DNA of 64,000 nt from Acidobacteriota bacterium. Lineage in GTDB: Bacteria > Acidobacteriota > Vicinamibacteria > Vicinamibacterales > JAKQTR01. Both the position numbers and the translations under genes were made by a program. The DNA is taken from positions 1 through 64,000 of the forward strand of contig JAPKZQ010000004.1 in the NCBI GenBank assembly GCA_026393675.1, given 5' to 3'. The notes under the pieces are model-generated. The model saw only the letters and a list, made by a program, of their open reading frames with translations. It searched no databases and was not told where the DNA came from. This document shows positions 1 to 64,000 of the stretch, piece by piece. Position 1 is the first letter of the stretch. Each line of letters opens with the position of its first letter.

Positions 1-122
1 CTCGCCTCCGATAGCTCCCCACCCCGCCTCGCGGCGGCGCAGTAATCGTCGGCTTCAGGCCGGAGAGCGTTTGCCTGGAGAGGACTTGCACCTCTCGGGT
101 CATGGCACACTTACAGGCGCAC
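1..122 (-). mobile_element. probable 5' end of a group II (IIC-like) intron, cut by window edge
   Basis: Read on the minus strand from base 122, the sequence begins GTGCGCC, the type of 5' end found in bacterial group II introns. It then forms a hairpin GAGAGG-TGCAAGT-CCTCTC (96 to 78) and a GC-rich stretch resembling domain I of IIC introns. The boundary abuts a perfect 18-bp hairpin (123-166) just past the stop of the upstream gene, and IIC introns characteristically insert after such stem-loops. The rest, including any reverse transcriptase, lies outside the window. The assignment rests on resemblance from memory, not on a covariance-model search. Confidence 0.5.
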
Positions 123-166
123 GGATCGCCACGCTCCAGCCCGGCCACGCTGGAGCGTGGCGATCC
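123..166. repeat. perfect 18-bp inverted repeat (terminator-like hairpin)
   Basis: Bases 123-140 and 149-166 are exact reverse complements around an 8-nt loop. It lies 11 bp past the stop of the NtrC-type gene, where a terminator would be, but has no T-tract. The core (GCTCCAGCCCGGCC, TGGAGCGTGGCG, then CCAGG) recurs at 51041-51096, so it is a dispersed repeat rather than a dedicated terminator. Confidence 0.8.
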
Positions 167-177
167 AGGGACCCTGT

Positions 178-1659
178 TCAGGATGAGGGTGGGTCCGGCG
201 CGGCCGCCGCGGCGTCGCCGCCCTCGCCGTCACCAGCAGGCCCGCCGCTGCCGTTGCGTTTCCGCCGCGGGCGGATGTCGTAGCGCTTGATCATCTCGTT
301 CAATGTGGTCGGCTTGATGCGCAGCAGTTCCGCCGCGCGCTTCTGCACGCCGCCCGCGTTTTCGAGCGTCGTCTCGATGAGCCGCCGCTCGAAGTCCGTG
401 ACCACATCCTTGAGCGACAATCCCTCCGGCGGTACCACGACCTGTGGTATCTGGAACGTCGGCTTCCGCCTGACCTGCTCGGGAATCAGGTCGACGTCTA
501 TCCGCGAGCCCGGCGACAGCACGACGGCGCGCTCGATGACGTTTTCCAGTTCGCGCACATTGCCCGGCCAGTCGTAGTCGACCAGCCGATCCAGGGCATC
601 GGGCGTCAGTTCCAGGTCGCCCTTGCCGTTCTCCTCGCCGTACTTGTGAAGAAAATGGTGCGTGAGCGGCGGAATGTCCTCTTTCCGCTCCCTGAGCGCC
701 GGCAGCGGGATCGTGATGACGTGCAGCCGGTAGTACAGATCCTCGCGAAATCGCCCGTCCTCCATCATCTGCCGCAGGTCCACGTTGGTGGCCGCGATGA
801 TCCGGACGTCGACCTTGATGGTGTCCACCCCACCAAGGCGCATGAACTCGCGCTCCTGGATGACGCGCAGGAGTTTCGGCTGTGTTTCGAGCGGGATGTT
901 CCCAATCTCGTCGAAGAAGATGCTGCCGCGGTCGGCGACCTCGAACAGCCCCTTTTTGGGATAGACCGCGCCGGTAAAGGCGCCCTTGACGTGGCCGAAC
1001 AGGTTCGACTCAAGCAGGTCCGGAGGAAGGTTGCCCGAGTTCACCGTGACAAACGCGCGTTCGGCCCTGGCCGAGTGCGTGTGAATCGCGCGCGCCACCA
1101 GTTCCTTGCCCGTGCCGCTTTCACCCGCAATCAGGATCGTCGACCGGCTCGGCGCGGCCTGGATGATCAGGTCGAAGACCTGCCGCATCCTGGCGCTGCG
1201 ACCGATGATGTTGTCGAACTTGTGGTAACGCTCCTGCAGGGTCTGGCGCAGGACGCGGTTCTCGGTCACCAGGCGGCGGCGCTCGACGGCGTTCTGCAGC
1301 ACGGCGAGCACTTCGTCGTTCTTGAACGGCTTCGTGACGTAGTCGAAGGCGCCGCGCTTCATGGCGGCCACGGCCGTGTCGACGGAGGCAAACGCGGTGA
1401 TCATAATGACCGCGATGTCCTCGTCGATCTTCTTGATCTCGTCGAGCACCGTCAGGCCATCCATCCTGGGCATCATGACGTCGACGACGGCCGCATCAAC
1501 GGGCACCGACCGCACCAGGTCAAGGCCCTCGGCCCCGCTTGATGCCAGGCGCACCTCGTATCCCTCCCGCCTGAGGAGGGTCTCGAGGATCTCCCGCATG
1601 ATCTCTTCGTCGTCGATGACGAGAATGGTTCCCTGGCGGGTGACGGGGTCGGTGGCCAA
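178..1659 (-). CDS. NtrC-family sigma-54-dependent response regulator
   Basis: This 493-aa protein activates sigma-54 promoters when phosphorylated. The receiver domain (about residues 10-125) has the acidic pair D16/D17, phosphoacceptor D60 (VVDVMMP) and the TKPF lysine. The AAA+ domain has Walker A GESGTGKE, the sigma-54-contacting loop GAFTGA and Walker B FFDEIG. A Fis-type helix-turn-helix follows (GGVQKRAAELL), then a low-complexity Gly/Ala tail. The start is TTG at 1659, 3 bp after the stop of the histidine kinase gene. A later start would remove the receiver's acidic pocket, so TTG is preferred. It forms an operon with the kinase, its likely partner, behind a sigma-54-like promoter at 4623-4639, which suggests autoregulation. 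Confidence 0.95.
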   Translation of the reverse strand: MATDPVTRQGTILVIDDEEIMREILETLLRREGYEVRLASSGAEGLDLVRSVPVDAAVVDVMMPRMDGLTVLDEIKKIDEDIAVIMITAFASVDTAVAAMKRGAFDYVTKPFKNDEVLAVLQNAVERRRLVTENRVLRQTLQERYHKFDNIIGRSARMRQVFDLIIQAAPSRSTILIAGESGTGKELVARAIHTHSARAERAFVTVNSGNLPPDLLESNLFGHVKGAFTGAVYPKKGLFEVADRGSIFFDEIGNIPLETQPKLLRVIQEREFMRLGGVDTIKVDVRIIAATNVDLRQMMEDGRFREDLYYRLHVITIPLPALRERKEDIPPLTHHFLHKYGEENGKGDLELTPDALDRLVDYDWPGNVRELENVIERAVVLSPGSRIDVDLIPEQVRRKPTFQIPQVVVPPEGLSLKDVVTDFERRLIETTLENAGGVQKRAAELLRIKPTTLNEMIKRYDIRPRRKRNGSGGPAGDGEGGDAAAAAPDPPSS

Positions 1660-1662
1660 GGC

Positions 1663-4587
1663 TTACGCGCCGCCTGCCGCGACGCGCGACGCGCCCTGCG
1701 CGAGCGGCAGGATCATCGTGAACCTGGTGCCCTCGCCGACGCGGCTGTCGCACGTGATGGTGCCGTCGTGTTCGTGCACGATGCCGTAGGTGATCGACAG
1801 GCCGAGCCCTGTCCCCTCTCCCAGTGATTTCGTGGTGAAGAACGGATCGTAGATGCGCGCCAGGTGTTCGGCCTGGATCCCGGCGCCCGTGTCGCTGACC
1901 TCGATGACGGCCTCGTCGCCGCGCGTGCACGTCGTGATCGACAACCATCCGCCTCGTGGCATGGCGTCGCGGGCGTTAATGAACAGATTCAGGAACACCT
2001 GCTGCAGCTTGTGCTCCATCCCCATCACGACAGGAGGCACCGACGATAGATCGCGGCGCAGCTGGATATTGACGGCCTTCAACTGGTGCTCGAGCAGCGC
2101 CAGCACGTCATTGATGACGCCGTTGATGTCGGTGGGCGCATGCTCGGTGGGCGCCTGGCCGCCTCGGGCCAGCGTCAGCAACCCGTTGACGATCTTGGCC
2201 GCGCGGAACGTCTGCCGCTCGATCTTCTCGAGCAGCTTCGTGTCAGGGTCGTCCGGATTCGCGCGCTCGAGCAGCATCTGCGTGTAACTCGAGATGCCGG
2301 TCAGCGGCGTGTTGACTTCGTGCGCCACGCCCGCGGCCAGCAGGCCGATCGATGCCATCTTGTCGGAGATCTGTAACTGTTCCTCGAGTCGCGCTCGCGC
2401 GGTCACGTCCTCGAAGACAAGGATCGACCCTTCAATCGGCGCGCCGGCTTTATCGCCCTGCAGCGGCACGACCGCGATATTGACGAGCAGGCCCTTGTCG
2501 GCCCGACCCCGCGGCGACCCGAGCGGTATGCGGTACAGCGCCGTCCCCGACGGGCTGTCCCGTCGCGCGGCACGCAGCGCGTCGATCAATGCCGGCGAGA
2601 ACAAGTCCTCCAGGCGTTGCCCGATCGCCTCGTCGCGCCGAAGGTCGTACACCCGCTCGAGGGACCGGTTCCACCTCACCACCCGGTCGTTGGCATCGAC
2701 CACCGCGAGGCCGTTGTCGAGCGATTCGAGGATGTTCTCGTTGAACTGCCGCATGCGTTCCACTTCGGACGCCTGCTGCTTGAGTTGCTGATACAAGCGG
2801 CCGTTCTCGAGCGCTGTCGCAACCTGTGCCGCCACGGCCACCAGCAGCGCCATGTCTTCGCTGCTCAGCGGTTCGGCGCGTTCCTTGCGCCCCAGCGCCA
2901 GCAGCGCAATCGTTGTCTGCTTGGACACGCAGGGAATGAAGTAGTGGACGCCCTGATCGCGCCAGTGCCCGATCTCGTCCAGCGCAAACCGCCGCTGTGA
3001 AAGCGGGTCGTCGAGCGCGATGACATGCCCTGCCACCAAACGGGCTCCGATCCCGGAATCGACGCCCAGCTCCGGCGGCTGACCCACGAATCCGTGCGCG
3101 CGCAGCGCCCGGAACGCGCCCGCGGCCTCGTCGACGAGCATCAGCGCCATCCGGTCGATCACAAGTGTCTCGGTGATACGCGCGACGAGCCGGTCGCCGA
3201 GACGATCGATGTCGAGATCGGTGGAGAGGTCGCGCGCAAATCCGACCAGCGCCCGGCGGTAGTCGTAGCGGTCACGGTAGAACGCCCGATCGAGCACGGT
3301 CTGGATGCCGTCCTTGACCGGCCGGGCCAGCAGCACCATCACCAGCGTGGCGAGTACCGCGATAATCGTGTTGGTCTGCGACCCGTTCTCCAAAAACAGC
3401 CAGCCCGCTACGCGCAACAGCAGCGCGTAGATCGCGACGATGGCCGCCACGGCCGCCACGTAGACGAGGCTGCGTTTGACGATGACCTCGACGTCCATCA
3501 GGCGATAGCGCACGATCGCCGAGGCGAAGGCCAGCGGAATCAGTCCAAGCGGGATGGCCAGCAATTCCATGCGCACCGACGGCACCGCGCCGAGCGCAAA
3601 CGGCAGCGCATAGCCGACGGTAAACGGTCCGCCGCCAAGCACCGTGCCCCAGACAATCCATCGCAGCTGACGCCGTGCCGTCACCGAGCGCACTTGCGTC
3701 AATGCGCGCGCCAGGACGACGAAGCCGCAGGCGAGGAAGAGTCCGAAATACAGCGGATCAAACCGGTCGAGCGCGGAGATGATGCGGTCATAGCCCATCT
3801 CGTTGTCGTAGAGCCTGGCGATCGCGACCACTCGCGTCGTACCCATCAGGAGCGCGGGCAGATAGACGAGCGGCAGCAGCCGGGTTCCCAGCGTGGTGCG
3901 AACCCAACTGCCGCTGCGGTCCGGAAACACCAGGCTGAAATGGAACAACATCGGCCCGAGGGCCAGCATCGAAATCTCGTCAGCCCAGTAAAACACCCAA
4001 TCGAGGTGGTTGAACCGCCCGGCCGGCGAGAATGCGAACACGCCGAAGAACGCGACCGAGAGCCAGAAGAAGTGGAGCGACGACTGATTGCCGGGCCGCC
4101 GCAGCCTGACGGCCGCGCCGACCACCAGCGTAAACACACCCACCGCGGCAAGCACGTAGTACAGAACGCTGTTGCCCTGCGGAACGGGAGCCAACTGCAC
4201 CTGAATCATCTCGCGCGTGCCGAGGCGCAGCAGCGTGTAGGTGACAAGCGATCCCGGCTTCGCCCGGTGCGCGACATCGACGACGTCAGCCGGACTGTCC
4301 ACCGGCTGGCCGTCGATCGCGACCAGGACGTCGCCCGCACGAAGCCCGGCGCGTGACGCGGCTGAACCGCCGGCCAGATCGGCCGCCGTCACACCCTGGG
4401 ACCGTGGCACCCAGAGCACGCCGTCTTCGACCTCGTGCCACGTCGCGCGAGCCACGATGTTCGCGGCGCCCAGAGCGAGCAGCACGGCGACAATCGCCAA
4501 GGCAGCAATCCAGCCCAGCGCGCTGGGCGTCGAGTGCCCAACCGCGGACTTCCTGGAATCATCTGCCCGCATCTGATTGTCGTACAT
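1663..4587 (-). CDS. membrane sensor histidine kinase with PDZ, multi-TM, GAF and PAS domains
   Basis: This 974-aa protein is the probable sensor for the adjacent NtrC-type regulator. In order it has an N-terminal TM helix, a PDZ-like domain (about 50-130, with AGLRAGDVLVAIDGQ), a block of hydrophobic helices (about 140-390), a GAF-like region (about 440-600), a PAS domain (about 620-730), a HisKA domain with phosphoacceptor His in AAGVAHEVNTPLTG, and a HATPase_c domain with DTGAGI and GEGTGLGLSI. The periplasmic PDZ preceding a seven-helix-like block is an uncommon input arrangement. The ATG at 4587 was chosen because it lies about 25 nt below the predicted sigma-54 transcription start. The signal sensed is unknown. 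Confidence 0.93.
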   Translation of the reverse strand: MYDNQMRADDSRKSAVGHSTPSALGWIAALAIVAVLLALGAANIVARATWHEVEDGVLWVPRSQGVTAADLAGGSAASRAGLRAGDVLVAIDGQPVDSPADVVDVAHRAKPGSLVTYTLLRLGTREMIQVQLAPVPQGNSVLYYVLAAVGVFTLVVGAAVRLRRPGNQSSLHFFWLSVAFFGVFAFSPAGRFNHLDWVFYWADEISMLALGPMLFHFSLVFPDRSGSWVRTTLGTRLLPLVYLPALLMGTTRVVAIARLYDNEMGYDRIISALDRFDPLYFGLFLACGFVVLARALTQVRSVTARRQLRWIVWGTVLGGGPFTVGYALPFALGAVPSVRMELLAIPLGLIPLAFASAIVRYRLMDVEVIVKRSLVYVAAVAAIVAIYALLLRVAGWLFLENGSQTNTIIAVLATLVMVLLARPVKDGIQTVLDRAFYRDRYDYRRALVGFARDLSTDLDIDRLGDRLVARITETLVIDRMALMLVDEAAGAFRALRAHGFVGQPPELGVDSGIGARLVAGHVIALDDPLSQRRFALDEIGHWRDQGVHYFIPCVSKQTTIALLALGRKERAEPLSSEDMALLVAVAAQVATALENGRLYQQLKQQASEVERMRQFNENILESLDNGLAVVDANDRVVRWNRSLERVYDLRRDEAIGQRLEDLFSPALIDALRAARRDSPSGTALYRIPLGSPRGRADKGLLVNIAVVPLQGDKAGAPIEGSILVFEDVTARARLEEQLQISDKMASIGLLAAGVAHEVNTPLTGISSYTQMLLERANPDDPDTKLLEKIERQTFRAAKIVNGLLTLARGGQAPTEHAPTDINGVINDVLALLEHQLKAVNIQLRRDLSSVPPVVMGMEHKLQQVFLNLFINARDAMPRGGWLSITTCTRGDEAVIEVSDTGAGIQAEHLARIYDPFFTTKSLGEGTGLGLSITYGIVHEHDGTITCDSRVGEGTRFTMILPLAQGASRVAAGGA

Positions 4588-4622
4588 CAGGTCAATAACC
4601 GGGAGCGCGCCTAGATTGTCTT

Positions 4623-4639
4623 AGCAATCAACATACCAA
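4623..4639 (-). promoter_or_regulatory. candidate sigma-54 promoter for the kinase-regulator operon
   Basis: The minus strand reads TTGGTATGTTGATTGCT. The -24 GG and -12 GC are exactly spaced as in the sigma-54 consensus (TTGGCACG-N4-TTGCW), with two mismatches in the CAC. Transcription would start near 4612, about 25 nt before the kinase ATG. The operon encodes a sigma-54 activator, so self-activation is plausible. Confidence 0.6.
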
Positions 4640-4657
4640 GAACCGGCGTCGCTAGAA

Positions 4658-4692
4658 ATGAATAAACTCTTATTATTCATAGACTTAAGTCT
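4658..4692. promoter_or_regulatory. two adjacent AT-rich palindromes, possible activator sites
   Basis: ATGAATAA (4658-4665) and TTATTCAT (4673-4680) form an 8-bp stem and are directly followed by the perfect palindrome AGACTTAAGTCT (4681-4692). The tract is strikingly AT-rich for this genome and lies 20-70 bp upstream of the sigma-54-like promoter, where enhancer sites for an NtrC-type activator could sit. The rest of 4588-4847 holds no gene. Confidence 0.45.
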
Positions 4693-4847
4693 AATTCTCA
4701 ACTGTTGGTCCCACAAAAATCCATCCGCGCGGATGATTGCTCCAACCAGATGGATCTGGCTGGGCCGGAAACGTGTGCGTCCAGAATAGAAATTTCTCGT
4801 GGAATCCACCGCGGCCACCGAACTTGTGACAGTCGCGGGACCCGAAA

Positions 4848-6764
4848 TCAGAACCGGATCCGGACGCCACCGACGACACGCTTAGGCGGCCTCACGACCA
4901 GTAGTTCGTCGTAGGGGGAACGTTCGATGTTCGACTCGCGGAACAGGTTGCACACCGCGACGAGCAGCTCCCAGTCGGCTGATGTGAAATTCAGGAACGG
5001 CAGAGCCTGGTTCACCTGAACGTCGAACCTGGTGTCGAGGCCCGAGCCGCCGCGCGAGGTCATCTGGCGCGCGAATCCGGTGTTCACTTTGTACAGCACG
5101 TAGACACGGGTGGCGGTCGGCCGGAAGTCGGTTTCAAGCGACGTGGTCAAATCATGGAGGCGCTGCTGGTCGCTGCCCCGGCCTCCCATCCAGAGGGCCA
5201 TCACGGATTGGTCGGGCGAGTGGTCCCAGCGTGCGGTTGACTGGGAATAGTCCACCACACCTCGCACGCCGCCGACGATCGCGCGGCTCAGACTGACACT
5301 CCATCCGCGAGCATTCAGGTCGCCAAGCGTGGCCACGTAGTAGTGACCAAGACTCGGCACCGATCGGTCTGGAATCGCGACCGCAAACACCGCCCCGGCC
5401 TGATCCCCGACGCGCTGGTAGAAGGTGCGGAACCCCACGACAAACGCGGCGATATCGCGTTCGATCCCGACCTCGAGATGATCCGTACGTTGCGGCCGGA
5501 ATCCCTCGGCCTCTGACCAGGGAGAGAAGGTCCGCTGCGCAGGCAGCACCACGCCGTTGCCGTTGCCGGCACCCGGGAGGAACTCCTCGGCGCCTGGCGC
5601 GACCACGTAACGAGCAGCGACGGCACGGACGCGGTACTTATTGGCGGGACGAAGGGTCAGCGAGAGACGCGGGCTGAATAAGCCGTTTCCGCTGAGATAA
5701 TCCTGCCACGAATAGGTCACGCCGTAGCCGATGGTGACGTTGGGCGAGAGTGTCCACTGGTCGGACCCGTGGACCGTGCCGACCGAACGCGATCCGGCGC
5801 TCATGTCGGGAATGCCCAGCGCGCTCGACCGATCGTAGTGCTGCGTGCTGTACGTGATGCCCGCCAGGAACCGATGCTCAGCCGAGTGCCTCGCGGTCAA
5901 CGATCCGGCAACAAACCACGACCCCATTCCCCCTTGCGTCAGTGCGCCGCGAACCGCCCAGTCGCCGAGGCTACCAGCCGGCGCTCCAAGCGAGACGTAC
6001 GCCACGCCAGCCGACGCGACGGCACCAGTCGACCACACGTCTGCTGGACCATTGAACGATCCGATGGTGACGAAATTCACCTGACCGGTCAGCGGCATGG
6101 CATCGAACAGGCCAGATGCAAACCGGGCCGACGAATCAAATGCGTGGCCGAGGAACGACCGTCCCGCTTCTGCCGCTGCGCCGGCGTCGCCGCCACCGTC
6201 GACCACTCCCCTGGCGTCGTCGACATTCTTCAACACGCTGCGCGGCAGGTGGCGAAGCCGCCAGTTGGCTTCGGTGTGGTCGTGATCGACGTCGGCCCCG
6301 CCGCTCACGGCGCCCCCAGGCAGGCCGTCGATCGGCAGCAGACTGGCCGCCAGCACCCTGGTCGTCGATGGTGCCGAGCCGTTGTCCGTGAGTGATCGCA
6401 GCGCCACCGACACCAGTGCCGGCACGCTCGACCGGACCTCGACCATCTGTCGGGGAGCCGGGACGAAGCCGTCCAGATGGATGCGCACCGTGTACGCACC
6501 GGTCGGGAGCGCACCGAAGCGGAAGCGGCCGTCCTTGCCGGTGAGCGCAAACACGACCGTTGATCCGAGCGCCGACACCATGGCACCGGCAAGTGGCCGA
6601 CCTTTGGTATCGACCACCAACCCCTGGATATCGCCCTGCGTCGCCGCGCGCGCCACGACGGACTGTGGCGAGCGGATCGACACAGACTGCGCAGACGCCG
6701 GCACGCTGGCCACGACGAATCCGGCGACGGCCGCCACGACCACGAATGTGGATACGCGTGTCAT
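4848..6764 (-). CDS. outer-membrane beta-barrel protein with carboxypeptidase-regulatory-like domain
   Basis: This 638-aa protein starts with a signal peptide (MTRVSTFVVVAAVAGFVVAS...ASAQ). A carboxypeptidase-regulatory-like beta-sandwich follows (about 40-115, IQGLVVDTKGRPLAGAMV), then a long beta-barrel region rich in alternating aromatic residues that ends in an outer-membrane-type terminal Phe (GGVRIRF). It resembles the TonB-receptor-like proteins abundant in Acidobacteriota, but I see no plug domain or TonB box, and it is shorter than full receptors (900-1000 aa). The ATG at 6764 is preferred over the start 15 nt upstream because the signal peptide begins there. It is probably co-transcribed with the secreted protein upstream. 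Substrate unknown. Confidence 0.8.
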   Translation of the reverse strand: MTRVSTFVVVAAVAGFVVASVPASAQSVSIRSPQSVVARAATQGDIQGLVVDTKGRPLAGAMVSALGSTVVFALTGKDGRFRFGALPTGAYTVRIHLDGFVPAPRQMVEVRSSVPALVSVALRSLTDNGSAPSTTRVLAASLLPIDGLPGGAVSGGADVDHDHTEANWRLRHLPRSVLKNVDDARGVVDGGGDAGAAAEAGRSFLGHAFDSSARFASGLFDAMPLTGQVNFVTIGSFNGPADVWSTGAVASAGVAYVSLGAPAGSLGDWAVRGALTQGGMGSWFVAGSLTARHSAEHRFLAGITYSTQHYDRSSALGIPDMSAGSRSVGTVHGSDQWTLSPNVTIGYGVTYSWQDYLSGNGLFSPRLSLTLRPANKYRVRAVAARYVVAPGAEEFLPGAGNGNGVVLPAQRTFSPWSEAEGFRPQRTDHLEVGIERDIAAFVVGFRTFYQRVGDQAGAVFAVAIPDRSVPSLGHYYVATLGDLNARGWSVSLSRAIVGGVRGVVDYSQSTARWDHSPDQSVMALWMGGRGSDQQRLHDLTTSLETDFRPTATRVYVLYKVNTGFARQMTSRGGSGLDTRFDVQVNQALPFLNFTSADWELLVAVCNLFRESNIERSPYDELLVVRPPKRVVGGVRIRF

Positions 6765-6766
6765 AG

Positions 6767-9397
<2,631 letters not shown>

Positions 9398-9510
9398 TGC
9401 GGTCGCCTCACGCTTCCGCGCGTGAGGCGCATCAAGCTCGACAGGGACCACCGCCGGATCGATGTTGCCGCCCCTCCCCGTCGGGCGACAGCGACTGAAG
9501 GAGGAAGGCC

Positions 9511-9816
9511 GTGGACGAAGCGCTTGCCAACCGGCTCGTGCGAGAACTGGCCGACGCAATTGCCGCAGCCGCCGCAGGGGACGCGCGGGTTGAAGCCTGT
9601 CATGCGAAAGCGCGCGAATCTGGCTTCGAGCTGAAGGTCGCGCTCGCCGCCGAGGTGCGCAGCGTGAATTCCGAGTGCCCGTCTGTAACGCCTGATCTGA
9701 CCATCGAGCCGCAGGCGATTGTGTCGCCACCACCTCCAGAGTTGACCGCCGCCGACCGCCGGTTCCTCAAAGCGCTCCGCATCAGTTCGGGCAGCGCGGC
9801 GTCTGGCCGCCGCTAG
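9511..9816 (+). CDS. small hypothetical protein
   Basis: The 101-aa product starts with GTG at 9511 behind a near-ideal Shine-Dalgarno (AAGGAGGAAGG at 9499-9509), which supports it as a real gene. It has an amphipathic Ala/Glu-rich N-terminal helix, two cysteines and a basic C-terminus. No TM segment, signal peptide or known domain is visible. It lies 113 bp after enolase on the same strand and ends just before a nested inverted repeat. Function unknown. Confidence 0.65.
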   Translation: MDEALANRLVRELADAIAAAAAGDARVEACHAKARESGFELKVALAAEVRSVNSECPSVTPDLTIEPQAIVSPPPPELTAADRRFLKALRISSGSAASGRR

Positions 9817-9818
9817 GC

Positions 9819-9881
9819 GGAAAAGTGATCGGGTCACTTTTCCTCCGATGGATGCCGAAAAAGTGACCCGATCACTTTTCC
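9819..9881. repeat. nested inverted repeat made of two AAAAGTGA hairpins
   Basis: Two hairpins, AAAAGTGA-TCGGG-TCACTTTT (9821-9841) and AAAAGTGA-CCCGA-TCACTTTT (9859-9879), are exact reverse complements of each other. The whole element can therefore fold as two small stems or as one long stem of about 25 bp. It lies between the small ORF and the -10 box of the mutase gene and could be a bidirectional terminator, an operator or a REP-type mobile repeat. Confidence 0.85.
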
Positions 9882-9883
9882 TC

Positions 9884-9889
9884 TAGAAT
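9884..9889 (+). promoter_or_regulatory. -10 box (TAGAAT) 13 nt before the mutase start
   Basis: TAGAAT begins 13 nt before the ATG at 9897, so transcription would start at or next to the start codon. This fits a leaderless mRNA, and no Shine-Dalgarno is visible. The same geometry is seen at 24381, 34278 and 21286 (minus). Confidence 0.5.
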
Positions 9890-9896
9890 AGGGCAG

Positions 9897-11450
9897 ATGA
9901 TCGATCGTCCGCCCCAACCTGATTCCTCACGTGCGGCCGGCGACCGCCCGGTGGCCGACATCGGCTATCCCGGCGAGTTTCCCTATACGCGCGGCATCCA
10001 GCCGACGATGTACCGCGGCCGCCTGTGGACGATGAGGCAGTACGCCGGGTTTGGCACCGCGCGACAGTCGAACCAGCGGTACCGCTACCTGCTCGCCCAG
10101 GGCGTCACAGGTCTGAGCGTCGCCTTCGATCTGCCCACGCAGATCGGGTACGACTCGGACAGCCCGCTGGCGCTTGGCGAGGTTGGCAAAGTCGGCGTGG
10201 CCATCGACTCGATCGAGGACATGGCCGATCTGTTCGATGGCATTCCGCTCGGCCGCGTGTCGACGTCGATGACGATCAACGCGACCGCGAGCACGCTGCT
10301 GGCGCTCTACATCGCCGTCGCGAGGCGGCAGGGTGTGCCGGCGAGCGCCCTCTCGGGCACGGTGCAGAACGACATTCTCAAAGAGTACGTGGCCCGAGGC
10401 ACGTACATCTTCCCTCCCCGCCCATCCCTGCGCCTTGTGACCGACATCTTCGCGTTCTGCGAACGCGAGGTACCCAACTGGAACACGATTTCCATCAGCG
10501 GGTATCACATCAGGGAGGCCGGTTCGACGGCCGTCCAGGAGGTGGCGTTCACGCTCGCCAACGCGATTGCCTACGTGCAGGCCGCGGTCGACGCCGGGCT
10601 CGACGTCAACAGCGTCGGCCAGCGCGTGTCGTTCTTCTTCAATGCTCACAACGACTTCCTGGAGGAAATCGCGAAGTTCCGCGCGGCGCGCCGACTGTGG
10701 GCCACCATCATGCGTGACAGGTTCCACGCGACCCACCCCCGCGCCCAGGCCATGCGCTTCCACACGCAGACGGCGGGCAGCACGCTGGCCGCGCAGCAGC
10801 CGGACAACAACATCGTGCGCGTGGCCATCCAGGCGCTGGCGGCGGTGATGGGCGGCACGCAGTCTCTGCACTGCAACAGTCGAGACGAGGCGCTCGCGTT
10901 GCCGACCGAGACGTCGGCCGCCATCGCGCTTCGCACGCAGCAGGTCATTGCGCACGAGACCGGTGTCGCCAACTCGGTGGACCCGGTCGGCGGTTCGTTC
11001 GTCGTGGAGGCGTTGACGGATCGGATCGAACGCGAGGCCCGGGAGATCATCGAGACGATCGACCGGCTCGGGGGGACGCTCGCGGCCATTGATACCGGGT
11101 TCGTCCAGCGCGCGATCCAGGACGCCGCATATCAGGCTCAGAAGGCCATCGACAGCGGCGATGCGGTCGTCGTGGGCGTCAACCGATTCATGTCGACCGA
11201 CCCGGTGAACATTGAGACGCTGCAGATTGATCCGACTGTTGAGCGCGAGCAGGTCGATCGGCTGTGCCAGTTACGGTCCAGCCGCAGTGCGTGCGACTGG
11301 CGCGCCGCGCTCGACGTGGTGTCGCTCGCCGCGGCGTCAGGCGACAATCTGATGCCGCCCCTGATCGCGGCGGTCGAAGCGAAGGCCACCGTCGGCGAGA
11401 TATCAGACACACTGCGACAGCAGTTCGGTGAATACCGGGAAAATGTCTAA
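9897..11450 (+). CDS. mcmA: methylmalonyl-CoA mutase, large (catalytic) subunit
   Basis: The 517-aa protein is the substrate-binding TIM-barrel half of an adenosylcobalamin-dependent acyl-CoA mutase, interconverting methylmalonyl-CoA and succinyl-CoA in propionate metabolism. Conserved blocks are [53 protein letters not shown] and [15 protein letters not shown]. The tyrosine in RQYAG and arginine in PSLRLV match methylmalonyl-CoA rather than isobutyryl-CoA mutases. The B12-binding domain is absent, so a separate small subunit is needed; it is not in this window. The gene overlaps the following ABC ATPase by 8 bp, implying co-translation. Confidence 0.92.
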
Positions 11451-12432
11451 GGGGCACCCCTTGCTTGACGTGCGCGGCCTGACGACGGAGTTCGTCGTCT
11501 CCCGTGGAGGCGCCGCGCGGACGGTGCGTGCCGTCGATGGCGTTAGCCTCCAGGTGCGGCGTGGAGAGACGCTCGGCCTGGTCGGCGAGTCCGGGTGTGG
11601 CAAGTCGGTCACGGCGCTCTCCATTATCCGCCTCGTCCAGCCGCCGGGCCGCATCACGGGTGGGACCATCGTCTTCGAGGGACGAGATCTGACGACGCTG
11701 GACGAACCAGAGATGCAGCGCGTGCGCGGCGCGCGTATTGGCTTCGTTTTCCAGGAGCCCATGACGGCGCTCAATCCGGTCTTCACGATTGGCGATCAGA
11801 TCGCCGAATCACTCGTGGTGCACCATCTGGCCACGAAGGCCGCTGCACGCACTCGGGCGGTGGAGTTGCTGGAGGCCGTTCGCATTCCTGAACCGAGGAA
11901 ACGCGCTGGCGATTATCCGCACCAGCTGTCGGGCGGCATGCGACAGCGGGCGTTGATCGCGGCCGCGATCAGCTGTCGCCCTTCCCTGCTCATCGCTGAC
12001 GAGCCGACGACCGCGCTCGATGTGACGATTCAGGCTGAGATTCTCGATTTGTTGCGCGAGATGCAGGCACAATTCGGCCTCGGCCTGCTCCTCATCACCC
12101 ACGATCTTGGCGTGGTCGCCCACCTGGCCAATCGCGTGGCCGTGATGTATGCCGGCCGGATCGTCGAGGAGGGGCCAACATCGACGGTGCTCTCGCGGCC
12201 GGCTCATCCGTACACGCGCGGCCTGCTTGCGTCGCTGCCAGGTTCGGCTCCGGGCACGCGGCTCAGGGCGATTCCCGGGTCCGTACCCGATCTGTCTGCG
12301 CTGCCGGCCGGATGCGCCTTCTCTCCGCGATGCGGCGATCGGGATGCCCGGTGCGACCAGCGTCCGCCTGAGCCGACCGCGCTCTCTCCTGATCACCACA
12401 CCCGCTGTTACCTGTATCCGAAGGCTGGATGA
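11443..12432 (+). CDS. oligopeptide/dipeptide ABC transporter ATP-binding protein (OppD/DppD type)
   Basis: This 329-aa ATPase energises peptide uptake at the inner membrane. It has Walker A GESGCGKS, the Q-loop [10 protein letters not shown], signature LSGGM, Walker [13 protein letters not shown] and the switch His in ITHD. The cysteine-rich C-terminal extension (CAFSPRC...RC...C), diagnostic of the oligopeptide subfamily, is present. The ATG at 11443 is chosen because the domain starts right after it, and it overlaps the mutase stop. It overlaps the next ATPase gene by ATGA. No permease or binding-protein gene is adjacent. Confidence 0.93.
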
Positions 12433-13310
12433 TGGCGCTCGTCGACCTGCGCGGACTCGTGAAGGCGTTCTCACGGCGGGCGACGCCCTTCAGCCGGTCG
12501 TCCGTCGTGCGTGCCGTCGATGGCGTGAGCTTTGTCGTGGACGAGGGCGAGACGTTCGGCCTGGTCGGCGAGTCGGGCAGTGGCAAGACCACGACCGGCC
12601 GGTGCATGCTCCGCCTGATCGAGCCGACCTCGGGACAGTTTCTATTCGGAAGCCGGGACGTCTTCGCGTTGAAGGCGGCCGACATGCGCGCCGCCCGTCG
12701 CGACATGCAGATGGTCTTTCAGGACCCCTATGCCTCGCTCAACCCGCGGATGCGCGCCGGTACGATTGTCGAAGAAGGGCTCGTCATCCACGGCGTCGGG
12801 ACCAAGCAGGAGCGGCGGGATCGCGTACGGGAACTGTTCGCACTGGTCGGGCTGGATGAGACGCACCTCGAACGCTATCCTCATGAGTTCAGCGGGGGCC
12901 AACGTCAGCGCATCGGCCTGGCGCGCGCGCTGGCGCTCCGGCCGTCGTTGCTCGTCGCCGACGAGCCCGTGTCCGCACTCGACGTGTCAATCCAGGCGCA
13001 GATTATCAACCTGTTCATGGAGCTTCAGCAGGCACTTGCGCTGACCTTGATCTTCATCGCCCACGATCTCCGGCTGGTGCGCCACCTCTGCACGCGTGTG
13101 GCGGTGATGTACCGCGGCCGGATCGTGGAGATGGGCCGCACCGACGACGTGTTCCGTGAGCCTGCACATCCCTACACGCGGGCGCTGCTCTCGGCGGTGC
13201 CCGATCCGGACCCTCGGACGCAACCGCAGCGGGTGAGCTTCGACGTGGCTGCGGCCGACCTGGGAGCGCCACTGCGCGACGTCGCGCCGGGCCACCAGGC
13301 CGCCATCTAA
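12429..13310 (+). CDS. oligopeptide/dipeptide ABC transporter ATP-binding protein (OppF/DppF type)
   Basis: This 293-aa second ATPase of the heterodimer has Walker A GESGSGKT, Q-loop FQDPYASLNPRM, signature FSGGQ, Walker B LLVADEPVSALD and HD switch. It begins ATG at 12429, overlapping the previous stop by 4 bp (ATGA). It is shorter at the C-terminus than typical OppF and lacks the cysteine motif. The permeases and the substrate-binding protein must be encoded elsewhere, or the pair serves another transporter. Confidence 0.92.
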   Translation: MMALVDLRGLVKAFSRRATPFSRSSVVRAVDGVSFVVDEGETFGLVGESGSGKTTTGRCMLRLIEPTSGQFLFGSRDVFALKAADMRAARRDMQMVFQDPYASLNPRMRAGTIVEEGLVIHGVGTKQERRDRVRELFALVGLDETHLERYPHEFSGGQRQRIGLARALALRPSLLVADEPVSALDVSIQAQIINLFMELQQALALTLIFIAHDLRLVRHLCTRVAVMYRGRIVEMGRTDDVFREPAHPYTRALLSAVPDPDPRTQPQRVSFDVAAADLGAPLRDVAPGHQAAI

Positions 13311-13314
13311 ACGC

Positions 13315-13340
13315 AAAAGGGCGGGCACGGGGGCCCACCC
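13315..13340 (-). terminator. rho-independent terminator of the MacB-type ATPase gene
   Basis: On the minus strand GGGTGGGC-loop-GCCCGCCC (stem 13319-13326 / 13333-13340, one mismatch) is followed by TTTT (13318-13315). It lies 20 bp past the stop at 13361. It may also end the convergent dppF transcript, although no T-tract is present on that strand. Confidence 0.65.
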
Positions 13341-13360
13341 CTACGAACGCCGTCTGCCGT

Positions 13361-14071
13361 CTACTGGCTACTGGCTACGCTCTTCCTATGCGGCCCGCTG
13401 GCATCCTGCTCGACCTGGCCGTCGCGGAGGTGAATCACGCGTCGGGCGTGGTCGGCGATGTCGGCCTCATGCGTCACGAGAATGATCGTGTTGCCGGCCG
13501 ACGACAACCGGTCGAAGAGCCCCATGATTTCAGCGCCGGTCTTCGAATCCAGGTTGCCCGTCGGCTCGTCGGCCAGCAGGATCGACGGGTTGTTCACCAG
13601 CGCCCGCGCAATGGCCACGCGCTGGCGCTGTCCGCCCGATAACTGATTCGGGCGGTGGGTCATCCGGTCGGACAACTCCACCTTGTCCATCGCCGCCTTG
13701 GCACGAACCAGGCGGTCCCGGGACGGCACGCCGGCATACACAAGCGGCAACTCGACGTTGTGGAGGGCTGTCGCTCGCGGCAGGAGGTTGAATGTCTGGA
13801 AGACGAAGCCAATTTCCTCATTCCGGATCCTGGCCAGTTCATCGTCGTTCATCTGGCCGACCTGCTTGTTGTTCAACAGGTAACTGCCCTTGCTCGGGGT
13901 GTCGAGACAGCCGATCAGGTTCATGAGCGTGGACTTGCCCGAACCGGACGGTCCCATGATGGCCACGTATTCTCCCCGCTCGATGGAGATATCCACGCCA
14001 CGCAACGCGTGAATCTCCTCGGTGCCCATCACGTAGGTTTTCCAGAGATCCTGTGTTTCGATCAGTGCCAT
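13361..14071 (-). CDS. MacB/LolD-family ABC transporter ATP-binding protein
   Basis: This 236-aa ATPase of the lipoprotein-release/macrolide-export family works with a FtsX-type permease on periplasmic substrates. It has Walker [10 protein letters not shown]-loop [20 protein letters not shown], signature LSGGQRQR, Walker [12 protein letters not shown] and H-loop VTHE. The open frame extends upstream, but family similarity begins at [10 protein letters not shown], so the ATG at 14071 is used. It is an orphan here, since no permease or membrane-fusion gene is adjacent. It lies 131 bp downstream of a response-regulator gene on the same strand. Confidence 0.92.
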
Positions 14072-14202
14072 ACGATCTGACGCGGGCCTCAGGCGCCGAT
14101 GATGGGTCGCCCTGGCGCACGATTCCTCTCTAGGGAAGATACGGCATCGCCGGGGGAACGGTTCCCGGCGGTCTCGGGGCAGTGTAGCACGGCGGCGCGG
14201 CC

Positions 14203-15609
14203 TCAGGCCTGGGCCCGCTCCTTGATTTTCTCGACCTCGATTTTGTGCTTCTTCACGAGGTGCCACATGCTGCGCTCGGTGATGCCCAGCAGGCGGGCGG
14301 CCTGCGCCTGCACGCCGCCCGTGCGTGAGAGCGCCTCGATGACAAACGCGCGCTCGAGCTGCGCGATCTTCTCGTCGAGCGACACGATGCCCGGCGACTC
14401 CCACTGCTGTGATGCCACGCCGGCCACCAGGCCGACGCCGGCAGGGCGAATCGGTTGAGGCAGGCTGGTCAGCGTGACGACCTCACCGTCGGTGACGACC
14501 GCAGCGCGCTCGATGGCGTTCTTCAGCTCGCGGATGTTGCCCGGCCAGTCGTACGCCATCAACGCCGCCATCGCGTCCGACGACGCCCGCCTGATGGTCC
14601 GACCGAGTCGCTGGTTGGCTTCGGCCAGGAAGTGGTCGACCAGTCCCGGAATCTCCTCGCGGCGTTCGCGGAGCGGCGGCACGTTGATCGTGATGACGTT
14701 CAGCCGGAAGTACAGGTCGTCGCGGAACGTACCCGCGCGGACGTTCCGCAACAGGTCCTTGTTGGTGGAGGCAATGATGCGGACATCCACCTTGATCGTC
14801 GATGTGCCGCCGACGCGTTCCACCTGGCGGCTCTGGAGCACGCGGAGGATCTTGGCCTGTGTCGCCAGCGTCATGTCGGCGATCTCGTCGAGCAGCAGCG
14901 TGCCGCCGTCGGACAGTTCGAACTTACCGGGTTTGCGGGCCTGCGCGCCGGTAAACGCGCCGCGCTCGTACCCGAACAACTCGGATTCGAGGAGCGTCTC
15001 GGGAATGGCCGCGCAGTTGAGACGCACGAACGGCCGGTGTTTCCGCAACGACCGTTCGTGGATCGCTTCGGCCACCAGTTCCTTGCCGACGCCGCTCTCG
15101 CCGAGGATGAGCACCGTCGAGTCGGTCGGGGCGGCCCGGTCGATCAGGTGCATCACTTCGTTCATCGCCCGCGAGGCGGCCGTGGCCCAGCCGTGTCCCG
15201 GCAGGGTCGCCAGTTCCTCGCGCAACCGTTCGATCTCGAAGTGCAGTTTCCGTTTCTCGAGGGCGCGTCGGATGACGATTTCCATCTCCTCGAGGCGGAA
15301 GGGTTTCGTGAAGTAGTCGTACGCGCCGCGCCGGATCGCGTCGATCGCGTCATCGCGCGTGCCGTGGGCGGTCATGATGATGATCGGCACCCGGGGATCG
15401 ATCTTCAGGATCTCCTCGACCGCCTCGAGTCCGCTCATGCCTGGCAGGCGGATGTCCAGCAGGATCAGGTCGGCCGAGTCGGCCTTGAGCGCCTGGAGTC
15501 CCTCTTCAGCGGTTGTCTTCAACGTCACGGCGTAGCCCTGCCGGTGCAACGCCTCGTTGAGGAAGAACTGCATCTGCTCGTCGTCATCGATGACTAGGAC
15601 ATGGAACAT
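14203..15609 (-). CDS. NtrC-family sigma-54-dependent response regulator (PilR-like by position)
   Basis: The 468-aa regulator has a receiver domain (DDDEQMQ; phosphoacceptor in [13 protein letters not shown]), an AAA+ domain with GESGVGKE, the sigma-54 loop in ERGAFTGAQ and LLLDEIADM, and a Fis-type helix-turn-helix ([13 protein letters not shown]). It lies downstream of the prepilin and PilM-remnant genes on the same strand. The prepilin has a near-consensus sigma-54 promoter, so a PilR-like role in activating that promoter is a reasonable inference. No partner kinase gene is adjacent. The start ATG at 15609 gives an intact receiver. Confidence 0.94.
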
Positions 15610-15677
15610 AAGGGTACAGTCAAGCGCATCAGGCCGTCTTCGTCAACGGCGATCGCACGAAGAGGCATTGTGACGCC

Positions 15678-16060
15678 TCATCGGCCGACTCCAGCGGGCA
15701 CGGGGCCTCTGAGTGTGACGCGGCGGCGTTCCCCGGTTGAGGTCACGAAGGTCACCGCATCGCGATCAATCTGGACCACCTTGAAGTCACCCACGTTCGC
15801 GCGGAACTCGTCGACCGGTTCCGGCAGGTGGGCGACATCGATCCCTTCCAGCACATCGAGCGTCTCGACCTCGACGTTCAGCTCGTGCATCAACGGTCCG
15901 GTGAGCGAACGCAGGTCCGGCATGTCGCCGGAGACCAGTACGTGACTGACGTCCACTTGACGATTCTGCTTCGAGATCGGCCAAACAGACCGGTCTTCTC
16001 ACGGACCTCGACGATCCGGCACACGTGTGGAAGCAATTCGATGCCAACGCGGTTCGCCAT
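15678..16060 (-). pseudogene. frameshifted, internally deleted PilM-like remnant
   Basis: The frame opening at ATG 16060 encodes a PilM/GspL-like N-terminus (MANRVGIELLPHVCRIVEV...) that loses homology after about 30 codons near 15980. A second frame then resumes with a PilM-like C-terminal motif, VLVSGDMPDLRSLTGPL...VEVETLDVLEGI, through 15800. After VDEFR it switches to a short segment (VGDFKVVQIDRDAVTF) that looks like the end of a PilP/GspC-like protein, ending at 15678. The simplest reading is two deletions joining parts of pilM and a downstream pilus gene. Family assignments are by eye, so the exact junctions are approximate. Confidence 0.6.
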
Positions 16061-16149
16061 GTGTCACTGGAGTTTTCGGCTCGACAGGGGCGAAGACATA
16101 GGCTTCCGCCTCGGAAAAACTCGGGCGGAACTGTGCAACGGCGAAAGTG

Positions 16150-16785
16150 TTACTGGAGCCGGACGCCGATGTCGTCGTTGACAAGGGCGGCACTCAGGAT
16201 GGACTGCCCAAATGGCGTCTCGATGATGCCGTTGTGACCAGCCGACAGGACCCACACGGCGGCCTTCACCCCACCGCCATTGCCCGTCGCCGACGTATCG
16301 ATCAAGTCGATGTTGACGATGTACCGGTTGCCCCACGGATCCGCGCTGATTCCCGACGACAAGTAGGGTCCGTTCCATCCGAACTGGGACGTCGGGGCCC
16401 TCCGGCTATAACCGGGGACGTCGGTCATCAACTGCTCTGACAGCAAGCCGGCGACTCCTGTCGTCCACAGGCTTGGCTGGTCCTCTAGCGCGACGTTGCC
16501 GGGACTGACGAGGAGCTGCACGCGATTCTGCGGAAGCCCGGGGTCGCCTTTCTGAGCCAGCTTCCAGGACGGGAAAAATCCGTTGTCCCGGTAGAACTGG
16601 ACGATGGCACTCGCGATGGTCTGGCAATCGCTTCGAGCCCGGGCCGACCGCGAGTCGTTGATGAAGTTGCCGATGGAAGGCATGAGCACCAGGGCGAGCG
16701 TCACGATCACCCCGAGCACCACCGTCAGCTCCATCAGTGTGAAGCCGTGATGGCTTCTAGCGGTGATTGCTTGTCGGCCGAACAT
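16150..16785 (-). CDS. type IV prepilin / GspG-like pseudopilin
   Basis: This 211-aa protein has a class III prepilin signal: a short basic leader ending in Gly14, then FTLMELTVVLGVI with Glu5 of the mature form. A hydrophobic helix follows, then a globular domain with DPWGNRY and LSAGHNGIIETP, hallmarks of GspG-type pseudopilins. A prepilin peptidase would cleave after Gly14. The gene looks intact, unlike its neighbours, and is preceded by a strong sigma-54 promoter (16961-16977) and a leader of about 165 nt. It should be a subunit of a type IV pilus or type II-like pseudopilus, but no assembly ATPase or platform protein is found in this window. Confidence 0.9.
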   Translation of the reverse strand: MFGRQAITARSHHGFTLMELTVVLGVIVTLALVLMPSIGNFINDSRSARARSDCQTIASAIVQFYRDNGFFPSWKLAQKGDPGLPQNRVQLLVSPGNVALEDQPSLWTTGVAGLLSEQLMTDVPGYSRRAPTSQFGWNGPYLSSGISADPWGNRYIVNIDLIDTSATGNGGGVKAAVWVLSAGHNGIIETPFGQSILSAALVNDDIGVRLQ

Positions 16786-16960
16786 CGGCGACCCTCACGG
16801 TTCTGGCGCAAAACAACGGGAGTTACAAAACACTTGCCGGTCGTTTAGTCCCGGGAAACCCTGGTTCGGGGAACGCTATGAACCCGTCTCCCGGCCGGCC
16901 GCTCGTCTGACCCACGAGCCAGCCGTGCGCTCCCCAGTCCCAAAGAATAGATTCTCCCTT
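16786..16960 (-). other. long structured 5' leader of the prepilin gene
   Basis: About 165 nt separate the predicted sigma-54 start from the prepilin ATG. It contains a CTCGT/ACGAG stem and several GC-rich complementary blocks. I looked for a GEMM c-di-GMP riboswitch, which often precedes pilin genes, and did not find its conserved motifs. Confidence 0.35.
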
Positions 16961-16977
16961 AGCAACCTCCGTGCCCA
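16961..16977 (-). promoter_or_regulatory. sigma-54 promoter of the prepilin gene
   Basis: The minus strand reads TGGGCACGGAGGTTGCT, matching TTGGCACG-N4-TTGCW at all but one informative position with exact -24/-12 spacing. This suits PilR-type control of pilin. The remaining stretch 16978-17285 is comparatively AT-rich and gene-free; it holds a TGTCTC/GAGACA hairpin near 17215-17231. Confidence 0.75.
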
Positions 16978-17285
16978 CTGTGAAATAGCACGAAGATACA
17001 GAAAAAACAACGCGTTCTTGGGAAGAAATGGCGATCCCACACATCGGCGACCGGCGGTGTCCTACGTTTTGTGGTGACACGAAACGAGTCTGATCGGTGA
17101 GAGGTGAGAACGCCAGCTATAGCATCGCGGCCGAAAAATACCCGTAACCCATAGATTACGCTACGTTTTTCTGCCTGGCAGACCGCCGGACTCCTGAAGC
17201 CACATAAGACGTTGTCTCGTTTTGAGACATGCCGCATCAATGTGGGGCGAGCCAGAGACCGAGGGTTGTAACAAGGGTGGCGCGT

Positions 17286-17978
17286 CTACTTGAGCAGCTT
17301 CGAGCGGAGCAGTTGGATGCGGTTGCGCACGTCGGTGGCAAGCGTGGCGGTGTCGGCGCCACCGAACGAGAGGAACTGTTCGTAGTGATCGATGGCGCGG
17401 GAGATTTCGCCGCTCTCTTCGAGCACGAGCGCGAGGTTGTAGTGGGCGTTGGCGGCTGTCGACGACCCTGCGGCGTTTCGCGTGATGCCAGGCGCCGTGG
17501 TCGCTGGAGATTCCGCTGGTGATGGTGGTGTGCGCGACGTCGTGACCAGGAGCGCCGGTGCGGCTGCGGGAGGCGCGGGTTTCGACGGCGCGGGAGCTCC
17601 ACATCCGGCGGCCTGCTGCGGCTCGGCGGGAGGCTTGGTTGGGTTAGCAGGCGACGTCACGGGACGCTGGTTGGGTGGTGTGACGGCGCGGCGCGCTGCC
17701 GTCTGCCGAGGGCCGAACAGAAAAGACATGGGACCGGCCGGCACGAGACGGTTGTCCGCCGCCACCTGCCACACCAGCGCTGCGGTCACCATGACCAGCA
17801 CCACGCCGATCGCGATACGAAGCGCAGGTGCCATTCCAGCCGACTCCGGCGCCTGTGTGGGGTAGCCAAGGGAGGCCAGGACGTGATCGTCCGTCATGCC
17901 TGGCGATCTGGGTGGGAGCCCCTCGGGTTTCGGCGTCGCCCCGTGGTGTTGACGCAAGACGTCAAGCATGCGGCTCAT
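17286..17978 (-). CDS. MshN-like TPR protein, probably shortened
   Basis: The 230-aa product begins MSRMLDVLRQHHG, a start typical of pilus/secretion-locus accessory proteins of the MshN/GspB kind. It has one TM helix (IAIGVVLVMVTAALVWQV, about residues 55-72), a long Pro/Ala-rich linker and a single TPR unit at the C-terminus (NAHYNLALVLEESGEISRAIDHYEQFL). Family members usually carry several TPRs, so a deletion between the linker and the last TPR is possible; the frame is kept. The ATG at 17978 lies 4 bp after the upstream ExeA-like fragment, so they are co-transcribed. Expression and function are uncertain given its damaged neighbours. Confidence 0.6.
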   Translation of the reverse strand: MSRMLDVLRQHHGATPKPEGLPPRSPGMTDDHVLASLGYPTQAPESAGMAPALRIAIGVVLVMVTAALVWQVAADNRLVPAGPMSFLFGPRQTAARRAVTPPNQRPVTSPANPTKPPAEPQQAAGCGAPAPSKPAPPAAAPALLVTTSRTPPSPAESPATTAPGITRNAAGSSTAANAHYNLALVLEESGEISRAIDHYEQFLSFGGADTATLATDVRNRIQLLRSKLLK

Positions 17979-17982
17979 GGCA

Positions 17983-19091
17983 TTACGCGCCAGACACGGC
18001 GCTCGTGCCAAACCCGGCGACGAGCGGACGGCGGCGGCGGAGCCAGGAGAATCGGGGTTTCTCCACCTGCCGGAGGTCAAGCGATTTGGTCGCCCGGATG
18101 ACGAGGTCGTGCGCAACCTTGTTGGCCTTCGTCGAGAAGGCGCCAAGCAGACTGCGGTCGCAAATCAGATTGATCAGACGCGGAATGCCGCCCGAGGACT
18201 GGAAAACCGCCCGCAGGGCCTTCGGCGTGAAGCTCACGGTCGTCGCCCCGCCGGCCACGTACAGGCGGTGATAGATGTAGGCGGCCGTCTCGTCCTCGGT
18301 GAGCGGTTTCAGTTCGTAGCGAATCGACACGCGCTGATCCAGTTGCCTCAACTCCGGCGCACGCTGCTCTTCGTACAGACGCTGCTGGTCCGCCGCGCTC
18401 ATGGCCGCGACGTCGCCGGGCGTCACGACCGTTGGCGTCAGCAGGATGACCAGGTCGACTTTCTTCTTCGTCCGATCGTCACGGCGGAAGAGTCCGCCAA
18501 TCGGCGGCATATCACCCAGCACCGGCACCTTGGTCTTCTCGCCGGTGGTCCGTTCCTGCATCACAGCCGGCTCGTTGTTCATCGCCATCACGCGCGGACT
18601 GGCCATGACATTGACCCGCCCCTGACTGGCAAATGCGTTGAGCAGGCCCTTGAAGTTCTTGATGTTCACGCCCATCGTAAACGCGCTCTGGCTGGCGGTG
18701 GGCGCGAGTCGCTGCGTGAGCGTGACGGAGTTGGCTGCGCTGCGCAGCACGGCTGACCAGTCGATGCCCGCCGAGAACTGCTCGTTCATCTCGACTTCGA
18801 TGACTTTGGCCTGAATGTGGACCTGGCGCAGGATCCGGGACTCGACCACATCAAGGTCGTTCGCAATCTTGTCGAGCCTGTCCAAATAGTCCTTGATCTG
18901 CAGCAGGCCGGCTTTCCGATCGAGGTTGAGACGGCCCTCGGGCGACATCAACATCGCGATGCCTTTCTCGATCTCGGCGAAGGTGTCGAGTCCTGCGCGG
19001 CAACTCCTGTCGACAACGCGCCCGAGGTCGACAGCACAAGTGCGGCCATCAGCCCCGCATTGACCGCCGCTGTGCGTGCTGTGGACTTCAT
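17983..19091 (-). pseudogene. secretin signal peptide + secretin C-terminus fused to ExeA-like ATPase C-terminus
   Basis: ATG 19091 opens a secretin-like signal peptide (MKSTARTAAVNAG...GVAAQD), which goes out of frame near 18985. In the next frame the secretin resumes late in the protein (LDTFAEIEKGI...EGRLNLDRKAGLLQIKDYLDRL) and carries the conserved secretin core (RVNVMASPRVMAMNNEPAVM; LVILLTPTVVTPGD). At about 18360 it continues without a stop into the C-terminal third of an ExeA/MshM ATPase (LRQLDQRVSIRYELKPLTEDETAAYI...GGIPRLINLICDRSLLGAF), ending at 17983. Walker A and B of ExeA and the secretin N-domains are missing. Two deletions, one out of frame and one fusing two adjacent genes, explain this. 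An internal start at 18954 could still make a 323-aa chimera. Confidence 0.75.
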
Positions 19092-19172
19092 AGGTATTCC
19101 CCGAAAGCGGACGCGTGATAGACGCTCCGCTCTCTGGGCTGTTTCTCGGCTTATCTTGTTGGCAACATTAGC

Positions 19173-19197
19173 GCTGCGGGCACGAACTGCCCGCAGC
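19173..19197. repeat. perfect 10-bp hairpin
   Basis: GCTGCGGGCA (19173-19182) pairs exactly with TGCCCGCAGC (19188-19197) around CGAAC. It lies between the membrane-protein gene ending at 19345 and the secretin remnant starting at 19091, both on minus. It may slow or end the upstream transcript, but there is no T-tract. The rest of 19092-19344 shows no gene. Confidence 0.6.
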
Positions 19198-19344
19198 TTG
19201 TCAGGCCGGCACCCGCGGCTACTTGCGGGCGCGAAGCAGGCGGACGACCCCCCGAGCGACCATCCTCGACGCGAGGTCGTGGCCTTCACCTGAACGTCAT
19301 AGACTGGCTGGTGAGGTCCCGTTTCTCGAAGCTTCCGGCCCCGG

Positions 19345-19830
19345 TCAGGCCGAGGCGACGGTCTTCTTTTTGAAGAAGACGGCGCCGAGCAATCCGCCGA
19401 GCGCCGCGAAGATTGCGCCGCAGAACAGCCAGAAGATGAACCCGACAACCACGCCCGCGATGGAGAATGCGGTGGAGTTGCTCATGCTCTCCATCATCTG
19501 CCGGACGTTGTCCGGCATGTCCTGGGTCGTGTTGACGATCTGCTGCATGAGGCGCTGGGTTACACCGCCCATCAGGAGGTTAATGGGCAGCGACACCACT
19601 GTGTGGACCACCGCGCCGATGATGCCGGCGAGCAGGCCGACCAGCGCGCCGTCACCAGTGGTGATGGCCTGCGGCGTATTCGACTGGAGCACGTAGGCGG
19701 CCACCATCCCGCCGGCAACCACCCACAGGCAGCAGCACAGGTTCGCCAAGTTGACAAATGGAAGGGCCGACAGCACGCCGATCAACAGGCCGCCCCACAC
19801 TGCCGGCATCAGCATCGCGTTGCCCTTCAT
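19345..19830 (-). CDS. small multi-pass membrane protein of unknown function
   Basis: The 161-aa protein has about four hydrophobic helices, a CCC motif in the second (NLANLCCCLWVVAGG), a hydrophilic Gln/Met-rich loop (QRLMQQIVNTTQDMPDNVRQMME) and a final helix before a KKK tail. The ATG at 19830 has AAGGAGG 9 nt upstream. The nearer ATG at 19839 touches the Shine-Dalgarno and is rejected. It is probably an inner-membrane protein of an uncharacterised family. It lies downstream of the inositol-phosphate synthase gene on the same strand, separated by a repeat-rich gap. Confidence 0.75.
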   Translation of the reverse strand: MKGNAMLMPAVWGGLLIGVLSALPFVNLANLCCCLWVVAGGMVAAYVLQSNTPQAITTGDGALVGLLAGIIGAVVHTVVSLPINLLMGGVTQRLMQQIVNTTQDMPDNVRQMMESMSNSTAFSIAGVVVGFIFWLFCGAIFAALGGLLGAVFFKKKTVASA

Positions 19831-19842
19831 GGTCTGCATCCT

Positions 19843-19958
19843 CCTTCGGGGTTCGGGGTTCGGGTTTCGGAAGTTGCCGCCTTCGCCTTCGTCGTGCCAA
19901 GGGAGCTCGGAATCGGGTTTCCGAATCCCCAATCCCGAATCCCCAATCCCGTCAGGCT
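19843..19958. repeat. short tandem CGGGTTTCGG / AATCCCCAATCCCG repeats
   Basis: The gap between the membrane-protein gene and the inositol-phosphate synthase stop holds degenerate repeats: GGGGTTC copies near 19846-19870, and AATCCCC-AATCCCG copies at about 19923-19950, which are roughly complementary to them. It is low-complexity intergenic DNA with no visible gene. Confidence 0.6.
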
Positions 19959-21272
19959 CTAATCGTAGTACTCGGCTCCCAGGTGCGTGATCAGATCCTC
20001 ACCCTTCAGGTACCGCAACGTGTTCTTCAGTTTCATCGACTGGATGAACAAGTCGTGCTCCGGGTAGAGACCTCGCGCGTGCATCGGGCTCTTGAAATAG
20101 AACGACAGCCATTCCTGGATGCCGCTCCAGCCGACTCGTCCCGCCAGGTCGAGGAAGAGCACGAGATCGAGCACAATCGGCGCCGCCAGGATGCTGTCCC
20201 GGCAGAGAAAGTTGATCTTCAGCTGCATCTCGTACCCGAGCCAGCCGAACAGATCGATGTTGTCCCAGCCTTCCTTGTTGTCGCCGCGCGGCGGGTAGTA
20301 GTTGATCCGGACGACGTGGCAGATGTCCTTGTAGAGCTCGGGGTAGAGATCAGGCTGGAGGATGTAGTCGAGGACCGACTTCTTGCTCTCTTCCTTCGTT
20401 TTGAACGACTCGGGATCGTCGAGCACCTCGCCATCGCGGTTGCCGAGGATGTTGGTGGAATACCAGCCCTTCACGCCGAGCAGGCGCGCCTTCAACCCCG
20501 GCGCGATGACCGTCTTGAGGAGCGTCTGCCCTGTCTTGAAGTCCTTGCCGACAACGGGTACCCGGTTGCGTTGCGCCAGGTCCATCAGCGCCGGCACGTC
20601 CACGCTCAGGTTCGGTGCGCCGTTCGCGTACGGCACGCCTTCCATCAGTGCGGCGTACGCGTAGATCATCGATGAGGGAATCGTCGGATCATTGGCTTCG
20701 AGGGCTTTCTCGAAGGCCTCGATCGACTGATGCGCCGGCGACTCCGTCATGAAGATCTCGGTGCTGCCGCACCAGATCATCACGAGCCGATCGAGTTTAT
20801 TGGTCTGCTTGAAGGCGCGGATGTCCTCGCGCAGTTGCTCGGCCAGGTCGCGCTTGTTCTTGCCCTTCTTGACGTTCGGGCCGTCCAGCCGCTTGACATA
20901 CTGGCGATCGAAGACGGCCTTCCACGGCTTGATGGCCTCGAGTTCCGGCCTGATCTGGTCGAGCAGTTTGTCCTCGAGCACGCCGGCGGTCTTCGCGGCC
21001 TCGTAACAGTTGTCCTCGAAGATGTCCCAACCGCCGAACACGATGTCATTGAGATCGGCGAGCGGCACGAAATCCTTGACAAGCGGCGTCCGGCCCTCAG
21101 TTCGTTTGCCAAGCCTGATGGTCCCCATCTGCGTCATGGACCCGATGGGTTTGGCGATCCCCTTGCGGACGGCCTGGACCCCCGCGATGAACGTCGTGCT
21201 GACGGCGCCAAGGCCGACGAGCATCACGCCCAGTTTTCCCGTGGCTGGAGCGATATCGATTGGCTTTTTCAC
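19959..21272 (-). CDS. ino1: myo-inositol-1-phosphate synthase
   Basis: The 437-aa enzyme converts glucose-6-phosphate to myo-inositol-3-phosphate with NAD as a catalytic cofactor. An N-terminal Rossmann motif (GVMLVGLGAVSTTFIAG), VVGKDFKTGQTLLKT, and NYYPPRGDNKEGWDNIDLFGW with the downstream lysines match the family. The product could feed inositol phospholipids, an osmolyte or a phosphorylated inositol storage form. The start is GTG at 21272, with a TATAGT -10 box 14 nt before it, so the mRNA is probably leaderless. Confidence 0.95.
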   Translation of the reverse strand: MKKPIDIAPATGKLGVMLVGLGAVSTTFIAGVQAVRKGIAKPIGSMTQMGTIRLGKRTEGRTPLVKDFVPLADLNDIVFGGWDIFEDNCYEAAKTAGVLEDKLLDQIRPELEAIKPWKAVFDRQYVKRLDGPNVKKGKNKRDLAEQLREDIRAFKQTNKLDRLVMIWCGSTEIFMTESPAHQSIEAFEKALEANDPTIPSSMIYAYAALMEGVPYANGAPNLSVDVPALMDLAQRNRVPVVGKDFKTGQTLLKTVIAPGLKARLLGVKGWYSTNILGNRDGEVLDDPESFKTKEESKKSVLDYILQPDLYPELYKDICHVVRINYYPPRGDNKEGWDNIDLFGWLGYEMQLKINFLCRDSILAAPIVLDLVLFLDLAGRVGWSGIQEWLSFYFKSPMHARGLYPEHDLFIQSMKLKNTLRYLKGEDLITHLGAEYYD

Positions 21273-21280
21273 AACCGAAA

Positions 21281-21286
21281 ACTATA
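21281..21286 (-). promoter_or_regulatory. -10 box (TATAGT) for ino1
   Basis: On the minus strand TATAGT begins 14 nt before the GTG start, as in the other leaderless candidates in this window. No Shine-Dalgarno is visible. Confidence 0.5.
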
Positions 21287-21395
21287 TCACGGCAAGCAGG
21301 GAGCCGGGATTCCCGCCTTCGCCGGTCAGTGGTGACACCGGCTTTGGCGTGGCGGGCGGGGACCGCGATCTCGGGGCGCAATTCATCGCGCCCTA

Positions 21396-21968
21396 TCAGC
21401 CGTTTGGCCGGAATCCTTCGATAAAAGTGAGCCCTTCGCGTTCGGCGAGCACGCGCACAGGCCTGCAGCCGGTTTCTTCGAGGGCGCGGACCAGTTCCAG
21501 GGCCTGGACGCCTGGTGCGCCGCTGGTGGACTCGAATCCCAGTCGTGCGGCGATTCCTCGCGGCTGGCGCCGAATGGCGAGCACACGTCCTCCTGGGCGG
21601 ACGACGCGAACGGTGCTGGCCAGCCTGTCCTGCCGGTCCCGGGCCGGGGCGCTCAGTAGAGCGTTGGCGTCGACGACCGCCAAGTCAAATGACGACGAAT
21701 CGTAGGGCCACCGGCCCGCGGGTACGAGAGCCACTTCGACGAGCACGCCCTGCCTGGCCGCCGCCCGCTCGAGCGTCGTCTGCGCCACAACACTATCGAC
21801 AACCGCGCAGGCGCGACCCGTCAGACCGACCTTGGACGAAACAAGAGCGAAAACGCGCGGGGCGCCGACGCCAACGTGGAGGCCGCGTTCGCCCATGCGA
21901 ACGCCCGCCATGGCGACGGCCAGTTCGACCGGTCCACGCGAGCGCCGGAGGCTCAAGAACAGTGACAT
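21396..21968 (-). CDS. SAM-dependent methyltransferase-like protein
   Basis: The 190-aa protein has a class I methyltransferase pattern: GLHVGVGAPRVFALV as a degenerate motif I, an acidic strand end at VVDSVVAQ, FDLAVVDANALL as motif IV and VVRPGGRVLAI as the post-motif. Motif I lacks the full GxGxG, so activity is uncertain. It is separated by 123 bp from ino1 downstream on the same strand and diverges from the next gene to the right. Substrate unknown. Confidence 0.65.
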   Translation of the reverse strand: MSLFLSLRRSRGPVELAVAMAGVRMGERGLHVGVGAPRVFALVSSKVGLTGRACAVVDSVVAQTTLERAAARQGVLVEVALVPAGRWPYDSSSFDLAVVDANALLSAPARDRQDRLASTVRVVRPGGRVLAIRRQPRGIAARLGFESTSGAPGVQALELVRALEETGCRPVRVLAEREGLTFIEGFRPNG

Positions 21969-22165
21969 GGCTTGACCAGTATCTCACTTCCGGGCTGGAC
22001 CCTGGACACCAGTCCTCCCCAGGTATCACCGCTGTCGTTCCGGGAGCACACCTTTTTCGGTGTGCCGTGGCAATGTGCGCAAGTTCGAGCAGAGATCAGC
22101 CGAAAAGATCAATGTTGGGCCTGGTGGCCCGACGGCAGGAACTTTGCGTTGGAGTACACAGCGTC

Positions 22166-23227
22166 ATGATCGATGGATTCCTCGTTGCGGCCACCGTCTT
22201 TTCCCTCAGCATGGCCACCATCATGGCCGTGATCACCTGGCGGGTGATTCGGCTCGATCGACGGCAGACCGCCGCGCTGGTCGCGCGCCAACCTGAAGAG
22301 CCGACCGACTCGCGCAACCCTCCGGCGTGGCCGCCTGTTAGAGGCGACCTCAGGAATCGGTACCAGGGCATCCCCAGGCAAGCCCTGGCGAATTCCGAGG
22401 CAGATGCCGCCGAACCCCTGTGGGCCGATCTGGTGATCGAGCGCACCACTGCCCCAGCGCAGGCTGTTGCAATGGTGCGGCGCGAGGCAGCCGAAACGCC
22501 CGCTTTGTTCACGCCCCCTGTCTCGGCCAGTGATGGAAACCGGCGATTTGCGATAGCCATCGGAGTTGGCGCGTTGGTGGTCACGTCAGCCATCGGCTCG
22601 GCGCTTGTCTTCAGCGGGCGGCCCGCTGGATTGGCCTTCGTCTCGCCGGCGGCGGCCAAAGTGGCATCGCCCCTCGAGTTGGTATCGCTGGACTCTGCGC
22701 GAGACGGAGATCGCGTCACCATCCGCGGCCTGGTGAGGAATCCGGCGGCTGGAACCCGGGTGGAGCATCTCCAGGCCGTGATCTTTCTGTTCGATCGGCG
22801 CGGCATGTACCTCGGCACGTCACACGCCGCCGTGGTGCAAGGTGTCCTGCCACCCGGGTCGGAATCGTCGTTTGAGGTTCCGCTCGCGGCGGGCCTGCGG
22901 GTCAGCCGATATCGCGTGAGCTTCCGCGTGGCCACAGCGCCGGTGCCCCATATTGATCGCCGGCCGGTGCCGATCCCGGCGCCAGCCGGTCAACGTATGG
23001 CCGCCACGGAGCAACCCGCCTTCGCCCTCGGGACGCCGGAGCTGCCGCTGGCAGCGAAGGCGCCTTCGGCTTCGGCGAGGCCAGGCCAAAGCCCGCTCAC
23101 ACGAGCGGGCACCGGCCGGCGCGCCACCCTGGCCATCTCACCAGGTGCGGTGCAGTACCCTTCGACTCGGTTGAGTTGCGCTTCAGGTGGCCCTGTCCAA
23201 TGCCCTGAAACAGGGAACCAACATTGA
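22166..23227 (+). CDS. two-TM protein of unknown function with C-terminal beta domain
   Basis: The frame is open from 21515, but a membrane protein clearly starts at ATG 22166 (GGAG 11 nt upstream): MIDGFLVAATVFSLSMATIMAVITW is the first TM helix. A cytoplasmic linker follows, then a second TM helix (AIAIGVGALVVTSAIGSALVF, about 132-152). The next beta-rich region (LVSLDSARDGDRVTIRGLVRNPAAGTRVEHLQAVIFLFD) resembles FxLYD-type domains. The tail is Pro/Ala-rich. 353 aa. The intergenic space 21969-22165 contains a CACACC/GGTGTG hairpin (22048-22065). Confidence 0.65.
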   Translation: MIDGFLVAATVFSLSMATIMAVITWRVIRLDRRQTAALVARQPEEPTDSRNPPAWPPVRGDLRNRYQGIPRQALANSEADAAEPLWADLVIERTTAPAQAVAMVRREAAETPALFTPPVSASDGNRRFAIAIGVGALVVTSAIGSALVFSGRPAGLAFVSPAAAKVASPLELVSLDSARDGDRVTIRGLVRNPAAGTRVEHLQAVIFLFDRRGMYLGTSHAAVVQGVLPPGSESSFEVPLAAGLRVSRYRVSFRVATAPVPHIDRRPVPIPAPAGQRMAATEQPAFALGTPELPLAAKAPSASARPGQSPLTRAGTGRRATLAISPGAVQYPSTRLSCASGGPVQCPETGNQH

Positions 23228-23270
23228 GCTGCCTTTCTCTGCTGAAGTGAGCTCAGGGTTGAGGAGACAC

Positions 23271-24380
23271 ATGATAGGTGTGCGACGTTGGCGAGCAGAC
23301 CGCGCCCCTCGCGTGCTCGTGGTCGTCGCGCTCGTCGCGGCCTTCGGCGCAACCCTCCCGGGTCAGCAGGACCAGAGCCCACGCTATCGGTTCAAGACGG
23401 GTGTCGAGCTGGTCAACGTCACGGCCACAGTCACCGACCGCGCGGGACGCTTCGTCGGCAACCTCACGCGCGACGACTTCGGCGTGTACGAAGACGGCGT
23501 CCTGCAGTCGATTGACTACTTCTCCCGCGAACGGGTGCCCGTCAGCCTCGGCATCGTGCTCGACACGTCGGGCAGCATGGTTGGAGACAAGATTCGCGCG
23601 GCTCAGCGGGCACTCGACCGGTTTCTCGTTGAGCTGCTCGGACCCGACGACGAAGTCTTCCTGTACCGCATCGGCGACGAGCCGCTGCTGGTCCAGGGAT
23701 GGACCACGGATCGCGACGCGCTACGCCGCCAGCTGGGCCGCATTACGCCGACGGGAGAGACCGCGCTGTACGACACGGTTGCCCGCGCCGTCGCGCTCGC
23801 GCAGACGGGCACTCATCGGAAGAAGGCCCTCGTGATCATCTCCGATGGCAATGACAACGCGTCGACGATTGGCGTGCGCCAGGTACGCCAGCTGATCCTG
23901 CAATCTGAATTGCTCGTGTACGCCATCGGCCTCGATGGGAACGCGGGGATCATGCGGATTGCCCAACAGCGCGGACCCCAGCGACCACGGCCGCCGGTTC
24001 GCATCCCCTGGCCGCCGACCCTCCCTCGTGGCGGCGGCTTTCCACCACAGAATCCGCCGATCCCTGCGATCCCACCGCCTTCCGGAGGATTGCCGCACAG
24101 CAGCGAGGAAGGCGTTAACGCGACTGCCCTTCGCGCCATCACCGACGACAGCGGTGGCCGAACCGAGATCATCCGCTCGAGCCTCGATCTCGATCCGGCG
24201 ACCGCCGGAATCGCCGACGAACTGAGCCGGCAGTACTCATTGGCCTACTCGCCGACATCCCCAAAGGACGGTCGGTGGCACAACATCCGGGTCGTCGTGA
24301 AGAACCGCGACTGCCTCGTGCGCGCGCGACGAGGTTACGTGGCGGGGGTGGTCGGAAAAACGGAGCGTTCTGTCTCCTGA
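23271..24380 (+). CDS. VWFA-related Acidobacterial-type secreted protein
   Basis: This 369-aa protein has an N-terminal export signal (VLVVVALVAAFGATLPGQQ) and a conserved lead-in (FKTGVELVNVTATVTDRAGRFV...LTRDDFGVYEDG). A von Willebrand factor A domain follows, with MIDAS motif LDTSGSM and downstream DDEVFL and TGETALYD. A Pro-rich insert (PPRGGGFPPQNPPIPAIPPP) precedes the last strand region. It matches the family known from Acidobacteriota genomes. ATG 23271 is chosen because of GAGGAGA just upstream. Probably periplasmic, adhesion- or protein-interaction-related; exact role unknown. Confidence 0.88.
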   Translation: MIGVRRWRADRAPRVLVVVALVAAFGATLPGQQDQSPRYRFKTGVELVNVTATVTDRAGRFVGNLTRDDFGVYEDGVLQSIDYFSRERVPVSLGIVLDTSGSMVGDKIRAAQRALDRFLVELLGPDDEVFLYRIGDEPLLVQGWTTDRDALRRQLGRITPTGETALYDTVARAVALAQTGTHRKKALVIISDGNDNASTIGVRQVRQLILQSELLVYAIGLDGNAGIMRIAQQRGPQRPRPPVRIPWPPTLPRGGGFPPQNPPIPAIPPPSGGLPHSSEEGVNATALRAITDDSGGRTEIIRSSLDLDPATAGIADELSRQYSLAYSPTSPKDGRWHNIRVVVKNRDCLVRARRGYVAGVVGKTERSVS

Positions 24381-24386
24381 TAGAAT
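24381..24386 (+). promoter_or_regulatory. -10 box (TAGAAT) 14 nt before the zip gene
   Basis: TAGAAT begins immediately after the VWFA gene stop and 14 nt before the ATG at 24395, placing the transcription start at the start codon (leaderless candidate). Confidence 0.5.
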
Positions 24387-24394
24387 CCTCCCCG

Positions 24395-25126
24395 ATGTCT
24401 CTGCTTCTGATTGCCATCAGCCTCGCCATCCTGGGCAGCGTGGGCGGGATCGTGCTCGGAGCGGTCCTGCTCGTCTTCCGCGAGTCGGTGCGAACCAAGC
24501 TGGTTCCGTGGCTCGTCAGTTACGCGGTCGGGACGCTGCTCGGCGTGGCCCTGCTCGATATACTGCCCGAAGCCCTGCAGTCACTGAAGCCCACGCCGGT
24601 GTTTGGGGCGCTGCTTGGCGGCATCATGGCCTTTTTCATTCTCGAGAAACTCGTGTTGTGGCATCACTGCCACGACGATCAGTGCGAATCCCACAAGGCG
24701 GCGGCGCCGCTCATCCTGATCGGACACAGCGTCCACAACCTCATTGACGGCACGATGATCGCCGCCGCGACGTATGTCTCGATTCCCCTTGGCGTGACGA
24801 CGGCGCTGGCGGTCGCCGCCCACGAGATTCCCCAGGAAGTGGGCGACTTCGCGATTCTCCTGCACGCGGGCTATTCGAGGATGAAAGCGCTCTGGCTCAA
24901 CGTGCTGTCGGGTATGTCGGCGGCTGGCGGCGTGCTGCTGGCCTTCGTCGCCATCGATCGGTCACGGGATATCGTGCCGTATTTTCTGCCTGTGGCGGCC
25001 GCGAGCTTCCTCTATATCGCCATGTCAGACCTGATCCCGAGCCTGCACCGCAACCCGCTTGAAGGCGGCGCCATTCGTCAGGTCCTCCTGGTCGGCGCGG
25101 GCATCCTGACGGTTACGCTGCTCTGA
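24395..25126 (+). CDS. ZIP family divalent metal transporter
   Basis: This 243-aa inner-membrane protein has about eight TM helices. It contains the metal-site motifs of ZIP transporters: HSVHNLIDG in TM4 and HEIPQEVGDFAILLHAG in TM5, and a short His-rich loop (LWHHCHDDQCESH) before TM4, consistent with zinc or iron uptake. The frame is open upstream, but the start is taken at ATG 24395, where the first TM helix (MSLLLIAISLAILGSVGGI) begins, 14 nt after a TAGAAT box. Confidence 0.93.
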   Translation: MSLLLIAISLAILGSVGGIVLGAVLLVFRESVRTKLVPWLVSYAVGTLLGVALLDILPEALQSLKPTPVFGALLGGIMAFFILEKLVLWHHCHDDQCESHKAAAPLILIGHSVHNLIDGTMIAAATYVSIPLGVTTALAVAAHEIPQEVGDFAILLHAGYSRMKALWLNVLSGMSAAGGVLLAFVAIDRSRDIVPYFLPVAAASFLYIAMSDLIPSLHRNPLEGGAIRQVLLVGAGILTVTLL

Positions 25127-25141
25127 GGCGCCCGCGCGCCG

Positions 25142-25263
25142 GATTCGTCTCGGCCGCCTTCGTGCTTCTTGCTTCTGACTCTTCTCTTTCCCCTACACTC
25201 TCATTCTTGCTTCTTGGTTCTTGCTCCTTGCTACTTGTCCACTTGTCCACTTGTCCCCTTGCG
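25142..25263. repeat. pyrimidine-rich low-complexity tract with ACTTGTCC tandem copies
   Basis: After the ZIP gene a CT-rich tract carries repeated CTTG/CTTCTTG units and three to four copies of ACTTGTCC (about 25231-25262). No gene is supported in 25127-25453. A sigma-54-like site lies further along at 25331. Confidence 0.6.
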
Positions 25264-25330
25264 AGGTCGGCCAGCCCGGCTGCCTTGTCGCGGACTGGTC
25301 ACAAACTCGGCGGTTATTCGTTGGCACACA

Positions 25331-25347
25331 CTGGCACGCAGTTTGAA
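25331..25347 (+). promoter_or_regulatory. sigma-54-like promoter upstream of the BON gene
   Basis: CTGGCACGCAGTTTGAA has a perfect -24 element (TGGCACG) with correct spacing to TTTGA, but the -12 GC is GA. Transcription would begin near 25359, about 95 nt before the BON gene. The weak -12 makes this tentative. Confidence 0.35.
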
Positions 25348-25453
25348 GTTCAAGGGCGTGGGCAGAGTTCCGATCCGAATGTCCCGGCACGCCGGCGCCG
25401 CTGGGTTCCCCCACATTTTCGGAGATCTCTCGCCCGACGAAGGAGTACGACCC

Positions 25454-26011
25454 ATGACACGGTTACGCCACATCGCCACCGGTCTGATGCTCGTCGCGCT
25501 GATCGCAGCACCGATCCTCGCGCAGGACGAGCGGAAAGACCTTCAAATATTCAAGGACGCCTCGGACGCGGTCCTCAGGTACCCGCGATTCACGATCTTC
25601 GACGACGTGAGCGCGTCGATCGACCAGGGAGTGGTCACCCTGGCCGGCAAGGTCACGATGCCGTTCAAGCGTACCGACATCGAAGACCGGGTCGCCCGGG
25701 TCGCCGGCGTCAAACGCGTGGACAACTCGATTACGGTGCTTCCGGTCTCGATCGCGGACGACGACCTGCGGTACTTCATCGCGCGCGCCATCTACGGCAA
25801 TTCCGCGTTCTGGCAATACGCGACGATGACCAATCCGCCCATTCACGTCATTGTCGAACGCGGGCGGGTGACGCTGACCGGCGTGGTCAGCAGCAATGTG
25901 GAGCGGATGCTGGCGCGATCGCTGGCCGCCGGATTTGGCGAGTTCTCGATCACCAGCGAGCTGAAGACTGACGCCGAAGTCAGGAGCGCACTGGAGAAGA
26001 TTGGGATGTAA
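25454..26011 (+). CDS. periplasmic BON-domain protein
   Basis: The 185-aa protein has a signal peptide (MTRLRHIATGLMLVALIAAPILAQ) and two BON domains (about 33-98 and 105-170), with the glycine-centred motifs GVVTLAGKVTMP and GRVTLTGVVSSN. BON domains bind phospholipid or stabilise the envelope, as in OsmY. AAGGAG precedes the ATG at 25454 by 9 nt. Its 3' end overlaps the convergent acetyltransferase gene by 32 bp. An envelope-stress role is inferred only from the domain. Confidence 0.88.
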   Translation: MTRLRHIATGLMLVALIAAPILAQDERKDLQIFKDASDAVLRYPRFTIFDDVSASIDQGVVTLAGKVTMPFKRTDIEDRVARVAGVKRVDNSITVLPVSIADDDLRYFIARAIYGNSAFWQYATMTNPPIHVIVERGRVTLTGVVSSNVERMLARSLAAGFGEFSITSELKTDAEVRSALEKIGM

Positions 26012-26609
26012 GGACCTTCTCGAGGCGAATCTCGTCCCTCACTTCAATGCCCGCGAACCCTGTGTTGTCGGGCGGCGGATTGTGAGGGACGAGCGCTCCC
26101 ACGATCACCTCGGTGATCTGGTAGCCGCGCCGCTGGTAGAAATACAACGACGGCAGGTTGTCGTTGGTGGTGCAGAAGACGACCTTCGGCAGATCGAGGC
26201 GTCGTGCGAGCAACTCGGCCTCCGCGACGAGATACCCTCCCACGCCGGACCGCTGCCAGGTTGCCTCGGTGGCCAGCGCGACAATCTGCAGGCCATCGCC
26301 CCGCAACCGGTACGCCAGCGCGCCCGCGAGTTCGTTCTTCATGACGGCGACCAGGGCCGGAGCATCGTCAAGCGCCAGCAGGCTGCCAAACGCCACCATC
26401 TTTGAGCGGCCGAAGTCGCGGCGGAACAAGTCCATGACGGCAACGCGGTCGTCGTCTGCCCCCTCGCGCACCAATACCGGAGGAAGGTCAAGGTGCGCGC
26501 GACACTGGCACACGACCTGGAGCCGGGCATCCTGCCAGTCGACGGACTTCCCGCACCGCCCGCATCGAAGCACCGTGGGCTGGGCCCCAAACGTGAAGTG
26601 ACTCGCCAT
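25980..26609 (-). CDS. GNAT N-acetyltransferase with N-terminal zinc ribbon
   Basis: The 209-aa protein starts with a short Cys-rich ribbon (LRCGRCGKSVDW...VVCQCRAH, about 14-40), followed by a GNAT fold. The acetyl-CoA-binding motif is seen as TWQRSGVGGYLVAEAE, and strand/helix segments NLPSLYFYQRRGY are typical of the C-terminal part. The ATG at 26609 is preferred (GGAGGAAGG upstream) over the longer open frame. The ribbon-GNAT arrangement suggests a protein or nucleic-acid substrate, but nothing in the context names it. It is convergent with the BON gene. Confidence 0.82.
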   Translation of the reverse strand: MASHFTFGAQPTVLRCGRCGKSVDWQDARLQVVCQCRAHLDLPPVLVREGADDDRVAVMDLFRRDFGRSKMVAFGSLLALDDAPALVAVMKNELAGALAYRLRGDGLQIVALATEATWQRSGVGGYLVAEAELLARRLDLPKVVFCTTNDNLPSLYFYQRRGYQITEVIVGALVPHNPPPDNTGFAGIEVRDEIRLEKVLTSQSSPVRS

Positions 26610-26624
26610 CGGTCCTTCCTCCTT

Positions 26625-26795
26625 CGCCCTCGACATTCTCGAGGGCTTCGGCGGACTAAAGTCCCTGCGCCCTGGACAGTCTCGAAGGGCTTCGGCGGAC
26701 TAAGCCGCCTTCGCACGGCGACTCTCGAGGTGCTTCGGCGTGCCAAGCCGCCTGCGGCTACGGCGTGCCAGGCCGGCTTCGCGCGGCAACAGTGT
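26625..26795. repeat. cluster of REP-like elements (GGCTTCGGCGGACTAA family)
   Basis: At least four degenerate copies of a unit built on CTTCGGCGGACTAA / CTTCGGCGTGCCAAGCCGCC follow each other, several with CTCGA-N-TCGAGG inverted ends. Related fragments occur at 27613-27655 and 21303-21330. It is an intergenic repeat family. No gene lies in 26610-26863 apart from the -10-like TATCAT near 26819 for the next gene. Confidence 0.7.
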
Positions 26796-26863
26796 AACGA
26801 ATCGGCGTGGGTTCGGGTCTATCATACTGATCGGCCCTTTTACACAGGTTTGGAGGAGTGGTC

Positions 26864-27613
26864 ATGTCGATGAAGCGACGAGCGGTGTGGGCCGTGGCGG
26901 CGATAGCCGTCGCGGGATTGCTGGTTGAAACCGGGGCGTACGCGCAGACGGCGCCGCCAGCGCAGCAGCCGCCAAAGGCTCAGGCGCCTGCCGCCAAGAA
27001 GCCGGCTGCCGACCCGACGACCCAGGCACAGCCGACTCCCCCGCCCGCGCCGCAGCCGCCGATGGGACGTGGACCAGGCATGGGGCGCGGACAGATGATG
27101 GGCCGTGGCCTGGGGCTGGGGCGTGGACAGATGATGGGCCGTGGCATGGGAATGGGTCCGATGCAACAGGGCCGGAAGTTTGGGCGGCAGCAGATGGCGC
27201 GCCGGTCCCTCATGGGCGCGGCAGGCATGGCCGGCCTGATGCGCCGCCTCAATCTCACGCAGGCACAGAAAGACCAGTTGAAGGGCTTCCGTGACCAGCG
27301 CCAGAAGGACATGACCGCCACCCGCGACAAGTTGCAGCCGGCGCGACAGAAACTCCGCGACGCGATGCGCGCGCAGATCCCGGACGAAGCCGCGGTCCGG
27401 GCGGCAGGCCTGGCGATGGCGACGGCACAGGCAGACCAAATGGCGCTACAGGCCAGGTCTCGCGCTCAGCTCATGAAAGTGCTGACGCCGGAGCAACAAC
27501 AACAGTTCCGCCAGTTCCAACAGCGGATGACCGGGGGGCGCTCGAGACAGATGCGAATGCAGCCGGGCGGCATGATGGACCGACAGGGCAAGGGCTGGCG
27601 TCGGCGGGACTAG
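26864..27613 (+). CDS. Spy/CpxP-like periplasmic protein with Gly-Arg-Met repeats
   Basis: This 249-aa exported protein has a signal peptide (about 1-28, ending GAYAQ), then a Pro/Ala-rich region. A low-complexity block of GRGxMMGRG repeats follows (about 65-105); its DNA contains a 36-bp tandem duplication at about 27085-27156. The helical Spy-type domain carries both LTxxQ-like motifs (LNLTQAQKDQ, LTPEQQQQF). Such proteins act as ATP-independent chaperones or metal sensors. It ends next to, and convergent with, a histidine kinase gene, and a second Spy-like gene lies beyond the regulator. GGAGGAG supports the start at 26864. Confidence 0.85.
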   Translation: MSMKRRAVWAVAAIAVAGLLVETGAYAQTAPPAQQPPKAQAPAAKKPAADPTTQAQPTPPPAPQPPMGRGPGMGRGQMMGRGLGLGRGQMMGRGMGMGPMQQGRKFGRQQMARRSLMGAAGMAGLMRRLNLTQAQKDQLKGFRDQRQKDMTATRDKLQPARQKLRDAMRAQIPDEAAVRAAGLAMATAQADQMALQARSRAQLMKVLTPEQQQQFRQFQQRMTGGRSRQMRMQPGGMMDRQGKGWRRRD

Positions 27614-27655
27614 CCGCCTTCGCCCTGAGCTTGTCGAGGGGCTACGGCGTGTTAA
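27613..27655. repeat. REP-like element at convergent gene ends
   Basis: GCCGCCTTCGCCCTGAGC followed by TTGTCGAGGGGCTACGGCG belongs to the same repeat family as 26625-26795 and overlaps the last codons of the histidine kinase gene. Confidence 0.55.
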
Positions 27656-29171
27656 AGCCGCCGTCGCCCGTCTCGCGTGGCAACACGATGTCGAAGACGG
27701 TCTCCAGTCCTTCCTGACTTCGAACGGTGACGCGGCCTCCGTGGCGCTCGACGATGGCCTTGACGATCGAGAGCCCGAGGCCGCTTCCTCGTTGATCGCC
27801 TGCTCGCGACGTGTCGGTTTTGTAGAACCGGTCAAACACGTGACCGATGTGCTCGGTGGGGATCCCTTCTCCGGTATCGCGAACAGACAACACCGCACTA
27901 TCCGGGCGCGCACACGCACCGAATTCAATCCTGCCGCCGGATCCGGTGTGGCGTAACGCGTTGGCCGCCAGATTCTGGAGCGCCTGCTCCATGCGCACAG
28001 GATCGACGTGCACGGTCATCGACGGTGGATCGATGTGGCTGGTCAGCGTGGCGTTCTTCAGCCCGGCGTCGCGTTCGTGCCGTTCAATCACCCGACGGAA
28101 CAACTCTTCGACCAGGATCTCCGTGCGAACCAGTGCCCCGCCTCCTGCCTCGAGCCGGGCCAGGTCCATCAAGTCGCCAATGAGCCGTTCGAGTCTGGCC
28201 GTCTCCTCGCGGACGATACCGAGGTAGCGTTGGCGCGTGTCGGCATTGAGCTCCAACTCGGCCATCGCGAGTGTCTCGAGGTATCCGCGTATCGCCGTCA
28301 GCGGCGTCATCAACTCATGGGACACGTCGGCCAGGAGTTGACGGCGATCGTGATCAGCCGCACGAAGGGCCTCCGCCCGGGCACTCAAGTCGGCCGCCAT
28401 CCGGTTGAACGCCCGCGCTACAGCCGCAATCTCGTCGCCGCCTGTTTCCGGCGCACGCGCCGTCGCATCGCCCGTGCCGAGGCGCCGCGCGGCATCCTCG
28501 AGCTGGCCCAGTCGTCTGTGCGCAGGTCTGAAGATGAACACGCTCGCGAACATCGTGCCGATGATCACGAGCAGCGCCGCGATCGCCATCCCCACCGGCG
28601 CAACCTGGCGAATCACGACAGCCAGCGGCGCGTTTGGGGGAACCAACACCATCGCACGCACGCGATCGTGCACGACCACCGGGAAGAACGCGGCCGGTCG
28701 CCTTGGGCCCCGTCCCCCGCCCGGTTCAAGCCCCGGACCCGGCCCGAGTCCCGGTCCGAATCCTGGCCCGCCGCCGCGACCCGGCCCGAGCCCGGCACCC
28801 GGGCCCAGTGCGCGCCGCGTCAGGCGACGCAGCGCGGCCTCGCGCAGAAGGGGCGGCACATCTGCGTCCGGATGGGAGAGGAACATGCGGCCGTCGGGCA
28901 ACACCAGCGCAACAGGCCGCCAGTGGGAGCCATAGTGCTCTCGCAGATAGGCCTCGACCTCGAGGTTCTCGTCCGCGGACCATGCCGTGCCCAGATCAGA
29001 GGCGACCAGCGCAGCCAGATCGAGTGTCGAGCGGCCGGCGACCGTGTCGGATGAACGCGCCAGAAACCAGACCGTCACGGCTCCCTGCACCACCATCAGG
29101 GTGGCGAGGAACGCGACAAATCCGATCGCGATGCGCCAGTACAGGCTGCGAAACCAGGCTCGTTCACTCAT
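27642..29171 (-). CDS. sensor histidine kinase (CpxA/BaeS-like)
   Basis: The 509-aa protein has an N-terminal TM helix (about 12-35), a periplasmic sensor domain, a second TM helix (about 190-215), a HAMP domain, HisKA with LLADVSHELMTPLTAIRG and HATPase_c with DTGEGI and GSGLGLSIVKAI. The sensor domain contains a Gly-Pro repeat block (GPGAGLGPGRGGGPGFGPG). The C-terminal end runs into a repeat element. It overlaps the upstream response-regulator gene by 8 bp. Spy-like proteins on both sides suggest an envelope-stress or metal-stress system like CpxAR-CpxP. Confidence 0.93.
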   Translation of the reverse strand: MSERAWFRSLYWRIAIGFVAFLATLMVVQGAVTVWFLARSSDTVAGRSTLDLAALVASDLGTAWSADENLEVEAYLREHYGSHWRPVALVLPDGRMFLSHPDADVPPLLREAALRRLTRRALGPGAGLGPGRGGGPGFGPGLGPGPGLEPGGGRGPRRPAAFFPVVVHDRVRAMVLVPPNAPLAVVIRQVAPVGMAIAALLVIIGTMFASVFIFRPAHRRLGQLEDAARRLGTGDATARAPETGGDEIAAVARAFNRMAADLSARAEALRAADHDRRQLLADVSHELMTPLTAIRGYLETLAMAELELNADTRQRYLGIVREETARLERLIGDLMDLARLEAGGGALVRTEILVEELFRRVIERHERDAGLKNATLTSHIDPPSMTVHVDPVRMEQALQNLAANALRHTGSGGRIEFGACARPDSAVLSVRDTGEGIPTEHIGHVFDRFYKTDTSRAGDQRGSGLGLSIVKAIVERHGGRVTVRSQEGLETVFDIVLPRETGDGGFNTP

Positions 29172-29895
29172 CGGCGAATTTGTACCCGCTTCCCCACACG
29201 GTCAGAACGTAACGCGGCGTGGCCGCGTCTGGCTCGATCTTCTTCCGCAGTCTCTTGACGAGCGCGTCGACGCTGCGCTCCGTCACGAACGTGTCGCCTT
29301 TCCACACGTTGGTCAGCAGGGCGTCCCGGGTGAAGACAATGCCGGGGCGCGACGCGAGTGTGCGGAGCAGGTTGAACTCCTGCGCGGTCAGGTCGACCTC
29401 GGCACCAGCGACCCTCACGCGGTGGCGCGCGAGATCAATCTCGAGATCCATCACTCGATAGACCTCGTCGCTGGACCCGCCGGCCTGTGTGGACGCCCCC
29501 TCGCCACCAGTCCTGGCGCCTGCCCGCCTCAGCAGCGCCCTGACGCGCGCGATGAACTCACGGACGCCGAACGGTTTGGTCAGATAGTCGTCGGCCCCGC
29601 TTTCGAGGCCGAGCACTTTGTCTGATTCTTCGCGCCTCGCCGTCAGCATCAGGATCGGCGTGTCGGCATTGGGGCCGCCGCGGCGCACCGCCCGGCAGAC
29701 GGCGAGTCCGTCTATCGACGGGATCATCAGGTCGAGCACGACAATGTCGAATCGCTGCTCGTTGAGCGTCGCGAGTGCGTCCCGCCCGTCGGCGGACGGC
29801 GTGCAGATGAATCCTTCAAGCCCGAGATGCAGCGTGATCAGATCACGGATGTGCTGTTCGTCCTCGACGATCAACGCGCGCGGACTGTCGCTCAC
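29164..29895 (-). CDS. OmpR-family response regulator
   Basis: The 243-aa regulator has a receiver domain (acidic VEDEQH, phosphoacceptor in VVLDLMIPS, TKPFGVRE) and a C-terminal winged helix (VDLTAQEFNLLRTLASRPG...VDALVKRLRKKIE...VWGSGYKF). The start is GTG at 29895. It is transcribed with the kinase and divergent from the second Spy-like gene; direct repeats at 29905-29945 are candidate binding sites. Confidence 0.94.
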   Translation of the reverse strand: MSDSPRALIVEDEQHIRDLITLHLGLEGFICTPSADGRDALATLNEQRFDIVVLDLMIPSIDGLAVCRAVRRGGPNADTPILMLTARREESDKVLGLESGADDYLTKPFGVREFIARVRALLRRAGARTGGEGASTQAGGSSDEVYRVMDLEIDLARHRVRVAGAEVDLTAQEFNLLRTLASRPGIVFTRDALLTNVWKGDTFVTERSVDALVKRLRKKIEPDAATPRYVLTVWGSGYKFADE

Positions 29896-29904
29896 TGTCG
29901 GCCC

Positions 29905-29945
29905 CGTGTCACAGAAGTTTCACACGTGTGCCGCGATCGTGTCAC
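29905..29945. promoter_or_regulatory. direct CGTGTCAC repeats and CACACGTGTG palindrome
   Basis: CGTGTCAC occurs at 29905-29912 and again at 29938-29945 (33 bp apart, about three helical turns), with the perfect palindrome CACACGTGTG at 29921-29930 between them. It is placed in the divergent promoter region of the response regulator and the Spy-like gene, so it is a candidate operator for that regulator. Confidence 0.45.
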
Positions 29946-29991
29946 GGCGGTTCCGTCAAATGTAGTAGACGCTCAAACAAGGAGATGGTCA

Positions 29992-30567
29992 ATGGACTTC
30001 AAGAATCGCACGTTTCTCGCATCGCTCGCCGCCACGTTCGGCGTGGTCATCGTCGCCGGGCTCGGCATCGTCGCGCTCGGCGCGCAGCAGGGCCCACCTC
30101 CGGGACGTGGTCCTGGCGCGCGCGGACCCGGGATGTTCGGCGCCGGACCTCGCGGCCCGATGGCCGGGATGATGCGACGCGGTCTCGCTCAGTTGAATCT
30201 GACCGATGACCAGAAGACGAGGATCAAGAGCACCCTTGAGTCGAATAGGGACGCCACACAGGCGATCGCCAAGCGGATGATCGCCGCACGCGAAGCGCTG
30301 GGCGACGCCGTCACGGCCGACACGATCGTCGAAGCGGACATTCGCGCGAAAGCCGCCGCGGTGGCCGTCGTCGAAGCCGACGCGGCGGTGCTGCGGGCCA
30401 ATGTTCGCGCGCAGGTGTTCGCGTTGCTGACGCCGGAACAGGTGGCCAAGGCCAAGCAGTTGCGTGCCGTAGGGAACGGCCGCATCAAGCAGTTCCTTGG
30501 CCGCATGCTCGGCCGCGACGGCCGGGGCGGGCCGGGTGGTCCCGGGCGCGTCGGCGGCTGGTTCTAA
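29992..30567 (+). CDS. second Spy/CpxP-like periplasmic protein
   Basis: This 191-aa exported protein has a hydrophobic N-terminal signal (about 8-30, ending LGAQQ), a Gly/Pro/Arg-rich stretch (GPPPGRGPGARGPGMFG), then a helical domain with LNLTDDQKTRIK and LLTPEQVAKAKQL, the paired LTxxQ-type motifs of Spy. The C-terminus is again Gly/Arg-rich. AAGGAG precedes ATG 29992. Divergent from the OmpR-type regulator, it is the most likely target of that system. Confidence 0.85.
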   Translation: MDFKNRTFLASLAATFGVVIVAGLGIVALGAQQGPPPGRGPGARGPGMFGAGPRGPMAGMMRRGLAQLNLTDDQKTRIKSTLESNRDATQAIAKRMIAAREALGDAVTADTIVEADIRAKAAAVAVVEADAAVLRANVRAQVFALLTPEQVAKAKQLRAVGNGRIKQFLGRMLGRDGRGGPGGPGRVGGWF

Positions 30568-30573
30568 GGCTGG

Positions 30574-31332
30574 TTAGCTCTTGACTCGTCCCCGACCCTT
30601 GCGCACGACCCAGCAGATGATGAGCACCATCACGAGCAGCGCGAGCCCTCCGCTCACGGCGAAGAGCATCAGGGTCGAATAGAGAATAGATGTGCGTTCA
30701 ATGCGGGCTTCGATCTCGATGGGCTTGCCGGCCTGACGATCGACAAGCGTCTGTTCCCAGACGAGGATGTTGCCGCGCTTCAGGTTGTCCGCGCCGGCGT
30801 TGTGGTAGCGGATTCGACTCGGCAGGTGCAGGCGCACAGCCACCAGCTCGCTGCCGTTCCAACCCACCGGGCCGACGGGCTTGGCAGCCGACGCCCCCAT
30901 GCGCTGCCGATAGACCAGCAGGTCATCAAGGCGATCGATCTGGTAGGTCGACCAGGCCAACAGCGGCGCCTGGCCCAGCTTCGTAATGTCGTCGACCTGC
31001 AGCCGAACCTGGACGAACCGGCGGCCAAACCTCCGCCAGGCGCTGACGCGAACCACGTGCGCCACGTCCGAGTTGTAGATCTTCCGCACGACGTCACGGT
31101 CGAGCGGCGCGCTCGGATCCGTCTTCAGGTCGACGCCACGCAGGTTGACCAGCGCGGCCAGCGACGTGTTGACGTAGACGGAGGCGCTACCGTCGACCGA
31201 CAGGTAGATCTCTTCTTCGTACTCGTATTGCCGGACCAGCCCGCTCCCACACCCTGACGCCCCGAGGACGGCAAGACCAACGACGCCGAGGAGGATCGCT
31301 ACTCTGAAGGACGCGCGCGCGCCTGACTCCAT
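30574..31332 (-). CDS. membrane-anchored lipoprotein-like protein of unknown function
   Basis: The 252-aa protein has an N-terminal hydrophobic segment with a lipobox-like LGASGC near residue 28, a beta-rich extracytoplasmic domain (about 35-215) and a C-terminal TM helix (LMLFAVSGGLALLVMVLIICWVV) with a basic tail. No known domain was recognised. It is divergent from polA across 42 bp, with a TATCAT box 15 nt before its ATG, and its 3' end is 6 bp from that of the Spy-like gene. Confidence 0.7.
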   Translation of the reverse strand: MESGARASFRVAILLGVVGLAVLGASGCGSGLVRQYEYEEEIYLSVDGSASVYVNTSLAALVNLRGVDLKTDPSAPLDRDVVRKIYNSDVAHVVRVSAWRRFGRRFVQVRLQVDDITKLGQAPLLAWSTYQIDRLDDLLVYRQRMGASAAKPVGPVGWNGSELVAVRLHLPSRIRYHNAGADNLKRGNILVWEQTLVDRQAGKPIEIEARIERTSILYSTLMLFAVSGGLALLVMVLIICWVVRKGRGRVKS

Positions 31333-31374
31333 AAGCTAGCCATGATATAGGATTGCGGGCTGGGGACCACACGC

Positions 31375-34071
31375 ATGCCCACGTTCTACCTGATCGACGG
31401 CAGCTCCCAGATGTACCGGGCGTACCACGCCATTCGGGGACTGACCGGGCCTGACGGCCGTTCCACCAACGCGGTGTTCGGCTTCGTCATGATGCTCCGC
31501 AGGTTGGTGGCCGACCATCGGCCCGACCTGATCGCCGCCGCGTTCGACCTGGCGGGGCCGACGTTTCGGAGCGAATTAGCCGGCGACTACAAAGCGCACC
31601 GCCCGCCGATGCCGCCTGATCTGGAGGAACAGATTCCGTGGGTCCATCGCTCGTGCGAAGCACTGGGCGTCCCGGTGCTCACATCCGTTGGATTCGAGGC
31701 GGACGATGTGATCGGGACGCTGGCCCTCAAGGGCGCGGCCGCGGGTTTCGATGTGGCCATTGTCACCGGCGACAAGGATTTCTATCAACTGGTGGGCGAG
31801 CGAATTCGCGTGTTCAACCCGCGGGACGACGGCACCTGGTACGACGAAGCCGGCGTCGTCGAGAAGTTCGGCGTGCCACCGCGGCAGGTGATCGACGTAC
31901 TGGCGCTGACCGGTGACGCGGTCGACAACGTGAAAGGCGTCCCCGGCATTGGCGAGAAGGGTGCCCGCGAGTTGCTGGCGCAGTTTGGCTCTCTCGATGC
32001 CCTGCTCGAACAGGCCGCCGCCATCACGCAGAAGCGGTACCGCGAAGCCCTGCTGACCAACGCCGATGCCGCGCGCTTGAGCCGGGAACTGGTCACCATC
32101 CGTTGCGACGTACCCGTCGAAGCCGACCTTGAGCGTTTCCGCTACCCGGGTCCCGCACGCGAGGCGTGTTACACGCTGTTCGCCGAACTCGGATTCAAGA
32201 CGCTCACCCGTGAGTTCGCACCGGCACACGAGACCGCGGCGGTCGTTCGCGACTACGAGGTCGTCGATTCGATTGAGGGGCTCGAGACACTCGTCGGCGA
32301 GCTCCGGGTGGCTGGACGATTCGGCCTGCGCGTCGTGGGAGACGACCCGGCGCCCATGCACGCGCGCCTGGTGGGCATCGCGCTCTCTGCGCGTGAGGGG
32401 CACGCCCGTTATGTCCCGCTCGGTCACCGCTCGCTTGATGAGCATTCCAATCTTTCGGAGCGGGCCGTGCTCGACGTGTTGCGACCGCTGCTCGAGGATC
32501 CGGTGCTTCAGGTGGCCGGTCACGACCTGAAGACCGACATGATCATCCTGGCGCGTCATGGAGTGAGGCTGGGCGGTCGCGCGTTCGACACGATGCTGGC
32601 CAGCTACCTGCTCGATTCCACGCGGGCGCCGCACGCACTCGAGACCATCGCGCTCGAGCACATCGGCGTCCGGGCCGCGACCGAGGAACTCACCTACGGG
32701 AAGGGCGCCAAGGCGATCCAAGCCTCGGACCTGCCGGCGACGGCCACGCTGGCATTTGCCGGAGAGCGTGCCGAGTTGCCGTTGCGGCTGGCCGGGACGC
32801 TACAGGACCAGCTCGCCAGTCACTCGCTGGCCGAGCTGAACGACACGATGGAGCTGCCGCTCGTCCCCATCCTTGCCGAGATTGAGCAGATCGGGGTGCG
32901 CGTCGATACGGCGGCGCTCGCCGCGCTGTCGAAGCGTCTCGAACGGGATCTCCAGGCCCTTGGTCTCCGGATCTTCGAGATGGGCGGCGGCGAGTTCAAC
33001 ATCAACTCGCCGAAGCAACTGGCCGAAGTCCTGTTCGAGCGGCTGCAGTTGCCCGCGTCGAAAAAGACCGGCAAGACGCGCGTGGCCTCCACCGCCGTCG
33101 ACGTGCTGGAGGAACTCGCGCTCACGCACGAACTGCCGCGACTCATCCTCGAGTGGCGCAGCATGCAGAAGCTCAAGGGGACCTACATCGACGCGCTTCC
33201 GCTGCTGGTTCACGCAGACACCGGGCGCGTCCATACCAGCTTCAATCAGGCGGTTGCCGCCACGGGGCGGCTGAGCAGCAGCGATCCGAATCTGCAGAAC
33301 ATCCCGGTCCGCACCGAACTCGGACGGGAGATCAGGCAGGCGTTTATCGCCGACCCCGGCTGCGTGTTGATCTCAGCCGACTACTCCCAAATCGAACTGC
33401 GCGTGCTGGCCCACCTCGCGGGCGATCAAGCACTGATCGAGGCGTTCAAGCGCGGAGAGGACATTCACGATCGGACCGCCGACGCGATCTTCGGACCAGG
33501 CAGCACGAAGGACCGCAAAGAGCGACGCACCGTCGCGAAGATGATCAACTACGCGCTGCTGTACGGAAAGACCGCGTTCACGCTGGCGAAGGATATCGGC
33601 GTGACGCAGCAGGCGGCGCAAGCCTTTATCGATGCCTACTTTGCGGGGTTCCCAGGTGTGCGCCGGTTTCTCGATCGCACCCTTGAGGAGGCGCGTGTTT
33701 CCGGTGTGGTGAAGACACTGTTCGGCCGGCGGCGGCCGGTGCCGGAGTTGACGAGCCAGAACGGCCAGGTGCGCAGCGCGGCCGAGCGGATTGCCGTCAA
33801 CATGCCGATCCAGGGCACGGCGGCCGACATCATGAAACGGGCGATGATTGACGTGCATCGCGCCCTGGCTGGCCATCGGGCGGCGCCCGGCGGGCGGCAT
33901 CCGCGCATGATCCTGACGGTCCACGACGAACTGGTGTTCGAGGTCCGGCGCGAGGACGCCAGCGAAATCGCGGCGCTCGTCCGGGAATTGATGGAAGCCG
34001 CGGCCACGTTGGCCGTGCCGCTGACGGTGGACGTCGGCATCGGGGACAACTGGAACGACGCCAAGCCGTAG
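31375..34071 (+). CDS. polA: DNA polymerase I
   Basis: This 898-aa repair and Okazaki-fragment polymerase has an intact 5'-3' exonuclease domain (about 1-290: YLIDGSSQMYRAYHA, VTGDKDFYQLV, DNVKGVPGIGEKGA) and an intact polymerase domain (motif A DYSQIELRVLAH, O-helix RRTVAKMINYALLYGKT, motif C VHDELVFEV). The middle 3'-5' exonuclease-like domain has lost the metal-binding acidic residues: the DTE strand reads FGLRVVG and the last motif lacks its Asp. Proofreading is probably inactive, as in Taq PolA. It starts at ATG 31375 after a TATAGG-like -10 box. Confidence 0.97.
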   Translation: MPTFYLIDGSSQMYRAYHAIRGLTGPDGRSTNAVFGFVMMLRRLVADHRPDLIAAAFDLAGPTFRSELAGDYKAHRPPMPPDLEEQIPWVHRSCEALGVPVLTSVGFEADDVIGTLALKGAAAGFDVAIVTGDKDFYQLVGERIRVFNPRDDGTWYDEAGVVEKFGVPPRQVIDVLALTGDAVDNVKGVPGIGEKGARELLAQFGSLDALLEQAAAITQKRYREALLTNADAARLSRELVTIRCDVPVEADLERFRYPGPAREACYTLFAELGFKTLTREFAPAHETAAVVRDYEVVDSIEGLETLVGELRVAGRFGLRVVGDDPAPMHARLVGIALSAREGHARYVPLGHRSLDEHSNLSERAVLDVLRPLLEDPVLQVAGHDLKTDMIILARHGVRLGGRAFDTMLASYLLDSTRAPHALETIALEHIGVRAATEELTYGKGAKAIQASDLPATATLAFAGERAELPLRLAGTLQDQLASHSLAELNDTMELPLVPILAEIEQIGVRVDTAALAALSKRLERDLQALGLRIFEMGGGEFNINSPKQLAEVLFERLQLPASKKTGKTRVASTAVDVLEELALTHELPRLILEWRSMQKLKGTYIDALPLLVHADTGRVHTSFNQAVAATGRLSSSDPNLQNIPVRTELGREIRQAFIADPGCVLISADYSQIELRVLAHLAGDQALIEAFKRGEDIHDRTADAIFGPGSTKDRKERRTVAKMINYALLYGKTAFTLAKDIGVTQQAAQAFIDAYFAGFPGVRRFLDRTLEEARVSGVVKTLFGRRRPVPELTSQNGQVRSAAERIAVNMPIQGTAADIMKRAMIDVHRALAGHRAAPGGRHPRMILTVHDELVFEVRREDASEIAALVRELMEAAATLAVPLTVDVGIGDNWNDAKP

Positions 34072-34109
34072 ACATCTCCGATGGGCCTCATCGTGCCGGA
34101 TGAAGCAAA

Positions 34110-34185
34110 CTCTCATCACCCCGGCGAAAGCCGGGGTCCAGAGAGGTACACGGCTGGATTCCGGCGTACGCCGGAATGACGAGTA
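34110..34185. repeat. REP-like element with two hairpins
   Basis: CCCCGGC-GAAA-GCCGGGG and ATTCCGGCGTACGCCGGAAT are perfect stems separated by about 20 bp. They form the widespread CCGGCGAAAGCCGGGGTCCAG...CTGGATTCCGG intergenic repeat pair. It could end polA transcription. The gap 34072-34291 otherwise holds only the pcnB promoter. Confidence 0.75.
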
Positions 34186-34277
34186 CAAGGAGAAGAGAGA
34201 GGGAAAGCGACCAGATTGCTTTTCCACGTCAATCTTAGAATTTCTCGGAGACTCCGTCTGTAATTGGTCCCGACCCC

Positions 34278-34283
34278 TATAAT
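34278..34283 (+). promoter_or_regulatory. -10 box (TATAAT) 14 nt before pcnB
   Basis: A consensus TATAAT begins 14 nt before the GTG start at 34292, giving a leaderless or near-leaderless transcript. No good -35 is visible 17 bp upstream. Confidence 0.6.
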
Positions 34284-34291
34284 GGATTCCC

Positions 34292-35533
34292 GTGGAACCT
34301 CTCGTTGTCCCCCGCGACCAGCACACGCTCTCGCGACGGGATGTTGATCCAGACGCGCTAAAGGTCCTCTACCGCCTGAAGGATGCCGGGTTCTCCGCCT
34401 ACCTTGTCGGGGGCGGTGTGCGGGATCTGCTGCTCGGGCGACGGCCGAAAGACTTCGACATCGGCACCGACGCGCACCCGTACCAGATCAAGAAGCTGTT
34501 CCGGAACTGCTGGATCATCGGTCGCCGGTTCCGATTGGCTCACGTCGTGTTCGGCAAGAAAGTCATCGAGGTCGCCACGTTCCGCCGCCAGGTGACCGAC
34601 GATGAGATGGCCGAGGCGAAGGCGGCGGCTGAGAGCGGCGAAGCGCGGTTGCCAGACGACCACCAGCACCTGATTCATCGCGACAACACGTTCGGCACGG
34701 CCGAAGAAGACGCGTTCCGCCGTGACTTCACGATCAACGCGCTCTTCTACGACATCGCCACCTTTTCGATCATCGACTATGTGGGCGGGTTGCAGGACCT
34801 GCGCGCCCGCGTGGTCAAGTGCATTGGCGATCCGGAGGTCAGGTTTCGCGAAGACCCGGTGCGCATGCAGCGGGCGATTTCGTTCGGAGCGCGGCTGGAG
34901 TTCGACGTCGACCAGCCCATTCTTCAAGCGATCGCCCGTCATCGCGGCGAGATCGCGAAAGCCGCCCCACCGCGATTGATGGATGAGTACTACAAGATTC
35001 TGCGGACCGGCTGCGCGCGCCGCACGTTCGAGGCGTTGAAGCGGGTCGGGCTGTTCGAACCGCTCAGCCCGGTCCTGCACGAGCAGGCCGGCGACACATT
35101 GTGGGCGTCGCTCGATCGTCTCGACGCGTACCGCCGTCGTGTCGCGGCCTGTCCCGACACGCTGACCAATCCAGTGCTGCTCGGAAGCTTCATCGTGCCC
35201 CTGGGTTTTTCCCAGGCCGGGTGGCCATCGTGGCTCGAAGCCGGCGACAAGCCCGGGTTGAATCTGGGGCTGCTGCCGATGGCGAGAAAGGACGTCGAGC
35301 GGATCCACCAGGTGCTGATACTGCAGCGCCGGCTGCGGGAGCCGAGCCGGTCCCCCCACGCGCGGCGGACGCTCGTCCAGCGCTCAGCCTTCGCCGACGC
35401 GCTCACCTGGCTCGAAATCCACTCGGGCTTGCCGGATCTGCTGACCTCCTGGCGGGACGAAGTCGGCCAACCGGCGCCGGAATCGACACCCCGGCCACGG
35501 CGGCGACGCCGAAGACGCCCCCGGCCGCGATAG
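34292..35533 (+). CDS. pcnB: poly(A) polymerase / tRNA nucleotidyltransferase family protein
   Basis: This 413-aa cytoplasmic nucleotidyltransferase adds 3' adenylates to RNA. It shows the head domain with LVGGGVRDLLLGRRPKDFDIGTDA (catalytic DxD), the RRDFTINALFYD and RFREDPVRMQRAI motifs, and a C-terminal basic tail (RPRRRRRRRPRPR). Length and the basic tail favour PcnB over CCA-adding enzyme, though sequence alone cannot fully separate them. The start is GTG 34292, in line with the -10 box. Confidence 0.88.
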   Translation: MEPLVVPRDQHTLSRRDVDPDALKVLYRLKDAGFSAYLVGGGVRDLLLGRRPKDFDIGTDAHPYQIKKLFRNCWIIGRRFRLAHVVFGKKVIEVATFRRQVTDDEMAEAKAAAESGEARLPDDHQHLIHRDNTFGTAEEDAFRRDFTINALFYDIATFSIIDYVGGLQDLRARVVKCIGDPEVRFREDPVRMQRAISFGARLEFDVDQPILQAIARHRGEIAKAAPPRLMDEYYKILRTGCARRTFEALKRVGLFEPLSPVLHEQAGDTLWASLDRLDAYRRRVAACPDTLTNPVLLGSFIVPLGFSQAGWPSWLEAGDKPGLNLGLLPMARKDVERIHQVLILQRRLREPSRSPHARRTLVQRSAFADALTWLEIHSGLPDLLTSWRDEVGQPAPESTPRPRRRRRRRPRPR

Positions 35534-35586
35534 CCCCTGCCGGTCTGCCCCGGCTTTCCTTCCCGACGTGCCTCAAGGTAGAATCC

Positions 35587-35709
35587 ATGGGTGCCGGGCT
35601 GACCCCGGCTCCTCTCGCCTCGCCCGCCCCCGTCGCCGTTCTTGAGACGAGACGGCTTGTCGGCCCGACACGCTGGCTACCCGAACAAGACGACTGCCTG
35701 TTCGCCTAA
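35587..35709 (+). CDS. possible 40-aa leader peptide upstream of argF
   Basis: An ORF from ATG 35587 encodes 40 residues with an Arg-Arg pair (AGA CGG, codons 22-23) and a third Arg (codon 29). Its TAA stop (35707-35709) lies inside the first strand of the switch structure described next. AAGG lies 8 nt upstream as a weak Shine-Dalgarno, and a TAGAAT box (35579-35584) is so close that transcripts from it would start inside the ORF. Translation is therefore uncertain; the case rests on the position of the stop and the Arg codons before an arginine-pathway gene. Confidence 0.3.
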   Translation: MGAGLTPAPLASPAPVAVLETRRLVGPTRWLPEQDDCLFA

Positions 35710-35833
35710 GTCCTTCGATTCACAAGTTCGGAAACGAACTTATTCCCTCAGGACTTAGTGCTGAGCGAGCATCTTGACGGATCGCCTCGCGAGAATACGT
35801 AGCCGTCATCGCGAGTCGAAGCACTAAGGAGAC
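35705..35833 (+). promoter_or_regulatory. candidate RNA switch in the argF leader
   Basis: Segment A CTAAGTCCT (35706-35714) pairs with B AGGACTTAG (35750-35758). B's overlapping part CTTAGTGCT (35754-35762) pairs with C AGCACTAAG (35820-35828). Both helices are 9 perfect base pairs and share bases 35754-35758, so only one can form. C includes the first bases of the argF Shine-Dalgarno AAGGAG (35826-35831). An AAGTTCG-GAAA-CGAACTT hairpin (35724-35741) sits inside A:B, and TGACGG/CCGTCA sits inside B:C. This is the layout of an attenuator or riboswitch; the ligand or trigger is unknown. Confidence 0.55.
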
Positions 35834-35838
35834 ATGCC

Positions 35839-36756
35839 ATGCGCGTGAAGGATTTTCTGACGATTCGCGACTTCGCCAGCGACGAACTACTGTGCCTGCT
35901 CGATCTCGCCCGTGACATCAAGGCCAACCCCGGCCGGTTCGCCGACTCACTCAAGGGCAAAACGCTCGCCCTCATCTTCGAGAAGCCTTCGCTCCGGACA
36001 CGCGTGAGCTTCGACGTGGGCATCCAACAGCTGGGCGGGTACTCGGTCTACCTGTCGCCCGCCGAGATCAATCTCGGCAAGCGCGAGTCGATCTACGACG
36101 TCGCCAAGAATCTCGAGCGGATGGTGCAGGGCATCATGATCCGCACCTTCGGCCACGACATCGTCGACAAGATGGCGGAGTACGCAGACATCCCGATCAT
36201 TAACGGGCTCACCGACTTCAGCCATCCGTGCCAGGCGATGGCGGACTTCCTGACGATCACCGAGATCAAGGGCTCGCTCGCCGGGCTCAAACTCGCCTAT
36301 GTCGGCGATGGCAACAACGTGTCGAATTCGCTGATGTTCGCGGCGGCGCGGTTCGGCGTGCACATCGCGATTGGCGCGCCGGCCGGGTACCAGCCGAAGC
36401 ATGAGGTGACGGCGTGGACGCGCACCGAGGGCGCGAAGACCGGATCGACCTGTCTCATCACCGACGATCCGGCCGAAGCCGTCGCGGATGCCGACGTGGT
36501 GTACACCGACACCTGGGCGAGCATGGGCCAGGAATCCGAGGCCTACGCGCGCAAGGCGGTCTTCAGACCGTTCCAGGTGAATGCGTCACTGCTCGCCAAG
36601 GCCAAGCCGGACTCGATTTTTATGCACTGCCTGCCCGCACATCGCGGCGATGAAGTGACCGACGAGGTCATCGACTCACCGCGCTCGGTCGTGTTCCAGG
36701 AAGCCGAGAATCGCTTGCACGCTCAGAAGGCGATCATGCTGGAGCTGATGAAGTAG
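35839..36756 (+). CDS. argF: ornithine carbamoyltransferase
   Basis: The 305-aa enzyme interconverts ornithine + carbamoyl phosphate and citrulline. It has the carbamoyl-phosphate loop KPSLRTRVSF, HPCQAMADF, DTWASMGQE and the catalytic HCLPAHRGDEVTD. It starts at ATG 35839 behind AAGGAG, which is partly inside the leader switch. It is first in a five-gene operon with carbamate kinase, an atypical carbamoyltransferase, ornithine aminotransferase and a cDPG-synthetase-like GTPase. That company hints at a citrulline-degrading direction as well as, or instead of, arginine synthesis; no arginine deiminase is present. Confidence 0.95.
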   Translation: MRVKDFLTIRDFASDELLCLLDLARDIKANPGRFADSLKGKTLALIFEKPSLRTRVSFDVGIQQLGGYSVYLSPAEINLGKRESIYDVAKNLERMVQGIMIRTFGHDIVDKMAEYADIPIINGLTDFSHPCQAMADFLTITEIKGSLAGLKLAYVGDGNNVSNSLMFAAARFGVHIAIGAPAGYQPKHEVTAWTRTEGAKTGSTCLITDDPAEAVADADVVYTDTWASMGQESEAYARKAVFRPFQVNASLLAKAKPDSIFMHCLPAHRGDEVTDEVIDSPRSVVFQEAENRLHAQKAIMLELMK

Positions 36757-36760
36757 GTGT

Positions 36761-37711
36761 GTGGTGGCTCAGACAGCCGTTGTTGCCGTCGGCGGGAACT
36801 CGCTCATCCGCGCGGGTGAGAAGGGGACCATTGCGGAACAGCTCGCCAACGCGCGGCGGACGGCGGAGGCCATTGTCCAGATCATCCGCCTGGGCTTCCA
36901 CGTTGTCGTCACCCACGGCAACGGCCCGCAGGTCGGCGCGGCTTTGCTTCGGTCCGAGCGGTCGGCCGATCACGTCTACACCCACCCGCTCGATGTCTGC
37001 GACGCGACCACCCAGGGGGAAATCGGATACCTGTTGCAGCAGTCGCTGCTGGGGGCACTGGCCGACGCGGGGTTGAACACGCCGGTCGTCACTGTGCTGA
37101 CACAGGTTGTGGTGTCGCTGACCGATCCGGCAATGGAGCGTCCGACCAAGCCCATCGGTCCGTTCTACTCGGCGCGAGAGGCGGAGATCAAGCATCAGCA
37201 GTTCGGCTGGCACATCGTCGAGGATGCCGCCCGAGGTTACCGTCGGGTCGTGCCGTCGCCTGAACCGATCGAGATCATCGAAGAAGGCGTCATCAGACGG
37301 CTGACGGACACCGGCGTCCTGGTTGTCGCCGTGGGTGGCGGCGGCATTCCGGTGGTGCGCGTGGGGCGCGGGTTGCGTGGCGTTGAGGCCGTCATCGACA
37401 AGGATCGGGCGTCGGCCTTGTTGGCCTCGCAGCTTCGGTCGGACCTGTTCATCATTTCGACCGACGCCGAGCGCGTCTGCCTGAACTACAAGAAGGCAGA
37501 CCAGAGACCGCTCGGGCGGGTCACGGCCGACCAGCTCGCCCGGTACCACGCCGAGGGGCATTTCCCGCCCGGCAACATGGGACCCAAGGTGGAGTCGGCT
37601 CTGCGGTTTCTGCGGAACGGCGGGCAGGAAGTGATCATCACCTCCTACCAACGCCTGCTCGATGCGGTCCGGGGAGACGCGGGGACACATATTGTGAGGG
37701 GTGAGGCGTGA
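36761..37711 (+). CDS. arcC: carbamate kinase
   Basis: The 316-aa enzyme makes ATP from carbamoyl phosphate and ADP, releasing CO2 and ammonia. It has VVAVGGNSLI, VTHGNGPQVG, VAVGGGGIPVV, the lysine in VIDKDRASALLA and NMGPKVESALRFL, all typical of ArcC. Tandem GTG codons at 36761/36764 are the possible starts, 4 bp after the argF stop. With ornithine carbamoyltransferase it would allow substrate-level phosphorylation from citrulline. Confidence 0.94.
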   Translation: MVAQTAVVAVGGNSLIRAGEKGTIAEQLANARRTAEAIVQIIRLGFHVVVTHGNGPQVGAALLRSERSADHVYTHPLDVCDATTQGEIGYLLQQSLLGALADAGLNTPVVTVLTQVVVSLTDPAMERPTKPIGPFYSAREAEIKHQQFGWHIVEDAARGYRRVVPSPEPIEIIEEGVIRRLTDTGVLVVAVGGGGIPVVRVGRGLRGVEAVIDKDRASALLASQLRSDLFIISTDAERVCLNYKKADQRPLGRVTADQLARYHAEGHFPPGNMGPKVESALRFLRNGGQEVIITSYQRLLDAVRGDAGTHIVRGEA

Positions 37712-37750
37712 GGCGTGAGGCATTCGGTAAGAGGCGTGAGGCGGCAGGAC
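37693..37750. repeat. short tandem GTGAGGC repeats
   Basis: Four to five copies of GTGAGGC/GTGAGGG occur across the arcC 3' end and the arcC-pyrB-like gap, reflecting recent slippage. One GGCAGGAC serves as a poor ribosome-binding region for the next gene. Confidence 0.7.
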
Positions 37751-37756
37751 ACACCC

Positions 37757-38671
37757 ATGAAACTTGATCACGTCATAGAGTCCCAACAGTTCACCGTCCC
37801 GCTCCTGATGGAGCTGTTCGATCGGACACGGCAGATGGAGCGCGTGGTCGCGCGCGGCGGCACCCGCGATTACGCCGACAAGATCATGGCATCGCTCTTC
37901 TACGAGCCGTCCACGCGCACACGGTTCTCGTTTGAAGCCGCCATGTACCGTCTCGGCGGCCGTGTGCTGTCGACCGAGCACGCGCGGGTGTTCTCGTCCG
38001 AGATCGAAGTCGAACAGCTCGAAGACACGATTCGTATCATCTCGTCGTATTCCGACGTGATTGTGCTGCGGCCGACCGAAGAGGGCGGGGCGCGACGGGC
38101 CGCGCGTGTGTCCCGCGTGCCGATCATCAACGCGGGTGACGGCAGCAGCGGCCAGCACCCGACGCAGGCGCTGCTCGATCTCTACACGATCTACCGCGAG
38201 CGGCGGTCGCTCGACGGCCTGACGATTGCGATTGTCGGCGAGCTCGATGGCGGCCGGACCGCGCGTTCGCTGGCCTACCTGTTGAGCAAGTTTGAACGGG
38301 TCAAGATTCACTTCGTCAGTCCACCCGAGCTGCAGATGCGCCCCGACATTCTCGCGCACCTCGACGAGCACGACGTCTGGTACGACATGCTCCACGACGT
38401 CGATCCGATTGCGGGCGACGTCGATGTGATCTACCAGACGCGCATCCGCCCGGATCGGGTGTCGGATCGCTCGACGCTCTCCCGCTACACGATCAACGCC
38501 AAGCTGCTGCGGAAGATGAAGCCGGACGCGATGATCCTGCACCCTCTGCCGCGGACGGTCGAGATTGACAAGGACGTCGATGATGACCCACGGGCGCTGT
38601 ATTTCAAGCAGGCGGCCAACGGCCTGGTCGTCAGGATGGCGCTGCTGACACTGCTCTGGGATCGCGACTAG
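37757..38671 (+). CDS. aspartate/ornithine carbamoyltransferase superfamily protein, atypical PyrB-like
   Basis: The 304-aa protein has the ATCase-type carbamoyl-phosphate site ([36 protein letters not shown]), and [19 protein letters not shown] carries one extra residue. By alignment the 80s-loop lysine needed for catalysis in E. coli ATCase (K84) is Glu84 here and K83 is Ile83. The aspartate-contacting Gln231 is Arg231, while Arg229 is kept. A standard aspartate transcarbamoylase is therefore doubtful, and it may carbamoylate or decarbamoylate another acceptor, like the YgeW-type paralogues. It lies between carbamate kinase and ornithine aminotransferase; no other pyrimidine gene is near. 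Confidence 0.8.
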
Positions 38672-38681
38672 GAGGCGTTTG

Positions 38682-39872
38682 ATGCGTAGTCAGGCATTCA
38701 TCGATATCGAAGATCAGTACGGCGCTCACAACTACCACCCGCTCGACGTCGTCATCGAGCGTGCCGAGGGGGTGTGGGTGTACGACGTGGACGGCAAACG
38801 CTATCTGGACTGTCTGGCCGCCTACTCGGCGGTCAACCAGGGCCACTGCCATCCGCGCATCATGCAGGCGATGCTGGATCAGGCGAAGCGCGTCACGCTG
38901 ACGTCACGGGCGTTCCGCAACGATCAGCTTCCCCTGCTCTACAAGGACCTGCACGACCTCACGGGCATGGACATGTCGCTGCCCATGAATTCCGGCGCCG
39001 AGGCGGTCGAGACCGCGCTGAAGGCCGCGCGGAAGTGGGGCTACACGGTCAAGGGCATCCCGGCCGGCAGGGCCGAGATCATCGCCTGCCAGAACAACTT
39101 CCACGGGCGCACGATTGCCATCATCAGCTTTTCGACCGAGGCCCAGTACAAGGATGGCTTCGGCCCGCTGACGCCCGGATTCACCGTCATCCCTTTCGGC
39201 GACGCGGCGGCGCTCGAAGCGGCCATCACACCGAACACGGCGGCGTTTCTCGTTGAGCCCATCCAGGGTGAAGCCGGCATCGTCATCCCGCCGACGGGAT
39301 TCCTCAAGAAGGCCGCGGAGATCTGCAAGCGGCACAATGTGCTCTTCATCGCAGACGAGATCCAGTCGGGGCTCGGCCGCACCGGCAAACTCTTCGCGCA
39401 CCAGTGGGAAGCCGTCGAGCCTGACATGGTGATTATCGCCAAGGCACTTTCGGGCGGCTTCTACCCGATCTCGGTGGTGCTGTCGCGGCGAGAGGTGCTG
39501 GGCGTCTTCAAGCCCGGCGATCACGGCAGCACGTTTGGCGGCAATCCGCTGGCCTGCGCGGTGGCACGCGCGGCGCTCAAGGTGCTGGTCGATGAGAAGC
39601 TCGTCGAGCGCTCCGCCGAACTTGGCGCATACTTTCTCGCCAAGCTCCGCACACTCACCAGCCCGATCATCAAGGAGGTCCGCGGCCGCGGGCTGTGGAT
39701 CGGCGTCGAGTTGACCGTTGCCGCCCGTCCCTATTGCGAGCGCCTGAAGGACGAGGGCCTGCTCTGCAAGGAAACGCACGACCATGTCATCCGCCTGGCG
39801 CCGCCGCTTGTTATCACGCGCGAGGAGATCGACTGGGCGTTCGAGCGCATCAAGAAAGTCATCGAAGGTTAG
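38682..39872 (+). CDS. rocD: ornithine aminotransferase (class III aminotransferase)
   Basis: This 396-aa PLP enzyme moves the delta-amino group of ornithine to 2-oxoglutarate, giving glutamate-5-semialdehyde. It has [22 protein letters not shown] typical of Roc[24 protein letters not shown], the PLP lysine in [12 protein letters not shown] and the [14 protein letters not shown] motif. The ATG at 38682 has GGAGG 6 nt upstream, 10 bp after the previous gene. It would drain the ornithine made from citrulline toward glutamate or proline. Confidence 0.93.
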
Positions 39873-39894
39873 TCAACACGCGAGAAAGAGAGTC

Positions 39895-41223
39895 ATGAAA
39901 CGTATCCGCACCGTCATCATGGGCGCCGCCGGGCGCGATTTCCACAATTTTAACGTCGTCTACCGCAACGATGCCCGCTACGACGTCGTTGCGTTCACTG
40001 CGACCCAGATTCCGAACATCGACGACCGGCGCTATCCCGCGTCGCTCGCCGGCAAACTCTATCCGAAGGGCATCCCGATTTTGGCCGAGGAGGACCTCGA
40101 GTCAATCATCCGCGAGCACAAGGTCAATGAAGTCGTCTTCGCGTACAGCGACGTGCCCTACACCTACGTCATGGATCGCGGGTCGATCGCCAACTCGGCT
40201 GGCGCCAGCTTCAAGATCCTGGGCGCGGCGGAGACGATGCTCAAGAGCACGAAGCCGGTGATTTCCGTGTGCGCGGTCCGCACCGGCTCCGGCAAGAGCC
40301 AGACCACCCGCCGCATCGCGGGCATTCTCCGGGAGCACGGCCTGAAAGTCGCCGCCATCAGGCATCCGATGCCGTACGGGAACCTGGAGAAGCAGCGGGT
40401 TCAGCGCTTCGGGTCGATTGCCGACCTCAAGAAGCACGAGTGCACGATCGAGGAAATCGAGGAGTACGAGCCGCACATCGTCAGCGGCACGATCATCTAC
40501 GCGGGCGTGGACTACGGCGACATCCTGGCGCAGGCGCAGGCGGAAGCCGACGTCATTCTCTGGGATGGCGGGAACAACGACACGCCCTTCTACACGCCGG
40601 ATCTGCACATCGTTGTGGCCGATCCCCTGCGCGTCGGCAATGAACTGCTCTACCATCCGAGCGAAACCAATCTGCGGATCGCGGATGTCGTCATCATCAA
40701 CAAGGTGGACACCGCCGACATCAATGCCATCAACAAGCTGCGACAGAACATCCGCCGGGTCAATGGCCGGGCCATCATCATCGAGGCCGCGTCGCCCATC
40801 CTGGTTGATCATCCCGAGCACATCACCGGCAAGCGCGTGCTCGTCGTCGAGGACGGTCCGACGCTGACGCACGGCGAGATGAAATTCGGCGCGGGCGTGG
40901 TGGCCGCGGGCAAGTTCGGCGCCTCCGAGATCGTGGACCCGCGACCCTGGACCGTGGGGACGATTACCGCCACCTTCAAGAAGTACCCGAATATTGGCAC
41001 GCTGCTACCCGCGATGGGCTACGGCGACAAGCAGGTGAGGGACCTCGAGATGACCATCAACAAGGTGCCTTGCGACGCGGTCATCATCGGCACGCCGATC
41101 GACCTGAACCGCTTGATCAAGATCAAGAAGCCGACCGTGCGGGTGAGCTACGAGTTGCAGGAGATCGGCAAGCCCGACCTGATGGATGTGCTGAAGCCAT
41201 TCCTGAAGAGGCGGAAGTCCTGA
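39895..41223 (+). CDS. cyclic 2,3-diphosphoglycerate synthetase-like P-loop protein
   Basis: The 442-aa protein has an N-terminal Rossmann-like region (VIMGAAGRDFHNFN, then VVAFTATQIPNIDDRRYP) and a P-loop NTPase domain (CAVRTGSGKSQTTRR, about 126-140), with DVILWDGGNNDTPFY and VVIINKVDTAD resembling Walker B and NKxD. It matches the family named after the methanogen enzyme that closes 2,3-diphosphoglycerate into its cyclic form, in length and throughout. In bacteria the true substrate is not established. Its place at the end of a carbamoyl/ornithine operon suggests a role there. The last codons are duplicated downstream (41238-41266). Confidence 0.8.
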   Translation: MKRIRTVIMGAAGRDFHNFNVVYRNDARYDVVAFTATQIPNIDDRRYPASLAGKLYPKGIPILAEEDLESIIREHKVNEVVFAYSDVPYTYVMDRGSIANSAGASFKILGAAETMLKSTKPVISVCAVRTGSGKSQTTRRIAGILREHGLKVAAIRHPMPYGNLEKQRVQRFGSIADLKKHECTIEEIEEYEPHIVSGTIIYAGVDYGDILAQAQAEADVILWDGGNNDTPFYTPDLHIVVADPLRVGNELLYHPSETNLRIADVVIINKVDTADINAINKLRQNIRRVNGRAIIIEAASPILVDHPEHITGKRVLVVEDGPTLTHGEMKFGAGVVAAGKFGASEIVDPRPWTVGTITATFKKYPNIGTLLPAMGYGDKQVRDLEMTINKVPCDAVIIGTPIDLNRLIKIKKPTVRVSYELQEIGKPDLMDVLKPFLKRRKS

Positions 41224-41266
41224 GCGCAGCCGAAGGGCTGAAGCCAGTCCTGAAGAAGCGGAAGTC
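41191..41266 (+). repeat. imperfect direct repeat of the cDPGS-like gene's 3' end
   Basis: The 29 bp at 41191-41219 (CTGAAGCCATTCCTGAAGAG...) recur at 41238-41266 with two mismatches, so the coding tail LKPFLKRRKS is repeated after the stop as LKPVLKKRKS. Between them lies a CCTGAGCGCAGCCGAAGGG dispersed-repeat fragment. Confidence 0.85.
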
Positions 41267-41352
41267 ATCTGGCGGCGCGGGGCCGGGGCCGGGAAGCTTG
41301 TAGAGCTTGGTCTCGCCGCGAGTTGAAAGCGCGGTAAGATAGGGCACTTCCC

Positions 41353-41496
41353 ATGTCCTTGACAGCAGGCACCGGGCTGGGCCCGTACGAAGTCGTCGGC
41401 GTCATCGGCGCCGGTGGCCCCGCCTTCGTTCGCGGTGGCGTCGACGCGAGCGAACTACGGCGAGGTCTCGCCGAAGCCAACGAGAGGACTCGATGA
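41353..41496 (+). pseudogene. remnant of a Ser/Thr protein kinase N-terminus
   Basis: ATG 41353 opens a 47-codon frame whose first 22 residues (MSLTAGTGLGPYEVVGVIGAGG) are the start of a PknB-type kinase up to the glycine-rich loop. After the loop the homology stops (PAFVRGGVDASELRRG...). Its TGA overlaps the ATG of the intact kinase (ATGA, 41493-41496). It looks like a deleted tandem kinase copy that now acts as a translated leader. A TAAGAT -10-like box lies 18 nt upstream (41335-41340). Confidence 0.65.
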
Positions 41497-44150
41497 TAAT
41501 CGGGGCGACGGTTGGCCCGTATCAAGTCCTGGAGAAGCTTGGCGAAGGCGGAATGGGTGAGGTGTATCGGGCGCGCGACACCAAGCTCGGCCGTGAAGTC
41601 GCCTTGAAGGTTCTGCCCGCGGCGCTGGCTGGCGACCCGGACCGGCTGGCCCGGTTTCGCCGCGAAGCGCAGGTGCTCGCCGCGCTGAATCACCCCAATA
41701 TCGCCCAGCTTTACGGATTCGAGGATACCGGCGCCACCCACGCGCTCGTGATGGAACTGGTCGAGGGCGCGACGCTGGCTGACCGCATCGCCCAGGGTCC
41801 GGTCCCGGTCGACGAGGCCCTGGCGATCGCGCGTCAGATTGCCGAGGCGCTCGAGGCCGCGCACGAACACGGCATCGTCCACCGCGATCTGAAGCCGGCC
41901 AACATCAAGGTCAGGGAGGATGGCACCGTGAAGGTGCTGGACTTCGGTTTGGCCAGGGCGGTCGATCCAATCTCGACGGCGAGCGGCGACGCGATGAATT
42001 CGCCAACGCTCACCGCGCACGCCACCCAGTTGGGCATGATTCTCGGGACCGCGGCGTACATGGCCCCGGAGCAGGCGAAGGGAAAGCCGGTGGACCGGCG
42101 CGCGGACATCTGGGCATTTGGCGTGGTGCTCTTCGAGATGCTGACCGGCCAGCGCGCGTTCAAGGGAGAGGATGTCTCCGATGTGCTCGCGGCCGTGCTG
42201 CGGCAGGAGATCGATTGGAGCGCGCTGCCGGCCGGCACGCCGCCCAGGATCCGTCGCGTGCTGGAACGCTGCCTGGAGCGCGATCCGAAGCGTCGTCTAC
42301 GCGACATCGGCGACGTCTGGATCGGCCTGGATGCACCGGCCGACGCGCCGCCTGCGCCCGCGCCCGCGCTCACTGCCGGGCGCCAACCGCATGGGATTGC
42401 GCGATGGCTCCCCTGGATCGCTGCCGTCGTCATCGCCGCAGCCAGCGTGACCTGGTCGATTGTCCGTACGCCGCCGCCTCAACCGCAACTGGTGACGCGG
42501 TCAGTGTCGCACCTGAAGGATTTCTCGGCGTTCGTCAACATCTCACGCGATGGCACGAAGCTGGTCTATACCACCGCCAGCGGTGGTTCCTCGTTTCTCA
42601 CGTTGCGGATGCTCGATCAGTTCGAGGGTAAGCCGATCCCGGGAACCGAAGGGGGCTTGTTCCCGATCTTCTCCCCGGACGGTCAGTGGATCGCGTACAG
42701 CACCGCGAGCCAGCCTTCGAAGATCCGAAAGATTCCACTTACTGGCGGCACGTCCATTGCTCTCTGCGACGGCGGCGTCGGAAATGGAGCAACCTGGGGC
42801 GAGGACGACACGATCGTATTCTCCGGCGGCAAGGGACTCATGCGCGTCGCCGCTTCCGCGGGCACGCCGCAACCGCTCACGACGGTCGATGCCGCAAAGG
42901 GCGAGGCCGCGCACATCCGTCCGCAGTTTCTGCCAGGCGGCACGCGACTCCTGTTCACAATCATGCCCATCAAGTCGGCCGATGGCGAGCAGTTCGCCGT
43001 GCTCGATCTGGTCAAAGGCGGATACCGCGCCGTTGCGAAGGGCGGCGTCAATGGACAGTACACGGCGAGCGGCCACCTGACGTACCTGCGGGGCTCGACG
43101 CTGTTCGCGATGCCATTCGACCTCGGCCGGCTCGCGGTGGCAGGTGGAGAAGTGCCCGTCATCGAGTTGGTCTCCACGACGGGTTCGACCGGCACGGGCG
43201 ACTACTCCTTCTCCAACGCGGGCCTGCTGGCATACGTCGCGGACGAGTCGGCGAATCGCGGGACCACCCTTGCCTGGGCAGACCGCAAAGGCAAGACGAG
43301 CATCCTGCCTGGAGAGGCGCAGAAGACATGGGGGACCGGGCGGTTGTCGCCGAACGGACGACTTGTCGCAAACAGATTCAGCGACGACAAAGGCGGTGCG
43401 GATATGTGGGTGCTGGACGTCCAGCGCGGCATCCCGACCCGTCTCACCTTTGGTGGCACCCATGACTTCCCGGTCTGGACGCCGGACAGCCGAACCGTCG
43501 TCTTCACCGGCACGCAGGACGGAAAACAAGGTCTCTACTCGGTCCCCGCCGACGCCAGCGGCAAGCCGGCGCTCATGCTCGCAACCGAGTCTCCCGCGGT
43601 CCCGACCTCCTTCACGCCTGATGGCAAGACGCTGGCGTACTATCAGGCGGGCCCGGACAAGCGAGCTCGGATTCTGCTGGCGCGAGTCGGCGCAATCGGC
43701 CAGCCCGTCCAGCCGCGGCCGCTGCACGACGCGTCAGGCGCCGAGTACAACGCGCAGATCTCGCCCGATGGCCGGTGGGTCGCGTTCGTGTCGACAGAGT
43801 CCGGGACCAGCGAGATTTACATACAGCCGTTCCCGGGGCCCGGACCCAAGCTCCGGATCTCAACCGGAGGGGGCAACGATCCACGGTGGGCTCAGAACGG
43901 CCGGGAGCTGTTCTATCGCACCGGCGTCCCGGCGCAGACGTTCATGGTGGTCGAACTGCTCGCTGATTCAGCGCTGCCGGTGGGCCAGCCGCGCGAGTTG
44001 TTTCAGCTGACTGCCGGAACGACGTGGGATGTCACGCCGGACCGTGATCGGTTTCTCGTGGAACTCACAGTCGGCGGGCGCGGATCAGCACTCGCATTGG
44101 TGACCAACTGGTTTGAGGAACTGCGCCGCCGCGCACCCGCCAAGAAGTGA
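41493..44150 (+). CDS. Ser/Thr protein kinase with C-terminal TolB-like beta-propeller
   Basis: This 885-aa membrane kinase has a cytoplasmic Hanks-type domain (about 8-275): GEGGMGEVYRARD, the VALKVLP lysine, HRDLKPANIKV, DFGLARA, MAPEQAKG and RADIWAFG. A Pro/Ala linker, one TM helix (about 308-328, ARWLPWIAAVVIAAASVTWSIV) and an extracytoplasmic propeller of TolB/WD40-like repeats follow (FSPDGQWIAYST, SPNGRLVANRFSDD, SPDGRWVAFVS). This architecture is common in Acidobacteriota, and signals are unknown. The start overlaps the remnant ORF by ATGA. It ends 6 bp from the convergent TonB-receptor gene. Confidence 0.95.
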   Translation: MIIGATVGPYQVLEKLGEGGMGEVYRARDTKLGREVALKVLPAALAGDPDRLARFRREAQVLAALNHPNIAQLYGFEDTGATHALVMELVEGATLADRIAQGPVPVDEALAIARQIAEALEAAHEHGIVHRDLKPANIKVREDGTVKVLDFGLARAVDPISTASGDAMNSPTLTAHATQLGMILGTAAYMAPEQAKGKPVDRRADIWAFGVVLFEMLTGQRAFKGEDVSDVLAAVLRQEIDWSALPAGTPPRIRRVLERCLERDPKRRLRDIGDVWIGLDAPADAPPAPAPALTAGRQPHGIARWLPWIAAVVIAAASVTWSIVRTPPPQPQLVTRSVSHLKDFSAFVNISRDGTKLVYTTASGGSSFLTLRMLDQFEGKPIPGTEGGLFPIFSPDGQWIAYSTASQPSKIRKIPLTGGTSIALCDGGVGNGATWGEDDTIVFSGGKGLMRVAASAGTPQPLTTVDAAKGEAAHIRPQFLPGGTRLLFTIMPIKSADGEQFAVLDLVKGGYRAVAKGGVNGQYTASGHLTYLRGSTLFAMPFDLGRLAVAGGEVPVIELVSTTGSTGTGDYSFSNAGLLAYVADESANRGTTLAWADRKGKTSILPGEAQKTWGTGRLSPNGRLVANRFSDDKGGADMWVLDVQRGIPTRLTFGGTHDFPVWTPDSRTVVFTGTQDGKQGLYSVPADASGKPALMLATESPAVPTSFTPDGKTLAYYQAGPDKRARILLARVGAIGQPVQPRPLHDASGAEYNAQISPDGRWVAFVSTESGTSEIYIQPFPGPGPKLRISTGGGNDPRWAQNGRELFYRTGVPAQTFMVVELLADSALPVGQPRELFQLTAGTTWDVTPDRDRFLVELTVGGRGSALALVTNWFEELRRRAPAKK

Positions 44151-44156
44151 GCCCAT

Positions 44157-46895
44157 CTAGAATCGCGTGACGTAGGCGAACGACAGACTGCGGCCGGGCG
44201 CGTCGAGGCCCCACGCAATGCCGCGATAGTTCCTGTCGGTCAGGTTCTCGAATTCGAACGTGATCTCGCGTTTCGAATTGAACCGATACCCGCCGCGAAC
44301 AGCCACGGTCGTGTAGCCGTGAACGGACGTGTACAGCGGCGCCGAGTCGGCCGTTCCGAGTACGCGGTTCTGCACCTGGGCGAGTGTCTCGCCCGTCACG
44401 ATTAACACATCGTCGGCCGTGCCGGCCACGCCGTCGGCCCCAGGCGACACCCAGCCGCGCGCGGTGGCGCCGTTGTAGAAAAAGTTTCGGATATTGGCCC
44501 GCGTGCGCGTCGCGCCGGTCCGGCGGTCCTCGAGATCGAGCGTCGACAGCCGGGTCTGCTCGCCAACAACGTGCAGGATCGGCTCAATCCAGTAGCGGCC
44601 GTTGGGCGCCGAGTACCGCAGTTTCAGGTAGAAATCCTGGCCGGGCGTCCCACCCTCGATGTTCGGGGCGAGGCCGGTCGCGGGGTCTTCGGCGTGCAGG
44701 AGCGTGAGGACCGTGCCCACCGACCATCCCGGCGCGACACTCCAGTCCAGCCGGTGCTCGAATCCCACGATGCGCGCGTCCCCGTAGTTCACCCGGACCA
44801 GGACCGGAGATGACGAGGCCGGCACGTACACCACGCCCGTGGCTCCCTGCGCCGAGATCATCTGGTCGCCAAGCGTGAGTCCGACAGCGCCCTGCGGCAG
44901 GATGAGCGCCTGGTACGTGATGTTGTCGTAGATGCTGTTGACGAAGAAAGACGCCTCTGTCGACAGGCGGCGGCTGCGGTAACCGAAGCCGCCTTCGTAG
45001 CTGAGGCTGGTCTCAGGACCGGCGGCCGCAACGGTCCTCCCGGTGCTGGTCGCCGTCGCGCCGGCTCCGGATCCGATCGTGGCGCCCAGTCCCTTCAGCT
45101 CGGTCGCCGACACCGTGAATCCCGATCCAGTCAGGCCCAGCGTGCCGAGATCGGTGATATGCGGTGCGCGGAATCCGCGGCTCACGTTGGTCGTGAAGCT
45201 CCAGCCGGGCTTCGGCGTCGCCACCAATCCCGCACGGAACGTCACGCTCGAGGTGTCGAGCGCGTCGTCTGGCCACAGCGGCTTGCCGTTGATGATGGGG
45301 CTGTCAGACGCACGCGAGCGGTAGTGCGCCCCGCTGTAGCGGAGATCGCCGACCGCCCGGAGCAGGCCTGGCACGATCTCAAACGCGTCCTGCACGTAGA
45401 GGCCCTCGCTGCGGTACGTCGCACCATCCGGCACGCGGCCTCGCCGCACCGTCGTCGCCCCGTTCACCGGGTTGAACGCGAACGACGGCGCCTTGATACG
45501 TTCCGGATAGAATTCGCCGCCCACGAGCAGTTCGTGCCGGTCGCCAAACCTGGCGACCGCCTTCACCTGGAAGCCGTGCGCATACGTCCGCTCGTATTCG
45601 TGCGTGATGGAGGCTAGCGGATTGCCGTTGCCACCCTGATTGACGCGTTCTTCGCGCTGCGTGTTGAACGAATAGGTGGCGGTCACCTGGTCGAAGATTC
45701 CGAGACCGGCCCGGTTGTACTTGACGTAGAACGCATCCAGCATCAGGTTCCGCAGATCGGCCTGCAAGTTGCCATCACCACCGAGGAGTTGATCGTACCG
45801 CTTTCCTCCGTCCTGCTGGTTCCTGGAGTAGCTGACCACGAACTGATCGCTGGAGCTCGGAGTCCAGTTGAGTTTCAGGAGTCCGCCATACTGCGTGAAC
45901 TCTGTGTCCGGCAGACGAGCCGCCATCAGCTTGTCGGACGAGAGGCCAAGGAAACGCGTGACGGCGGCGTGGGAATTGATGCCGTCTCCCGCGCGCAGCC
46001 GGTTCATCTTGCGCACGGCCGTATTGACCAGCATGCCGAACCGCTCGGCCGAGTAGCCGACCGACACGTTGGTCCCGACGCTCTCGTCGGCCGTGTTCGC
46101 CCTGAACGTGACCGCGCCGCGCCAGGCGGGACCGCCCGGCGACAACAGGCTTGGCACCTGCGAGAGAAACTGGATGCTGCCGCCCAGGGCGTCGCTGCCG
46201 TACTGGGCGCTGTTGGGCCCACGGAGAATCTCAATCGCCTGCAGGCTGCTGGGTTCGATCAGATCGAGGAACGTGTTCACGCCGCCACGCTGCGCCGAGT
46301 TCGAATAGCGGACGCCGTCGACAAAGATGTTGACCTTGTTGCCCGTCAAGCCACGAACGTAAATCCCGGCCATCGTCGGGCTGGTGCGCAGGAGATTGAC
46401 CCCGGGTTCCTCCAGGACGGCCTGGGCCACCACGGCCTTGGCCCGCTCGAGGATGGCGCCACTCTCGATGACGTTGATCGGCTGTGACACGGCCTGGACA
46501 TCCTGCGCCACGCCTGCCGTGGCCGTCACCGTAACCTCGGCTTCAACCGGCGTCACGTCGAGCGTCACGTCGACCACCCGCGGCGTCGTCGCTGACACGG
46601 TCACCGGTACGCGCTTGTCGCTGAATCCTGGGAACGACACGACCAGAAGGTAGCGCCCGGGAGTGAGCTGCTCGAGCGCGAACTGCCCGTCCTTGCCGGT
46701 GCGTACCGTTTTCACGCTCATCTGCTCGCCGGTGACCAGCGCGACGTTGGCGTTCGCGATGACGGCGCCGCTGGAATCTCGTACGACGCCCGACACGCGG
46801 CCGGGGCCGTCGGCCGCCAGGGCCACGCCGGCTGCCAGGCCGATCATCGCCACCCCGATCCACATCCGCGCGACGCAGCCGTGCAGCTTGTTCAT
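44157..46895 (-). CDS. TonB-dependent receptor
   Basis: This 912-aa outer-membrane active transporter has a signal peptide (about 1-28) and a carboxypeptidase-regulatory-like domain (about 32-110, GVVRDSSGAVIANANVALV). A TonB plug domain follows (about 135-245, VLEEPGVNLLRTSPTMAGIYVRGLTGNKVNIFVDGVRYSNS...GPNSAQYGSDALGGSI), then a 22-strand-type barrel ending LSFAYVTRF with the terminal Phe. The plug resembles the siderophore/cobalamin class. The ATG at 46895 is chosen over the longer open frame because the signal peptide starts there. The upstream gap (46896-47074) has a GAACCCGCC/GGCGGGTTC-like hairpin but no recognised riboswitch. Substrate unknown. Confidence 0.93.
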   Translation of the reverse strand: MNKLHGCVARMWIGVAMIGLAAGVALAADGPGRVSGVVRDSSGAVIANANVALVTGEQMSVKTVRTGKDGQFALEQLTPGRYLLVVSFPGFSDKRVPVTVSATTPRVVDVTLDVTPVEAEVTVTATAGVAQDVQAVSQPINVIESGAILERAKAVVAQAVLEEPGVNLLRTSPTMAGIYVRGLTGNKVNIFVDGVRYSNSAQRGGVNTFLDLIEPSSLQAIEILRGPNSAQYGSDALGGSIQFLSQVPSLLSPGGPAWRGAVTFRANTADESVGTNVSVGYSAERFGMLVNTAVRKMNRLRAGDGINSHAAVTRFLGLSSDKLMAARLPDTEFTQYGGLLKLNWTPSSSDQFVVSYSRNQQDGGKRYDQLLGGDGNLQADLRNLMLDAFYVKYNRAGLGIFDQVTATYSFNTQREERVNQGGNGNPLASITHEYERTYAHGFQVKAVARFGDRHELLVGGEFYPERIKAPSFAFNPVNGATTVRRGRVPDGATYRSEGLYVQDAFEIVPGLLRAVGDLRYSGAHYRSRASDSPIINGKPLWPDDALDTSSVTFRAGLVATPKPGWSFTTNVSRGFRAPHITDLGTLGLTGSGFTVSATELKGLGATIGSGAGATATSTGRTVAAAGPETSLSYEGGFGYRSRRLSTEASFFVNSIYDNITYQALILPQGAVGLTLGDQMISAQGATGVVYVPASSSPVLVRVNYGDARIVGFEHRLDWSVAPGWSVGTVLTLLHAEDPATGLAPNIEGGTPGQDFYLKLRYSAPNGRYWIEPILHVVGEQTRLSTLDLEDRRTGATRTRANIRNFFYNGATARGWVSPGADGVAGTADDVLIVTGETLAQVQNRVLGTADSAPLYTSVHGYTTVAVRGGYRFNSKREITFEFENLTDRNYRGIAWGLDAPGRSLSFAYVTRF

Positions 46896-47074
46896 GTTCG
46901 ATCCTGAAATGGCAAAAGGAGAGCGAACCCGCCAGGGCGGGCTCGAAACCGGGGGGCAGCCACGTGATGCTAACGGACTGGCGCGACTACTACCAGCGGT
47001 CGTCGATGGACGGCATGCCAAAAACCCGCACGGGCGCAATTGATTGCGCCCCCACGGTGGACGTGTGGTGGTCC

Positions 47075-48175
47075 CTATCCGTTCTTCTTCTCGAACTCCC
47101 GCATAAACTGCACGAGCGCGTCGACGCCGTCCTCGGGGAACGCGTTGTAGATGGACGCGCGCATACCCCCGACCGACCGGTGGCCCTTGAGGCCGTCGAG
47201 GCCCGCCGCTTTCGATTCCTTCGCGAACTTCGCCTCGAGTTCCTCGCTCGGCAGCCGGAACGTCACGTTCATGAGCGACCGGCAGTCCTTCTGCGCGTGA
47301 CCCTTGTAGTAACCCGTCCGGTCGATCTCGGCGTAGAGTCTGGCCGCCTTACGCTGGTTGATGGCATGGATGCCCGGCAGGCCGCCAATCGAGAGCAGCC
47401 ACTTCATCACGAGCCCCATGATGTAGATAGCGAAACACGGCGGCGTGTTGTACATCGAGGTGTTTTCGGCGTGGATCGCGTAGTTCAGCATCGTCGGCAG
47501 CTTGGGATCGTCGACGCGCTTCTTCAGCCACTCGTCCTTCACGATGACCAGCGCCACCCCGGCGGGTCCGATGTTCTTCTGAGCGCCCGCGTAAATCAGG
47601 GCGTGTTTGGACACATCGAGCGGACGGCTGAACATGTCGGACGAGGTGTCGCACACGAGCGGCACGTGGCCCGTCTCGGGCACGTACTTGAACTCGACAC
47701 CGTGAATCGTCTCGTTCGAGGTGAACGACACGTAGGCCGCGGTCGGATCGAGCTTGAGTTCGCCCTGCGCTGGCACGTGGTTGAAGTTGGTGGCCTCACC
47801 CGTGAAGGCGATCTTCACGCCGCCGACCTTCTTCCCTTCCTTGACGGCCTTCTGCGACCACGCGCCGGTGACAACGTAATCGGCCGAGCCGTCGCGGGGC
47901 AGGAAGTTGAGCGGCACCATCGAGAACTGCAGGCTCGCGCCGCCAGGCAGGAAGAGCACTTTGTAGTCGTCCGGCACGTCGGCCAGTTTACGGATGTCGG
48001 CCTCCGTCTGCTGGAGCACGCCCTCGAAGAACTTGCCCCGATGGCTCATCTCGAGAATTGACATGCCGACGCCGGGCATGCTGACCAGATCCCGCTGGGC
48101 TTCTTCGAGCACCGGGAGCGGGAGCACGGCCGGACCGGCCGCGAAGTTGAAGACACGCGCTGTTGCTGTTGCCAT
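47075..48175 (-). CDS. serC: phosphoserine aminotransferase
   Basis: The 366-aa PLP enzyme converts 3-phosphohydroxypyruvate + glutamate to O-phosphoserine. It has NFAAGPAVLPLPVLEEAQ, EMSHRGKFF, FLPGGASLQFSMVP, the PLP lysine in YAGAQKNIGPAG and GGMRASIYNAFPEDGV, as in SerC. ATG 48175 has GGAGG upstream. It is the last gene of the DUF1015-serA-serC operon, 55 bp after serA. Confidence 0.96.
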   Translation of the reverse strand: MATATARVFNFAAGPAVLPLPVLEEAQRDLVSMPGVGMSILEMSHRGKFFEGVLQQTEADIRKLADVPDDYKVLFLPGGASLQFSMVPLNFLPRDGSADYVVTGAWSQKAVKEGKKVGGVKIAFTGEATNFNHVPAQGELKLDPTAAYVSFTSNETIHGVEFKYVPETGHVPLVCDTSSDMFSRPLDVSKHALIYAGAQKNIGPAGVALVIVKDEWLKKRVDDPKLPTMLNYAIHAENTSMYNTPPCFAIYIMGLVMKWLLSIGGLPGIHAINQRKAARLYAEIDRTGYYKGHAQKDCRSLMNVTFRLPSEELEAKFAKESKAAGLDGLKGHRSVGGMRASIYNAFPEDGVDALVQFMREFEKKNG

Positions 48176-48230
48176 GATCGATTCCTCCAGAAAGAGCAGA
48201 GCAGCCCGCGTGTCGTGCGGGCCGTGCTCG

Positions 48231-49496
48231 TCAGCTGATCGCCACCACCTGCACATCCAGCACGTCAGGGTTTCCCGCCTTGATCCGCGCGATCACATCG
48301 GCCGACGGTTCCCCGTCGACATTGAGCCGCGCGATGGCCGCCTCGGCGTCGGCGAAGATGATGTTCTCGGTTTCCTCGACGTTCAATCCGGCTTCGCGCA
48401 GCAGGTCGAACACATGCGCCAGCACGCCCGGGCGGTCCTTCTGCCGGACGACCAGGACATGCGTGGCCGGCGTCTTGCGCGCGAGATTGATCACGTTCGG
48501 GACGCGGCCCGTCTGCGTGAAGACCTGGATGATATGAACGGTCTCTGCAGCGATGGCCTCCTGCGCCTGGTCGGTCGACGCGCCGATGTGGTGCGTGCCA
48601 TACACGTTGGGCAACTGCACCAGCGGGTCGAGGAAATCACCCGCTGGCGTGGCGGGTTCCTTGCCATACACATCAATCGCCACCCGCAGATTCTTCTCCT
48701 TGACCGCGGCTTCGAGCGCCTTGTAGTCGACCACCTCGCCGCGCGCGGTGTTGACGAAGAACGAACCTGGCTTCAACTGGCCAAGCACGTCGGCGCTGAC
48801 GACGCCCCGCGTCTTGTCGTTGAGGGCAAGATGCACACTCAGGATGTCGCAGTGCGCGGCGACTTCGGCCGGCGTCTCGCACACCCGCACGTTCGGCTCC
48901 ATCGGGGCGCCAGACGCTGGACGGAGACGCATGAGGAGCGGCAGGTCGACCGGCAGTCCGTCCTTGCCGACCTCGATGCCCATCTCACTCCAGATCGCCA
49001 GCTTCATCCCGAAGGCCTGGGCGCGCTTGGCCATCTCCTGCCCGATGCTGCCAAAACCCAGCAGGCCGAGCGTGCGGCCATGGAGGCCCCTGGCCTTCGA
49101 GAACTCCTTCTTGTTCCACTTGCCCGCGCGCAACTCGGCCACATTGTCCGGAATGCGCCGGTCGAGTGAGAGGATCAGACCAAAGGCCAGCTCCGCCACC
49201 GCGATGGAGTTCCGACCGGGGCAGTTGGACACGTAGATGCCGCGTCGTGAGGCGGCTTTCACATCGATCGTGTCAAAGCCCGCGCCGGCGCGCACCACCA
49301 GCGACAGCGCGCTCGCATCGAGGATCGGTTCGGTCACCTTGGTCGACCGCACGACCAACACGTCGGCTTTCGTCAACGCCAACGCATCGCCAAGCGCGGC
49401 ATCTTTCAGATCGGGCTGGTAGAGGACCTCGACACCGAGCGCCTGCAGGGCGTCAAGACCGCTCTTCTCGAACTTGTCGGCAATGAGTACTTTCAT
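48231..49496 (-). CDS. serA: D-3-phosphoglycerate dehydrogenase with ACT domain
   Basis: The 421-aa enzyme makes the first committed step of serine synthesis. It shows VVRAGAGFDTID with the catalytic Arg, the NAD motif LLGFGSIGQEMA, VNTARGEVVDY, the catalytic HHIGAST and a C-terminal ACT domain (about 345-415, VVRQKDRPGVLAHVFDLLREAGLNVEE) likely to bind serine for feedback control. It starts at ATG 49496, 8 bp after the upstream DUF1015 gene. Confidence 0.96.
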   Translation of the reverse strand: MKVLIADKFEKSGLDALQALGVEVLYQPDLKDAALGDALALTKADVLVVRSTKVTEPILDASALSLVVRAGAGFDTIDVKAASRRGIYVSNCPGRNSIAVAELAFGLILSLDRRIPDNVAELRAGKWNKKEFSKARGLHGRTLGLLGFGSIGQEMAKRAQAFGMKLAIWSEMGIEVGKDGLPVDLPLLMRLRPASGAPMEPNVRVCETPAEVAAHCDILSVHLALNDKTRGVVSADVLGQLKPGSFFVNTARGEVVDYKALEAAVKEKNLRVAIDVYGKEPATPAGDFLDPLVQLPNVYGTHHIGASTDQAQEAIAAETVHIIQVFTQTGRVPNVINLARKTPATHVLVVRQKDRPGVLAHVFDLLREAGLNVEETENIIFADAEAAIARLNVDGEPSADVIARIKAGNPDVLDVQVVAIS

Positions 49497-49504
49497 GAGA
49501 ACTC

Positions 49505-50722
49505 CTAGATCGCGTGAATAAGCAACCCGTCCCGCAGCTTCGGCTCAAACCAGGTCGACTTGGGCGGCATGATCTCGCCCGCATCGGCAATCCCCATCAG
49601 ATCGGTGACGCTCACCGGGAACAGCGAAAACGCCACGGCCGCCTTGCCGGTAGCCACCAGCTTCTCGAGTTCGGCGGTGCCACGAATGCCGCCGACAAAA
49701 TCGATGCGTTTGTCGGTTCGCACGTCGGCAATCTTGAGTACCGGGTCGAGCAGGTGATCCTGGAGGATGCTGACATCGAGGCGGCTGATCACATCGGCAC
49801 CGGCGCGCGCGCCGACGTCGAGCGTGAACCACGTGCCGGCCAGGTGCATCGCCACATCACCCTTCTTCGCGGGTGTCGAAGGTCCGCCGTCGCGCACCGT
49901 AAACCTGGCCTTGACGGCCTGGAGAAACGCGTCGGGTGTGAGGCCAGCGAGGTCCTTGACGGTGCGGTTGTACGGAAGAATCTGCGTCTGGTTGTCGGGA
50001 AACGACACCGCGAGGAACCAGTCGGCTTCGACGACACCATCCCTGCCAATCTCCCGCGCGATCGCCTTTCGCGCCCGTGCCGCGCTGGCGGCCCGATGAT
50101 GCCCGTCGGCGATGTACACGGCCGGCAATGCACCAAACGCCGCGACGACCTGGGCCAGGTCGGCACCTATCACCTTCCAGACGGTGTGGCTGATGCCATC
50201 GGGCGCCACCAGGTCGTAGAGCGGCGCGATCGTGGCGACGCGCGCGGCGACGGCGTCGACTGCGGCTGACGCCCTGTAGGTCAGGAAGACAGGTCCAGTC
50301 TGCGCGCGCAACTCGGTGATATGGCGCGTGCGATCGTCTTCCTTGTCGCGCCTCGTCCGCTCGTGCTTCTTGACGAGATCGGCGTCGTACTCATCGACCG
50401 AGTAGCACGCCGCCACGCCGGTCTGCGTATGGGCACCCATGCGCAGCCGGTAGAAATACACGGCCGGCACGTTCTCCTCGACCATGTGCGGCCGCATTCG
50501 TGCGAACTGCCCGGCGGCGATCCGATACACGATGTCCGCGTACGGGTTCGTGTCGGGTGGGAGATCGATTTCTGCGCGGGACACGTGCAGGAAACTGAGG
50601 TCATTGCCCGCGGCGAGCGCGCGCGCTTCTTCGGTGTTGACCACATCGTACGGCACGGCCGCGATGCGTGAGGCGAGCGACGGCTCGGGCCTCAAGGCTC
50701 GAAAGGGACGGATGACAGCCAT
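49505..50722 (-). CDS. DUF1015 family protein (serine-pathway associated)
   Basis: The 405-aa protein starts AVIRPFRALRPEPSLASRIAAVPYDVV and contains YYADG-type IADGHHRAASA, both signatures of DUF1015, a family often found beside serA. Function is not established from sequence; a kinase or regulator of phosphoserine metabolism has been discussed for relatives. The open frame extends upstream to 50929, but homology begins at ATG 50722. A hairpin-bearing leader precedes it. Confidence 0.88.
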   Translation of the reverse strand: MAVIRPFRALRPEPSLASRIAAVPYDVVNTEEARALAAGNDLSFLHVSRAEIDLPPDTNPYADIVYRIAAGQFARMRPHMVEENVPAVYFYRLRMGAHTQTGVAACYSVDEYDADLVKKHERTRRDKEDDRTRHITELRAQTGPVFLTYRASAAVDAVAARVATIAPLYDLVAPDGISHTVWKVIGADLAQVVAAFGALPAVYIADGHHRAASAARARKAIAREIGRDGVVEADWFLAVSFPDNQTQILPYNRTVKDLAGLTPDAFLQAVKARFTVRDGGPSTPAKKGDVAMHLAGTWFTLDVGARAGADVISRLDVSILQDHLLDPVLKIADVRTDKRIDFVGGIRGTAELEKLVATGKAAVAFSLFPVSVTDLMGIADAGEIMPPKSTWFEPKLRDGLLIHAI

Positions 50723-50772
50723 GTGAACTCGCGATCCGCAGCACCGCGTCCCCACATGGGCGCAACGCCGCC

Positions 50773-50812
50773 TGAAGAAGAAGAAGGAGGGGCCTGAACC
50801 TTCGTTCCGGCC
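50773..50812 (-). promoter_or_regulatory. terminator-like hairpin in the leader of the serine operon
   Basis: On the minus strand GGCC-G-GAAC-GAAG-GTTC-A-GGCC (50812 to 50791) is followed by the pyrimidine tract CCTCCTTCTTCTTCTTC. It lies about 70 nt before the DUF1015 start, with another GAGCGG/CCGCTC stem just upstream. It may be an attenuator. The tract is not pure T, so termination strength is uncertain. No T-box or glycine-riboswitch motif was found. Confidence 0.35.
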
Positions 50813-50952
50813 GATGGTGAGCGGTCCGCAACCGTCCGCTCGTCGAACCGGAACCCAACGTGTTCCAGGGATGCCCGCGAATAGCACCCCGGACGCATCT
50901 AGTGAACCAAGAAGCCTGCGGACTGTCAAGGCCGGGAGAACGGCCGCCGTGC

Positions 50953-52335
50953 CTACCGCGCCGAGGCTGGTGGGCGGACTGTTGCGGAGACGGTGACTGA
51001 GGCCCGAGCCGCGTGGCGGACGTATTCCTGGGAACGCCGGGCTCCAGCCCGGCCCGCGTCCTGGCCACGGTGGAGCGTGGCGGCCCCAGGCACGGCGGAC
51101 GACGCCTCAGCCGGCAGGAGCGCCGCCTGCCGGTCACGTTCGGCCTGAAACGCGACCAGCAGCGCAGGGGCAATGGGTTCGCCGGGCGGCATGCGACGGC
51201 GTTCGACCAGCGGATTCACGTAGGCGCCGTTCTTCCGAATCCGGTAGTCCAGATGGGGCCCCGTCGCCAGCCCCGACGCGCCGACCCTCCCGACCAGGTC
51301 GCCCTGGCTCACGTGTTGGCCCGCGCGTACAGCAATCGACGACAAGTGCAGGTACATCGTCTCGTACCCGCTGCTGTGGCGAACCGCGACGAGACGTCCG
51401 GCCTCGCCGGAGAACCCCGCCTGCGTCACGACGCCATTGGCCACCGATACGACCGGCGCACCGATAGGAGCCGCGAAGTCGACCCCGAGGTGCGCCCGCG
51501 CAATATTGAGCACGGGGTGCATCCGGTTGTACGAGAACCCGGAGGTGACCCGCGGCTCGAACTTGAGCGGCGACCACAGCATGAATCGCTTCAGCGACCG
51601 GCCGTTCTCGTCGTAGTACCCCACCGTACCGTCAGGGTGCGTGAATCGGAACGCCTTGAGATGGCGCCCTTCGTTGACGAATTCCGCCGCAAACACGGCC
51701 CCGTACGACGCGGTCCCGGTCTCGCGCGTCACTTTGTGAACGGCGACGCGGAATTGGTCGCCAGGTTGGATGCCGCTGTTGAAATCCACTTCTCCGGAGA
51801 AGATAGCCGCCAGTTCGATCGACAGGTCATCGGTCTCGCCGACCGCGTGCATCGCCTCAAACAGCGATGGCGTCTGTTTGTCGATCCGGCCGGCAATGGC
51901 GGCAGTCGCCTCCTGCCGTTTGTACTCGACGATGTCGGCCACCAGTTCTCGTGGGGCTTCCGGTGTGGCTGGCGCCACACGCAGGCGGCGATCCAGATCG
52001 ATCTCGTAGTCGAACCCCCGCAGCCATCCGTCGAGGGTCCGCGTCAGCGTGAATCGCTGGTTCGCCCGGAGCTTGCGCGGATTGAACTGCAGCGATACCA
52101 ATCGGACTGCGGCTTCGGCGCGGTCGGGCGGCAGGTATGTCCTGAACAATTTCGCCAGCGTCGTCGCCTGCGGAACGCTGTCGGCGATCTCCTCAGTATC
52201 GGGGGACAAAAGGATGTCAGCCGCGGCCGCCAGGCCTCTGGGCGGGCCGGTCTCCTTCGCGCACCCGGCCGCACCGGCCAGCATAAGTGCACTGGAGACC
52301 AGCGCCAACACCAGAAGACGGGGGACTTTCACCAC
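50953..52335 (-). CDS. M23-family (LytM) metallopeptidase lipoprotein
   Basis: This 460-aa protein has a lipoprotein signal (about 1-25, MLAGAAGC), an OapA/LysM-like middle region (about 60-240) and a C-terminal M23 domain (about 285-385) with the Zn motifs HLGVDFAAP and PHLDYRI and the MYLHLS histidine. It probably cleaves peptidoglycan cross-bridges in the periplasm. The last 50-odd residues are Arg/Ala-rich and are encoded by a dispersed repeat (51036-51096), so the natural C-terminus may have been shorter. It starts at GTG 52335, 10 bp after the DinB-like gene. Confidence 0.9.
   Translation of the reverse strand: MVKVPRLLVLALVSSALMLAGAAGCAKETGPPRGLAAAADILLSPDTEEIADSVPQATTLAKLFRTYLPPDRAEAAVRLVSLQFNPRKLRANQRFTLTRTLDGWLRGFDYEIDLDRRLRVAPATPEAPRELVADIVEYKRQEATAAIAGRIDKQTPSLFEAMHAVGETDDLSIELAAIFSGEVDFNSGIQPGDQFRVAVHKVTRETGTASYGAVFAAEFVNEGRHLKAFRFTHPDGTVGYYDENGRSLKRFMLWSPLKFEPRVTSGFSYNRMHPVLNIARAHLGVDFAAPIGAPVVSVANGVVTQAGFSGEAGRLVAVRHSSGYETMYLHLSSIAVRAGQHVSQGDLVGRVGASGLATGPHLDYRIRKNGAYVNPLVERRRMPPGEPIAPALLVAFQAERDRQAALLPAEASSAVPGAATLHRGQDAGRAGARRSQEYVRHAARASVTVSATVRPPASAR
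51036..51096. repeat. dispersed repeat inside the M23 gene's 3' end
   Basis: GCCGGGCT/AGCCCGGC (51036-51053) forms an 8-bp stem, and GCTCCAGCCCGGCC with TGGAGCGTGGCG plus CCAGG match the repeat at 123-166. Confidence 0.7.
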
Positions 52336-52345
52336 GGGACCAGGG

Positions 52346-52945
52346 TTACTTGCGGATCTGCTGCGCGCGCTCGGTCGAGGGCGGCACCATCCCCTTGAGG
52401 CGCATCATAGTCACGAGGTTTCCGTAGTGCTCGTTGAGATGCGCCGTATTGGCGATCAGGCGGCCAGCGCGGGGACTCTCGTTCTGCCCGACCTTGATCA
52501 TCTCGAGCGCTTTCGCGTCAGTCAGCGTGCCATAGACGGTGTCGCAGTACGCAAACGAATCGGCCAGCGCCTTGACGGCTGCCGCTTTGGTGGTCGCCGT
52601 CTTCTCGAAGTCGTCCTTGTTCGGATTGGCCTCGCCCTTGGCGGCCGCGCAGTAGCTGAACTGCGAATTCGCCACGTGGTCGAACATCTGGGCGAAGTTC
52701 CGCACATCCTTGGTCGGCTGGAACGAATAGTCGGCTTCCGGCACCTTGGCGGCCGATTCGGTGAGGTTCCGCTTGATGGCGTTGTACCCGTTGAAGATGA
52801 CCCGGCTCAACGGTTCGGTCGGCCCCGCGGGAGCGGCCTGTGCCGTGGCGGCAGGTGCAGCCGACGGCGCGGGCGGTTGCGCCTGTGCGGCAATGGGCAA
52901 GGCAATGAGCATGGCAAGCGTGAGAACGGCAAACAGGCGTTTCAT
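52346..52945 (-). CDS. exported DinB-like protein
   Basis: The 199-aa protein has a signal peptide (MKRLFAVLTLAMLIALPIAAQAQ), a Pro/Ala linker and a DinB-type four-helix bundle (about 45-195: RNFAQMFDHVANSQFSYC, ANTAHLNEHYGNLVTMMRLKGMVPPS). The metal-binding His positions of DinB (DHVA, and H in NTAHLNEHYG) are present. ATG 52945 is backed by AAGGAG 9 nt upstream. It lies immediately upstream of the M23 peptidase gene. Role unknown; DinB proteins are often thiol-dependent transferases. Confidence 0.85.
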   Translation of the reverse strand: MKRLFAVLTLAMLIALPIAAQAQPPAPSAAPAATAQAAPAGPTEPLSRVIFNGYNAIKRNLTESAAKVPEADYSFQPTKDVRNFAQMFDHVANSQFSYCAAAKGEANPNKDDFEKTATTKAAAVKALADSFAYCDTVYGTLTDAKALEMIKVGQNESPRAGRLIANTAHLNEHYGNLVTMMRLKGMVPPSTERAQQIRK

Positions 52946-53070
52946 CGGCAAGACTCCTTCCGCTAGCGGTATTGGACGCAGCAATGCTGGGAACGGTCTG
53001 AGCGAGGTCCTGATCGTAACACAGCGCATGGCACCTGGTCGGCCCATGGCGCATCCGGGGACGCGGTCGC

Positions 53071-54645
53071 TCACGGGACGCGGGCGTAGCGAATGCTCCA
53101 TCCTTTGAGGGCCGCACATCGCGCCGTCGCCTCGGGGTGCGCGCCGAAATCATCGACCGCCCACGGCAGCTTCCACGTCCAGTTGATGTCGTCGATGACG
53201 GCGGGCACGTTGATGCGGTCGGTCCAGCCAAACACATCCTGGATGGGCAGCACGAGCAGATCTGATCCGGATGCGTAGAGCGCTTCAAGCAGTTGGTCGC
53301 GCACCTCGGGCCCAAACACGATGCCGGGATCGGTCGTCGTCGCACCTATCGCCGTCAGTGCCGCGGTCCGCTCGTCCACGTCGAGCAGATTCCACCACAC
53401 CGCCAGCGTGTCGGTATCGTGCGTGCCCGACGTCGCCAGGGAGCAGGCCGGGTAGTCGCGCGGATTCCTGAACAGCTGGCCGGGCGCGTCCCACTCTCGC
53501 TCCCACCGCAGCACCCGGTAACCCGGAATGTTCAGCGAGCGCAGCGCCGCACGCACGAAATCCGGGATCGTGCCCAGGTCTTCGGCCACCACTTCGGCGC
53601 CACAGGCCATCAGCGCGCGCAACACCGCCTGGCCCTGGACGAGCTGATCGGCCTGGTCAGACGGGATGAACCGGGGCGGCCGATCACCGAGCGGGAACAT
53701 CCACGTGCGAAACAGTCCCACAACATGATCGACGCGATAGCCGTCGAACAGATCGGCGACGCGACGCGCACGCCGTGTGAACCACTCGTACTGCCGGGCG
53801 GCCATCATGTCCCATCGATACACCGGCAGGCGCCAGTTCTGCCCCTCGTCACTGAACGCATCGGGCGGCGCGCCAATGGTGCCCTCGAACGAGAACAACT
53901 CCTGGTGAGCCCACACGTCGGCGCTGTCGGCAGCGACGCCGAACGGAAAATCGCCGAACACCCTGATGGCCCGCGCGGCCGATCTGGCGTCCTGCCACTG
54001 GCCATGCGCGATCCACTGCAGGTACTGGCGGAACAGCACTTCCTGGTCGAGTTCGTGCCGCGCGCGGACGAGCGCCTCCGGATTCCGGTCGCGAACCCCG
54101 TCAGGCCACTCCTGCCACTTCCTTCCACCCGCCATGTCGTGCAGGGCCCGGAAGAGCGCGTAGTCGTCCAGCCACCAGCGCTGCTGGTCGGCAAATCGCC
54201 TGAGATCAGCGGCTCTCGCCGAGTCGCGCGCCCACTCCTCGACGAGGAACCGCTCGAACGACGCCCTCAGCGCACCGAACTTGATCTCCCGCACCCGGTC
54301 GTAGTCGACACCCCTGGCGGCCCGTGCGTCGGCGAGCAGGTCGCGTGACGCGGCATCAAGCGTCGGCTCGCCGCCGAGCGCCTGGAAGTCGGGCACAGCG
54401 GGAACCGTAATGAAAATGGGATCGAGTGCCATCACGCTCGTGGCCGAATACGGCGAACTCTGGCCGGGAGCCATTTCGTTGAGCGGCAGCAGTTGCAGGA
54501 GTCGCAGCCCCGCATCGCGCATCCAGGCGGCCACAACCGGAAGATCAGCAAACTCGCCGATTCCCCAACTGCGTGTTGATGGACACGAGAAGAGCGGCAG
54601 CAGCAAACCAGCCTGGCGTCCCGTCCGGGTTCCGCCACGCGTCAC
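53071..54645 (-). CDS. malQ: 4-alpha-glucanotransferase (amylomaltase)
   Basis: This 524-aa GH77 enzyme rearranges alpha-1,4-glucans and is usually tied to glycogen or maltodextrin use. It has RTGRQAGLLLPLFSCPS, SPYSATS, the nucleophile Asp in DGYRVDHVVGLF, the acid/base Glu in EVVAEDLGTIP and SGTHDTDTLAVWW. It starts at GTG 54645, overlapping the aminotransferase stop by 4 bp (GTGA), so they are translationally coupled. It is the last gene of the five-gene operon. Confidence 0.95.
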   Translation of the reverse strand: MTRGGTRTGRQAGLLLPLFSCPSTRSWGIGEFADLPVVAAWMRDAGLRLLQLLPLNEMAPGQSSPYSATSVMALDPIFITVPAVPDFQALGGEPTLDAASRDLLADARAARGVDYDRVREIKFGALRASFERFLVEEWARDSARAADLRRFADQQRWWLDDYALFRALHDMAGGRKWQEWPDGVRDRNPEALVRARHELDQEVLFRQYLQWIAHGQWQDARSAARAIRVFGDFPFGVAADSADVWAHQELFSFEGTIGAPPDAFSDEGQNWRLPVYRWDMMAARQYEWFTRRARRVADLFDGYRVDHVVGLFRTWMFPLGDRPPRFIPSDQADQLVQGQAVLRALMACGAEVVAEDLGTIPDFVRAALRSLNIPGYRVLRWEREWDAPGQLFRNPRDYPACSLATSGTHDTDTLAVWWNLLDVDERTAALTAIGATTTDPGIVFGPEVRDQLLEALYASGSDLLVLPIQDVFGWTDRINVPAVIDDINWTWKLPWAVDDFGAHPEATARCAALKGWSIRYARVP

Positions 54646-55814
54646 TCGCTGGCCTCCACCCGCGCGAGCACCCTGGCGATCGCGCGGTCGAACACGTCGG
54701 GCGGCGGCAGCAGGCTGACGATGAGGAAGGCCTCCCGCGGGAAATCAAAGAAGTACCCGGGATGGACCAGGACGTGATCGTGTTCGAGGATGCGCAGCAC
54801 GAGCGATTCTTCGGACTGCATCGCCGGCACCTGCATCACGGCATACCACCCGCCCTCTGACGCCAACACGCCGACCGCGGGCCTGGCGGCAGAGAGCGTC
54901 ATCACGCTCCGGTAGTTGCGCGTGACCCGATCGCGAATCTGCGACCGAATCGTCGCTCCTTCGACAAGCAGTGTCGGGAGGGCCTCCTGGACGGGCGTTG
55001 AGACCGACAGGTAGGTATCGCAGATGAGCTCCAGGCGCTCGAGCGAGGCCTTCACCAGGGCGTCCGGGCCGTTGACGACCATCCAGCCGAGTTTCAACTG
55101 CGGCAGGCCCAGCGACTTCGATAATCCACCGAGGCTGAATGTCAGCGCCTCGCGCTGGGCCAGCACCGACGAGACGCGTGGCAGCTCGACGTCCAGCACG
55201 TACTCCGCGAACACCTCGTCACCAATGATGGCGATGTCGTGCGCCCGGCAGTGCGCCGCCAACGGCCCCAGGTCGTAGCGCGACAAGTAGGAGCCCGTGG
55301 GGGTGTTGGGACTCACGATGACGACGGCGCGGGTGCGCGGCGTGGTGGCCTGCTTGATGGCATCAACGTCATAGGCCCAACGCCCGTGAAAGTCCAGGGC
55401 GTACGGTCGCACCTGGACGGCATCGAGCGATGCGAGGTACTGGAACAGCGGGTAGCTCGGCACCGGCACCAGCACTTCGTCTCCGGGATCGCAGAGCAGC
55501 TTGAACAGCAGCGCGTAGGCTTCGCTGGTGCTGGCCGTCAGCACCACGCGATCGCGCGACACGGCAAACCCGCGCCGGCGACAATCGTCCACCACCGCTT
55601 GCCGGGCCGCAGGCCGGCCGAATGGCTGGGGGTGATAGCTGAGCGACGCAGGCGTCGAGAGGGCGTCGAGCAGCCGCGGCGGGTAGACCAGTCCGACCGC
55701 AGTGGGATTGGATTCCGTCAGGTCGTCGATGTCGATGTGTACACCACGCAGACGCGTGAGCGCCGCCGACAGGCGGTTGGGGGTGAGATCAAAGGAGAGT
55801 CTGGAGGAGAACAC
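54642..55814 (-). CDS. PLP-dependent class I/II aminotransferase
   Basis: The 390-aa enzyme has the fold-type I pattern ASTSEAYALLFKLLCDPGDEVLVP, VIVSPNTPTG, IIGDEVFAEY, the PLP lysine in GLSKSLGLPQLKLGW and a conserved C-terminal domain. The substrate cannot be read from the sequence; alanine/aspartate-type or aromatic acceptors are all possible. It starts with GTG 55814 and follows the symporter gene by 12 bp. Confidence 0.9.
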   Translation of the reverse strand: MFSSRLSFDLTPNRLSAALTRLRGVHIDIDDLTESNPTAVGLVYPPRLLDALSTPASLSYHPQPFGRPAARQAVVDDCRRRGFAVSRDRVVLTASTSEAYALLFKLLCDPGDEVLVPVPSYPLFQYLASLDAVQVRPYALDFHGRWAYDVDAIKQATTPRTRAVVIVSPNTPTGSYLSRYDLGPLAAHCRAHDIAIIGDEVFAEYVLDVELPRVSSVLAQREALTFSLGGLSKSLGLPQLKLGWMVVNGPDALVKASLERLELICDTYLSVSTPVQEALPTLLVEGATIRSQIRDRVTRNYRSVMTLSAARPAVGVLASEGGWYAVMQVPAMQSEESLVLRILEHDHVLVHPGYFFDFPREAFLIVSLLPPPDVFDRAIARVLARVEASE

Positions 55815-55826
55815 GTTTGGTGTCAG

Positions 55827-57521
55827 CTACTGTACAACGACGCGCCGTTCGGTCAAGCTGATCAGCATCCCCACGACGACCACCACGACGGCGCCGACCA
55901 CGTTGTGCCAGAGGAAGGCGATCGTGGTGAATGTCGCGACCATCGCGACGGCGGCCATGCCGGCGAGCAGGCCCCAGAAGGCGCCGCGACTGGTGGCCCG
56001 CTTGATCCCGATCGCCAGAATGAACACGCCGAGCAGCGAGCCGTAGAAAAACGACCCGAACCGGTTGACCACTTCGATGAGCGATCCCAGGTTCGCCGCG
56101 TAGATCGCCACCGAGCAGGCCACCAGGCCCCAGAATCCCGTCGCCAGTTTTGACATGAACAGGTAATGCGCGTCGCTGGCGGTCTTCTTGATGTGTCGGC
56201 GATAGACGTCGATGATCGTGGAGGTCGCCAACGCATTCATCTCGCCGGCGCTCGCCGACATGGCCGCCGCGAAGATCGCTGCAATGATGAGCCCGACCAG
56301 CCCGACTGGCAATTTCGTGGTGACGAAGGTGGGGAAGACGTAGTTGACGTCGTTGTAATTGGCGTCCCCCGTCACCTCCTTGACCAGTGTCGCCGCCCTC
56401 GACCGGATCAACTTGACCCGCACCTCCGATGCCCGGAACGCCACGCGTGCACCCGCTGCGACCATCTGGTCGCCGCTCCGCTGTGCTGTCGCGAGCGCAA
56501 TGGCGGTCTGCCGGCGCCGATCGAAGGCGGCCGTGAATTCCTGGTCGAGGTGCGCGTACTCGGCGGCACGGGGACTGGCGGCAACCTTCGCCTTGAAGAC
56601 GGGATTGAACAGCATCGGTGGCTGGGTGAACAGGTAGAACACGAACACCAGCACGCCCACCATCAGGATCAGCGCCTGCAGCGGAATCTTGACGTACGCG
56701 CTGATCATCAGTGAACTGCGCGCCTGGTCGACCGACTTGGCCGTCAGGTACCGCTGCACCTGGCTCTGGTCGCACCCGAAATACGAGAGCATCAGGAACA
56801 AGCCGGCAATCGTGCCCGACCAGAACGTGTACTGCTCGTGGAGCGTGAACGAGAAATCGATGGTGCGCAGCCGGCCCACCGCGCCGGCGATATGCATGGC
56901 TTCGCCAAGCGAGACGTCGTGCGGCAGCCCGATGATGAGGGCGAGGACGGCCGCCAGCACGCCGGCGACCACCACCACCATCTGCTTGACGTCGGTCCAC
57001 GCCACGGCCTGCACGCCGCCGAACATGGTGTAGAGGGCGGTCGGTACGCCGATGGCCAGCACCGTCAGGTACAGGTTCCATCCGAGCACGATTGAGAGGA
57101 TAACCGCGGGCGCTGAGATGATCACGCCGGTGGACATGCTGCGCGACGCCAGGAACAGCAGGCTTGCCAGGGCGCGTGTCTTCGCGTCGAAGCGCCGCTC
57201 GAGATATTCGTAAGCCGTGTAGACGTGCGCGCGATAGAAGAACGGCACGATGGTGACCGACAGGATGATCATCGCAATCGGCAGCCCGAAGTAGAACTGC
57301 ACGAAGCGCATCCCGTCGGCGTACGCCTGGCCCGTCGTCCCGACCAGGGTGATGGCACTCATTTGCGTGGCCATCACCGACAGCCCGGCAGCCCACCACG
57401 GCAGGCTGCGGTTGGCCAGGAAGTAGCCTTCGACCTGATCCGCCGATCGCGTCCGCTTCAGGCCGTCGTAGACGATCCAGATGAGGTAGGCGGCGATGAT
57501 GGCCCAGTCGATGGCGCTCAT
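55827..57521 (-). CDS. sodium:solute symporter (SSS family)
   Basis: This 564-aa inner-membrane protein has about 13 hydrophobic helices. SSS signatures are [30 protein letters not shown] and the helix around [12 protein letters not shown] hydrophilic insert (about 325-395) sits between helices, which is larger than in PutP-like members. It starts at ATG 57521, where [15 protein letters not shown] begins the first helix, overlapping a 46-aa ORF by ATGA. Substrate is probably an organic acid, amino acid or sugar; the operon holds an argininosuccinate-lyase-like enzyme and an aminotransferase, favouring an amino compound. Confidence 0.92.
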
Positions 57522-57658
57522 AGGCTGCCGAAGTAGCGCCCGAACGCCCATAGCGCGAGGATGACCACCAGTTCGACGAGCGCGACGGCCAGGTAGGTCC
57601 GCCGGCGATCAGCTTCGTCCGCCTCCGGCGTCTCGCCGAGGTTTCCGCCGCTGGTCAT
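57518..57658 (-). CDS. 46-aa single-pass membrane protein between argH-like and symporter genes
   Basis: ATG 57658 to TGA 57518 encodes 46 residues: an acidic/charged N-terminus ([13 protein letters not shown]), then one TM helix ([19 protein letters not shown]) and GRYFGSL. It overlaps the preceding stop and the following start by 4 bp each (ATGA at both ends), strong evidence that it is translated. It could be a small accessory subunit of the symporter, as known for some SSS transporters with a short partner. Confidence 0.75.
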
Positions 57659-59109
57659 AGTTGGGCGCTCCGCTCGCGCAAGGTGGCACTAGCCGCGATC
57701 AGGCGCGACCGGGCCTGGCTCACCCACTGCCGGTCGGCCTCCAGCGCGGATCGTGATGCGGCCAGCGCCCTGGTGGTTTCGGCGGGGGCCGGCCCGCCCG
57801 GGGTGGTGCGGACGTCGACAAAGTGCCTGGGAGACAGGAGCAGGGCCAGGCATGCCTCGGTGTAGACGAGCGGCGTGCCCAGTAGCTCCTGCGACGCGGT
57901 GGCGACAATGGCGCTGATGAGGGCCGACGGGTCCTCGTCGCGGCCCTTCACGACACGACCGGCAATCGCGTGCGCGGTGTCGAACGCCAGGCCGTGCTCG
58001 CGCACGAGGGTGTCGGCCAGCTCACTAATCGTGATCCACCCGGCGCCGGCCCTTGCCTCGAGGCGTGCGGCATCGAACCCGGCGCTGGCGATCGCCGCGG
58101 AGACAAGCGTGATGGCCCGGCCCGCGTCGTGAAACGTCTGATCGACCAGCGGCTGCAGGTCGTCCTCGGTGTCGACAATGTCGCCAAACGGCGTGTTGTG
58201 GATGCAGGTCACGATGGCGTTGGCCTGGCCGAGCGCCTTGCTGCAGATGGCCCTGGCGTGCTCGAGAGCCACCGGGTTGCGCTTCTGCGGCATGATGCTG
58301 CTGCCCTGTACGAAGCCGTCACCGAGACGCAGGTAAGCGAACTCGGCCGTACACCACAAGAGCATGTCCTGCACAAACCGCCCGAGGCCCGCCACCAGCA
58401 CAGCCGTCGTCGTCACGTTTTCGAGCAGGTAGTCGGCCGTCGCGATGCTGCCGTAGGTGTTGCCGGTCGGCGCCGAGAAGCCCAGCAGGTCGCTGGTCAA
58501 CTGCCGGTCGATGGGGAACGCCGTGCCGGTGATCGCGCAGGCCCCGAGCGGGCAGCGATTGGTCGTCTCGTGCGCCGCCTTGAGCCTTGTGGCGTCCCGT
58601 TCCAGTTGCTCAATCATCGCGAGCAGGTAGTGCGCCACCGTCGACGGTTGCGCCGGCTGCGTGTGGGTATGCAACGCCAGGATGGTGTGCCGGTGGCGGT
58701 CGGCTACGTCGAGAAGCGCCGATCGAAGCCCGAACGATGCGTCCAGCGTGGCCAGCACGTACTGCCGCTGGCGCATCCGGTACAACGTCATGTCGATATC
58801 GTTGCGGCTGCGGGCCGTGTGGAGGCGACCGGCGACGCCAGGTCCGCACGACGCGGTCAGCAGGTGCTCAACGTGGTAGAAGAGGTCCTCGCAGGTCCCG
58901 TCGTAGCAGGTCCGTTTGATCTGATCGATGGACACATGGTCGAGGGCGACCCGGATGGCGTGCGCATCGGCGCTCGAGATGATGCCGCAACTGGCCAGCA
59001 TGACCAGATGCGCATAGTGCATCGCCATCATCGGCTCGAGGAAGAGCGACTTGGCGTCCTCGAAGTTCTCGTTCAGGACGCACGAGACGTATTCCGGTGC
59101 GAACGTCAT
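57655..59109 (-). CDS. argininosuccinate lyase-like fumarase/aspartase-superfamily enzyme
   Basis: The 484-aa protein carries the superfamily signature GSSIMPQKRNP, the RLHTARSRNDID region and the THTQPAQPSTVAHYLL stretch with the catalytic His. Compared with canonical ArgH it lacks the N-terminal GRF motif, has HTHTQPAQP for the usual THLQPAQP and GSIATADYLLEN for the usual SDRDFALE, so another lyase substrate is possible. AGGAG precedes ATG 59109. It heads an operon with a 46-aa membrane protein, a symporter, an aminotransferase and malQ. The arg operon at 35.8 kb lacks a lyase, so a role in arginine synthesis is not excluded. Confidence 0.82.
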   Translation of the reverse strand: MTFAPEYVSCVLNENFEDAKSLFLEPMMAMHYAHLVMLASCGIISSADAHAIRVALDHVSIDQIKRTCYDGTCEDLFYHVEHLLTASCGPGVAGRLHTARSRNDIDMTLYRMRQRQYVLATLDASFGLRSALLDVADRHRHTILALHTHTQPAQPSTVAHYLLAMIEQLERDATRLKAAHETTNRCPLGACAITGTAFPIDRQLTSDLLGFSAPTGNTYGSIATADYLLENVTTTAVLVAGLGRFVQDMLLWCTAEFAYLRLGDGFVQGSSIMPQKRNPVALEHARAICSKALGQANAIVTCIHNTPFGDIVDTEDDLQPLVDQTFHDAGRAITLVSAAIASAGFDAARLEARAGAGWITISELADTLVREHGLAFDTAHAIAGRVVKGRDEDPSALISAIVATASQELLGTPLVYTEACLALLLSPRHFVDVRTTPGGPAPAETTRALAASRSALEADRQWVSQARSRLIAASATLRERSAQL

Positions 59110-59246
59110 GGCGCAGGTGCTCCTGGTTCGATGGAAAATAACACGCCGAAGTCAGCACGCGCGTGCTCAGCGCGCGCCGGGCCTCAGTCTACCAGAAGCC
59201 CGACGTCCCGCCGGGTCACAGGCCCTGGTCCTCCGGCCCGGCATGG

Positions 59247-59275
59247 TTGACGCCGGCGCGCCGACTTCTTATAGT
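59247..59275 (+). promoter_or_regulatory. sigma-70 promoter of the TonB-receptor gene
   Basis: TTGACG (59247-59252), a 17-bp spacer and TATAGT (59270-59275) form a near-consensus promoter. Transcription should start near 59282, leaving a leader of about 190 nt before the gene at 59474. The gap 59110-59473 otherwise holds only the repeat below and a GGAGG ribosome-binding site. Confidence 0.7.
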
Positions 59276-59300
59276 CGAATTCATATTTCGAATTCATATT
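59275..59300 (+). promoter_or_regulatory. perfect 13-bp tandem repeat overlapping the transcription start
   Basis: TCGAATTCATATT occurs at 59275-59287 and again at 59288-59300. The repeats cover the predicted transcription start and contain EcoRI-like GAATTC palindromes. The position suits a repressor operator. Confidence 0.55.
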
Positions 59301-59473
59301 GCTCAGGATCCCGGCTCTCGTGCCAGAATCGATGGAACCCCGTCTCTCGCCACCGATCCGGACTCATCGTTGCCCTCTGGCGGGATTGGCTAGGGTGTGT
59401 TTACTGCAACGTTTGTGTCACTACCACGCAGGGGGCCGGGCATTTGGGCCCCAATTGAGGAGGATCACAAGAG

Positions 59474-62392
59474 ATGCGCCTTACAATTCTCGTAGCCATA
59501 CTGGCGCTCGCTCTGGCCGTTCCCGCCGCTGCTCAGTCGCAGGCGGCCAACGGCTCCATCCAGGGCACGGTCGTCGATGCGTCGGGCGCCGTGCTGCCTG
59601 GCGCGACGGTGACCGTGACCAATCCCGAGACCGGTGCGCACCGTACGGTCGTCACGAACGAGGCCGGGATGTTCCGCGCGCTGTTGTTGCCGCTCGGCAC
59701 CTACAAGGTGGTCGCCGAACTCGAGGGTTTCAAGAAATACGAGGAGTCTGGCTTGAAGCTGAGTGTCGGCCAGACGATCGTCGTCAAGATCGCGATGGGC
59801 ATGGGCGCGATCACTGAGACGGTGACGGTCAACGCGGCCGACAGGCCGGCGCTGGACCTCGCCCGCATCGACATCGGCCACACGATGACCGACCAGGAAG
59901 TGCACAGCCTGCCGCTGGTCGCGCGCAACCCGTACAACTACGCGCTGGTGCAGCCGGGCGTGACCGGCATCGAGAACGTGGAGTTCGGCGTTCCGCGCCT
60001 GGCGGCCAACGGCGCCGCGATGCGCATCAACTACCAGATTGACGGCAACACGAATACCGAGAAGGACCGCGCAGGCCTGCGCCTGCTGCCAATGTCCGAG
60101 GTCATGATCCAGGAAGTGAAAGTCGTGACCACGGGCTTCGCGCCCGAGTTCGGCCAGACGATGGGCATGGTCTTCAACGCGGTCACGCCGTCGGGCTCGA
60201 ACACCTTTCACGGGCAGACCAGCTACCTGTTCCGCCGCAACGCGTTCAGCGCCTTCCCGTTCTTCTTCGGCTGCGGCAGCACGACGGCCGCGGCGAGCTG
60301 CCCGCCGGTGGCCGCCAACGCGGTGCGCCCGGCGACGAAAGTCGACACGATGACGGGAAACGTGGGCGGCCCCATCGTGAAGAGCAAGCTGTTCTTCTAC
60401 GGCGGCGCGGAGCGGACGCGGCGCGACCTCTCGTCGGGCAGCCTCATCACGGTGAGCCAGGACGTCGTGGCCTCGGTCGGCCTGAAGCCGCAGCCCGACG
60501 CGGCGCCCAACGTGCAGACCGCGCAGTTTGTCATTGCGAAGCTCGACTACCAGCTGAATAACAACAACCGGCTGACCGGCCGCTGGATCCAGTTCCACAA
60601 CAACGCGCCGTACAACAGCGGTGGCGGCACGGCGACGCTCGAGCGGGCGACCGACTTCCTCGACGCGATGGACTCGATCGCGGCGCAGATGGTGTCGACG
60701 TTCGGATCGAACCTGCTGAACGAGTTCCGGGTGCAGTACGCGCACCGCCACCAGAGCTCTGTCGCCAACGCCGACTCGGGCACCGGTCCGGCCGTCACGA
60801 TCAGCTCGCCGGCGATCGCGTTCGGCGGCCCGTGGTCCGGCACCGGCCAGGGCAACGCCGGCTTCGACTTCAAGCAGAACATCTCGCAGGTGATCGACAA
60901 CTTCACCTTCGTCCGCGGAAAGCACAGCTACAAATTCGGGTTCGACCTGCAGCACGTCTACGACGAGCGCACGGCGGCCCCGCAGTTCGTCTACACGTTC
61001 CCGACCGTGGCGGCCTACCTGGCGGCCAAGGCGGGCACCAGCCCGTTCGGCTACACGACGATGCAGCAGCTGACGGGCGATCGGTCGTTCAACATGGCGA
61101 CCAACATCATGAGCTTCTTCGTGCAGGACGACTGGCAGTTGACGCCGTCCCTCAAGATGCTCTACGGCGTCCGCTACGACCTCTACCGGTACCCGGCTGG
61201 TCTCGCGAACGCTCCGCTGACGCAGACGCAGTCGTTCAACCTTGACAAGAACAACTTCGGCCCGCGCGTCGGCTTCGCGTGGTCCGTGAACCCCAACACG
61301 ATGGTTCGCGCGAGTGCCGGCATCATGTACGACCAGCCGATCCTCGGCGGCTACGAGCAGGCGCTGCAACTCTCCGGTTCCCCGAAGGCGCCGGTGTACA
61401 CGCTCAGCTCGACCTCGCCGGGCGCCCCGGCGTTTCCGAGCGCCATCAGTTCAGGCACGCTGGCCCAGCAGTCGCCGTGGGCGATCGATCCGACCTTCCA
61501 GGTCGCGCACACCTGGCAGACCAACATCCAGGTGGAGCACGCCTTCCGGCGCGACCTGTCGGTGTCGGCGGGGTTCATGTACGCGAAGGGCAGCCAGTTG
61601 CCGGTGGTCACCGACGTGAACCTGATCAACCCGATCGGCGCGCTGGGTGACGGGCGCCCGATCTACAGCACGGCGGTCAATGCGGACACGCGCGTCGATC
61701 CGCGCTTCAACCACATCCTGGAGGTGCAGTCGATCGGCACGTCGACCTTCAAATCGATGACGCTGCAGATGACCAAGCGCGTCGGGCAGGGGCTGGCCTT
61801 CAACGTCCAGTACCAGCTGGGCAAGGGGCTCGACACCACCCCGCTGCTCACGCAGATGACCGTGCAGTCGGAAGCCGGGCGCTCGGATCCCAGCAATCTG
61901 AACCGCGACCTCGGCCCGAACCCGCTCGACATGCGGCACAACTTCACCGGCAGCATCGTCTACACGACGTCGAGCAAGTCGACCAATCCGATTGTCCGCA
62001 CGCTGCTGAGCGGCAACGAAATCGGTGTGCTGCTGCAGTTCAACAGCGGCCTGCCGGTGAACATCCTCGCCAACCGCGATCTCAACGGCGACGGCGTCAG
62101 CAGCGACCGCCCGCTTTTCGTGAATCGCAACCCGATGTATCTGCCGGTCCGCAAGAATGTCGACCTGCGTTACACCCGGTGGATCCCCATCCACGGATCG
62201 GTCCGCGGCGAGGTGATCATGGAGCTGAAGAACCTGTTCAACACGCAGCAGTTGTCGGGCATCAATACGACGACGGCGGTTGACACGCTCGGCAACCCGA
62301 CGGCGGCAATTCCGACCGACCCATATCAGTTCGTAAACCCGTCGGGCTACGAGCAGCGGAAGTTCCAGCTCGGGTTCCGCGTTCGCTTCTAA
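59474..62392 (+). CDS. TonB-dependent receptor-like protein with carboxypeptidase-regulatory domain
   Basis: The 972-aa outer-membrane protein has a signal peptide (about 1-20, AVPAAAQS), a carboxypeptidase-regulatory-like domain (about 25-105, GTVVDASGAVLPGATVTV), a plug-like region (about 125-235, LPLVARNPYNYALVQPGVTG...INYQIDGNTNT) and a large barrel ending RKFQLGFRVRF. It belongs to the Oar-like/SusC-like class expanded in Acidobacteriota, used for glycans or peptides. GGAGG lies 8 nt before the ATG. It is followed by a PIG-L deacetylase gene 38 bp away, suggesting a sugar-derived substrate. Confidence 0.93.
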   Translation: MRLTILVAILALALAVPAAAQSQAANGSIQGTVVDASGAVLPGATVTVTNPETGAHRTVVTNEAGMFRALLLPLGTYKVVAELEGFKKYEESGLKLSVGQTIVVKIAMGMGAITETVTVNAADRPALDLARIDIGHTMTDQEVHSLPLVARNPYNYALVQPGVTGIENVEFGVPRLAANGAAMRINYQIDGNTNTEKDRAGLRLLPMSEVMIQEVKVVTTGFAPEFGQTMGMVFNAVTPSGSNTFHGQTSYLFRRNAFSAFPFFFGCGSTTAAASCPPVAANAVRPATKVDTMTGNVGGPIVKSKLFFYGGAERTRRDLSSGSLITVSQDVVASVGLKPQPDAAPNVQTAQFVIAKLDYQLNNNNRLTGRWIQFHNNAPYNSGGGTATLERATDFLDAMDSIAAQMVSTFGSNLLNEFRVQYAHRHQSSVANADSGTGPAVTISSPAIAFGGPWSGTGQGNAGFDFKQNISQVIDNFTFVRGKHSYKFGFDLQHVYDERTAAPQFVYTFPTVAAYLAAKAGTSPFGYTTMQQLTGDRSFNMATNIMSFFVQDDWQLTPSLKMLYGVRYDLYRYPAGLANAPLTQTQSFNLDKNNFGPRVGFAWSVNPNTMVRASAGIMYDQPILGGYEQALQLSGSPKAPVYTLSSTSPGAPAFPSAISSGTLAQQSPWAIDPTFQVAHTWQTNIQVEHAFRRDLSVSAGFMYAKGSQLPVVTDVNLINPIGALGDGRPIYSTAVNADTRVDPRFNHILEVQSIGTSTFKSMTLQMTKRVGQGLAFNVQYQLGKGLDTTPLLTQMTVQSEAGRSDPSNLNRDLGPNPLDMRHNFTGSIVYTTSSKSTNPIVRTLLSGNEIGVLLQFNSGLPVNILANRDLNGDGVSSDRPLFVNRNPMYLPVRKNVDLRYTRWIPIHGSVRGEVIMELKNLFNTQQLSGINTTTAVDTLGNPTAAIPTDPYQFVNPSGYEQRKFQLGFRVRF

Positions 62393-62425
62393 ACCCTGAG
62401 CTCACTTGAACTGAGTCGAAGGGTA
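62393..62425. repeat. dispersed CCTGAGCTC...GAGTCGAAGGG repeat
   Basis: ACCCTGAGCTCACTTGAACT followed by GAGTCGAAGGG is the common intergenic repeat also found in part at 41219-41237 and 27622-27640. Confidence 0.55.
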
Positions 62426-62430
62426 GGAAC

Positions 62431-64000
62431 ATGACCATGAAGCGTCTTCTGATTATCGGCATCACGACCGGCGCCATCGCCTTTGCCGGGATCGCGACAC
62501 ACGACGCAGGCGTCCACGCACAGAGCCGGCAACTCTCGATCGTCAACGCCGACGGCGGCCACGTGGCGCTCGGCCTGGCAATCCGGCGCCTGGGGGTGTC
62601 GGGCACGTTCCTGCAGACGGCGGCGCACCCGGATGACGAACACAACCAGTTGTACGCCATGTTCACCCGGGGAATGGGCCTGCGGTCGATCGACGTCCAG
62701 ACCACGCGTGGCGCGGGCGGGCAGAACGAAATCGGGCCGGAACTCTTCCAGGATATGGCGGTGCTCCGCACGTCGGAACTGCTGGCGGCGCACCGTCTCG
62801 ATGGCGCCGAACAGTGGTTCATTCGGGCCATTGACTTCGGCTATTCGTTCAGCCCGGACGAGATCTACCAGAAGTGGGGACGCCGCGAGGTGGTCGCCGA
62901 CTTCGTGCGTCTCATTCGCACGTTCCGTCCCGACGTGGTACTGACGATGAGCATCCAGGGGCGGGGCGGCGATCGCGCGCACGAAGCGACGGCGGTGTTG
63001 ACCAGGGAAGCGTTCCGCGCGGCGGCCGATCCGACGCAATTCTCCGAACAGATCGCGCAAGGGCTTCGACCGTGGCAGGCGAAGAAGCTGTACTTCACCG
63101 GCGCGCCTGGGGCTGGCGCCATCGGCGGGCCTGGCGGTCCGCCCGCAGGCGGCGGCCGCGGCGCGGGCGCCCAGCCTCCGGCACCAGCAGCACCCACCAC
63201 GCCGCCAACCGTACGGCTGGCGACGATCAACACGGGCATCTACGACCCGCTGCTGGGCCGCACGTACACCGAGATCGGGGCGGACGCCCGCAGCAACCAC
63301 AAGTGCCAGGGCATGGGGCAGATGCCTTCCCTCCCAGGCAGTACCGGCCGCGGCGCGGGCCCAAGCCGCTATCAACTGGTGGACTCGACGATCCCGGGAC
63401 AGACCGACAAGGACGAAACGTCGCTCTTCGACGGCGTTGATACGACGATCGCAGGTCTGGCGCAGTACGCGGGGTCAAACCCGCCCGACGCGCTGAAGAC
63501 GGGGCTTGCGGCCATCGCCGATCAGGCCCGGATCGCCCAGCAGGCGTTTGATGGCGGCAACGATGGCGCGACGGCAGGCCCCATCGTGGCGGGCCTCTCG
63601 GCGCTGCGGGCGCTGCGGGCGCAACTCGGGTCGATGGGCCTTGGCGAGACGGCGCGCTACGAACTCGACACGCGCCTGTCGATCAAGGAACAGGACTACC
63701 AGAACGCGGCGCTGGCCGCCTACGGCGTCAGTTTCGAGGCGCTCGCCGATGACGGTCTGGTGATTGGCGGGCAGCCGGCCAAGATCTCGTTGCTCGTGAC
63801 CAATCGAGGCGTAGCCGAGATCGCAGTGAGCGACGTGGCCGTCACCGGGTTTGACGGGCGTGCGGCGTGCACTCCCGGCCCGGTCAAGAAGGACGCGACG
63901 TTGACGTGTACCGCCGACGTCCAGATTCCAAAGACGGCGAAGCTGACGTCGCCGTACTGGACCGACGAGTACTGGAACACACCGACCCCGAAAGCCGCGT
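62431..64000 (+). CDS. PIG-L family deacetylase, truncated by window edge
   Basis: At least 523 residues are visible, with no stop before 64000. A signal peptide (about 1-32) precedes a LmbE/PIG-L domain with the zinc motif AAHPDDEHNQ, the EIGPELF region and a downstream GDRAHEATAVLTREAF carrying another metal-type His. A Pro/Gly/Ala-rich insert (about 230-250) and a beta-sandwich (about 430-520) follow, resembling secreted members that act on N-acetylated sugars. Start ATG 62431. Placed after a TonB-receptor gene, it may process the imported substrate. Confidence 0.88.
   Translation, partial: MTMKRLLIIGITTGAIAFAGIATHDAGVHAQSRQLSIVNADGGHVALGLAIRRLGVSGTFLQTAAHPDDEHNQLYAMFTRGMGLRSIDVQTTRGAGGQNEIGPELFQDMAVLRTSELLAAHRLDGAEQWFIRAIDFGYSFSPDEIYQKWGRREVVADFVRLIRTFRPDVVLTMSIQGRGGDRAHEATAVLTREAFRAAADPTQFSEQIAQGLRPWQAKKLYFTGAPGAGAIGGPGGPPAGGGRGAGAQPPAPAAPTTPPTVRLATINTGIYDPLLGRTYTEIGADARSNHKCQGMGQMPSLPGSTGRGAGPSRYQLVDSTIPGQTDKDETSLFDGVDTTIAGLAQYAGSNPPDALKTGLAAIADQARIAQQAFDGGNDGATAGPIVAGLSALRALRAQLGSMGLGETARYELDTRLSIKEQDYQNAALAAYGVSFEALADDGLVIGGQPAKISLLVTNRGVAEIAVSDVAVTGFDGRAACTPGPVKKDATLTCTADVQIPKTAKLTSPYWTDEYWNTPTPKAA

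Follow-up and report, generated by a model that had tools for sequence, protein, structure and literature searches.

The window analysed here consists of the first 64,000 nucleotides of a 206 kb contig (G000:C4) from a Vicinamibacterales-type member of the Acidobacteriota, whose genome (G000) is a 3.25 Mb draft in 46 contigs, 98.6% complete, and the only one representing its species; no second genome of that species was found among the GTDB genome contigs scanned. Between positions 15678 and 19091 the minus strand carries a row of pilus gene remnants, and by profile matches the ORFs correspond to parts of an MshL-like secretin, an ExeA-like ATPase, a TPR protein and a prepilin. In the direction of transcription there are a signal-peptide remnant of the secretin (18993..19091, with a blastn segment at 18992-19199 to the relative G001), middle and C-terminal remnants of the secretin (18355..18993), a C-terminal remnant of the ExeA/MshM-like ATPase without the Walker region (17983..18367; residues 172-304 of a 304-aa G001 protein), a complete ORF of 229 aa for the TPR protein in the MshN position (17286..17975), a complete ORF of 211 aa for a GspG-like prepilin (16150..16785; 71% identity to G001 along the full length, T2SSG and N_methyl matches), an N-terminal PilM remnant (15972..16060; residues 1-33 of the G001 protein), a middle remnant of the PilM/PilN fusion (15797..15971; residues 251-314 of 516 in G001) and a C-terminal remnant of a PilP-like protein in the MshK position (15678..15794; residues 133-170 of the G001 protein). 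The secretin remnants match TIGR02519 MshL (111.8 bits, cut-off 250.2) and Pfam Secretin partially, and the two small PilM/PilP ORFs, which have no family match on their own, were identified by comparison with G001. Next to them lies an intact and conserved gene for an NtrC-type response regulator (14203..15609, minus strand; 92% identity to the G001 protein) with REC, Sigma54_activat and HTH_8 domains. The prepilin ORF, the shortened TPR ORF and the regulator gene are what is left whole.

For comparison we used G001, the sole sampled genome of the same genus, and G002, G003 and G004 from the same family. In the same neighbourhood as in the window, contig C30 of G001 carries a complete MSHA-like type IV pilus operon of 14-15 kb, encoding in order of transcription a secretin (661 aa frame), an ExeA-like ATPase (304 aa), a TPR protein (430 aa), two prepilins (252 and 214 aa), the PilM/PilN fusion (516 aa), a PilO-like (253 aa) and a PilP-like protein (170 aa), the NtrC-type regulator (468 aa), an MshEN-domain ATPase (about 547 aa), a PilC-like platform protein (406 aa) and a prepilin (252 aa), after which an ABC transporter ATPase follows. 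The names PilO and PilP are given by position in G001, as neither protein had a match in family searches. The gene order is identical in G002:C14 and G003:C136, and in G004 pieces of the operon are scattered over several contigs. Since G002 and G003 share the order, we take the intact state to be ancestral and the deletions to be derived in G000.

Judged by gene content and profile matches, the ancestral system appears to be MSHA-like. As in the msh loci of Vibrio cholerae, the G001 locus holds together an MshL-like secretin, an MshM-like ATPase, a TPR protein in the place of MshN, equivalents of PilM, PilN, PilO and PilP, an MshEN-domain ATPase, a PilC-like platform and prepilins. The mandatory genes of the MSH model are mshE, mshG, mshL, mshM and mshA (PMC6668835), and putative counterparts of all five are present in G001, that of mshA being among the prepilins. 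It differs from the MSH loci in that the secretin (204 against 250 bits) and the ExeA-like ATPase (284 against 324) score below the curated cut-offs and in that an NtrC-type regulator is held inside the ancestral-type locus; in the window, moreover, the locus is broken. In the literature searched we came across nothing relevant about MSHA in Acidobacteria, decay by multiple deletions or Vicinamibacterales pili.

Aligned by blastn, the window and G001:C30 are collinear with sharp breaks, and there are at least eight deletions in the operon, seen as eight net losses of 297-3647 bp with a total of 9266 bp. At junction K (18992..18993) a loss of 760 bp, which is not a multiple of three, separates the reading frame of the secretin signal peptide from that of the remainder; at junction I (18558-18563) 297 bp are missing in frame inside the secretin; and at junction H (18355..18367) a loss of 611 bp fuses the secretin C-terminus to the ExeA-like ATPase from residue ~172 onward. 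The TPR gene has lost 603 bp in frame at junction G (within 17453-17659, a diffuse break because the linker there does not align between the two genomes), which leaves a single TPR where the G001 protein has several. Junction E (16796..16888; 913 bp) lacks the second prepilin gene that is present in G001, G002 and G003, junction C (15971..15972; 661 bp) is a frameshifting loss inside the PilM/PilN gene, and at junction B (15794..15797; 1774 bp) all of PilO has disappeared along with the ends of PilM/N and PilP. Finally, junction A (14191..14198; 3647 bp, from G001:C30 32518 to 36172) has removed the MshE-like ATPase, the PilC-like platform and a prepilin gene. Whole genes were thus removed at junctions A and E, and apart from junction B the others have their breaks within genes. 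Essential components are disrupted or absent in G000: the ATPase, the platform, PilO and two prepilins are gone, and the secretin, ExeA, PilM/N and PilP are truncated. A difference of 161 bp at 16107/16128 was not counted as a further deletion, as it overlaps a dispersed repeat of ~96 bp present in G001 and may be an insertion there.

The preliminary description, made from the window alone, had proposed a locus collapsed by several internal deletions, and the collapse proved more extensive than it assumed. The four junctions it had placed near 15810, 15985, 18360 and 18985 lie within about 16 bp of B, C, H and K, and junctions A, E, G and I come in addition. Its readings of the out-of-frame signal peptide, of the secretin running into an ExeA without Walker motifs, of the single TPR and of a PilM N-terminus joined to a PilM C-terminal piece and a different tail all hold, the tail being the PilP C-terminus. 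It was also right that genes for the assembly ATPase and the platform are missing, but not that they were lost from between the fragments: in the relatives they sit downstream of the NtrC-type gene, and the loss falls outside 15678-19091.

It could be argued that the organism has an intact operon and that the assembler linked distant pieces, since the assembly is a draft in 46 contigs and the fragments are nearly undecayed, as expected were the deletions not real. We consider such an artefact unlikely. The 206 kb contig contains zero Ns, and no MshE or PilC orthologue of this operon is found elsewhere in the 98.6%-complete assembly. With G001 as a stand-in for the ancestor, the six testable junctions share 3-6 bp, with a mean of 4.5 as compared to 4.18 for random site pairs (P 0.26), and a de Bruijn assembler requires an overlap far longer than this for joining sequences. 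Furthermore the losses are gathered on one dispensable operon. We sampled 331.7 kb of G000 in six pairs of stretches syntenic with G001. Of the 15 net losses of 250 bp or more found there, 8 lie in the operon, which accounts for about 5% of the length in G001 (P about 1.1e-7), and the remaining 327 kb has seven. Losses are expected to gather in dispensable DNA, so this clustering shows dispensability and not a special mechanism. General shrinkage is not indicated in the sampled stretches, where DNA present in G000 and absent from G001 is commoner than the reverse.

The junction comparison also bears on how the deletions arose. Short direct repeats, for which the preliminary description had suggested looking, do not exceed chance expectation at the junction ends, and Ku-dependent end joining was rejected as Ku was not found in any of the five family genomes, with a positive control. 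By exclusion, the deletions likely arose by illegitimate recombination or alternative end joining.

Several frames are kept (the 297 and 603 bp losses and the PilM-PilP join), the pilin and TPR ORFs are complete and the fragments are free of stops, which could mean that the shortened genes have been retained and still work as a reduced functional set, made up of the pilin, the mini TPR protein and the fused secretin/ATPase ORF. This we find highly improbable: frames are broken at the 661 and 760 bp junctions, two or three in-frame outcomes are about what a one-in-three chance gives, and the assembly ATPase, the platform, PilO and the whole secretin of the system are all gone. Nor does the fused layout, whose conservation elsewhere would have spoken for function, occur in any other genome searched, neither in the GTDB genome contigs scanned nor in a family-wide DNA search of five genomes. 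The NtrC-type gene has 11 nonsynonymous and 40 synonymous changes on the G000 branch; this purifying selection suggests that the regulator probably serves other targets.

In the 675 retained codons of the broken genes we found zero stop codons, against about 5.06 predicted under neutrality along the entire G000 branch (P 0.006), and zero frameshifting indels, the indels in the aligned coding pieces being multiples of three. The loss of the operon is therefore recent, with the deletions late on the G000 branch and the fragments nearly free of point decay. On this branch the ratio of nonsynonymous to synonymous changes is 42:53 in the fragments compared with 35:134 in the neighbouring genes (P 7.6e-5), and on the G001 branch it is 32:54 compared with 52:134 (P 0.16). 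Nonsynonymous changes in the fragments are thus raised relative to the neighbours in G000, as relaxed selection might produce, but taken alone the increase over the G001 branch in the same codons does not reach significance (P 0.37); the pattern is consistent with recent loss. These counts give an estimate of 13% for the neutral part of the G000 branch (bootstrap range below zero to 41%), under a simple substitution model with assumed transition and GC-to-AT weights.

Collectively, the intact loci in G001, G002 and G003, the derived deletions, their clustering on one operon and the nearly undecayed fragments support the recent reductive loss that had been suggested before, and we put the probability at roughly 85% that the window holds the remains of an MSHA-like type IV pilus operon that was intact in the ancestor shared with G001, decayed recently and was cut down late on the G000 branch. 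Synteny shows that this ancestor had the full operon from the secretin through the final prepilin. After the split the G000 lineage presumably ceased to need the pilus, and deletions of 0.3-3.6 kb, probably by illegitimate recombination without long repeats, took out about 9.3 kb late on the branch, leaving the type IVa pilus, type II secretion-like and Tad-like systems in place. A surface-attachment habit that was given up, or escape from a pilus-using phage, are possible causes.

What speaks against recent decay of the ordinary kind is that eight large deletions ahead of any small frameshift are unusual. Kuo and Ochman (2010, PMC2916853) count premature stops and short indels among the commonest mutations of bacterial pseudogenes, and regard large deletions as probably the principal way in which genes are removed completely. 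As in their account, unneeded genes are disrupted and then removed, but in the G000 operon large internal deletions come before stops and small frameshifts. A rapid series or single burst of clustered, kilobase-scale, repeat-free deletions before point decay, in a genome without detectable Ku, would be a mode of gene loss unlike the usual one, which begins with small indels and stops; we regard this as doubtful. Our finding is ordinary pseudogene decay seen unusually early, a good example and not a new kind of system. Its value is that the loss of a whole surface machine can be dated to the late part of a single branch, with the locus still intact in relatives of the genus and family, and that large deletions before point decay could help show how such bacteria shed operons. 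Fused ORFs such as the 323-aa secretin/ATPase chimera call for caution against annotation as real genes.

Judged by Pfam matches and neighbourhood, G000 retains PilB, PilT and PilC from a type IVa pilus on C2, PilM and a secretin resembling PilQ on C45, a set like those of type II secretion on C43 and a Tad-like one on C13. It lacks a second ATPase in which an MshEN domain is combined with a receiver domain; G001 has this protein as an 869-aa frame, and ATPase frames of similar size occur in G002-G004. A 102 bp in-frame zinc-ribbon remnant of such an MshEN-T2SSE-receiver ATPase lies at G000:C5:72235-72336, with net losses of 1302 bp on one side and 1784 bp on the other, and is a second G000 locus with decay of the same type as in the pilus operon. 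A 4.0 kb minor-pilin region of G001:C28 is absent from G000:C5; we do not claim loss of the function, as G000 has a minor-pilin cluster on C2. The clusters are placed differently, at G000:C2:18471-23641 near the pilB region and at G001:C28:178006-180394 on another contig.

Elsewhere in the window, 22270-24374, 25126-27676 and 41237-47070 exceed the corresponding stretches of G001 by 2.0, 2.5 and 3.3 kb. A dispersed repeat of ~120 bp is found at 35706-35825, at C4 95250, 116988 and 202080 and on other contigs (11 matches in the G000 sample, 2 in that of G001), and a second one of ~130-170 bp at G000:C4 84098-84265, 91951-92109 and 107763-107897 (6 and 3 matches, respectively).
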